A stretch of 34,432 bases of DNA, from the NCBI GenBank assembly GCA_024639085.1, contig JAHEJB010000015.1:1-34432 (forward strand). Direction: 5' to 3'. Within the stretch, counting starts at the first letter, position 1. Each line of letters starts with the position of its first letter. Positions 1 to 34,432 of the stretch are shown here, in pieces. The translations under genes and the position numbers were made by a program. Under the pieces are notes generated by a model that did no database searches, was not told the origin of the DNA, and saw only the letters and a program-made list of their open reading frames with translations. Origin of the DNA: Rubricoccaceae bacterium. Its GTDB lineage: Bacteria; Bacteroidota; Rhodothermia; Rhodothermales; Rubricoccaceae.

Positions 1-1140
1 GCTGCAATCACGTTGCCACTGGGGATTACAACCTCCAAGGAATACGCTGAACTTGAGTGGCCTATCGACATAGCCATTGCTGTCGTCTGGGTGATTTTTG
101 CGGTCAATTTCTTCGGCACACTAGCTCGACGCCGCGAGAAGCACATGTACGTGGCGTTGTGGTTCTACATCGCCACCATCGTCACCGTTGCGGTGCTGCA
201 CATTGGCAACTCGCTCGCGTTCCCCATCTCGCTAACGAAGAGCTACCCCATCTACAAAGGCGTTCAGGATGCGCTCGTGCAGTGGTGGTATGGACACAAC
301 GCCGTCGCCTTCTTCCTTACGACGCCCTTCCTGGGCTTGATGTACTACTTCTTGCCAAAGGCCGCGGAACGCCCGGTTTTCAGCTATCGGCTCAGTATTG
401 TTCACTTCTGGAGCCTCGTGTTCCTCTACATCTGGGCGGGGCCACACCACCTTCAGTACACGGCGGTGCCCGAGTGGGCAACTACACTGGGGATGGTGTT
501 CAGCGTGATGCTTTGGATGCCGAGCTGGGGTGGCATGATCAATGGTCTGTTTACGCTGCGTGGCGCGTGGCACAAGCTTCGTGATAGCGTGGTTCTAAAG
601 ATGTACGTGATAGGCATTACTTTTTATGGAATGAGCACGTTCGAGGGTCCGATGCTCTCGATAAAGAGCGTGAACGCTCTTAGTCACTACACGGACTGGA
701 CGATCGGTCACGTTCACGCCGGTGCACTGGGCTGGAACGGCTTCATGACGTTTGGAATGATCTACTGGTTGGTACCCCGCCTCTGGAAACGGGAACTGTG
801 GAGCAAAAAGCTTGCAACCGCCCATTTCTGGACCGGCACAATCGGCATGCTCCTCTACGTAATGGCGATGTATACATCCGGGATCACGCAGGGGCTGATG
901 TGGCGCGCATTCGATGATGCTGGACGCCTTCTGTACCCCGACTTCATGGAGACCGTTGTGCAGATCAAACCGATGTACTGGGTTCGCCTGATTGGTGGCA
1001 CCATGTACCTCACAGGAACGATCATGCTCATGGTGAATGTCTGGAAGACGATCCGCAACGCACCCAAAGACCTGTCCGACCCGGCCGTGGCCGTACCGCG
1101 GCAATCCGCCACACCTGCGGCCGAACTTGCAACCTCCTGA
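1..1140 (+). CDS. ccoN: cbb3-type cytochrome c oxidase subunit I (CcoN), 5' end outside window
   Basis: Catalytic subunit of the cbb3 terminal oxidase, which reduces O2 at a haem b3/CuB centre in the cytoplasmic membrane. The frame is open from base 1, so the gene starts upstream; the TTG at 13 is only an internal codon. About 379 residues are visible against roughly 470-480 for the family, so only the N-terminal helices are missing. Visible ligands are the CuB histidine in a WYGHN motif (bases 295-297), the paired CuB histidines in GPHHLQY (445-450), and the haem b3 and haem b histidines in [13 protein letters not shown] (709-711 and 715-717). The tyrosine at 625-627 in [11 protein letters not shown] matches the residue cross-linked to a CuB histidine in cbb3 enzymes. 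Many transmembrane helices are evident. ccoO follows 12 bases downstream, so this is an operon. Confidence 0.96.
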
Positions 1141-1152
1141 TCGTTCCGAGCT

Positions 1153-1881
1153 ATGTTCAATAGACTTATTAAGACCCACGGACGCCATCGGTTAGTGGAA
1201 GGTTGGCCGCTCGTGTTCACGATTCTCGTCGTGGTCTCCATTCTCGTGGGAACGGTAGTAGAGTTTGCTCCGATCTTCCTTGTACAAGGGCAGGTTGAGC
1301 CTACGCCCGGCGTAGAGCCGTGGACACCTCTGGAACTCGCTGGCCGTGATCTCTACATTCGTGAGGGTTGCAACAACTGCCACAGTCAGATGGTGCGTCC
1401 TTTCCGGCAGGAACTGGAGCGCTACGGACCGTATTCGCGCGCAGGGGAAACCGTCTACGAAACGCCATTCCTCTGGGGGTCAAAACGAACGGGGCCAGAC
1501 CTCGCCCGCGTGGGCGGGAAGTATCCGCACCTTTGGCACGTACGTCACATGGAGGATCCGCGATCCACGAGTCCAAATTCAATCATGCCCCCGTATGACT
1601 GGATGCTTGCGAATGAACTCGATCTGAGCAATCTGCCCGACAAGCTCAACGCGCTCCGGGGCCTCGGAATTCCTTACACAGATGCGCAGATCGCCAACGC
1701 CGAGGAAGACGCGCGGGCGCAGGCGGCTGAAATCGCAGCCGACGTTTCCCAACAGGGCGGCCCCGAGCAGCTTCAAAGCCGTGAAATCATAGCGATGGTG
1801 GCCTATCTGCAGAGCCTCACCGTACCTGAAGGCGTCGCGGCAGAGGTGGCCGCCACGGAAGCTGGAGGAGACACGCCATGA
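1153..1881 (+). CDS. ccoO: cbb3-type cytochrome c oxidase subunit II (CcoO)
   Basis: Membrane-anchored mono-haem cytochrome c subunit that carries electrons to CcoN. The 242-residue protein has one N-terminal transmembrane helix (about 19-38) followed by a periplasmic domain. The haem c motif is C73-N-N-C76-H77 in the family context GCNNCHSQMVRPF. The probable axial methionine lies in SIMPPYDWM. Length and motif order are normal for CcoO. The region around residues 180-210 carries an Ala/Glu-rich insertion, and the C-terminus is Ala/Glu-rich. The gene follows ccoN by 12 bases, and its stop overlaps the ccoQ start as ATGA. CcoO is separate rather than fused to CcoN, unlike many Bacteroidota cbb3 oxidases. 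Confidence 0.96.
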   Translation: MFNRLIKTHGRHRLVEGWPLVFTILVVVSILVGTVVEFAPIFLVQGQVEPTPGVEPWTPLELAGRDLYIREGCNNCHSQMVRPFRQELERYGPYSRAGETVYETPFLWGSKRTGPDLARVGGKYPHLWHVRHMEDPRSTSPNSIMPPYDWMLANELDLSNLPDKLNALRGLGIPYTDAQIANAEEDARAQAAEIAADVSQQGGPEQLQSREIIAMVAYLQSLTVPEGVAAEVAATEAGGDTP

Positions 1882-2069
1882 TGAAAGAAGTCATCCGCGC
1901 CTTGCAAACGGGCGCACTCGCGGAAGTCGCCTTGGTCGCCTTTTTTGCTGCGTTCTTGCTTGTTGTGATTTACACGTTCACGCTGTCCAAGAAGCGTCGC
2001 GACTACGACAAGAACCTCCCGCTTGATGATGCAGCGCCCATTAACCCAACGAACGGAACTGCGGCATGA
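1878..2069 (+). CDS. ccoQ: cbb3-type oxidase small subunit CcoQ
   Basis: A 63-residue protein with one transmembrane helix (about 15-36) followed by a basic/acidic tail containing SKKRRDYDKN, the usual CcoQ/FixQ layout. CcoQ stabilises the oxidase complex and is not catalytic. The start ATG overlaps the ccoO stop (ATGA), and a GGAGGA-like purine run at 1863-1870 is a good ribosome site. Its own stop overlaps the ccoP start in the same way. Identity rests mostly on position and topology, since CcoQ is poorly conserved. Confidence 0.9.
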   Translation: MMKEVIRALQTGALAEVALVAFFAAFLLVVIYTFTLSKKRRDYDKNLPLDDAAPINPTNGTAA

Positions 2070-2677
2070 GTACCCAAACACCAACAGGTCCAAAGCCTGC
2101 GCCAGAGAATCAGGGTCCTGCCATTCAGGGTCACAAGTACGATGGCATCCGCGAGTACGACAACCCTATGCCCGGTTGGTGGGTATGGTTGTTCATCGCG
2201 TGCATAGTTTTCTCGCCGATTTACATTCTGGCGGTTCATCAGTTCGACTTCATCAATACGTACGAGGAAGATCTGGCTCAGTCCCAGGCCGATCTGAACG
2301 AGATCCGCGAGGTCTACGCCGCATCCGCTCCTTCCTTTCAAACGGATGCGCGTTCTCTCCAGGACTATGCTGCGGACCCGCTCAATGCCGCTGCGGGTGC
2401 CGAGACGTATGCAACGATTTGCGCAGCCTGTCACGGAGACGTGGGACAGGGGCTCATCGGCCCAAACTTGACGGATGAGTTCTGGATTAACGGTGGATCG
2501 GAAGAGGACATATATCTAAACATTGCGGAAGGTGTGCCCGCCAACGGAATGCCTGCGTGGAATACGTCGCTCTCAGAAGTGGAGATGGCGTCGGCAATGG
2601 CCTTTGTCGTTTCGCTGAGCGGAACGAATCCTCCGGGAGCTAAGGAGCCTCAGGGCGAGCCTTACACAGGTCGCTAG
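2066..2677 (+). CDS. ccoP: cbb3-type oxidase subunit III (CcoP), single-haem form
   Basis: Membrane-anchored cytochrome c subunit that accepts electrons from soluble carriers. The N-terminus carries the CcoP signature YDGIREYDNPMPGWW (about residues 25-39) followed by one transmembrane helix (about 39-57). There is one cytochrome c domain with C119-A-A-C122-H123 and a likely axial methionine in GMPAW (M162). Classical CcoP has two CxxCH motifs and about 300 residues. This protein has 203 residues and one motif, so it is a mono-haem version. The reading frame is intact and no second CxxCH is seen in neighbouring frames. Start overlaps ccoQ (ATGA); ccoG follows after 3 bases. Confidence 0.94.
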   Translation: MSTQTPTGPKPAPENQGPAIQGHKYDGIREYDNPMPGWWVWLFIACIVFSPIYILAVHQFDFINTYEEDLAQSQADLNEIREVYAASAPSFQTDARSLQDYAADPLNAAAGAETYATICAACHGDVGQGLIGPNLTDEFWINGGSEEDIYLNIAEGVPANGMPAWNTSLSEVEMASAMAFVVSLSGTNPPGAKEPQGEPYTGR

Positions 2678-2680
2678 GCG

Positions 2681-4099
2681 ATGGCCTCGCAATTTGTGCC
2701 GGCCTCCGAGGTCAACGTCCTTGAATCGCCAGAAGATGTTTTGACGACGCTCGGGGCGGACGGCAAGCGGAAGTGGATTTACCCTACGCCCAGTCGTGGC
2801 AATTATGAAAAACGCCGTCGAATTCTGGGCTGGGCGTTGATAGCTCTATTTGTGGCGCTGCCAATTGTTCACATCAATGGGCGGCCCGCGGTTCTGTTGG
2901 ATGTCGCGTCGCGGGAGTTCACGTTCTTCGGATTCACGTTCTTCCCGACAGACACGTTCCTATTGATGATTTTCGGCATCGCACTGCTCACGGGCATCGT
3001 GCTGCTGACCGCATTGTGGGGCCGAGTCTGGTGTGGGTGGGCCTGTCCGCAGACGGTCTACCTGGAATTTGTCTACCGGCCGATTGAGAGGGTGATCGAG
3101 GGCAAAGAGCACGTCCGAAAGCGCCGTGATGCTGGACCGTGGAATTTGGACAAGATCTGGCGGAAAGCGCTCAAAATGAGCATCTATGTTGTGATTTCGG
3201 TTGCTTTGGCTCACGTCTTCGTTTCGTACTTCACGAGCTGGGGTCGTTTGATTCATTGGATGACAGGCCCGCCGACCGAGCACTGGGGCGTCTTTGTTCT
3301 GATGGCGGGCACGGCAGGACTCGTGCTCTTCAACTTTGCGTTCTTCCGCGAGCAGATGTGTACGATCACGTGTCCGTACGCTCGTATGCAGTCCGTATTG
3401 ATGGACGAGGACTCGACCATCGTCTCGTACGATTTCAACAGGGGAGAGCCGCGTGGTCGAGGTAAGGAGCGAGGTGAACTTGGCGACTGTGTCGACTGCT
3501 TCGCTTGTGTCCGCACGTGCCCGACGGGTATCGACATCCGGGACGGGCTCCAGATGGAGTGCGTCGCCTGCACCCAGTGCATTGATGCGTGCGATGACAT
3601 CATGGACAAAGTGGGCAAGCCGCGCGGGCTTATTCGCTACACGTCCGAGAACGAGTTGGAAGGCATTCCATCTCGGAAAGCGAGACCGCGAACCATCGTG
3701 TACGTAGGTCTTCTACTTGCGCTGTCTACAATCTTTACGATCGCGATCGCTGGACGGCAGGCCTACGATGTGAACGTGGGTCGCGCAACAGGCGCACCGT
3801 TTACAGAACTCCCTGATGGCACCATAGCCAACCGTCTGCGCTTTCGCGTACGCAATCAAACGCCTGAGGCTACGTCGTTCTCTATCTCTGTCGTTGAACC
3901 GACGTCGGCGGAGCTACGCATCGTAGGCACGCAACCTGTGGAATTAGGATCTGACCAGATGAAGCGACTGGAATCGTGGGTCGTCGTTCCGAAAACAGCC
4001 TTTGGCGGCGCATCGCAAGTGACGACCACATTCATCTTGTCTTTTTCGGACGGTGTTGAGCAGAAGGTTTCGTTCACGCTACTTGGGCCGAGTCGGTAG
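2681..4099 (+). CDS. ccoG: cbb3 oxidase assembly ferredoxin-like protein CcoG (FixG/RdxA)
   Basis: Polytopic iron-sulfur membrane protein implicated in maturation of cbb3 oxidase; in other bacteria CcoG is a Cu(II) reductase feeding the copper pathway. The 472-residue protein has five or so transmembrane helices, a C118-G-W-A-C122-P motif after the second helix, a CTITCPYARMQ motif (C227, C231), and two 4Fe-4S clusters of CxxCxxCxxxC type (C270/273/276/280 and C294/297/300/304). A last helix near 340-360 precedes a C-terminal Ig-like domain (about 370-472), as in the FixG family. It closes the structural operon, 3 bases after ccoP. A 145-base gap follows with no convincing terminator. Confidence 0.95.
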   Translation: MASQFVPASEVNVLESPEDVLTTLGADGKRKWIYPTPSRGNYEKRRRILGWALIALFVALPIVHINGRPAVLLDVASREFTFFGFTFFPTDTFLLMIFGIALLTGIVLLTALWGRVWCGWACPQTVYLEFVYRPIERVIEGKEHVRKRRDAGPWNLDKIWRKALKMSIYVVISVALAHVFVSYFTSWGRLIHWMTGPPTEHWGVFVLMAGTAGLVLFNFAFFREQMCTITCPYARMQSVLMDEDSTIVSYDFNRGEPRGRGKERGELGDCVDCFACVRTCPTGIDIRDGLQMECVACTQCIDACDDIMDKVGKPRGLIRYTSENELEGIPSRKARPRTIVYVGLLLALSTIFTIAIAGRQAYDVNVGRATGAPFTELPDGTIANRLRFRVRNQTPEATSFSISVVEPTSAELRIVGTQPVELGSDQMKRLESWVVVPKTAFGGASQVTTTFILSFSDGVEQKVSFTLLGPSR

Positions 4100-4244
4100 A
4101 TGTAGGGCACTACCCCACTTGTTCGTTCACCTTCGCCCTTCTAAGGAATCGAGAGCTACACATTTTCTTTTGGCTGTCAGCTTCCAATAGCCTCCTTTTA
4201 ATAATGTTCATGCTTCAGTCTCCGCTCACAATTCAGCCATCATA

Positions 4245-5153
4245 ATGACCAATCCAGATTCAAAGGTTGTAGTCTGCGCGCTTGATTTCTCAGATTGCTC
4301 GGAAGCTGCGCTCATCCAAGCCGTAGACTATGCGGAGAGGTTGCATGGCAAGCTGCATCTCATTCACTCCGATCCAACGTTCCACTCAGAATTCGGACAT
4401 GTGGAGCAAGCCCAGGTGGTAACAATAGGACTTGAGGAGCAGACGCGTGCCTATGCCATCGAAGCGCTGGGTGGCGAGAATGTTTTTGATGTTGTCGGCC
4501 CTGAAATTGTAGTTCGCCGAGGTGTCTATGCTGGAGATGCCATCTTGCAGTACGCGGACGAAGTGAACGCAGACTACATCATTCTGGGTACGCACGGGAG
4601 GAGAGGCGTTCGTCGCTTCATTGTCGGCAGCGTGGCCGAATACGTTGTTCGCGGTGCCAATTGCCCGGTTCTTACTGTTCCGAAGGTTGCGGCTCGCTCA
4701 CATCCCGGCCCATCTGCTCCTATTCTCGTACCTATTGATTACTCTGAGCACTCTCGAATGGCTCTGCGTGAAGCAAAGGAAATCAGCAAAGGGTTCTCTG
4801 CCCCAGTTGAATTGGTTCATGTTTTAGAGGATTTCGGCATCGTCCCTCACTTCTATCTCGCGGGAGGGATAGTCCCCGTCAATGATTTGCCGACGCTGCG
4901 CACCTACGCTGACAGTCACCTGCGAGAGCTTGATGCCGAGGTGGGCGGAGAGGGCGCGGCTGGCTATCGGGTGCGTTCAGGGAGCGCCCATCGGGAAATC
5001 CCGAAATATGCCGAAGAGATTGGTGCCGGTCTCATCGTGATGGCAACGCACGGTCTCTCAGGCGTCCAGCATGCGCTGATGGGAAGTGTGACCGAACGAA
5101 CGCTCCGCTATGCAAAATGCCCACTGCTCTCCGTGGCTGTTAGGGACGCATGA
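4245..5153 (+). CDS. tandem-domain universal stress protein (UspA family)
   Basis: Two Usp domains in 302 residues: about 1-145 and 155-300. Each ends with the nucleotide-binding signature G-2x-G-9x-G-S: GTHGRRGVRRF..GS starting at G115, and ATHGLSGVQHALMGS starting at A267. Both halves should therefore bind ATP or a related nucleotide. Usp proteins are cytoplasmic stress or energy-status sensors; the ligand here cannot be read from sequence. The stop overlaps the start of the ATP-grasp gene (ATGA), implying translational coupling and probably a common job. The 145 bases upstream probably hold the promoter of this operon. No Shine-Dalgarno sequence is evident. Confidence 0.93.
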   Translation: MTNPDSKVVVCALDFSDCSEAALIQAVDYAERLHGKLHLIHSDPTFHSEFGHVEQAQVVTIGLEEQTRAYAIEALGGENVFDVVGPEIVVRRGVYAGDAILQYADEVNADYIILGTHGRRGVRRFIVGSVAEYVVRGANCPVLTVPKVAARSHPGPSAPILVPIDYSEHSRMALREAKEISKGFSAPVELVHVLEDFGIVPHFYLAGGIVPVNDLPTLRTYADSHLRELDAEVGGEGAAGYRVRSGSAHREIPKYAEEIGAGLIVMATHGLSGVQHALMGSVTERTLRYAKCPLLSVAVRDA

Positions 5154-6727
5154 CAGAGGTCTTTTCGATACCAACCGCCGACCACGTGTTGTGGCCTGAA
5201 GCGGGTTCGCCAGAGGAGCTTGAGCGGTTTGCAGTGCTTCAACGGTCGTTGACGAGGCAGTTTGAGCAGATCTTCCCCGATCCTCTGCTTCCGAGGACCG
5301 TCGTCGTGCTTCCGAGCTTGTCACTTCACCCAGACGAGTTGCGGAAGGTCAGTGGGGTGCACCACTATGAAGAAAGGTTGCTTTTTGCGCTGATGCTTCT
5401 AAGAATGCCACGGACGAAGCTCATTTTAATAACTAGCCAACCCATTGCGCCGGGCATAATCGATTACTACCTGCACCTTCTTCCAGGTGTCCCGAGTGTA
5501 CATGCTCGGGAACGGCTGTTGCTCATATCCTGCCACGACTCATCTGAGATTCCGCTGACCAGGAAAGTGCTAGATCGGCCCCGTTTAGTCAACCGGATTC
5601 AGGACGCGATTGAAGACCTCGGGTCTGCTCACATTACATGCTTCAATGCGACAGAACTTGAGCGCACGCTAGCGGTTCGATTGGGGATTCCACTTTATGC
5701 CTGCGATCCGTTGTTGGAAGATCTGGGAACGAAAAGTGGAAGTAGAGAAGTATTTCGTGAGGCCGGAATAGTCATGCCGGATGGCTTTGAACGGCTCAGC
5801 GACATGGACGAAGTTGCGGCGGCTCTGGCTGAACTCAAGGCCCGAAACCCTGATCTCCATAGGGCCGTGGTGAAACTCGAAGAGGGCTTCAGCGGTGAAG
5901 GCAATGCGGTCTTCCGTTTTGATGGGATGCCTGCAATGACATCGTCGGCAGAAATAACGCGATGGGTTGCCGGCGAGCTTCCTTCGCGGCTCCGGTTTGA
6001 AGCAAAGACGGAGACGTGGGATCACTATTCGTCCACCTTTGCGGAAATGGGCGGGATCGTAGAAGTATTTGTCGAGGGCGCGATGAAGAAATCGCCCTCA
6101 GCTCAGTGCCGTGTCAATCCTGCAGGTGTGCCGCAGGTCATTTCTACGCACGACCAGGTTCTTGGCGGACCATCTGGCCAGGTCTTCATGGGTTGCACAT
6201 TTCCTGCAGACGCCGTCTATCGGAAAGACGTTCAGCGGGCGGGGATGAAGGTGGCGGAAGTGCTAGCGGAACGGGGAGTTCTCGGTAGGTTCGGGGTGGA
6301 CTTTGTCTCGGTCCGCGAGGGTTCGCGGTGGCATCATAACGCGATTGAGATCAATCTGCGCAAGGGTGGAACTACACATCCTTACCTCATGCTCGACTTT
6401 TTGACGGACGGCGGCTTCAGCCAGGAAACGGGCGAGTACCTCAGTTCGTCTGGTCTACCGCGCTACTATTACGCCTCGGACAACGTGGTGAGCGACAAAT
6501 ACAAAGGCCTTACTCCTCGTGATCTCATTGATATCGCCGTGGACCACAAGCTGCACTTTCACGGCGCGACACAAGAAGGCGTCGTCTTTCATCTCATTGG
6601 AGCGCTTTCCCAATTCGGAAAAGTTGGCGTTCTTTGTATCGGGGATTCGCCGGGTCGAGCACACGCACTCTACGACGAAACGATCCGGGTGCTTGACTTA
6701 GAAACCGGCGAGAGCCATACCGTATGA
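5150..6727 (+). CDS. PGM1-like ATP-grasp ligase (pre-ATP-grasp plus ATP-grasp)
   Basis: The 525-residue protein resembles the ATP-grasp family that includes the pheganomycin peptide ligase PGM1, often labelled 'carboxylate-amine ligase'. An N-terminal pre-ATP-grasp-like Rossmann region (about 45-195) contains TVVVLPSLSL and THPELR-type sequence. The ATP-grasp core (about 210-410) shows a nucleotide lysine and glycine-rich loop in VVKLEEGFSGEGN, and an Mg-binding E400-I-N402 followed by LRKGGTTHP. A C-terminal domain (about 420-525) follows, as in PGM1 relatives. Such enzymes activate a carboxylate as acyl-phosphate and join it to an amine; the substrates here are unknown. It overlaps both the Usp gene before it and the CHAD gene after it by 4 bases, so it sits inside a three-gene coupled unit. 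Confidence 0.8.
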   Translation: MTEVFSIPTADHVLWPEAGSPEELERFAVLQRSLTRQFEQIFPDPLLPRTVVVLPSLSLHPDELRKVSGVHHYEERLLFALMLLRMPRTKLILITSQPIAPGIIDYYLHLLPGVPSVHARERLLLISCHDSSEIPLTRKVLDRPRLVNRIQDAIEDLGSAHITCFNATELERTLAVRLGIPLYACDPLLEDLGTKSGSREVFREAGIVMPDGFERLSDMDEVAAALAELKARNPDLHRAVVKLEEGFSGEGNAVFRFDGMPAMTSSAEITRWVAGELPSRLRFEAKTETWDHYSSTFAEMGGIVEVFVEGAMKKSPSAQCRVNPAGVPQVISTHDQVLGGPSGQVFMGCTFPADAVYRKDVQRAGMKVAEVLAERGVLGRFGVDFVSVREGSRWHHNAIEINLRKGGTTHPYLMLDFLTDGGFSQETGEYLSSSGLPRYYYASDNVVSDKYKGLTPRDLIDIAVDHKLHFHGATQEGVVFHLIGALSQFGKVGVLCIGDSPGRAHALYDETIRVLDLETGESHTV

Positions 6728-7683
6728 GTACAGACGCCTACAAACTCCGACTTGACCGTCCGCTCGACCGTGAGGTTGCGCGCTTGGTTCGCAGTCAGGT
6801 CAGTCGCGCGCGGCGTGCGCTCAAAACGGCCGACGACACGGGCGTTCATACTGCCCGGAAGGCACTCAAGCGCGCCCGCGCCGTGCTTCGCCTGATACGA
6901 GGTGGCCTGCCGCGTGAACGATATCGTTCATTCGACCAAGACCTGAAGCTTATTGGAAGGCGCCTTGGTGGTGTTCGGGATATTGCTGTTGCCGTCTCAC
7001 TAACGGAGATTCTGACCATTGAGGGCAAGATCAAACAAACGATTGCCAAGCCTTTGTCCGAGTACCTCAGCGAGCAGCGCACCGCTGTATGGTCAAGGTT
7101 GCTGGTGGATGACGGAATCGAAGACATTCGCAATGAGCTTGATGGCCTTCGTTTGACCCAAGAGGAGTTATCGGGAATGGACGCGCTCGCGCTGCACGGT
7201 GGGCTCGCTTGGACTTACTCACGAGGCAGAGAGTGTCTTGCTCATGCCGTTGAGTTCCCCAGCGCCGATTCACTTCACTCATGGCGCCGGCACGCCAAAC
7301 ACTATGGCTATCAAATCCGATTGCTGACGCCAGCCTGGCCGTTGGTGCTACGGTCGGAGGCGCGGGCAATTGACACGCTCACTGAGGCGCTTGGCAACGA
7401 TCATGATCTGTCTGAATTGGTGCGGCTGGCAAAACTGTCGGACCTTGACAATAGCGCACTCAAGTCACTACAAAGAGTCGTACGAAAGCGACGGAAGGAC
7501 TTGGTAGCCTCTGTCTGGCCACTTGGCGCACGCATTTATGCAGAAGATGCCTGGTCCGTTGCTAGTCGGATGACCGTGTATCTGGCGGCGGCATTCGCCG
7601 AGGAAAGTGGTGCGCCCATTAATCTGCTAAACTCAATGGCTTTTCCAGTTCGGCCCAGTCATCCTTTAATCACTTCGCCATAA
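6724..7683 (+). CDS. CHAD domain protein (polyphosphate-binding fold)
   Basis: All-helical, strongly basic CHAD protein of 319 residues. The two internal repeats begin with conserved His and basic helices: H42-T-A-R-K-A-L-K-R-A-R (residues 42-52) and H185-S-W-R-R-H190-A-K-H193. Also typical are GGVRDIAVA (82-90) and GNDHDL (224-229). CHAD domains have been shown to bind inorganic polyphosphate and locate to polyP granules. The genes that follow, a phosphate symporter and two PPK2 enzymes, fit that role. It is a stand-alone CHAD without a fused CYTH triphosphatase domain. The start overlaps the ATP-grasp stop (ATGA); a 76-base gap separates it from the symporter. Confidence 0.92.
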   Translation: MSTDAYKLRLDRPLDREVARLVRSQVSRARRALKTADDTGVHTARKALKRARAVLRLIRGGLPRERYRSFDQDLKLIGRRLGGVRDIAVAVSLTEILTIEGKIKQTIAKPLSEYLSEQRTAVWSRLLVDDGIEDIRNELDGLRLTQEELSGMDALALHGGLAWTYSRGRECLAHAVEFPSADSLHSWRRHAKHYGYQIRLLTPAWPLVLRSEARAIDTLTEALGNDHDLSELVRLAKLSDLDNSALKSLQRVVRKRRKDLVASVWPLGARIYAEDAWSVASRMTVYLAAAFAEESGAPINLLNSMAFPVRPSHPLITSP

Positions 7684-7759
7684 TCTGAGGCTTGCTACAG
7701 GTCCCGGAGATGTATGTCTTCTGGCCAGCAGCCAAAACTCGCCCACAATCCCGCACCGT

Positions 7760-9505
7760 ATGGAAACCCAGGAGATACTTGAAGTTTGGCCAATTATAAT
7801 TGGCCTTGCAGGCGGACTTGCGCTTTTCCTTTTTGGAATGGAGCAGATGACCGACTCGCTGAAACAGATCGCGGGCAGTCGCATGAAATCGATGCTGGCT
7901 CGCCTGACGACAAACCGCGTTTCGGCGACGTTTGCAGGCGCCTTCGTGACGGCGATCATTCAGTCATCGTCCGTCACAACGGTATTGGTTGTCGGCTTCA
8001 TTTCTGCAGGACTGATGACACTGAGCCAGTCGATAGGGATCATTATCGGCGCGAACGTGGGCACGACGATAACTGCTCAGATCATTGCCTTCAAAGTGAC
8101 AAAGTATGCGCTGATCCTCGTCGCCATCGGTTTCACGATGCTGTTTACGTCCAAACGAGAGCGTATTCGGCACTACGGAACCATGCTCATGGGCCTGGGA
8201 CTAATCTTTTTTGGGATGGAGCTCATGAGCAACGCCACGAGCCCCCTACGGAGCTACGAGCCCTTTATCCTCTTCATGCAGCGAATGGCGAGCCCCTGGT
8301 TAGGGATACTTGCCGGGGCCGCTTTTACTGCCGTTGTTCAATCGTCTTCTGCAACGACGGGAGTGGTGATTGTCCTTGCAACACAGGGTTTCATCTCCCT
8401 TGAAGCAGGCATCGCTCTCGTTCTCGGAGCCAACATAGGAACGTGCGTCACCGCACTTCTCGCAGCAATCGGCAAGCCCCGCGAGGCCGTCCGCGCCGCA
8501 GTTGTACACGTGTTGTTCAATGTAGTTGGTGTAGTAGTCTGGATCGGGTTCATCGGCTATCTAGCATCGTTCGTTGAGATGTTTTCGCCGGCATCTTCCG
8601 GCCTTGAAGGCGTTGATCGTTTGGCCGCAGATACACCCAGACAAATTGCCAATGCGCACACGTTATTTAATGTGGCCAACACAGTAATCTTTCTCCCGTT
8701 TACGGGACTGTTGGCCAAACTGGTTATTCGACTGGTTCCAGATCGACCGGAGTCGGCAGATGCCGTCATCCAGCCTCGATACCTCGACGGTATTCTCTTG
8801 AGTACACCGGCGCTGGCTCTCGATCGCGTTAGGATGGAATTGCGTAGGATGGGCGAACGAGCGGCGCGCATGCTAAGTGAAGCTCTGCCTGTTGCCCTTG
8901 ATGGCGAGGTGGAGGATTTAAAGGCGCTTCAATCACGGGACGAAGAGATTGATGTGCTCCATGCTGCGGTCATTACCTACCTCGGGCAACTGGCAAAAGA
9001 AAACTTGGACCAGTCACAAACCGAGCTACACTATGATTACCTGGAGGCTGCGAACAACATCGAGAGTATTGCAGACCTGATTGAGACAAACGTCGTTACT
9101 GCAGGCATGGAACGCATCGGAGTCGGTTTTAACGTCAGCGCTGCGACGCACGAAAAGCTTACTGCGCTGCACGACAGAGTTCGCGAGGCTGTTAGGCTCA
9201 CTTTTCAGGCGCTCGACGCGCATAATTCAGCAATGGCTGGCGAGGTGATTGGTGCCAAAGGAGAGATCAACAGGTTAGCCGACGAAGCGGAGGCTCACCT
9301 TGCTCGCCGTCTTGTTGCTGACGAACCAGATAGACTCAGTCTCTATCGGTTTGAATCAGAATTGATCGAGTACCTCAAACGCGTCTATTATTTCGCCAAG
9401 AGGATTGCCAAGGCCGTCGCGGCGCACGAAATGGCGTCTGCGGGCAGCCGCGTGGACGAGAATCCCGAACAAGAGCTTGTATCTGCTCATAAATCGGAAT
9501 TGTGA
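7760..9505 (+). CDS. Na+/phosphate symporter with PhoU-like C-terminal domain
   Basis: NptA/PNaS-type Na+-coupled phosphate importer of the cytoplasmic membrane, 581 residues. The membrane part (about 10-330) holds the inverted duplication of the family: QSSS68-71 followed by VTTVLVVGFISAG and GANVGTT, and QSSS194-197 with ATTGVVIV and GANIGT. The C-terminal part (about 345-560) is helical and charged, resembling the PhoU-like domain often fused to these carriers, which suggests regulation of Pi uptake. Start chosen at ATG 7760, which puts a short N-terminal stretch before the first helix; no clear ribosome site is visible. The stop overlaps the PPK2 start (TGATG), so import and polyphosphate metabolism are translationally linked. 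Confidence 0.95.
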   Translation: METQEILEVWPIIIGLAGGLALFLFGMEQMTDSLKQIAGSRMKSMLARLTTNRVSATFAGAFVTAIIQSSSVTTVLVVGFISAGLMTLSQSIGIIIGANVGTTITAQIIAFKVTKYALILVAIGFTMLFTSKRERIRHYGTMLMGLGLIFFGMELMSNATSPLRSYEPFILFMQRMASPWLGILAGAAFTAVVQSSSATTGVVIVLATQGFISLEAGIALVLGANIGTCVTALLAAIGKPREAVRAAVVHVLFNVVGVVVWIGFIGYLASFVEMFSPASSGLEGVDRLAADTPRQIANAHTLFNVANTVIFLPFTGLLAKLVIRLVPDRPESADAVIQPRYLDGILLSTPALALDRVRMELRRMGERAARMLSEALPVALDGEVEDLKALQSRDEEIDVLHAAVITYLGQLAKENLDQSQTELHYDYLEAANNIESIADLIETNVVTAGMERIGVGFNVSAATHEKLTALHDRVREAVRLTFQALDAHNSAMAGEVIGAKGEINRLADEAEAHLARRLVADEPDRLSLYRFESELIEYLKRVYYFAKRIAKAVAAHEMASAGSRVDENPEQELVSAHKSEL

Positions 9506-10218
9506 TGTTGTCTGAAGCTCAAGCTGCCCTGGCGGATCTGGATGCTTCCGACTTTCCGGGGAAGGGCGAATCGCGCGACAGGCTCTCTGAACTACAGCGT
9601 GCCTGCGCCGATGCCGGCCTTCCTGTCATCGTCGTGTTTGAGGGATGGGATGCAGCCGGGAAAGGTTCTCTTATTCACACGTTGACGGCTAGGCTCGATC
9701 CCCGAGGTTTTGAAGTTCATCCGATTCAAGCGCCTCGTCCGTTTGAACAAAGCCGGCCGTGGCTCTGGAGGTACTGGCTGAAAATCCCCCCCGCGGGGAA
9801 GTGGGCCTTTTTTGACCGAAGCTGGTATGGAAGGATCCTCGTGCAGCGGGTAGAGGGCATGGTTTCCAAAGCGGACCGCAAACGTGCCCACGACGAAATC
9901 CTCCAGTTTGAGCGAACGCTGGTCGACAACGGCTATGTCATCATAAAGCTGTTCCTCCACATCGAGAAAGAGGAGCAAAAGAAGCGTCTCGACGCACTGT
10001 CAACTGATCCGGCAACCTCTTGGCAAGTCACAGATGAGGACTGGGCGAATCACCGGCGCTACAAAACTTGGTACCGGCTCTACGAGAAAACGTTAAAGAA
10101 GACCGACACAGAACGTGCTCCCTGGCATGTTATTCCGACGGCCTCCGCCGCGTTGGCCACGTTGCGCGTCTATGAGGTTCTCACGAGCGAAATCCAGAAA
10201 GCGCTAGAGAAATCATGA
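9505..10218 (+). CDS. polyphosphate kinase 2 family protein (like N-terminal half of PAP)
   Basis: PPK2 enzymes transfer phosphate between polyphosphate and nucleotides. This 237-residue protein has Walker A GWDAAGKGS (47-55), an LDPRG turn after it, a Walker B-like FDRSWYGR (103-110) with the following VQRVEG, and a helical lid rich in Lys/Arg. It is a single-domain protein with no signal peptide. ATG 9505 overlaps the symporter stop (TGATG); a GTG one codon upstream (9502) is possible. The gene downstream, overlapping by 4 bases, is a second PPK2. Side by side the pair resembles the duplicated class II enzyme polyphosphate:AMP phosphotransferase split between its halves. Substrate (AMP, ADP or GDP) cannot be told from sequence alone. 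Confidence 0.93.
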   Translation: MLSEAQAALADLDASDFPGKGESRDRLSELQRACADAGLPVIVVFEGWDAAGKGSLIHTLTARLDPRGFEVHPIQAPRPFEQSRPWLWRYWLKIPPAGKWAFFDRSWYGRILVQRVEGMVSKADRKRAHDEILQFERTLVDNGYVIIKLFLHIEKEEQKKRLDALSTDPATSWQVTDEDWANHRRYKTWYRLYEKTLKKTDTERAPWHVIPTASAALATLRVYEVLTSEIQKALEKS

Positions 10219-10943
10219 AGCACCCTCGCCTTTCCGATGTCGATCTATCCGTGGAGCTTGGCCGCGTTGCGTATCAACGTAAACGGTCCAAGTATAAGAA
10301 GGCTCTTCAGGCTCTGGGTCGACCTGTATTTGAGAATAAGCGGCCGGTTGTCATCGTTTTTGAAGGCTGGGATGCGGCCGGAAAAGGCGGCGCAATTCGT
10401 AACGCCATGGCTCCGCTGGATCCGCGTGGTTACCGCGTTCATCCCATCGGTCCGCCGGAGGGAGAGGACGCGCGAAGGCACTATCTCTACCGATTCTGGC
10501 GGAGGCTACCCGAAGCTGGCCAGGTGGCGGTGTTCGATCGAAGCTGGTATGGTAGGGTGCTCGTCGAGCGCGTTGAAGGCTTCGCGACGGAAGAAGAGTG
10601 GCGGCGCGCCTATCAGGAGATCCGGGAGTTCGAGCAACAAATGGTCGCTTTCGGAACGATCCTGTTCAAGTTTTGGATGCATCTTTCGCCGGAAGAACAG
10701 CTCCGGCGATTTAAGGCGCGGGAGCAGGATCCCCGGAAACAATGGAAGCTCACCGACGAGGACTGGCGCAATCGGGAGAAGTGGGATGCCTATCTGGAAG
10801 CATTAACGGAGATGATTGACGAGACGCATACGCCCTATGCACCGTGGACTATCATTGAGGGCGATAGCAAGCAGTGGGCGCGCATAAAGGTGTTGCAAAC
10901 GCTGGTAACAGGACTTCAGGCCACGTTTGAAAAGGATTCATAG
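10215..10943 (+). CDS. polyphosphate kinase 2 / polyphosphate:AMP phosphotransferase-like (C-terminal half type)
   Basis: Second PPK2 of the pair, 242 residues. Walker A is GWDAAGKGG (51-59), Walker B-like is FDRSWYGR (107-114), followed by VLVERVEGFA and FEQQM. Blocks such as DEDWRNREKWDAY and YAPWTIIEGDSKQWARIKVL closely match what I know of the C-terminal half of polyphosphate:AMP phosphotransferases. N-terminal residues 10-35 (a YQRKRSKYKKALQAL helix) match the linker that joins the two halves in fused enzymes. It starts on the stop of the first PPK2 (ATGA) and is the last gene of the phosphate block. A 7-bp hairpin follows 15 bases after the stop. Confidence 0.93.
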   Translation: MKHPRLSDVDLSVELGRVAYQRKRSKYKKALQALGRPVFENKRPVVIVFEGWDAAGKGGAIRNAMAPLDPRGYRVHPIGPPEGEDARRHYLYRFWRRLPEAGQVAVFDRSWYGRVLVERVEGFATEEEWRRAYQEIREFEQQMVAFGTILFKFWMHLSPEEQLRRFKAREQDPRKQWKLTDEDWRNREKWDAYLEALTEMIDETHTPYAPWTIIEGDSKQWARIKVLQTLVTGLQATFEKDS

Positions 10944-10957
10944 CGTACGCGACCAAT

Positions 10958-10976
10958 CGTAGGGAAGTCCCCTACG
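10958..10976 (+). terminator. hairpin after the second PPK2 gene, possible terminator
   Basis: Perfect inverted repeat CGTAGGG / CCCTACG with loop AAGTC, 15 bases after the PPK2 stop. It marks the likely end of the phosphate/polyphosphate block. There is no T-run after it, so intrinsic termination is not assured and transcripts may read on into the FixH-like/ccoI genes. An 8-bp palindrome GCGTACGC at 10943-10950 lies just before it. Confidence 0.35.
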
Positions 10977-11049
10977 TATGCGGGCAGGCATGGCTGTCAG
11001 TTCATGAAGTGCCACATGCCCACTTTGCGCAATCAATGCCAACAACCCT

Positions 11050-11244
11050 TTGCATACAGCTCCAACATTGAACGACTCGCCTCTCTCAAAACAACCTAGG
11101 ATTCCATCGCACATTGCATGGCCCATGGTGGTTGTGCTGTTGCTGTTGATGAGTTTGGCGACTGTAACAATCACGGTCATTGCCGCGAACTCCGATGGCG
11201 GCGTTGACGTGGTAGAGGATTCTCCGTACGCACCCCGCCGATGA
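11050..11244 (+). CDS. short FixH/CcoH-like single-span membrane protein
   Basis: Up to 64 residues with one transmembrane helix (about 24-46, following an AWP motif) and a short tail GGVDVVEDSPYAPRR. CcoH/FixH proteins have this N-terminal helix and a 'VVxDxYY'-like continuation, and are encoded just before ccoI, exactly as here. But they run to about 150 residues with a periplasmic FixH domain, which is absent. Either this is a minimal FixH or an unrelated small membrane protein in its place. The start is unclear: only TTG codons at 11050 and 11068 precede the helix, and the first in-frame ATG (about 11125) falls at its beginning. The stop overlaps the ccoI start (ATGA), which supports real translation. 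Confidence 0.62.
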   Translation: MHTAPTLNDSPLSKQPRIPSHIAWPMVVVLLLLMSLATVTITVIAANSDGGVDVVEDSPYAPRR

Positions 11245-13772
11245 GTACGGTTGCGACCGATAGAACCCCACTGAAAAGCCGGGCTGCTAAGGCAACTGAT
11301 GTGAGCACAACGATTGCCGATTCGCACTGCGCACATTGCGGAATGCGGCTTGGATCTACTCCTGTCGTAAAGGACGACCGTGGATTCTGCTGCAACAGTT
11401 GCGCCACGGCGTTTGGCGCACTATCCGATTCGGGGCTGGATGAAGAGTTTTACAGCCTTCAGGTTCTTCCAGAGAAGCCAGCGAACACTGCGTCCGATGC
11501 ATCAAAAAATCTTCAACTCAAAGAACTGGATTCACCGCAGTTCATTGAGGAGCACACTCGGCCTGACAACGCCGGTCGCTCTGTCGATCTGTTTGTGGAT
11601 GGCATGCATTGCGCCGCGTGCGTGTGGTTGATTGAACGCCTCCCTTTCGAGATGGAAGGCATTGCGGTTGCTCGTGTCGATCTGCCTCGCGCTCGTCTGA
11701 GTCTCACATTCGACCCTGCTCAGGTCAAGCTGTCGAAGGTGGCAGAATGGCTGGCGAAGTTCGGCTACACAGTCCGTCCTATGCGAGGCGAGGGTGGTCG
11801 GCCTACGGATGCCGAGCGCAAATTGCTTCTTCGGATGGGTGTGGCGTGGGCGTTGGCGGGCAATGTGATGCTCGTCACCTTCGCGCTGTATAGCGGACTT
11901 CAGGCAGAGGGCAGTGGACTCGCAACCGCGGCCCGCTGGATTAGCCTGACGCTATCTATTCCGGCCGTTTTTTACGGTGGGGCACCATTTTTCCGCCGGG
12001 CTTGGGCATCGATGCGCTCTGCCATCAAGGCGCACGATTTCAGGCGGCTCCACATGGATATGCCTATCGCCCTCGGCATACTGGTCGGATTCCTGCACAG
12101 CATGTGGGCCACGTTATCTGGAAACGGAGAGGTCTGGTTCGACTCCATCACGGTTCTCATCGCCGCGCTCCTGACGGCTCGCTGGCTTCAGCTTCGCAGT
12201 AGGAGACTTGCCGGCGAGGCCTCTGATCGCCTTTTGGCGCTTGTGCCATCAATGGTGCGTCGGGTTAGAGCGGACGGCCAGATCGAGGTCGTGCGTGTCG
12301 ATGATATCGATGCGGGCGATCTGGTAGAAGTCCCAGCCGGTGAAGTTGTGCCCGTAGATGGCGTTATTGCCGAGGGGGAAAGTCGATTGAATAACGCCGT
12401 AATCACGGGCGAGAGTCGCCCTGAAGCCGTCGTTTCCGGCGGAAGGGTTGTTGCAGGAGCAACCAACCTCTCATCTCCACTGCGGGTACGCGTAGAGGCT
12501 GCGGGAGAAGCCACACGCGTAGGCAAACTGCTTGCGTGGGTTCGGAATGCAGAAGAACACAAAGCCCCAGTCGTACTTCTCGCGGACAGGATCGGTGGAT
12601 ACTTCGTGCTCGGCGTTCTGGCGCTGGCTGCGCTCACCGCAGCGCTCTGGATTTCCATTGATCCTACTGTAGCCGCCCAGCATGTGGTGGCGCTGCTCGT
12701 GATTACGTGCCCCTGCGCATTGGGGATGGCTACGCCGTTGGCTATGTCCGTCGCTGCAGGCCGTGCGGCTCGACACGGGCTGTTCATCAAATCCGACGAG
12801 GCGACTCAGCAACTCACAACCATCGACACGGTCATCCTGGACAAGACGGGAACCCTTACAGAAGGCCAGATGACGCTTGTCGAATGGACAGGGTCTACTG
12901 ACGCTCTTGAACTCCTTGCTGCATTGGAATCGCAATCGAATCATCCGATTGCCGAAGCCCTTGTTCGCTCTGTAGGTCCAACAGAAAATATTGGAGTTGT
13001 GGGAATTGAGGCCGTTGCTGGAGCTGGCATTCGTGGCTTCGTGGACGGTCGCGAGGTCGTTGTTGGGCGACCGGACTGGGTTGCGGTAGTGACTGGCGTA
13101 TCGACAGATTCTGTACAGCCGGACATCGAACGAGTGGCCTTGCTTGGCTACACCCCCGTTGTGGCCGCCGTAGACAGGCAGATTGTTGGCGTTGCGGCTA
13201 TTGGAGATCGGTTGCGAGACGATGCGGCGCAGCTAGTCCGAGCTTTGGAACTGTCGGGCAAGGAAGTCCACATTTTGTCCGGCGATCATCCTGAAGCTGT
13301 CGCCGTCGTAGCAGAGCGTCTCGGCTTAGTTGGAGAGAGGGCGCGGGGAGGAGTTAGTCCCGAAGAGAAGCGTGCGGCGATTGAGCACCTTCAAGAGGAA
13401 GGAAGTTCCGTTCTCATGGTTGGCGACGGTGTAAATGACGCCGTGGCACTGCAAGCAGCTGATGTAGGTGTGGCTGTGGGAGGTGGAAGCACGGCAAGTC
13501 TTGTCGCCGCCGATGTGTTCATGACACGTCCCGGTGTTGAACCGGTCTCCGAGCTACTTCATGGCTCGGAAGCGGTCATGCGTACGATCCGAGTAACGTT
13601 GGGCGTCTCATTGCTCTACAACCTGATCGGAGCATCAGCCGCGATGGCTGGACTTGTTACGCCTCTCGTTGCGGCTGTTGCGATGCCCGTCTCTTCCCTT
13701 CTTGTTGTGGCGATGGCCATTCTCCAGCCGTCATTTCGCGACCAACAGCCCCAATCGTTAAAACACCAATGA
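11241..13772 (+). CDS. ccoI: copper-transporting P1B-type ATPase for cbb3 assembly (CcoI/FixI)
   Basis: Membrane P-type ATPase that exports or delivers copper for CuB assembly, 843 residues. In order: an N-terminal cysteine zone C30-A-H-C33 and C50-C51-N-S-C54 (the metal-binding domain typical of CcoI), an HMA domain with G121-M-H-C124-A-A-C127, transmembrane helices, TGES (389-392), the ion motif C490-P-C492, the phosphorylation site D534-KTGT, H568-P569 of the P1B class, and GDGVND (728-733). All catalytic residues are present. It overlaps the FixH-like gene before and ccoS after (both ATGA). The FixH-CcoI-CcoS order assigns it to cbb3 assembly rather than to general copper resistance. Confidence 0.95.
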   Translation: MSTVATDRTPLKSRAAKATDVSTTIADSHCAHCGMRLGSTPVVKDDRGFCCNSCATAFGALSDSGLDEEFYSLQVLPEKPANTASDASKNLQLKELDSPQFIEEHTRPDNAGRSVDLFVDGMHCAACVWLIERLPFEMEGIAVARVDLPRARLSLTFDPAQVKLSKVAEWLAKFGYTVRPMRGEGGRPTDAERKLLLRMGVAWALAGNVMLVTFALYSGLQAEGSGLATAARWISLTLSIPAVFYGGAPFFRRAWASMRSAIKAHDFRRLHMDMPIALGILVGFLHSMWATLSGNGEVWFDSITVLIAALLTARWLQLRSRRLAGEASDRLLALVPSMVRRVRADGQIEVVRVDDIDAGDLVEVPAGEVVPVDGVIAEGESRLNNAVITGESRPEAVVSGGRVVAGATNLSSPLRVRVEAAGEATRVGKLLAWVRNAEEHKAPVVLLADRIGGYFVLGVLALAALTAALWISIDPTVAAQHVVALLVITCPCALGMATPLAMSVAAGRAARHGLFIKSDEATQQLTTIDTVILDKTGTLTEGQMTLVEWTGSTDALELLAALESQSNHPIAEALVRSVGPTENIGVVGIEAVAGAGIRGFVDGREVVVGRPDWVAVVTGVSTDSVQPDIERVALLGYTPVVAAVDRQIVGVAAIGDRLRDDAAQLVRALELSGKEVHILSGDHPEAVAVVAERLGLVGERARGGVSPEEKRAAIEHLQEEGSSVLMVGDGVNDAVALQAADVGVAVGGGSTASLVAADVFMTRPGVEPVSELLHGSEAVMRTIRVTLGVSLLYNLIGASAAMAGLVTPLVAAVAMPVSSLLVVAMAILQPSFRDQQPQSLKHQ

Positions 13773-13930
13773 ACATTCTCTACGCGCTCGTTCCACTAGC
13801 CCTCCTGCTCGCAGGACTTGGCGTATTGGCCTTCCGCTGGGCCGTCCGCGACGGGCAGTTTGACGATGTGGAGACACCCGCCATTCGCATGCTTCTTGAC
13901 GACGAAACGGATCAATCTTCTACACCATGA
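13769..13930 (+). CDS. ccoS: cbb3-type oxidase assembly protein CcoS
   Basis: A 53-residue protein starting MNILYALVPLALLLAG, with one N-terminal transmembrane helix followed by the CcoS signature FRWAVRDGQFDD and a short acidic tail. CcoS is needed for cofactor insertion into CcoN in other bacteria. The start overlaps the ccoI stop and its own stop overlaps the next gene (both ATGA). The gene is short enough to be missed by a 60-residue cutoff. Motif and position together make the call secure. Confidence 0.93.
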   Translation: MNILYALVPLALLLAGLGVLAFRWAVRDGQFDDVETPAIRMLLDDETDQSSTP

Positions 13931-14484
13931 CTACTTCAGCATTATCTGCTCCAACATCATCTAAAGAGAGCACGCCACCTCATCCTACATTTCCCCTGAA
14001 CGGCGCAGTTGTGGATGGCGCCGCAACCACATTCGAGTGGCTAGGGGTCCCGGAAGCGACCGCCTACCACCTTCAAGTTGCCCCGGATAGACAGTTTGTG
14101 CGCGATGTTCTTGAGTTGCATCTGGGCGGCAGCACATCGGTTGCTTTACACAATACGCTGCCACCATTAGATCGTCCGTATTTCTGGCGCATTCGCGCGA
14201 CGAGCCCTGTTGGTGAAACGCGTTGGAGCCCCTACGGACGCTTTTTTTCAGGCAACGACGCGCAGGTGGATTCCTTCCGAGCGGAGAAGGAGGGGAGAGA
14301 ATTGGAGGAACGAAGGAAGGCTGCCAAAGACCGGGCAAGGAAAGAAGCGGAACTTGACCTAATTCCTTTCATTGAGCGAGATGACACGATCCCATCTGCC
14401 TCCATCTCCAGGATTTTGGGTCTCACGATGATCATCTCGTTTTTGCTCGTACTGGCATCGGTACTGCTGGCGACGGTTATCTGA
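13927..14484 (+). CDS. tail-anchored membrane protein with FN3-like domain
   Basis: Not a protein I recognise. It has 185 residues: a Ser/Thr/Pro-rich start (1-20), an FN3-like beta domain (about 20-108) with the usual YHLQVAPD and YFWRIRATSPVGETRWSP features, a highly charged Glu/Lys/Arg helix (about 115-150), and a single C-terminal transmembrane helix (about 161-184). There is no signal peptide, so the FN3 domain is predicted to be cytoplasmic if the protein inserts as tail-anchored, which is an unusual place for FN3. The start overlaps the ccoS stop (ATGA), making it the last gene of the ccoI-ccoS operon and a possible accessory factor for cbb3 biogenesis or stability. Confidence 0.8.
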   Translation: MTTSALSAPTSSKESTPPHPTFPLNGAVVDGAATTFEWLGVPEATAYHLQVAPDRQFVRDVLELHLGGSTSVALHNTLPPLDRPYFWRIRATSPVGETRWSPYGRFFSGNDAQVDSFRAEKEGRELEERRKAAKDRARKEAELDLIPFIERDDTIPSASISRILGLTMIISFLLVLASVLLATVI

Positions 14485-14540
14485 AAGGGCAGTTTATCGA
14501 ATCAAACCGCGCCAATCGAGCGCTAATCCGAGTACCAACC

Positions 14541-14819
14541 ATGAGCACGCAAAAGCACTTTACAAGCGATCAGGCCCGTGAAATAGGCGAACAGTTAGGT
14601 ATTGACTGGGCTGCTTTCAGTGTCGAGCAATTCCGAATGGGCCTGGATGTCGAGCTTGAACATGGAAGCCACGATCCGGCAACCGACGTTACGGGCAACG
14701 ATCCTCTTCTGACCGGCAAGATCGCATTGGCGCACCTAAATGAGTTTCCAGACTATTACACTCGCCTCCTGAAAATGGAAGAGGATGCCGAGGCGTTTCA
14801 TGGAACGGCCAGCAACTAG
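14541..14819 (+). CDS. DUF5661 family small protein
   Basis: A 92-residue soluble protein that I place in the DUF5661 family from its pattern: an N-terminal FTSDQAREIGEQLGIDW segment, then FRMGLDVELEHGSHDP, and a C-terminal GKIALAHLNEFPDYYTRLLKMEED. Function is unknown for the family; the repeated His/Glu/Asp positions (ELEHG, LAHLNE, PDYY) could bind metal, but this is a guess. It starts 56 bases after the FN3 protein, so it may be the distal gene of that transcript. Its stop lies in the sequence ACTAGT, where the convergent regulator gene also ends, so the two genes overlap tail to tail by 4 bases. Confidence 0.85.
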   Translation: MSTQKHFTSDQAREIGEQLGIDWAAFSVEQFRMGLDVELEHGSHDPATDVTGNDPLLTGKIALAHLNEFPDYYTRLLKMEEDAEAFHGTASN

Positions 14820-16324
14820 TCTTGGATAAAATCATTGCGAATTGCTTCTAAGGCTTCATTCTGCTCTTCCAGATGCCTTGCGTCCTCGAGCACGGAAGGC
14901 TCGGCGGCCCTGATTTCACAGTCATGAAGTGGGCATCGCTCGCACGTCAGATTCACGTCTACACTTTGGATCGCTGGATCGACCCAGAATCTGACAGCAC
15001 GCTTGAATGTGCGATCCATCAAGAAGCCAAGCATGACCACAGTGTTCGTGCCTGGTTTAAGAGCCAGTGGCCTAGCGACAGCGATCACGAAAAACTCGGC
15101 GTCATCATTCAGAAAATGTGAGCGCTGTACAGTGACGACCGGCTCGTCGTCCTCGGCGCTGGATTTTCGCAGTTCCGCCAGTTCTCGCAAGGCTTCCATC
15201 CCAGGCCAGCGGCGACAGTAGTGTTCGTGTAATTGGATACCATGTGGAACTGGCACGCGGCTCATGTTGAGCACTTTCGTCAAATTATAGGAGTCTTCTC
15301 CCGTCTGATGATGGAAGCGCATGAAGAAGATCTCCTTCATCCCAAACGCTTTGGGAATACGTTGCGTAAGGCGGTAGAAAAACATCTCGGGCGTGGCGCG
15401 ATAGCGTTTTAGCGCGGCGCGGAAGGCTGCTTCGTTCCACGTATTCCAGCGAAAGAAAGCTGTCAGGTCCTCATCCAGCGCAACAGCGGGGATGAGGACC
15501 GCGCCAGCAAAATACGAGGCTTCAAAATTGGCAAGCACCTGCTCGAACGACTCGACCTTTACCCAGGAACCAGTCGTGGGACGACTTTCTGGCTTGAGTG
15601 TCAGGAAACCAAGTTCGCGAGCGTAGAGGAATGCTTGCTGCTCTTCGCGTAATGATCCATTCACGAGCATTTTCCTTTGCGATTCGCCCGTTACGATCGA
15701 GCGGAAGCCGTGCAATGTCTCATGTCTAGGCAGCGTTTCTGTATCGATCGTGTAGCCGTAATCGGTCTCAAGGATTTCGCGTAATTCTGTAGCAGTTGGA
15801 ATTTCACGCGGACCCCACTTCTGGACCCTTCGAAAATCAGAAGCAGCCTTCTCAAGCTCAGGAAAATGATTGCCGTGCATCTTCTGATGCGCCCTGAGTG
15901 CGGCAAAGAGAAAATGCTCGACACGCGCATCGTACGTGCGGCTGACTTCAATGAACGCCCGGATGAGGGCGGAAGCGCGACGTGGCACGCCGACCATTAG
16001 ACTGAGCACATCCTGTGGCTCCACGCCAAACAGTTCGAACGGAAAGGCCCGAAGGAATGGGGAGTAGATCGCTTCGCGTAATCCTTCCAGAGGCTCTTCT
16101 ACCTTTAGAGAAACGAGGTCATCATACGGGATGCCAAGTGCACTTGCGAGGTCAATGAGTTTGTCCGGTTTCGGATATTTCTTCCCCTTCTCTATTTCAG
16201 AGAGATAGGAGACGGAGATTTTCGCTCTGTCGGCTACTCTGCTGAGAGTGAAGCCACGCTCCTGCCGGAGCCGCTTCAGCTTGAGGCCCAAAACAAGGCG
16301 GAGTTGGTCAGCGGCGTCGGCCAC
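14816..16324 (-). CDS. XRE-family regulator of RamB/ScfR type (acetate/glyoxylate control)
   Basis: Cytoplasmic transcription regulator of 502 residues. It has an N-terminal XRE helix-turn-helix (about 12-70, with FTLSRVADRAKISVSYLSEIE), a middle DUF955/IrrE-like region, and a C-terminal short-chain-fatty-acyl regulator domain ending in a cysteine cluster C-E-R-C-P-L-H-D-C (about 460-470). This is the layout of RamB, the regulator of acetate metabolism in corynebacteria and mycobacteria. In the DUF955 region the zinc-protease motif HExxH is not present: the matching stretch reads AFLYARELGF, so it is probably a ligand-binding rather than a protease domain. It is transcribed divergently from the malate synthase/isocitrate lyase genes, its likely targets. 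Confidence 0.9.
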   Translation of the reverse strand: MADAADQLRLVLGLKLKRLRQERGFTLSRVADRAKISVSYLSEIEKGKKYPKPDKLIDLASALGIPYDDLVSLKVEEPLEGLREAIYSPFLRAFPFELFGVEPQDVLSLMVGVPRRASALIRAFIEVSRTYDARVEHFLFAALRAHQKMHGNHFPELEKAASDFRRVQKWGPREIPTATELREILETDYGYTIDTETLPRHETLHGFRSIVTGESQRKMLVNGSLREEQQAFLYARELGFLTLKPESRPTTGSWVKVESFEQVLANFEASYFAGAVLIPAVALDEDLTAFFRWNTWNEAAFRAALKRYRATPEMFFYRLTQRIPKAFGMKEIFFMRFHHQTGEDSYNLTKVLNMSRVPVPHGIQLHEHYCRRWPGMEALRELAELRKSSAEDDEPVVTVQRSHFLNDDAEFFVIAVARPLALKPGTNTVVMLGFLMDRTFKRAVRFWVDPAIQSVDVNLTCERCPLHDCEIRAAEPSVLEDARHLEEQNEALEAIRNDFIQD

Positions 16325-16622
16325 GATATAGGCTAGCTATGGCGAAGACAAGGCGGTTGACACTTGCCATTCGAACGTTCCAGAATATCAAATCATGCTT
16401 TCCGATTCCTTTTCGCGTCCTTGAATGGCAGTGCGAAACACGACGGGACACAGGCAGGATATGCCACCGATGCACAACAAGATGTAGTGTTTTGATCAAG
16501 GTACGTACTCTTTCGCCCAGAGCGAAGATGCGTGAAAACGGAAGTTCACCTTCAAAAAAAGTTGACTGCTAGCGAATATTCGCTGTACCCTTCTGCCGCT
16601 CTTCCCCTGACCAAGATTGAGA
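16325..16622. promoter_or_regulatory. divergent promoter region between the RamB-like regulator and aceB
   Basis: A 298-base noncoding gap serving both the leftward regulator and the rightward glyoxylate genes. It contains a perfect palindrome (16571-16584, listed separately), a second inverted repeat TTCGC-ccaga-GCGAA (16512-16526) built from the same GCGAA half-site, and an 8-bp palindrome TTGATCAA at about 16494-16501. A TTGACT at 16562-16567 could serve as a -35-like element for aceB. The open frame at 16339-16572 does not look like a gene. Confidence 0.6.
16571..16584. promoter_or_regulatory. 14-bp perfect palindrome, candidate operator upstream of aceB
   Basis: AGCGAATATTCGCT reads the same on both strands. 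It lies 38 bases before the chosen aceB start, immediately 3' of a TTGACT promoter-like hexamer, so a bound protein would overlap the promoter. The regulator encoded divergently is the natural candidate to bind it. The half-site GCGAA recurs at 16512-16526 in the opposite arrangement. The known RamB site of corynebacteria is different, so this would be a lineage-specific operator. Confidence 0.5.
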
Positions 16623-18317
16623 ATGATCCCCTTTGAACCCCTCGCTCTCGGAAACGGTGTGACCATTCATGGGCCTGCGCATTCAGAAGCTGCTTCCAGG
16701 TTGTTGCAAAACGGAGCGCTTGGACTTGTCGTGCGTTTGCATCGGGCCTTGAACGAGAAACGACTAATCCTTTTAAATCAACGGCAAGCTCGTCAAGCCA
16801 ATTGGGATGCGGGTGAACTGCCGGGCTTCTTGGTAGATGGCGAACATGATGCTGCCCGGAACGCATGGCAGATAGCACAGCTACCCGCCGATCTACGTCG
16901 GCGGCGGGTTGAGATCACGGGGCCCGTTTCCGATGCGAAAATGGTCATCAACATGCTCAGCAGAGGAGGCGACGGAAACCTCGCGGATGCGGCCATGCTC
17001 GATTTCGAGGACAGTATGAAGCCATCATGGTCCAATGTGATGGCAGGCGTAGAGAATGTGGTGGGCGCGGTTCGTGGTACGCTTAAGCATACGAAGTACA
17101 GTGCAGCCGGTGAGGAGATCAAGACCTATCAGCTTGATCCTGACGACATGCCGTTGTTGATGGTTCGAGTTCGCGGACTCCACCTCAATGAGATCAATCT
17201 CCAGGTTGATAGCGAACCGGTTAGCGCTGGTCTATTCGATCTCGCACTTTGTGCCTACTTCACAGCGAAAGAGCTCGTCCGGCAGGGTAAGACGCCGAAG
17301 TTCTATATCCCAAAGTGCGAGCACTATTTGGAGGCGCGCTGGTGGAACCGTCTCTTCACGATCACTGAGGAAGCACTCGAACTTCCGGATGGGACGATTA
17401 AGGCCACATTCCTAATCGAGACCCTTCCGGCCGCGTTCCAGATGGAAGAAATCTTGTACGAAATACGCAACCACGCAGCAGGTCTCAATGGTGGGCGCTG
17501 GGACAAGATCTTCTCAGATATCAAATGCCTAAGAATGCATCCGGATCGGGTGATGGCCGATCGAGCTTCGATCGGGATGAACCGTCAATGGATGTCGGAT
17601 TATGCGAAACAGCTCATTCGGGTATGTCACAAACATGGCGCATTTGCCATGGGTGGTATGGCAGCATTCACTCCTGGTCGAGACGAAGAGGCACGCACGC
17701 AGCAAACTGCAAAAGTTGTGGCTGATAAGCATTTTGAAGCCTCCATCGGCCACGACGGATGTTGGGTGAGCCATCCCTATTTCATAGGTCCGGCCTTGGA
17801 GCCGTTCCTGAAAAAGCTTGATGGGGCAGATAACCAGCTCGGCGTAATTCCAGACCTGCCCGACGAACCCGATCTCATTCCGAAGGGTACAGGTCCTCGT
17901 ACGATGGAAGGCCTGCGGACCAACATTCGGGTCGGAATTGCATACATGAAAGGCTGGAACGAAGACATCGGCTGCGTGGCCTGGGACGACCTGATGGAAG
18001 ACTTGGCCACTCTCGAAATCAGTCGGGTCCAGACCTGGCAATGGCTTCGTCACCTGGTCGCCTTGCAGTGCGGCACAATGGTTACTCCTGAATTGGTTCG
18101 CGCCGTCTTTGCCGAGGAGAAAGAGAAGATCGTATCGGAGATTCAAACGGCGATGGCGGGTACGCCACTCGCTGCCGTTCACAAAGAACTTGCTCGGTAC
18201 CGAAATGCCGCTGATGACGCCGAGACCATTTTCCTTGAACGCACGATGCGCCCCTTCCTAACGGGTTCGTCCGAACTGGCTCTCCCAAGAAGCGAATCCG
18301 TACTAGTACCGGTCTGA
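16623..18317 (+). CDS. aceB: malate synthase A
   Basis: Glyoxylate-shunt enzyme that condenses glyoxylate and acetyl-CoA to malate in the cytoplasm. The protein has about 564 residues, close to the roughly 530 of malate synthase A and far from the 720-residue G form. Family landmarks are LDFEDSMKPSW, IETLPAAFQMEEILYEIRNH (Mg-binding Glu), a GRWDKIFSDIK block (Mg-binding Asp), MGGMAAFTPGRDEE, and the catalytic aspartate in MEDLATLEISRVQTWQWL. Start taken at ATG 16623; a TTG two codons upstream (16617) would add only Met-Arg. The next gene, isocitrate lyase, starts 59 bases on, giving a complete shunt under the probable control of the divergent RamB-like regulator. Confidence 0.96.
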   Translation: MIPFEPLALGNGVTIHGPAHSEAASRLLQNGALGLVVRLHRALNEKRLILLNQRQARQANWDAGELPGFLVDGEHDAARNAWQIAQLPADLRRRRVEITGPVSDAKMVINMLSRGGDGNLADAAMLDFEDSMKPSWSNVMAGVENVVGAVRGTLKHTKYSAAGEEIKTYQLDPDDMPLLMVRVRGLHLNEINLQVDSEPVSAGLFDLALCAYFTAKELVRQGKTPKFYIPKCEHYLEARWWNRLFTITEEALELPDGTIKATFLIETLPAAFQMEEILYEIRNHAAGLNGGRWDKIFSDIKCLRMHPDRVMADRASIGMNRQWMSDYAKQLIRVCHKHGAFAMGGMAAFTPGRDEEARTQQTAKVVADKHFEASIGHDGCWVSHPYFIGPALEPFLKKLDGADNQLGVIPDLPDEPDLIPKGTGPRTMEGLRTNIRVGIAYMKGWNEDIGCVAWDDLMEDLATLEISRVQTWQWLRHLVALQCGTMVTPELVRAVFAEEKEKIVSEIQTAMAGTPLAAVHKELARYRNAADDAETIFLERTMRPFLTGSSELALPRSESVLVPV

Positions 18318-18376
18318 GTTGATTAGCCAACTAGACGCCATACTCAATTCAACACTCACACTCTCCTCCCAAGAAC

Positions 18377-19678
18377 ATGGAACTCCCGAAAACCCAACGC
18401 TCATTCACGGTACGCCAGCTCCAACAGGATTGGGCAACGAATCCCCGTTGGAAGCACGTTCAGCGCGATTACACGGCAGATGAAGTGATTGGCTTGCGCG
18501 GATCGTTTGCAGTCGAGCATACGCTCGCTCGCAAAGGAGCAGAGCGCTTGTGGGATCTTGTTCATGCCGACAATTATGTAAATGCACTTGGCGCCCTGAC
18601 TGGCAATCAGGCGATGCAGCAGGTTAAAGCAGGACTAAAAGCGATTTACTTATCGGGATGGCAGGTTGCGGCAGACGCCAACCGCGCCGGACAGATGTAC
18701 CCAGATCAGAGTCTTTATCCGGCTGATTCTGTACCGCGTGTCGTTGAGCGCATCAACAACACACTTCTACGCGCGGATCAGATTGCCTGGTCCGAGGAAG
18801 CCAGCGACGAAACCTATTACATGGCACCCATCGTTGCGGATGCCGAAGCTGGTTTCGGTGGCGCCTTAAATGCATACGAATTGATGCGCGCCATGATCAA
18901 AGCGGGAGCCGCCGGTGTCCACTTTGAAGACCAGCTAGCAGCAGAGAAGAAATGTGGCCATCTTGGGGGCAAGGTGCTTGTTCCAACTGGTCAGTTTATT
19001 GGAACGCTTACCGCAGCACGACTCGCCGCTGACGTCATGGGCGTTTCCACTCTTGTCGTGGCTCGTACGGATGCGGACGCAGCCACACTTCTAACGTCGG
19101 ACGTGGACGAGCGAGATCGTCGGTTTATCAAAGAGGAAGAAGGCCGTACCCCCGAAGGGTTCTTCCATGTGCGCAATGGAATGGACGCTTGCATCGCCCG
19201 CGGGCTCGCGTACGCTCCTTATTCCGACTTGCTGTGGATGGAAACGAGCAAGCCAGATTTGGAGCAGGCACGCATCTTCGCCGAAGCCATTCACGCCAAA
19301 TTCCCCGATCAAAAACTGGCCTACAACTGTTCACCAAGCTTTAACTGGAAGGCACATCTTGATGAGGCCACCATCGCCAAGTTTCAGCGTGAGCTAGGCG
19401 CAATGGGATACAAGTTCCAGTTTGTTACCCTAGCTGGCTTCCATGCTCTCAATTACGGCATGTTCGATCTTGCGATGGGCTACCGTGAGGAAGGTATGCT
19501 CGCCTACTCACGGCTCCAGGAAGCTGAATTTGCGGCTGAAGTGGCTGGCTATACAGCTACGAAACACCAACGAGAAGTTGGTACCGGCTATTTCGACCGC
19601 GTTCGCAGTGCCATTACCGGCGGAAACGCTGCAACTTCCGCAATGGCAGGTTCGACCGAGGTCGAACAGTTCCATTGA
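18377..19678 (+). CDS. aceA: isocitrate lyase
   Basis: Splits isocitrate into glyoxylate and succinate, the first step of the glyoxylate shunt; cytoplasmic, 433 residues as expected for the bacterial form. The catalytic motif is K-K-C193-G-H in [14 protein letters not shown]. Other family blocks are [29 protein letters not shown] and YNCSPSFNW. It follows malate synthase by 59 bases and is followed after 29 bases by a strong hairpin. Its product glyoxylate is the substrate of both malate synthase upstream and the aminotransferase downstream. Confidence 0.97.
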
Positions 19679-19707
19679 TCAGGTTTTCGATCCTTTGATT
19701 TTGTACT

Positions 19708-19735
19708 GTTGGGGCGATCACGCGATCGCCCCAAC
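19708..19735 (+). terminator. strong hairpin between aceA and the aminotransferase gene
   Basis: Perfect 11-bp stem GTTGGGGCGAT / ATCGCCCCAAC with loop CACGCG, starting 29 bases after the isocitrate lyase stop and ending 15 bases before the aminotransferase start. The GC-rich stem is followed by TCATTTCAT, a weak U-tract. It could terminate the aceBA transcript, or act as a partial terminator or mRNA stabiliser giving lower expression of the downstream gene. Confidence 0.6.
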
Positions 19736-19750
19736 TCATTTCATGCCAGC

Positions 19751-20914
19751 ATGCCAACCACTTTCACCCCACCGACGCGCACACTCATGGGCCCTGGCCC
19801 ATCGGATGTCCACCCGACCGTTCTTGCAGCACTCGCTCGTCCCACCATCGGCCACCTTGATCCTAAATTTGTCGAGTTGATGGACGAGGTAAAAAGCCTC
19901 CTCCAATATGCCTTCCAGACAGCTAACCGCCTCACTATGCCTGTTTCCGGTCCCGGAACTGCAGGTATGGAATCGTGCTTTGCTAATCTCGTTGAGCCCG
20001 GTACTACAGTAATTGTCTGTCGAAACGGTGTCTTCGGAGAGCGTATGCGCCAAATGGTAGAGCGCTGTGGCGGGATTGCTGTGATGGTAGATGATGCCTG
20101 GGGAAGAGCGGTTGACCCAAATAAAGCAGAGGCCGCGCTCAAGAATCATCCTGAAGCCGAAATATTTGCCTTCATCCATGCCGAGACAAGTACGGGTGCG
20201 CTCTCTGACGCAAACGAGCTGGCTAGACTAGCGCAAAAGCACGATTGCCTCACCATTATGGATGCAGTAACCAGTCTCGGAGGGATTCCGGTGCGAGTTG
20301 ACGAGTGGGGCATAGATGCGGCGTATAGCGGTACGCAGAAATGTCTCTCAGTCCCTCCAGGTCTCTCGCCTATCTCGTTTTCTGAGCGTGCGACGGCGCG
20401 AGTCACAAATCGAAAAACTCCTGTGCAGAGTTGGTTCATGGATGTTGCACTCGTAATGGGTTATTGGGGTGAGGGCAAGCGCGCCTACCATCACACCGCG
20501 CCCATCAACATGATTTACGCGCTGCATGAAGGCTTGCTTCGGTTAAACAAAGAGGGTCTTGAATCGGCCTGGGAACGTCATTGGAAGATGCACGAGGCCC
20601 TCAAATTTGGGTTGGAGGCATTGGGTTTCACTTATCTGGCGCCAGAAGGCGAACGGTTGCCGCAACTCAATGCGGTCTGGGTACCGGAAGATGTCGATGA
20701 AGCCTCGGCGCGCGGCCAACTTCTAGCCGAACACAATCTAGAAATTGGAGGTGGACTTGGCGATCTGGCTGGAAAAGTCTGGCGAATCGGCCTAATGGGT
20801 TACGCATCCAGAGCCGAGAACGTGCGGAAATGCTTGGCTGCACTAGAAACAGTTTTGGGTCGATCGGGAGGGTTGATCGCCGCAGAAAATCATCTCAACA
20901 AGACGCTGATGTAA
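19751..20914 (+). CDS. alanine-glyoxylate / serine-pyruvate aminotransferase family protein
   Basis: Class V PLP-dependent aminotransferase of 387 residues. Characteristic features are the N-terminal LMGPGPSDVHP, the cofactor-contact SGPGTAGMES, the aspartate in IMDAVTSLGG, and the PLP lysine in SGTQKCLSVPPG. Alanine-glyoxylate transaminases of this type convert glyoxylate to glycine using alanine or serine. The position just behind isocitrate lyase supports use of glyoxylate from the shunt. Start chosen at ATG 19751; the longer frame back to TTG 19709 would translate the hairpin and is unlikely. A family member acting on serine/hydroxypyruvate cannot be excluded. Confidence 0.93.
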   Translation: MPTTFTPPTRTLMGPGPSDVHPTVLAALARPTIGHLDPKFVELMDEVKSLLQYAFQTANRLTMPVSGPGTAGMESCFANLVEPGTTVIVCRNGVFGERMRQMVERCGGIAVMVDDAWGRAVDPNKAEAALKNHPEAEIFAFIHAETSTGALSDANELARLAQKHDCLTIMDAVTSLGGIPVRVDEWGIDAAYSGTQKCLSVPPGLSPISFSERATARVTNRKTPVQSWFMDVALVMGYWGEGKRAYHHTAPINMIYALHEGLLRLNKEGLESAWERHWKMHEALKFGLEALGFTYLAPEGERLPQLNAVWVPEDVDEASARGQLLAEHNLEIGGGLGDLAGKVWRIGLMGYASRAENVRKCLAALETVLGRSGGLIAAENHLNKTLM

Positions 20915-20975
20915 CCGGAACGTAGTTTTCTTAGCGTTTGTCGGTGATTTTCTGGCAACGTATGTTCCTGTTCCA

Positions 20976-21049
20976 CGGGGTGTAGCGCAGCCCGGTAGCG
21001 CGCGTCGTTCGGGACGACGAGGTCGTCGGTTCAAATCCGGCCACCCCGA
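20976..21049 (+). tRNA. tRNA-Pro (anticodon CGG)
   Basis: Complete cloverleaf: acceptor CGGGGTG pairs with CACCCCG at 21042-21048, D stem GCGC/GCGC, anticodon stem CGTCG/CGACG around loop TTCGGGA, and T arm GTCGG-TTCAAAT-CCGGC. The loop gives anticodon CGG, reading the proline codon CCG. Position 21049 (A) is the discriminator. The following bases are CAA, so the CCA end is not encoded and must be added by nucleotidyltransferase. Confidence 0.95.
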
Positions 21050-21060
21050 CAATTTGTGGG

Positions 21061-21273
21061 CTAGCCCCAGGCGTTCCCCATCCCTTCCGGAGCAAGTTGA
21101 TGGTGTGAGCGCACCATAATCCAGAGGCTCAAGCCTGCGGGCCAACAAAGGAGGGCGATGATCGCGGCGTCGCGCGGATCGTGGCCGCGGCGAACGGCAT
21201 CGCGGCGGACCCAGCGAAGGCTACCGATTAGCGCAATTGCAACGAGCAGAAGCACACTGATGATTTCAAACAT
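21061..21273 (-). CDS. small membrane protein, unknown function
   Basis: A 70-residue protein with two hydrophobic segments (about 3-19 and 37-53) separated by a basic loop RWVRRDAVRRGHDPRD, ending in a short polar tail. The pattern 'RRDA..RG......LCWPAGLSLWIMVRS' resembles small two-helix membrane proteins related to the PLD-nuclease N-terminal (PLDc_N) type, but I am not certain. Its ATG has an AAAGGAAT purine stretch about 11 bases upstream, better than most genes here. It lies 66 bases downstream of the acyl-CoA synthetase on the same strand, and it converges on the tRNA-Pro gene. Confidence 0.68.
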   Translation of the reverse strand: MFEIISVLLLVAIALIGSLRWVRRDAVRRGHDPRDAAIIALLCWPAGLSLWIMVRSHHQLAPEGMGNAWG

Positions 21274-21339
21274 GACGTTTTCTTATTCCTTTCGTTAGGC
21301 AAAGGTTATTTAGAACTGAGCGCTGGGTGGCCAGTTCCG

Positions 21340-23211
21340 TCACACGACACCCGCATACATCTCCTCGACCAGCCTAGCGTGCGCCTGCTCAATAGCCTTG
21401 CGTTTGAGCTTCATGGTTGGCGTGAGAAGCTCGTTTTCTACGCTGAACGGTTCAGCTACAAGCCGGAAGTCTCGAATCTTCTCGTGGCTTGCGGTTGATT
21501 TCGAGTAGGTCTGAAACAGCTCGCTGTAAAGTATCAAGGCCTCCGTGTCTGTCAGCAGGTTCTTGCCTTCCTCTCGCTGTGTTTGTGAGGCCAGCGCCTC
21601 CAGATCCGGAACGACCAACGCGGTCAAGAACTCGCGTCCTTCGCCTACGACCATTATCTGGTCTACGAGGGGATTGGTCATGAACTGTTCCTCAATCGGA
21701 CCTGGGTAGATGTTCTTCCCACCCTTAGACACAATCATGTTTTTGATACGATCTGTGATCTTCAGGTGCCCGTTCTCAAAGCGCCCAACATCGCCTGTAT
21801 GAAACCAGCCTTCGTCGTCGAAGACATCCGCCGTCGCTTCCGAGTTGTTCCAGTATCCGCTCATCACATTCGGACCCTTTGCGATGATTTCTCCAGCACC
21901 CGTCGTCAGGTCGCTCGGATAATCTTCGCCCCTCAACTGGCCGATGATCTTGCCATTCTCGAGATGCTGGATGGCGACGGTCGTTTCGGGGATAACGTGC
22001 CCGACGGTACCATAAACGGGGTACTCCATGGGTGATATAGAAAGGACCGGCGCCGTTTCGCTAAGTCCGTAGCCCTCAATTAGCGTGATTCCGGCGGCCT
22101 CGAAGAACTCGCCGATCTGGCGTGGAAGTGCAGCGCCTCCAGAAACTGCAAACCGGACGCGACCACCGAGCTTTTCGTGCAGCGTTGAGAAGACCAGCTT
22201 GTGGGCCAGGTTATGCTGTGCACGAAGAATCGGACCGGGAGACTTTTCCGCACGACGTTTCTCGGCAACCGTATTGCCCGTCTCCACAGCCCAATGGAAA
22301 ATGCCCTTCTTGATCGCCGAGCCTTCTTCAACAGACTTGTTAATCACGTTGTACACGCGCTCGAACAGTCGCGGCACGGAGATCATCAGCGTTGGCTTGA
22401 CCTCGGGGAGATTCTTGGAGACCGCATCGATGCTTTCGGCATAGACGATCTTCGCTCCTCCAGCCAACATGGCTGTGTAGCCAGCCGTTCGTTCAAACGC
22501 GTGGCAAAGAGGGAGGAAGGAAAGGTGGATGTCGTCTTCGTAAAGATCGATAACCTTATGCGCAGCCTTCGCGTTCGAAACAAAGTTTCGGTGACTCATC
22601 ATCACGCCCTTTGGGTTGCCCGTGGTGCCTGATGTGTAAATGAGCGCAGACAGATCGTCGGGCAACACATCGTTGCCGATTGCATCGACCTCCATCTTAC
22701 TTGCTACATAATGGGCAGCGCCTTGCTCCATCGCCGACATCCAGGTGACGGTATTAGCGTGCTTCTTTCTCGGAACGGCCATCGACACGATCTGCTCGAG
22801 CTCAGGGCAATCGTTCTGTATTGCATCGGCTTTCCGCAACTGCAAGCCAACTGAAACGACCAACACCTTCGCTCCCGAGTCCTTCAGGATATACCCAACC
22901 TGTGATGCCGGCAACGTTGTGTAGAGTGCGACGTTGACGGCCCCAAGTAGCTGCGTTGCAAGGTCCGAAATGGCCCATTCCGGCCGGTTCTCAGATAAAA
23001 TGGCCACACGATCTCCTTTCCGTACACCTCGTTGATGGAGATAGCCTGCGAATGCATGAACCTGATCGTAAAAGTCATCCCAGGAGATGTCTTCCCAGGC
23101 TTTGGTTTTCTTATCCTTGTATCCAACTGCGGCTTTTGAGGACCCCTTGTAGTGCTCAGCCACTCGATTGAAGAGCTGCGGGATCGTGTCGAAATCGACG
23201 AGGGCGGGCAT
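21340..23211 (-). CDS. long-chain fatty acyl-CoA synthetase (AMP-forming)
   Basis: Activates free fatty acids to acyl-CoA via an acyl-adenylate. The 623-residue protein belongs to the long FadD-like class. The AMP-binding P-loop is YTSGTTGNPKGVMMSH (192-207). Later blocks are IEGYGLSETAP, the hinge region GWFHTGDVGRFENGHLKITDRIKNMI, and KGGKNIYPGPIEE with the catalytic lysine region near the C-terminus. It is probably membrane-associated at the inner face. It is divergent from valS across a 117-base gap. Together with the glyoxylate shunt genes nearby it points to growth on fatty acids. A weak inverted repeat GAACTG/CAGTTC (21313-21337) follows the stop. Confidence 0.95.
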   Translation of the reverse strand: MPALVDFDTIPQLFNRVAEHYKGSSKAAVGYKDKKTKAWEDISWDDFYDQVHAFAGYLHQRGVRKGDRVAILSENRPEWAISDLATQLLGAVNVALYTTLPASQVGYILKDSGAKVLVVSVGLQLRKADAIQNDCPELEQIVSMAVPRKKHANTVTWMSAMEQGAAHYVASKMEVDAIGNDVLPDDLSALIYTSGTTGNPKGVMMSHRNFVSNAKAAHKVIDLYEDDIHLSFLPLCHAFERTAGYTAMLAGGAKIVYAESIDAVSKNLPEVKPTLMISVPRLFERVYNVINKSVEEGSAIKKGIFHWAVETGNTVAEKRRAEKSPGPILRAQHNLAHKLVFSTLHEKLGGRVRFAVSGGAALPRQIGEFFEAAGITLIEGYGLSETAPVLSISPMEYPVYGTVGHVIPETTVAIQHLENGKIIGQLRGEDYPSDLTTGAGEIIAKGPNVMSGYWNNSEATADVFDDEGWFHTGDVGRFENGHLKITDRIKNMIVSKGGKNIYPGPIEEQFMTNPLVDQIMVVGEGREFLTALVVPDLEALASQTQREEGKNLLTDTEALILYSELFQTYSKSTASHEKIRDFRLVAEPFSVENELLTPTMKLKRKAIEQAHARLVEEMYAGVV

Positions 23212-23328
23212 CGGGAAGGATCAGAGTGGTGTGTCGGATGATACCAATCCGGCATCGACCAACATCACGCTTCACTGCGCCTTCGTCAGTACCAACCTTA
23301 GTTTTTGTCTTCGTTTGAGAGACAGAGC

Positions 23329-25980
23329 ATGGCCGAAACCACTGAGCAGAAATCTACCGCTTACAACCCTTCTGAGATCGAGGACCGCTGGTATCGATTC
23401 TGGGAAGAGGGAGGCTTCTTTGCGACCGACACAAATTCGGAGAAGGAGCCTTTTGTGATCCCCATGCCGCCACCGAACGTGACTGGTCGGTTGCACATGG
23501 GCCATGCCTTGCAGGATTCTGTACAGGATGCGCTCATCCGCATGCGCCGGATGCAAGGCTTCGAGGTCTTCTGGATTTCCGGAATCGATCACGCAGGAAT
23601 CGCCACGCAGAATGTGGTGGAGCGAAAGCTGCGCGGGGAGGAGGGCCTTGAGCGCAAGGAAATGGGCCGCGATGCCTTCATCGAGCGCGTATGGGACTGG
23701 AAGGAGGAGTACGGCGACATTATCTGGCAGCAGAAGCGGAAGCTAGGCGACTCGGTGGACTGGAACCGCACGCGCTTTACGATGGACGAAGGCTTCACTA
23801 GGGCCGTCCAGCATGTATTCGTGAAGCTCTACGAGCAGGGTCTTGTGTACCGCGGCAACTACATGGTCAACTGGGACCCCGACAACATGACGGCGATCTC
23901 AGACGAAGAGGTTGACAATGTGGAGAAGAACGGTCACTTATGGTGGATCAAATACCCGCTCGCCTCGGGGGAGGGGCACATCACCATCGCTACTACACGC
24001 CCCGAGACCATGCTGGCCGATACGGCCATTGCTGTACATCCAGAAGACGAGCGCTATCAGCATCTCGTCGGCCAAAAAGCCACTCTTCCTTTGATGAACC
24101 GCGAGATCCCCATCATCGCGGATGAGTATGTGAAGCCAGAATTCGGAGCAGGGGCTCTCAAAGTGACGCCTGCGCATGACACGAACGACTTCGAAATCGG
24201 TAAACGGCACGGATTGGAGACCATCGTCTGCATCAACCCCGACGCGACCATCAGCGAAGAAGGTGGCGTGTATGCCGGACTGGATCGTTTCGATGCCCGA
24301 AAAAAGATCGTAGCCGATTTGAAGCAGCAAGGCTTGTTGGATAAGGTCGAAGACTACAAGCACACAGTTCCAATCTCCTCACGGAGCAAGTCGCTAATCG
24401 AGCCGCTGGCTTCGCGCCAGTGGTTCGTCAAGATGGAACCCTTGGCCAAACCGGCTCTGGAGGCCGTCCGAAGTGGCGAAGTCACCTTCTACCCCGACCG
24501 TTGGAAGAACGAATACTTCCGCTGGTTGGAGAACATCCGCGACTGGACGATCAGCCGCCAGCTTTGGTGGGGCCACCGCATCCCCGTCTGGTACTACACG
24601 GATGACAACGGCGAGGTTGACGAAAGCCGCGATTTCGTGGTTAGCGTCGAGCAGCCAGAATCAGGCATGGTGCAGGATGCGGATGTGCTCGACACGTGGT
24701 TCTCATCATGGTTGTGGCCATTCGCGACCATCGGGTGGCCGGATGAAACACCGGAGATGACGAAGTTCTATCCGTCCAGCGTGCTCGTTTCAGGCTACGA
24801 CATACTCTTTTTCTGGATTGCCCGGATGATTATGGCCGGGCAGCACTTCACCGGCCAAGTCCCGTACAAAGACATCTTCATTACGGGGATGATCAAAGAC
24901 AAGGAGGGCCGCTGGATGAGCAAGTCGCTCGGAAATGGAATCGACCCGCTTGACATGATCGAGCAGTACGGCGCCGACGCCGTGCGTTTCTCGCTCGTTC
25001 TTCTTTGCGCGCAAGGTCAGGACATTAAACTCGATCCTACGAAGTTCGAGATGGGGCGGAATTTCGCGAACAAAATCTGGAACGCTTTCAATGTGTTCGG
25101 ACGTTTCATGGAGGAGGGCAGGGACTACCGCCGCACTCGCTCTTTTGATGAATTGGAACTCGTTGAGCAGTGGATGATTACGCGGCTGAACGAAACCATC
25201 AAAGCGGTGGACGAGGCAGTTAGCCGGTACCGTCTGAATGAAGCGGTTGCCCTCATCTACGACCTCTTCTGGGGTGATTTCTGCGACTGGTTCCTAGAAC
25301 TTATTAAGCCAGCGTACGGTGAAGAGATGGAAGAACAGAAGATTTCGCTCGCTATCGAAGTCTATGAAAGGATGACCACGTTGCTACATCCGTTCATGCC
25401 ATTCATCACGGAGGACCTCTGGCATCGTCTACGGACTAGAGAGGAAGGCGACGCCTGTATCGTGGCGGCATGGCCCAAGGCAAACGAATCCGAATCGAAC
25501 GTAGAAGCTGCTGAGCTATTCCGTGTTCTCCAGTCGATTATCTCAGGCATTCGCTCAGTCCGAAGTCAATACAATGTGACTCCGAGCAAGCGCATTGCAG
25601 CGGCCATCAGCGTCTCGGACGAAACCGAGGCCGCGAAAATCGGGGCTCAACAGAGCTACATAAAACGACTGGCGGGGGTTGACGACTTAAGTGTTGGCGT
25701 CGGCATAGATAAGCCTGCTGCTTCGGTTACCGTTGTCGTAGAAGGCTCCGAAGTCTTTGTCCCGCTAGCCGGAATGATCGACCTCAGCGTTGAGCGTGAG
25801 CGGCTCGAGAAAGAAATCGCACAGAAACTGGGTTTTCTTGCCAGCGTGGAAAAGAAGCTCAGGAATGAGAGCTTCGTTTCGCGCGCCCCAGATGAGGTCG
25901 TCGAAAAAGAACGGCTGAAGGCGGCGGATGCGAAGGGCGAACTTGAGAAACTGCAAGCCAATCTCACTGATCTGGGATAG
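23329..25980 (+). CDS. valS: valine--tRNA ligase
   Basis: Class I aminoacyl-tRNA synthetase charging tRNA-Val, 883 residues. The HIGH-type signature is HMGH (56-59) in PPPNVTGRLHMGH, and the KMSKS-type loop is M530-S-K-S533. The editing domain with TTRPETMLADTAIAV and DTNDFEIGKRHG is present, as is the anticodon-binding region. A C-terminal coiled coil (about 815-880, heptads of Leu with many Glu/Lys) is typical of bacterial ValRS. Start taken at ATG 23329; a TTG at 23305 lies upstream in frame but is less likely. Confidence 0.97.
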   Translation: MAETTEQKSTAYNPSEIEDRWYRFWEEGGFFATDTNSEKEPFVIPMPPPNVTGRLHMGHALQDSVQDALIRMRRMQGFEVFWISGIDHAGIATQNVVERKLRGEEGLERKEMGRDAFIERVWDWKEEYGDIIWQQKRKLGDSVDWNRTRFTMDEGFTRAVQHVFVKLYEQGLVYRGNYMVNWDPDNMTAISDEEVDNVEKNGHLWWIKYPLASGEGHITIATTRPETMLADTAIAVHPEDERYQHLVGQKATLPLMNREIPIIADEYVKPEFGAGALKVTPAHDTNDFEIGKRHGLETIVCINPDATISEEGGVYAGLDRFDARKKIVADLKQQGLLDKVEDYKHTVPISSRSKSLIEPLASRQWFVKMEPLAKPALEAVRSGEVTFYPDRWKNEYFRWLENIRDWTISRQLWWGHRIPVWYYTDDNGEVDESRDFVVSVEQPESGMVQDADVLDTWFSSWLWPFATIGWPDETPEMTKFYPSSVLVSGYDILFFWIARMIMAGQHFTGQVPYKDIFITGMIKDKEGRWMSKSLGNGIDPLDMIEQYGADAVRFSLVLLCAQGQDIKLDPTKFEMGRNFANKIWNAFNVFGRFMEEGRDYRRTRSFDELELVEQWMITRLNETIKAVDEAVSRYRLNEAVALIYDLFWGDFCDWFLELIKPAYGEEMEEQKISLAIEVYERMTTLLHPFMPFITEDLWHRLRTREEGDACIVAAWPKANESESNVEAAELFRVLQSIISGIRSVRSQYNVTPSKRIAAAISVSDETEAAKIGAQQSYIKRLAGVDDLSVGVGIDKPAASVTVVVEGSEVFVPLAGMIDLSVERERLEKEIAQKLGFLASVEKKLRNESFVSRAPDEVVEKERLKAADAKGELEKLQANLTDLG

Positions 25981-26084
25981 TAATTAGGGCATTTCAACGT
26001 GCCTCTCGGGGCCAAGAGTGACATTCATACGTTTGTAAGCGGCAGTCCTCGGCGGGACACTCAGCTTTAACGATCCCAGTTCCT

Positions 26085-26573
26085 ATGCTTCGCAACTCTG
26101 CTTTTCCCTGTCTTCTCGCTGCACTTGTGGCTCTTGCAGGCTGCAATTCCAACCCGGCGCAGCCGATTCTTGAACCGGAGATTGTTCAGGACGATTCTGA
26201 GACAGGTCTTGATCTCTACCGAAGTCGGTGGAATGCCACGGGTGCTTCCAGCTACCACTTGGGCGTTTTCCAGCGATGCGTTTGTATTCAAAACCTGATT
26301 CTTTACAACGTGGTCGTTGAAAACGGAGTAGCGGTATCGGCTACGAGAACGTCAAGCACAGTAGAGAATGAGCCGGTCATGGTCGAGGACGTTCCGTATC
26401 CAACCATTGACGCATTATTCGATCTTATTCAACTCGGGTTTGATCAGGAGGTCGACAGTGTGGGCGCGCGCTATTTTACAGATACGGGACGACCTGATCG
26501 AATCACGCTTGACTTCATTCGCGGTATAGCCGACGACGAAATCAACGCATTCGTTTATTCATATGAAGAGTAA
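26085..26573 (+). CDS. lipoprotein, DUF6174-like
   Basis: A 162-residue predicted lipoprotein. The signal peptide ends in a lipobox LAGC with the cysteine at residue 20. The mature part has the DUF6174 pattern: a tryptophan/tyrosine segment RWNATGASSYHLGV, a close cysteine pair C-V-C (RCVCIQN), then a beta-strand run NVVVENGVAVSATRT and a helical segment YPTIDALFDLIQLG. Function is unknown; proteins of this type are exported and attached to a membrane. It stands alone, about 100 bases after valS and 74 bases before another lipoprotein. A weak inverted repeat CCGGC/GCCGG (26583-26603) follows the stop. Confidence 0.82.
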   Translation: MLRNSAFPCLLAALVALAGCNSNPAQPILEPEIVQDDSETGLDLYRSRWNATGASSYHLGVFQRCVCIQNLILYNVVVENGVAVSATRTSSTVENEPVMVEDVPYPTIDALFDLIQLGFDQEVDSVGARYFTDTGRPDRITLDFIRGIADDEINAFVYSYEE

Positions 26574-26647
26574 AACGAGCATCCGGCATCGCGAGTGAGC
26601 CGGCTATTTCTCCACGTCTTCGCTTTCCAGGCCATCCTTTCGTCTAC

Positions 26648-26977
26648 ATGCTACGCATTATTGCAATTTGTTTTGCCTTTTCTCTCGTAATTGGCTGCGC
26701 AGAGTCCGAGGCGACGAATGGTTCGTTGGAGGTCGAAAATCTGAGGCTTGTGCAAGAGCGTAATGGGACTCAAACTGTTAGCGGGGTCGTTCGCAACACA
26801 AGCGACAGGACGCGAAGTGTACAACTGGAGATCACCATGTATGGCGACAGAAACAGAAGGCTTGGGGCTGTGCATGTTCCTGTAGAGCACATCGGAGCAG
26901 GCGAAATCAAGGGCTTCGATATGTCTCTTGAACAAGATGTCGAAGGCGTCCGTCTTCGGCGGATTATGACATTTTAG
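26648..26977 (+). CDS. small lipoprotein with FxLYD-like beta domain
   Basis: A 109-residue predicted lipoprotein with a lipobox VIGC (cysteine 17). The mature part has the features of FxLYD-type beta-sandwich domains: QTVSGVVRNTSDRTRSVQLEITMYGDRNRRLG, that is, a 'G.V.N.S.....V.v....yd..g' pattern, then an IGAGEIKGFDM strand. These domains appear on surface or periplasmic lipoproteins and their function is unknown. The gene lies 74 bases after the DUF6174-like lipoprotein and runs into a bidirectional-looking terminator shared with the convergent lipoprotein. Confidence 0.8.
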   Translation: MLRIIAICFAFSLVIGCAESEATNGSLEVENLRLVQERNGTQTVSGVVRNTSDRTRSVQLEITMYGDRNRRLGAVHVPVEHIGAGEIKGFDMSLEQDVEGVRLRRIMTF

Positions 26978-27017
26978 AAAAAAAAAGCGCCACCCGGATA
27001 CGTTCCGGGCAGCGCTT
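26978..27017 (-). terminator. intrinsic terminator of the leftward lipoprotein gene (possibly bidirectional)
   Basis: Inverted repeat with outer arms AAGCGC (26985-26990) and GCGCTT (27012-27017) and inner arms CCCGGA/TCCGGG. On the minus strand the stem is followed by a run of nine T (complement of 26978-26986), a textbook intrinsic terminator for the gene at 27045-27473. It begins directly after the stop of the rightward lipoprotein, so it may also help end that transcript. Confidence 0.85.
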
Positions 27018-27044
27018 AGAATGAGGCAAACTGTGCAGGCGTCG

Positions 27045-27473
27045 TTACTCGGTTCCTGTCCCAGCTGCCACACTTATGTCGGCAGTGATCGATCCGCCAA
27101 CCTGGACAGAAGACCCTGCCGAAGTGGCGAGTTGGTCCCCATCAAAAGCGTCGGAGACGCCGAGTATGTCGCTGGACGAATAGCTGCCGGTACCGGCATC
27201 GCGAAGTACCACGATAAACAAATCACGTGAGCCGCTCTGGATGTCGAACTGCGTGTTGAGCGCAAGTGGAAGGCTTACGTCGGAGTGGCTGGTTGCCGAA
27301 TAGGCGCGGCCAGCAACATCCTGAACTTCTACACGAACGTCGGATGCGCCGCCAAAGTCAGCTTCTGTGATAGTAATGTTGGCTACAGAGGCAACAGGGC
27401 CTTCGGTGCCACCTAGAAAGTCGCAGCCGGCAAGTAATACTGCGCAAGCGGCGAACGCGAAGAACTTCTTCAT
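27045..27473 (-). CDS. lipoprotein, unknown beta-rich domain
   Basis: A 142-residue predicted lipoprotein: signal MKKFFAFAACAVLLAGC with a lipobox LAGC (cysteine 17). The rest is rich in Val, Ser, Asp, Gly and Thr and predicted to be beta-stranded, for example ITITEADFGGASDVRVEVQD and SGSRDLFIVVLRD, suggesting a C2-like or Ig-like sandwich. I do not recognise the family. Start chosen at 27473 because the signal peptide begins there; the frame stays open 35 codons further upstream but that stretch has no signal features. It is divergent from the type III PKS gene and ends at a strong terminator. Confidence 0.82.
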   Translation of the reverse strand: MKKFFAFAACAVLLAGCDFLGGTEGPVASVANITITEADFGGASDVRVEVQDVAGRAYSATSHSDVSLPLALNTQFDIQSGSRDLFIVVLRDAGTGSYSSSDILGVSDAFDGDQLATSAGSSVQVGGSITADISVAAGTGTE

Positions 27474-27666
27474 GATGTGATTTGGAATGGTGAATTGGGG
27501 GGTCGAGACATTTATCGGCATTCCGATCCGAGTCTTTAGCCAAATTGGCCAGATTGTTATAAATGCCTGAGATGACACGAAAACAGGCTTCTTTGGAGAG
27601 GGATAGTCGCATTAGCTGTGCGAACAAGGGCACTAATAATTCTCGGAACTAACCCTCCTGTGCGGC

Positions 27667-28860
27667 ATGAAGGAGCACAACTATCAACAAGAAAGCGTGC
27701 TTCCACGAGCGTATATCTCTTCAAAGCCCGTCGTATTTGGACATTCTGTGCGGCAGGAGGAAGGAATTCAGTGGATGAAAGCTGCACTTCAGCGAGCGGC
27801 TTTATCGTTACCAGGCCAAGAAGTGGATCGGGCAAACAGGTTTTACGACCGTCTGTCTGATGTATCAGCGATTGGATCGCGAACAACTTGCCTGGAGGAC
27901 TACACGCATCAAGACTGGAATCGTATGCGCGTCCACGCCGTACCAATTTCCGGGGATGGTCAGGCCAACGGAGGTTCGATACCGTGGTGGCGAGCCTCGC
28001 TTGATTCGAGAATGGAAATATTTGCTGAGACTGCTTTGGAGTTAGCTCACGATGCCTTTCAGAGAGATATCGAGGCACCCGATCTCCTTGTGCAAGTCTC
28101 CTGTACCGGCTACGACAGTCCGACGGCCGTGCAGCATGTCGCCGTCGAGAAGGACTGGAGGAAAACCCGAATCCTGCATCTAGGCCATATGGGATGCTAC
28201 GCGGCCCTCCCAGCGGTTGCGATAGCTGCAGACGGGGTACGCTCTATGCAATCCGTAGCCCCTGGTGGCGACGAAGCCGAATCGAGCGCTGCCGTTTTCC
28301 TTGTAGAGTTATGTACGCTTCACCATAACCCCGCTACCACCGATGTGGAGCAAATTGTTCAGCAATGCCTTTTTGCGGACGGTGCCGTGAGAGTTGACGT
28401 CACGTCCGAGCCCAGTAGTGGAGGCTTTGGATTGGTCGATCACGCGGAGGTGTTGATCCCCAATACGCTGGAAGAAATGACGTGGCGTGTGGCCGATTCG
28501 GCCTTTCGGATGACATTGAGTCGTCGGATTCCAGTTCACATCAAGAACAGTATCAGAGGTGTTGTGGATGACTTCCTCGCCCGAAATGGTCTATCCGTTG
28601 GCGACGTACAGCTTTGGGCCGTGCACCCCGGAGGGCCCCGTGTCATCGAGAGCACGGCAGAAGCACTAAACTTACGCGAGTACGCTGTACGCCACAGCAA
28701 GCGTGTTTTCTACGAGCGTGGCAACATGTCGTCAACAACCATCCCGCACATATGGGCGGCCATGCAACACGACGAAACGGTCAAGTCCGGTCAATTGGTG
28801 GGCTCAATTGCGTTTGGCCCTGGGCTTACAGTCGCAATGAACCTGATGCAAGCGACGTGA
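27667..28860 (+). CDS. type III polyketide synthase (chalcone synthase-like)
   Basis: Homodimeric condensing enzyme that extends an acyl-CoA starter with malonyl-CoA and cyclises it, 397 residues. The Cys-His-Asn triad is visible: C177 in HLGHMGCYAALPA, H320 in WAVHPGGPRVIE, and N353 in RGNMSSTTIPHIW. VSCTGYDSPTA (144-154) and the C-terminal AFGPGLTVA (382-390, usually GFGPGL) are also family features. Starter and ring type cannot be read from sequence; alkylresorcinol, alkylpyrone or phloroglucinol are all possible. The gene overlaps the UbiG-like methyltransferase start (GTGA), so the product is probably methylated. The 193-base gap upstream contains a GCCAA-A-TTGGC inverted repeat (27539-27549). 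Confidence 0.94.
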   Translation: MKEHNYQQESVLPRAYISSKPVVFGHSVRQEEGIQWMKAALQRAALSLPGQEVDRANRFYDRLSDVSAIGSRTTCLEDYTHQDWNRMRVHAVPISGDGQANGGSIPWWRASLDSRMEIFAETALELAHDAFQRDIEAPDLLVQVSCTGYDSPTAVQHVAVEKDWRKTRILHLGHMGCYAALPAVAIAADGVRSMQSVAPGGDEAESSAAVFLVELCTLHHNPATTDVEQIVQQCLFADGAVRVDVTSEPSSGGFGLVDHAEVLIPNTLEEMTWRVADSAFRMTLSRRIPVHIKNSIRGVVDDFLARNGLSVGDVQLWAVHPGGPRVIESTAEALNLREYAVRHSKRVFYERGNMSSTTIPHIWAAMQHDETVKSGQLVGSIAFGPGLTVAMNLMQAT

Positions 28861-29597
28861 CGCGCATCAACAACGCCTTCTATTCGGATCTAGGCGACCG
28901 ATGGTTTGAGGGAGACGATCACGCAATTGCGCTTCTTCGTGCTGAGTCGCACATCAAAGTTGAATATGTGCGGACAATTTTCGGGAAGATCGGCATTGAG
29001 GCGGGCGCCAGCGTTCTGGATGTCGCTTGTGGTGCCGGATTAGTCGCTCTTCCGCTCGCCGCCGAAGGGTTTTTAGTGAAGGGAGTAGATCTGGCGGAAG
29101 GTGCCATAGAGACAGCACGGAAACGCGCCGATACAGGACCGCCAATCGAATTCGCAGTAGCTGATGCCTACCAAACTGGCGAACCGTCGGCGCACTTCGA
29201 TGCCGTGCTTCTGCTAGACATGCTTGAACACGTCGAGCGCCCTTCTGACGTCCTAAAAGAGGCAGCGCGCGTCATTCGACCCGGCGGCATCGTCATCTTC
29301 CACACATTCAATCGAACACCGCTTGCAAAATTGTTGGCCATCCACGGAATGAGAGTCATTGCGCGGGATACGCCGGAGCATGTTCACGTGTATGACTTGT
29401 TCGTCACGCCAAACGAGTTAATCGAGATGGCCCACGACGCGGGTCTAGTTGTGCGAGAGATTCAGGGCGTGCGACCAGTCGTGAACCGTGCGTTCTGGTG
29501 GTCCGTCGTTCGCCGACGTATCCATACGGCGTTTGCCTTCAAGAAAACACGCTCGCAATCAGTGGGATACCTTGGCTATGCATTGAAAGCACCTTAG
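28857..29597 (+). CDS. UbiG-like SAM-dependent O-methyltransferase
   Basis: Class I methyltransferase of 246 residues. SAM motif I is VLDVACGAGLVALPLA (53-68), followed by VKGVDLA (motif II) and LLLDMLEHVERPSDVL (motif IV). The C-terminal part, TFNRTPLAKLL and HVYDLFVTPNELIEMAHDAG, has the UbiG-type 'NR...' and 'H.......P.EL' pattern, so phenolic O-methylation is likely. Start is GTG 28857 on the PKS stop (GTGA); the longer frame to 28614 lies inside the PKS gene and is spurious. Ubiquinone is not expected in Bacteroidota, so this is more likely a tailoring enzyme for the polyketide. It ends tail to tail with the DinB gene, overlapping by 4 bases. Confidence 0.9.
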   Translation: MTRINNAFYSDLGDRWFEGDDHAIALLRAESHIKVEYVRTIFGKIGIEAGASVLDVACGAGLVALPLAAEGFLVKGVDLAEGAIETARKRADTGPPIEFAVADAYQTGEPSAHFDAVLLLDMLEHVERPSDVLKEAARVIRPGGIVIFHTFNRTPLAKLLAIHGMRVIARDTPEHVHVYDLFVTPNELIEMAHDAGLVVREIQGVRPVVNRAFWWSVVRRRIHTAFAFKKTRSQSVGYLGYALKAP

Positions 29598-30133
29598 TCA
29601 ATCACGGCCGCTTTGATTCTTGCAATCTGATTCAAATGAACCAGATCATGTGCCGCCAGTAGTTTTAGGATGTGTCGAACGGATTCTTGGCCGCGCTCGC
29701 TGTGCATTCCCCACTGATCAAGTTCTTCATCGGAGAGTGCACTCAGCCATCGCAGATTCATAGTGCGCATCGCTGTCAAATCGGCCATGACATTGAGCAA
29801 AGCTAAGTTGTTGTACTGGAGGTTCGTCGCCCAGGCATCCTGGTCGTAGCCCGGAATTCCAGGCTGATCCTCTGCAACAATGAGCCGCATTCGGTAGCCG
29901 TACACCAGTTCGGAATCCGCGAGATGCTGAACGACTTGTAGAACCGACCATTTGTTTTCTGCTTCAGGTGTGCGAAGAACTTCGTCCGATAGACCTCGAA
30001 CCGTTTCTGCTACGGTGGCAGGCGTGGATGCCATTACTGCTATCGGATCGCGGTCACCAAGCAGATCAAGCAGCGCGGAAACGTATGCGGCAGCATTTTC
30101 GGCAGAATAGCGAGGCGGATTAGAAAAGGACAT
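29594..30133 (-). CDS. DinB-superfamily protein
   Basis: A 179-residue four-helix DinB-like protein. Histidines placed for the usual metal site are H70 (VVQHLADSE), H162 and H166 (AAHDLVHLNQI). DinB-fold proteins include thiol transferases (bacillithiol- or mycothiol-dependent) and many of unknown role; the substrate cannot be predicted. No signal peptide, so cytoplasmic. It converges on the methyltransferase with a 4-base overlap and is divergent from the next gene across about 90 bases. The position does not prove a role in the polyketide pathway. Confidence 0.9.
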   Translation of the reverse strand: MSFSNPPRYSAENAAAYVSALLDLLGDRDPIAVMASTPATVAETVRGLSDEVLRTPEAENKWSVLQVVQHLADSELVYGYRMRLIVAEDQPGIPGYDQDAWATNLQYNNLALLNVMADLTAMRTMNLRWLSALSDEELDQWGMHSERGQESVRHILKLLAAHDLVHLNQIARIKAAVID

Positions 30134-30223
30134 GGCCCAATTTGTGAGTAGGTGTGAGGGTCAAATCATCCAGTCGTTGCCCTGTTCCGCGGGGTATCAT
30201 TCCGCAAATCATCCCGCCGGGCT

Positions 30224-30688
30224 ATGACTCTCGATCAACGGATTGCTCAACTGGAAAGAAAAAATCGATGGATGGCCTGTGCGTGCGGAATGCTGACGCT
30301 GTTCGTCCTTCTTGGCCTAACGGAAGGCAAATACGCCCCTGAAGTTATCCAGGCCGAGCGTTTCCAGCTTTTGGACGCAGAGGGCAGGGTTCGGGGAGAG
30401 TTACGAATGAACGATGGCGGACCGTCACTCGCTTTTTTCGATGAAGATGCCAACAACCGTGTGAATCTCTATCACAACGACGATGCGACGGCGCTGTATG
30501 TAAAGGACATTGACGGCCAGCCACGGGTCGGAGCAGCTCTGTTTTCTCACGGCGGAGGCGGTTTTGCGCTGCACGGCCCGCAGGGGGTCGGGGCTTCAGT
30601 TTTGTACATGCAGGGAACCGGGCCTGGTCGTCTCAGCTATTATGATTCCACGGGTACGGAAACAGATCGTTTTCCGGCTACTGATTGA
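30224..30688 (+). CDS. membrane-anchored protein with D-x-G-x-x-R beta repeats, unknown
   Basis: Not a named family that I can identify. The 154-residue protein has a short N-terminal charged helix (LDQRIAQLERKNRW), one transmembrane helix (about 17-34), then an extracytoplasmic region built of repeats of the type 'F.LLDAEGRVRGEL', 'LAFFDEDANNRVNL' and 'LYVKDIDGQPRVGA', each pairing an acidic turn with an arginine and a strand. The C-terminal part turns Gly-rich (HGGGGFALHG). Such repeats suggest a small beta-solenoid or beta-propeller-like fold. Its stop is 5 bases before the ATG of the L,D-transpeptidase, so the two may act together at the cell envelope. Confidence 0.75.
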   Translation: MTLDQRIAQLERKNRWMACACGMLTLFVLLGLTEGKYAPEVIQAERFQLLDAEGRVRGELRMNDGGPSLAFFDEDANNRVNLYHNDDATALYVKDIDGQPRVGAALFSHGGGGFALHGPQGVGASVLYMQGTGPGRLSYYDSTGTETDRFPATD

Positions 30689-30693
30689 TTGTT

Positions 30694-31425
30694 ATGCGTT
30701 CCATTGCCTTTCTGACGGTTGCCCTCTTCGCTCATGCGTGCAGCGCTCAGGCTGCGATGTCTGCCGATAGGCCTGTCATTCCATCGGATAGTGGGCAGTT
30801 GATTGTCGTGGCTACAGAATCTTGGGAAGCAACGTCAGGCGCACTGCAGCGCTTCGAGCGGATTGAGGACCGGTGGGAGCCCGTTTCAGACCTCGTTGAA
30901 GTAGTGGTTGGGCGAAGCGGCCTCGGTTGGGGGACAGGGTTGAATCCAGAACAACCAAATGGTCCGACCAAACAGGAGGGAGATGGCCGTGCCCCAGCAG
31001 GCGTGTTTCTACTTACACAAACATTCGGGTACGCTGATTCAGAAGCAACGGGGTTGCCATACATCCACGCGACGCGCGATGTGGAATGCGTAGATGATTC
31101 CGACTCCCAATATTATAATCGGGTGTTGGATCGCAGTGACGTAGAAGCTGATTGGGAAAGCCACGAAGAGATGCGCCGTCGAGATGAGTTGTATCGGCTT
31201 GGTGTCATAGTGGCTCACAACGAGGCTGCTGTTCCACGCGGAGGATCGTGCATATTTTTGCATATCTGGCGCGGACCGGGCACCACAACGTCAGGATGTA
31301 CGGCAATGACACCAAGTGCGATGGCGGAGGTTGCTTCCTGGCTAGATGCAGAGGAAATTCCCGTGCTGGTCCAGCTTCCTCAAAGCGAATACGAGCGTTT
31401 GAGAACTGAGTGGCAGCTTCCATGA
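30694..31425 (+). CDS. L,D-transpeptidase family protein (YkuD-like catalytic domain)
   Basis: Exported peptidoglycan-active enzyme of 243 residues. A signal peptide (about 1-20, ending SAQA) leads into a domain with GDGRAPAGVFLLTQTFGY (97-114) and the catalytic core H190-I-W-R-G-P-G-T followed by S200-G-C202-T-A-M, where C202 is the nucleophile. H175 lies in an IVAHNE strand. This matches the L,D-transpeptidase/YkuD superfamily subgroup with 'DGRTPAGVF' (COG3786-like). Start taken at ATG 30694, the first codon giving a proper signal peptide; a TTG at 30685 overlaps the previous stop. It could make 3-3 crosslinks or attach proteins to peptidoglycan. Confidence 0.9.
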   Translation: MRSIAFLTVALFAHACSAQAAMSADRPVIPSDSGQLIVVATESWEATSGALQRFERIEDRWEPVSDLVEVVVGRSGLGWGTGLNPEQPNGPTKQEGDGRAPAGVFLLTQTFGYADSEATGLPYIHATRDVECVDDSDSQYYNRVLDRSDVEADWESHEEMRRRDELYRLGVIVAHNEAAVPRGGSCIFLHIWRGPGTTTSGCTAMTPSAMAEVASWLDAEEIPVLVQLPQSEYERLRTEWQLP

Positions 31426-31488
31426 AGTTGCCGTAATGAGAGATCAGTTCCAAGATCGCGCGAGCACGTCTTCCGTTCACTCCAATTT

Positions 31489-31560
31489 GTGGAACTAAGC
31501 GATCGGAAACCGCTGCCCTTCCACTATGCGCCGGGACGCTCTACCGGCTGAGCCATCCCC
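31489..31560 (-). pseudogene. degenerate tRNA, most like elongator tRNA-Met(CAT)
   Basis: On the minus strand, 31560 downward, an acceptor-like GGGGATG is followed directly by an intact D arm GCTC-AGCCGGTA-GAGC. The remainder lines up along the whole length with a tRNA but carries changes: the anticodon arm is broken (CAT is readable in GCGCATAGT but the stem mismatches), the T loop has an inserted base (TTTCCGATC instead of TTCGATC), and the 3' end TTAGTTCCAC no longer pairs with the acceptor. It lacks the two bases normally before the D stem. I read it as a decayed tRNA, not a functional one. Confidence 0.5.
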
Positions 31561-31610
31561 TGAGATGTCAAGAATGCGGGTTGGACAGTTCCGGCCCGAG
31601 GAGATGGTCC

Positions 31611-31647
31611 CAAAAGAAAAGCCCGGATGCCTTGCGGCACCCGGGCT
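31611..31647 (-). terminator. intrinsic terminator of the M36 protease gene
   Basis: A 12-bp stem AGCCCGGATGCC (31620-31631) / GGCACCCGGGCT (31636-31647) with one mismatch-type pair and loop TTGC. On the minus strand it is followed by TTTTCTTTT (complement of 31612-31620). It lies 36 bases downstream of the protease stop. Confidence 0.88.
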
Positions 31648-31683
31648 CTGAACACCCTTCTAAAAGGAGTACTCTGCTTCGGT

Positions 31684-34431
31684 CTATTTGACCAGCATAA
31701 GGCGTCCAGTTAACAGCTGCCCCTCTGCACGGAGTGTGTAGACATACACACCGCTCGGAAGCGAGGAAGCATCGAATTGCGCCGTGTGGCTTCCGGCTTC
31801 CTGCACGCCGTTTGCCAGTAAGGCGACGCGCTGCCCAAGTGTATTGTAAACGGACAATTCAACCTGGCCGCGTTCGGCGAGTGCGTATGTGATCGTAGAT
31901 GTGGGATTAAAGGGGTTGGGATACGCCCCGAGAAGCTCCGTGGCTACGAGTTGATTCGCCGCGATACCGTTTTCCGGCATTGTCGCATTGTCGCCACCCT
32001 CCACTAGTTCTCCGTTCAAGAGATCAATCGTGGCGACGTTCGAGCAATCGCCGCCGGACTCTGTTTCGCACACCTGATACGTATATGTGCTGTTGGGATT
32101 ACGACCGAGATTGTCCGAATATGAGCCGTCGTCTCTCGTCCGCTTGATGAAATTCCCATCTCGGGAAACTTCGACTCGGCCGCCATCCGAAGGACTCCAG
32201 GAAAGGTCGACGTAGGTGCGTCCTCTCCGCGCTCGGGAGCTCAGGACAAGAGTAATCGGGTCGCCGCCCGGCTCCGTGACCGTGACTGACTGCGAAGCTG
32301 TGTCCGTCGCACCCTCGTTGTCGGTGACTTGAAGAGCGACGGTGTACGTGTTACCACTTCCGTAGGAGTATGATGGGTTCTGCCCGGATGAGCTGCCGCC
32401 ATCTCCAAATGTCCAGCTCCAGCTGACAACGGAACCGTCTGAGTCAGAACTTTGATCGGTAAAGTCGCAGTCCAAATCGGTACAAGAGAACGAGAATGCA
32501 GCATTTGGTGGCGCGTTACCCGTTGGCGGAAGATCAAACGCCTCCGTGTTATCCGAGTTAGTGCCAGAACTTCCTTGGCTTGCACTGAAGCCTAAACCGC
32601 GGCGTGCAAAAGCTGCCCAAAGATCGTCGCTATGGGCACCGCCATAAAGTGCGACGTCGGCGGCGAGGATTGCATCGCGGCCGTCAACGAATCCGGGCGA
32701 ACACGGCTGAAGCTTCAAGCCCTCTGTCACGAGGTTTAGCATGATCTGATTCCCGGCCGTACCGCCAGCATTGTAGAGGTCGGCGCTGAATCCATGCAGG
32801 TCAATCATGTCCCAAGTGACTTCCCATAGAATCGTTGCCCAAACGAAGCCTACCCCGTGAGGAGCGGTCTGAAAACGGGAATCCTGATAGGTAAACCCAT
32901 TGATGCCGAAGTTCGTCGAGTAAGGTGCTGGTCGGATACCGTCGCCGGTAGTACCCTCACCGGTAAGCGAATAGGTAGCTACGCCGCGCCGGTCGGCCCG
33001 GGCATCACCCGGCTCGATTGTCGTAATCACACCGTACCAGTCACTCCAGCCCTCTCCCATTTGCTCGGCATTGTTCAGGCAGGCGGTTGTACCAGGCCCA
33101 CCGGTCAGCCGATTAGAGATGCCGTGCGAAATCTCGTGCTGAATGACGACCGTGTCGAAATCCGTGTCCGCGTCCGGGTTAGGAGTCGTGCACAGATACA
33201 TATTCATAGTCGGATTATTTCCGTCACTCGGCGTGCCAAAATTGGCGTTACAGTTACCCGATGCCTGTACGTTGGCATTGATCCGGTCGCTTCCGAGGCC
33301 ACCATTCCCATAGTTGTTTTCCTGGAAATTCCCTGCCGCCTCATCAAAACCATACTGATAGGTGATGTCGTGGAAGACGTTGCTGTGGTAGAAGGTGTTT
33401 GTTATTGCTGCAGGGACGTAGTTGATGGGCGAAATAGAAAAGTCGGCCGGGTTGTCGAAAATCAGCGATCCGCCGCCATTCGGGCGGGTAGCGCCTTTGT
33501 GCGCATCGACGTTATTGCCTGTCGTAAGTGTTGATTCGGCACCTGGCACTCCATTCGTGTCGTGCCAGCCAAAAGGAGACGCTGTTCCATTGTCTGGATT
33601 CGCGTGGAGTGTTCGACCATCCGACGGTGCGGACGGACTCGAGTGGTTTGGAGATTCAACCGGGAGTTGGAAGACGCGGTACGAGCCAACCAAGGCAGCA
33701 GGAGCCATGGAGGTAAAGGCATGCTCTTCTGTCCGAATCGGCAGAAAGCTGGTGGCGGTAACAGAAAGGTTGCTTTCATAGGATGCCGTTCCCCACGTGT
33801 CATTTACTGTCAGATTGACTCGAGCGACTTCATGGCCATCTAAGGCATCCACGTAAACCAGCCAGTACTCGCTTTGGGCCTGGAGACCCATTTCTACCTC
33901 CCAGGCGAGCCGGTACTCCTGATTCCGATCCTGCGTATACACCAATTTGGCCCGAACCTCGTTATTGGCAATACCGTTCGCCAAAAACGACGTTTCCTGG
34001 CTCTCGCTCCTGCCCAGTTCGTTTGCTCTCAGAGATGGAGGGTTGGACACAGCGATCAAATCCATTGCTCTCAATGCCGCAGTCAAAGCGTCTACGGAGG
34101 GCACTCCAGGGCTTATGCGCATGTTCAGCTGCGAAACCATTTGGCCCGCTGTATGGAAGACCTTGCCTTCGCGGTCGACGTTGACGGTCATTTCTGATCC
34201 GACAACCTCAATGCCATCTATCGACTGCCGGAGATAGACATGCGAGGAACCGCTTCGTCGGCTAATAAAGGCATCGGTTATGATTAGCTCAGCAACATCG
34301 CCTGAGGAGAGACCGTTCGATGTTGCATGCTGCTGAACGTGCGTGATTGCTGTCTGGATGTGTGACTGTTGAGCAGAAGCTGCCAGCGGCCCAATAAGCG
34401 CCACAAGAAGGATTAGAGAGATGAAGCGCAT
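31684..34431 (-). CDS. secreted M36 (fungalysin-type) metalloprotease with PKD and T9SS sorting domains
   Basis: Exported zinc endopeptidase of 915 residues. In order: signal peptide MRFISLILLVALIGPLAASA (1-20), a propeptide with FTP-like sequence (about 35-200), the M36 catalytic domain with zinc motif H432-E-I-S-H436 and third ligand E460 in QMGEGWSDWYG, a PKD domain (about 640-735, with WSWTFGDGGSSSGQNPSYSYGS), an FN3-like domain (about 735-815), and a C-terminal type IX sorting domain (about 835-915) with YPNPFNPTSTITYAL and SGVYVYTLRAEG. The protein is expected to be secreted across the outer membrane by the Por system and cleaved at its C-terminal signal. The start lies 1 base from the window edge and the gene is complete. 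Terminator follows. Confidence 0.96.
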   Translation of the reverse strand: MRFISLILLVALIGPLAASAQQSHIQTAITHVQQHATSNGLSSGDVAELIITDAFISRRSGSSHVYLRQSIDGIEVVGSEMTVNVDREGKVFHTAGQMVSQLNMRISPGVPSVDALTAALRAMDLIAVSNPPSLRANELGRSESQETSFLANGIANNEVRAKLVYTQDRNQEYRLAWEVEMGLQAQSEYWLVYVDALDGHEVARVNLTVNDTWGTASYESNLSVTATSFLPIRTEEHAFTSMAPAALVGSYRVFQLPVESPNHSSPSAPSDGRTLHANPDNGTASPFGWHDTNGVPGAESTLTTGNNVDAHKGATRPNGGGSLIFDNPADFSISPINYVPAAITNTFYHSNVFHDITYQYGFDEAAGNFQENNYGNGGLGSDRINANVQASGNCNANFGTPSDGNNPTMNMYLCTTPNPDADTDFDTVVIQHEISHGISNRLTGGPGTTACLNNAEQMGEGWSDWYGVITTIEPGDARADRRGVATYSLTGEGTTGDGIRPAPYSTNFGINGFTYQDSRFQTAPHGVGFVWATILWEVTWDMIDLHGFSADLYNAGGTAGNQIMLNLVTEGLKLQPCSPGFVDGRDAILAADVALYGGAHSDDLWAAFARRGLGFSASQGSSGTNSDNTEAFDLPPTGNAPPNAAFSFSCTDLDCDFTDQSSDSDGSVVSWSWTFGDGGSSSGQNPSYSYGSGNTYTVALQVTDNEGATDTASQSVTVTEPGGDPITLVLSSRARRGRTYVDLSWSPSDGGRVEVSRDGNFIKRTRDDGSYSDNLGRNPNSTYTYQVCETESGGDCSNVATIDLLNGELVEGGDNATMPENGIAANQLVATELLGAYPNPFNPTSTITYALAERGQVELSVYNTLGQRVALLANGVQEAGSHTAQFDASSLPSGVYVYTLRAEGQLLTGRLMLVK

Positions 34432-34432
34432 G

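Follow-up and report, generated by a model that had tools for sequence, protein, structure and literature searches.

What brings together a two-domain Usp, a predicted ATP-grasp ligase, and a CHAD protein, encoded by three genes that overlap one another by ATGA in a Rubricoccaceae bacterium? The window analyzed here is the whole of a 34,432-nt stretch of DNA (assembly GCA_024639085.1, contig JAHEJB010000015.1, forward strand 1-34,432). Open reading frames and Pfam matches confirm the trio as first described, all on the + strand: the Usp (4245..5153; Pfam, 185 bits in two stretches, and motif scan); a predicted carboxylate-amine ligase of the BesA/PGM1 type (5150..6727; Pfam, NCBIfam, alignments, and an AlphaFold model); and a stand-alone CHAD protein (6724..7683; Pfam, and alignments with CtCHAD). 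The overlaps lie at 5150-5153 and 6724-6727. The preliminary description took this tight coupling to indicate one complex or one process. However, 4-bp overlaps join about 15% (84/569) of the close same-strand neighbors in the loci fetched for comparison, so ATGA coupling is weak evidence for a complex. Nor is the trio conserved as a unit.

The actual unit in the window is six genes, Usp-ATPgrasp-CHAD-NaPi/PhoU-PPK2a-PPK2b. Starting 76 bp past the CHAD gene, on the same strand, is the gene for a Na/Pi symporter with a C-terminal PhoU domain (7760..9505, +; Pfam PF02690, 222 bits, and PF01895, 51 bits). Next come two polyphosphate kinase 2 genes, PPK2a (9502..10218, +) and PPK2b (10215..10943, +), with further 4-bp overlaps at 9502-9505 and 10215-10218. 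Upstream of the string are the cbb3 oxidase genes ccoN-ccoO-ccoP-ccoG (13..4099, +), assigned from sequence and open reading frames and found in the same order in about 20 relatives: ccoN, whose 5' end falls outside the window; ccoO (1153-1881, +); ccoP, with one CxxCH (2066-2677, +); and ccoG (2681-4099, +). Downstream, and forming the distal border of the cargo slot, is ccoI (11241..13772, +), identified by sequence as a P-type copper ATPase gene, with homologues at the same place. The preliminary description had missed the NaPi/PhoU and PPK2 genes as well as the flanking ccoN-O-P-G and ccoI. Beyond ccoI lies the gene for an uncharacterized protein (13927..14484, +), FN3-like and C-terminally anchored on a domain reading of its sequence; the protein has no match in Pfam or NCBIfam, and its homologues follow ccoI in many relatives. 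By comparison with relatives, the six-gene unit is made up of two modules: Usp plus ATP-grasp; and CHAD plus phosphate transporter and polyphosphate kinases.

Comparison with 113-114 genomes of the same order identifies the ccoG-ccoI gap as a site of changing cargo (stress, polyphosphate [polyP], and phosphate genes), with the trio straddling two kinds of cargo. In the window's genome (G000) the order is ccoG-Usp-ATPg-CHAD-NaPi-PPK2a-PPK2b-ccoI. A second genus of the same family (G322) has ATPg-CHAD-NaPi-PPK2a-PPK2b-ccoI, retaining the ATPg/CHAD ATGA overlap; here the cargo is preceded by an ABC-2 permease pair and, by sequence reading, an ABC ATPase. A member of another family (G319) has ccoG-FixH-NaPi-PPK2a-PPK2b-ccoI, with its ATP-grasp gene elsewhere. 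Shorter cargoes are ccoG-Usp-ATPg-Usp-ccoI (G317, family f53), ccoG-ATPg-ccoI (G324), and ccoG-Usp-ccoI (G328). The slot is empty in seven genomes (G231, G325, G326, G327, G179, G183, and G239), and in several other relatives it holds a single short ORF at the ccoH position.

Within this order, the ATP-grasp gene is present in 20/114 genomes, a CHAD domain in 20/113, and ccoG in 43/113. The full Usp-ATPgrasp-CHAD order occurs in the window's genome only, and the ATP-grasp gene adjoins CHAD in just two genomes, representing two genera of a single family; conservation of the trio across genera was thus not found. A single genome has the complete six-gene set and a second has five of these genes, so the evidence that the combination is under selection is weak. 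Of the co-occurrence that the preliminary description proposed to look for, the Usp-ATP-grasp pairing holds in several families of the order, whereas the ATPg-CHAD pairing and the full trio do not extend beyond these two genera and this one genome, respectively.

The Usp would bind ATP. Its first domain carries the G-2x-G-9x-G(S) motif (GTHGRRGVRRFIVGS at 115), matching the G-2x-G-9x-G(S/T) pattern of ATP-binding Usps, and its second domain is near-canonical, with A replacing the first G (A-2x-G-9x-G(S)). In a tree, the window Usp and the Usps lying between ccoG and ccoI in G317 and G328 cluster together (support 92/93). Usp also adjoins ATP-grasp outside the slot in four genomes (G219, G316, G307, and G314): G219 has the order DsbD_2-Usp-ATPg, and in G316 the ATP-grasp gene is followed by three Usps and then onward to ccoN. 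The Usp-ATP-grasp association spans several families of the order, partly near cbb3 genes.

The middle protein matches PF24923 (ATP-grasp_IQCH; 85 bits) and PF18105 (PGM1_C; 50 bits versus a cut-off of 22.5). The nearest NCBIfam model is the BesA equivalog NF042917, whose score of 155.7 bits lies below the 750-bit cut-off and so does not place the protein in that family. Across 25 sequences D384, E400, N402, and K405 are invariant, as is R404, and K242 is conserved. The protein therefore should be an active ligase, and with the core Mg/ATP residues (D, E, and N of FGVDF...EINLRK) together with PGM1_C it reads as a member of the BesA/PGM1 type. The preliminary assignment to the peptide ligases is borne out by the predicted structure: the AlphaFold model (mean pLDDT 86) has BesA as its best PDB match (8yi6; TM 0.77/0.87, 29% identity), followed by Streptomyces ATP-grasp peptide ligases and PGM1. 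With BesA, an L-propargylglycine-L-glutamate ligase, and PGM1, the pheganomycin peptide ligase (3wvq/3wvr), it shares the fold, the ATP-grasp core, the FGVDF and EINLRK motifs, and PGM1_C, with 29% identity to BesA over 474 columns. It differs in being longer, in forming its own tight clade in at least four phyla, and in lying outside any bes or pheganomycin cluster. BesA, according to its NCBI name, joins glutamate with an amino acid; by analogy, the product here is possibly a BesA-like amide, perhaps gamma-glutamyl. A gamma-glutamyl product is plausible because GGT adjoins the ATP-grasp gene in several relatives.

A tree of the ATP-grasp proteins unites the four slot copies in one clade (96/86; 100/99 with G319 added) and places the Usp-adjacent copies in a second group (94/91). 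The copy from G317 (f53) nests among those of family f1, so the genes probably moved between families. A genome-wide pattern scan yielded only nine loci, its peptide patterns being narrow. Outside the order, proteins 50-60% identical occur in Acidimicrobiia, Planctomycetota, Gemmatimonadota, and other Bacteroidota-phylum genomes, with CHAD not adjoining. Most homologues keep other company: GcvP-GSDH in Acidimicrobiia, different genes again in Planctomycetota, Gemmatimonadota, and the remainder of the phylum, and, within the order, GGT (g12, G365), M16 peptidases (g4), or DUF3179/A2M (f51). By the preliminary description's own test, this goes most of the way to refuting the trio as a system. 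Across the order the ATP-grasp gene tracks the oxidase, ccoG being present in 17/20 genomes that have it versus 26/93 that do not (by genus 13/16 versus 14/33, p 0.015), although kinship confounds these counts.

The CHAD protein, by contrast with the ligase, does have ties to polyP, and these are stronger than first described. Its domain scores 91.9 bits against the Pfam cut-off of 25.6. In alignment, H42, R45, K49 (R to K), and R85 correspond to H253, R256, R260, and R296, which contact polyP in CtCHAD (PMC6537752). With domain and basic contacts kept, and with polyP and phosphate genes as neighbors, it is a predicted CHAD of the polyP-binding type. Both PPK2 proteins carry Walker A and DRSWYGR intact, and PPK2b shares about 50% identity with fused polyP:AMP phosphotransferases in their catalytic C-half. 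A split fused two-domain PPK2 (PAP) was considered for the pair and rejected, since PPK2a has DRSWYGR and matches C-halves better than the degenerate N-halves. CHAD, NaPi, and PPK2 genes also associate where no ATP-grasp gene adjoins: NaPi-PPK2 in G219; NaPi then CHAD in G179; and PPK2 near CHAD in G305. Elsewhere, stand-alone CHAD genes of polyP clusters likewise adjoin polyP-metabolizing enzymes and phosphate genes (PMC6537752, PMC10892726). In the window, however, the partners are PPK2 and NaPi/PhoU rather than PPK1/PPX, and the cluster lies within cbb3 genes. PPK1 was found in the window's genome, so polyP can be made.

On balance we favor, with some confidence, a reading in which two modules, accreted in the ccoG-ccoI gap of the cbb3 cluster, overlap at the trio and form a low-oxygen expression unit that manages polyP, phosphate, and adenylate charge beside the high-affinity oxidase. 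As oxygen falls, the whole cluster would be expressed as one unit. Phosphate would enter, or be balanced, through NaPi/PhoU; PPK1, encoded elsewhere in the genome, would make polyP; CHAD would bind it; and the two intact PPK2s would recharge AMP/ADP from polyP, holding adenylate charge during oxygen-limited respiration. The Usp would be an ATP-binding stress partner in the same response. The ATP-grasp enzyme would be a separate ATP-dependent ligase making a small amide product, a passenger or a partner on the Usp side, and would share the expression unit but not the polyP chemistry. The polyP half of this proposal is firmer than the ligase half.

Precedent for such a unit comes from Rhodobacter capsulatus, in which FnrL directly controls ccoNOQP, uspA, and a PPK2 (PMC4634722). 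The FNR/FnrL-controlled set there (ccoNOQP, ccoGHIS, uspA, PPK2) includes the same kinds of gene, cbb3 oxidase plus Usp plus PPK2. That regulon is largely dispersed, whereas the window genes are strung within one gap, where FNR boxes were not found (PMC4634722 for the regulon). Matches to TTGAT-N4-ATCAA in the window number 17 against 13.5 expected, the level of chance, and no canonical site stands out before the Usp gene. Upstream of ccoN in relatives there was no consistent site, although ccoN starts were estimated, so that a site could be missed; the corresponding region of the window's own ccoN is off the contig. With no canonical FNR box, common oxygen control is something we infer. Scans for sigma-70 promoters and terminators gave chance-level results, and the gaps of 145 bp before the Usp gene and 297 bp before ccoI make separate promoters possible. 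Within the literature library searched, there were no papers joining Rhodothermales, cbb3, and polyP; BesA and ATP-grasp; or CHAD and ATP-grasp.

The cargo might instead be neutral, the ccoG-ccoI gap simply tolerating insertions and gathering unrelated genes. The variability and frequent absence of the cargo fit this view, as does the frequency of 4-bp overlaps. Nevertheless, it is the same few gene families, Usp, ATP-grasp, NaPi, and PPK2, that turn up repeatedly in f1 and f53; Usp and ATP-grasp are also linked beyond the slot (in the four genomes named above); and Usp and PPK2 are co-regulated with cbb3 in another bacterium (PMC4634722). We consider neutral accretion unlikely.

CcoG is a copper reductase and CcoI a copper ATPase. 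The slot between them invites the idea that the cargo buffers copper for cbb3 assembly, with polyP/CHAD storing the metal and the ligase's product being a small copper or thiol ligand. The E. coli CHAD protein YgiF affects copper tolerance, its His mutants being more sensitive (PMC10892726), and the ABC-2 permease pair ahead of the cargo in G322, together with GGT adjoining ATP-grasp in g12, as would fit a gamma-glutamyl product, point the same way. Against this, the ATP-grasp gene in other phyla has no cbb3 genes nearby, and in many relatives the cbb3 cluster carries no cargo, which is therefore not needed for cbb3 assembly; a copper role seems distinctly improbable. Slightly more doubtful still is a separate reading: the product of the ATP-grasp clade would be a conserved small compound, gamma-glutamyl or peptide, required at low oxygen or to deliver copper to cbb3, and in this lineage its synthesis would be tied to polyP-held phosphate and ATP recharge via CHAD-PPK2.

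The least credible explanation is a dedicated complex working at polyP granules, where CHAD would tether a ligase that assembles or alters a polymer or peptide and Usp would sense nucleotides: the ATGA coupling here and in G322, the polyP contacts kept in CHAD, and some ATPg-CHAD co-occurrence (9/20 versus 11/93 genomes; genus level p 0.06, with counts confounded by kinship) speak for it, but the slots of G317 and G324 keep ATP-grasp without CHAD, CHAD adjoins ATP-grasp at none of the loci examined beyond the window and G322, the ATP-grasps of other phyla and of other Bacteroidota likewise lack an adjoining CHAD, and no result shows polyP to be something the ligase acts on.

Together, these results replace a puzzling trio with a testable picture: one gap in the cbb3 clusters of this order, with a changing gene set. 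The ATP-grasp clade emerges as a highly conserved cross-phylum ligase (50-70% identity), whose product could be identified by enzymology. Moreover, the low-oxygen unit that we propose would directly connect a high-affinity oxidase with polyP-based ATP recharge; until now this connection has been seen as a common regulon in Rhodobacter.

Two separate PPK2 genes lie in tandem beside NaPi, the gene for a Na/Pi symporter with a PhoU domain, in the window (9502-10943) and at two loci in compared genomes (L190, 5729-7194; L099, 841-2330). Both members of the pair have intact catalytic motifs. Within the order, such a close pair was observed only in the three genomes that carry the NaPi-PPK2a-PPK2b module in the ccoG-ccoI gap. 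Elsewhere, HTH reading frames lie near CHAD: an 819-residue protein composed of at least five HTH_23-like repeats, encoded between a PPK2 gene and a CHAD gene (L227, 5847-8306), and a smaller one flanked by NaPi and CHAD (L223).

The ATP-grasp ligase has a stable setting unlike that in the window: the order GcvP-GSDH-ATP-grasp is kept in Acidimicrobiia-labelled genomes (L005, L006, L007, L008, L009, and L011; about 3300-9600). This setting may hint at the substrate. In genomes of g12 and g170, a gamma-glutamyltranspeptidase gene lies immediately 3' of the ligase gene (L022, 377-3912; L111, 8986-12390; L110), an arrangement compatible with a gamma-glutamyl product.

Window CcoP (2066-2677) is short (203 residues) and contains one CxxCH motif, whereas classical CcoP has two haem sites. 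Adjoining the cbb3 cluster is a predicted glyoxylate-bypass cluster (14816-20914), comprising an XRE-type regulator, malate synthase, isocitrate lyase, and an alanine-glyoxylate aminotransferase-like gene, all named by sequence reading alone. The uncharacterised protein at 13927-14484, read by eye as an FN3-like domain with a C-terminal membrane anchor, matched no Pfam or NCBIfam profile. Homologues follow ccoI in many relatives (G317, G319, G324, G231, G325-G328, G179, and G306), and the protein is a candidate new cbb3-associated protein.
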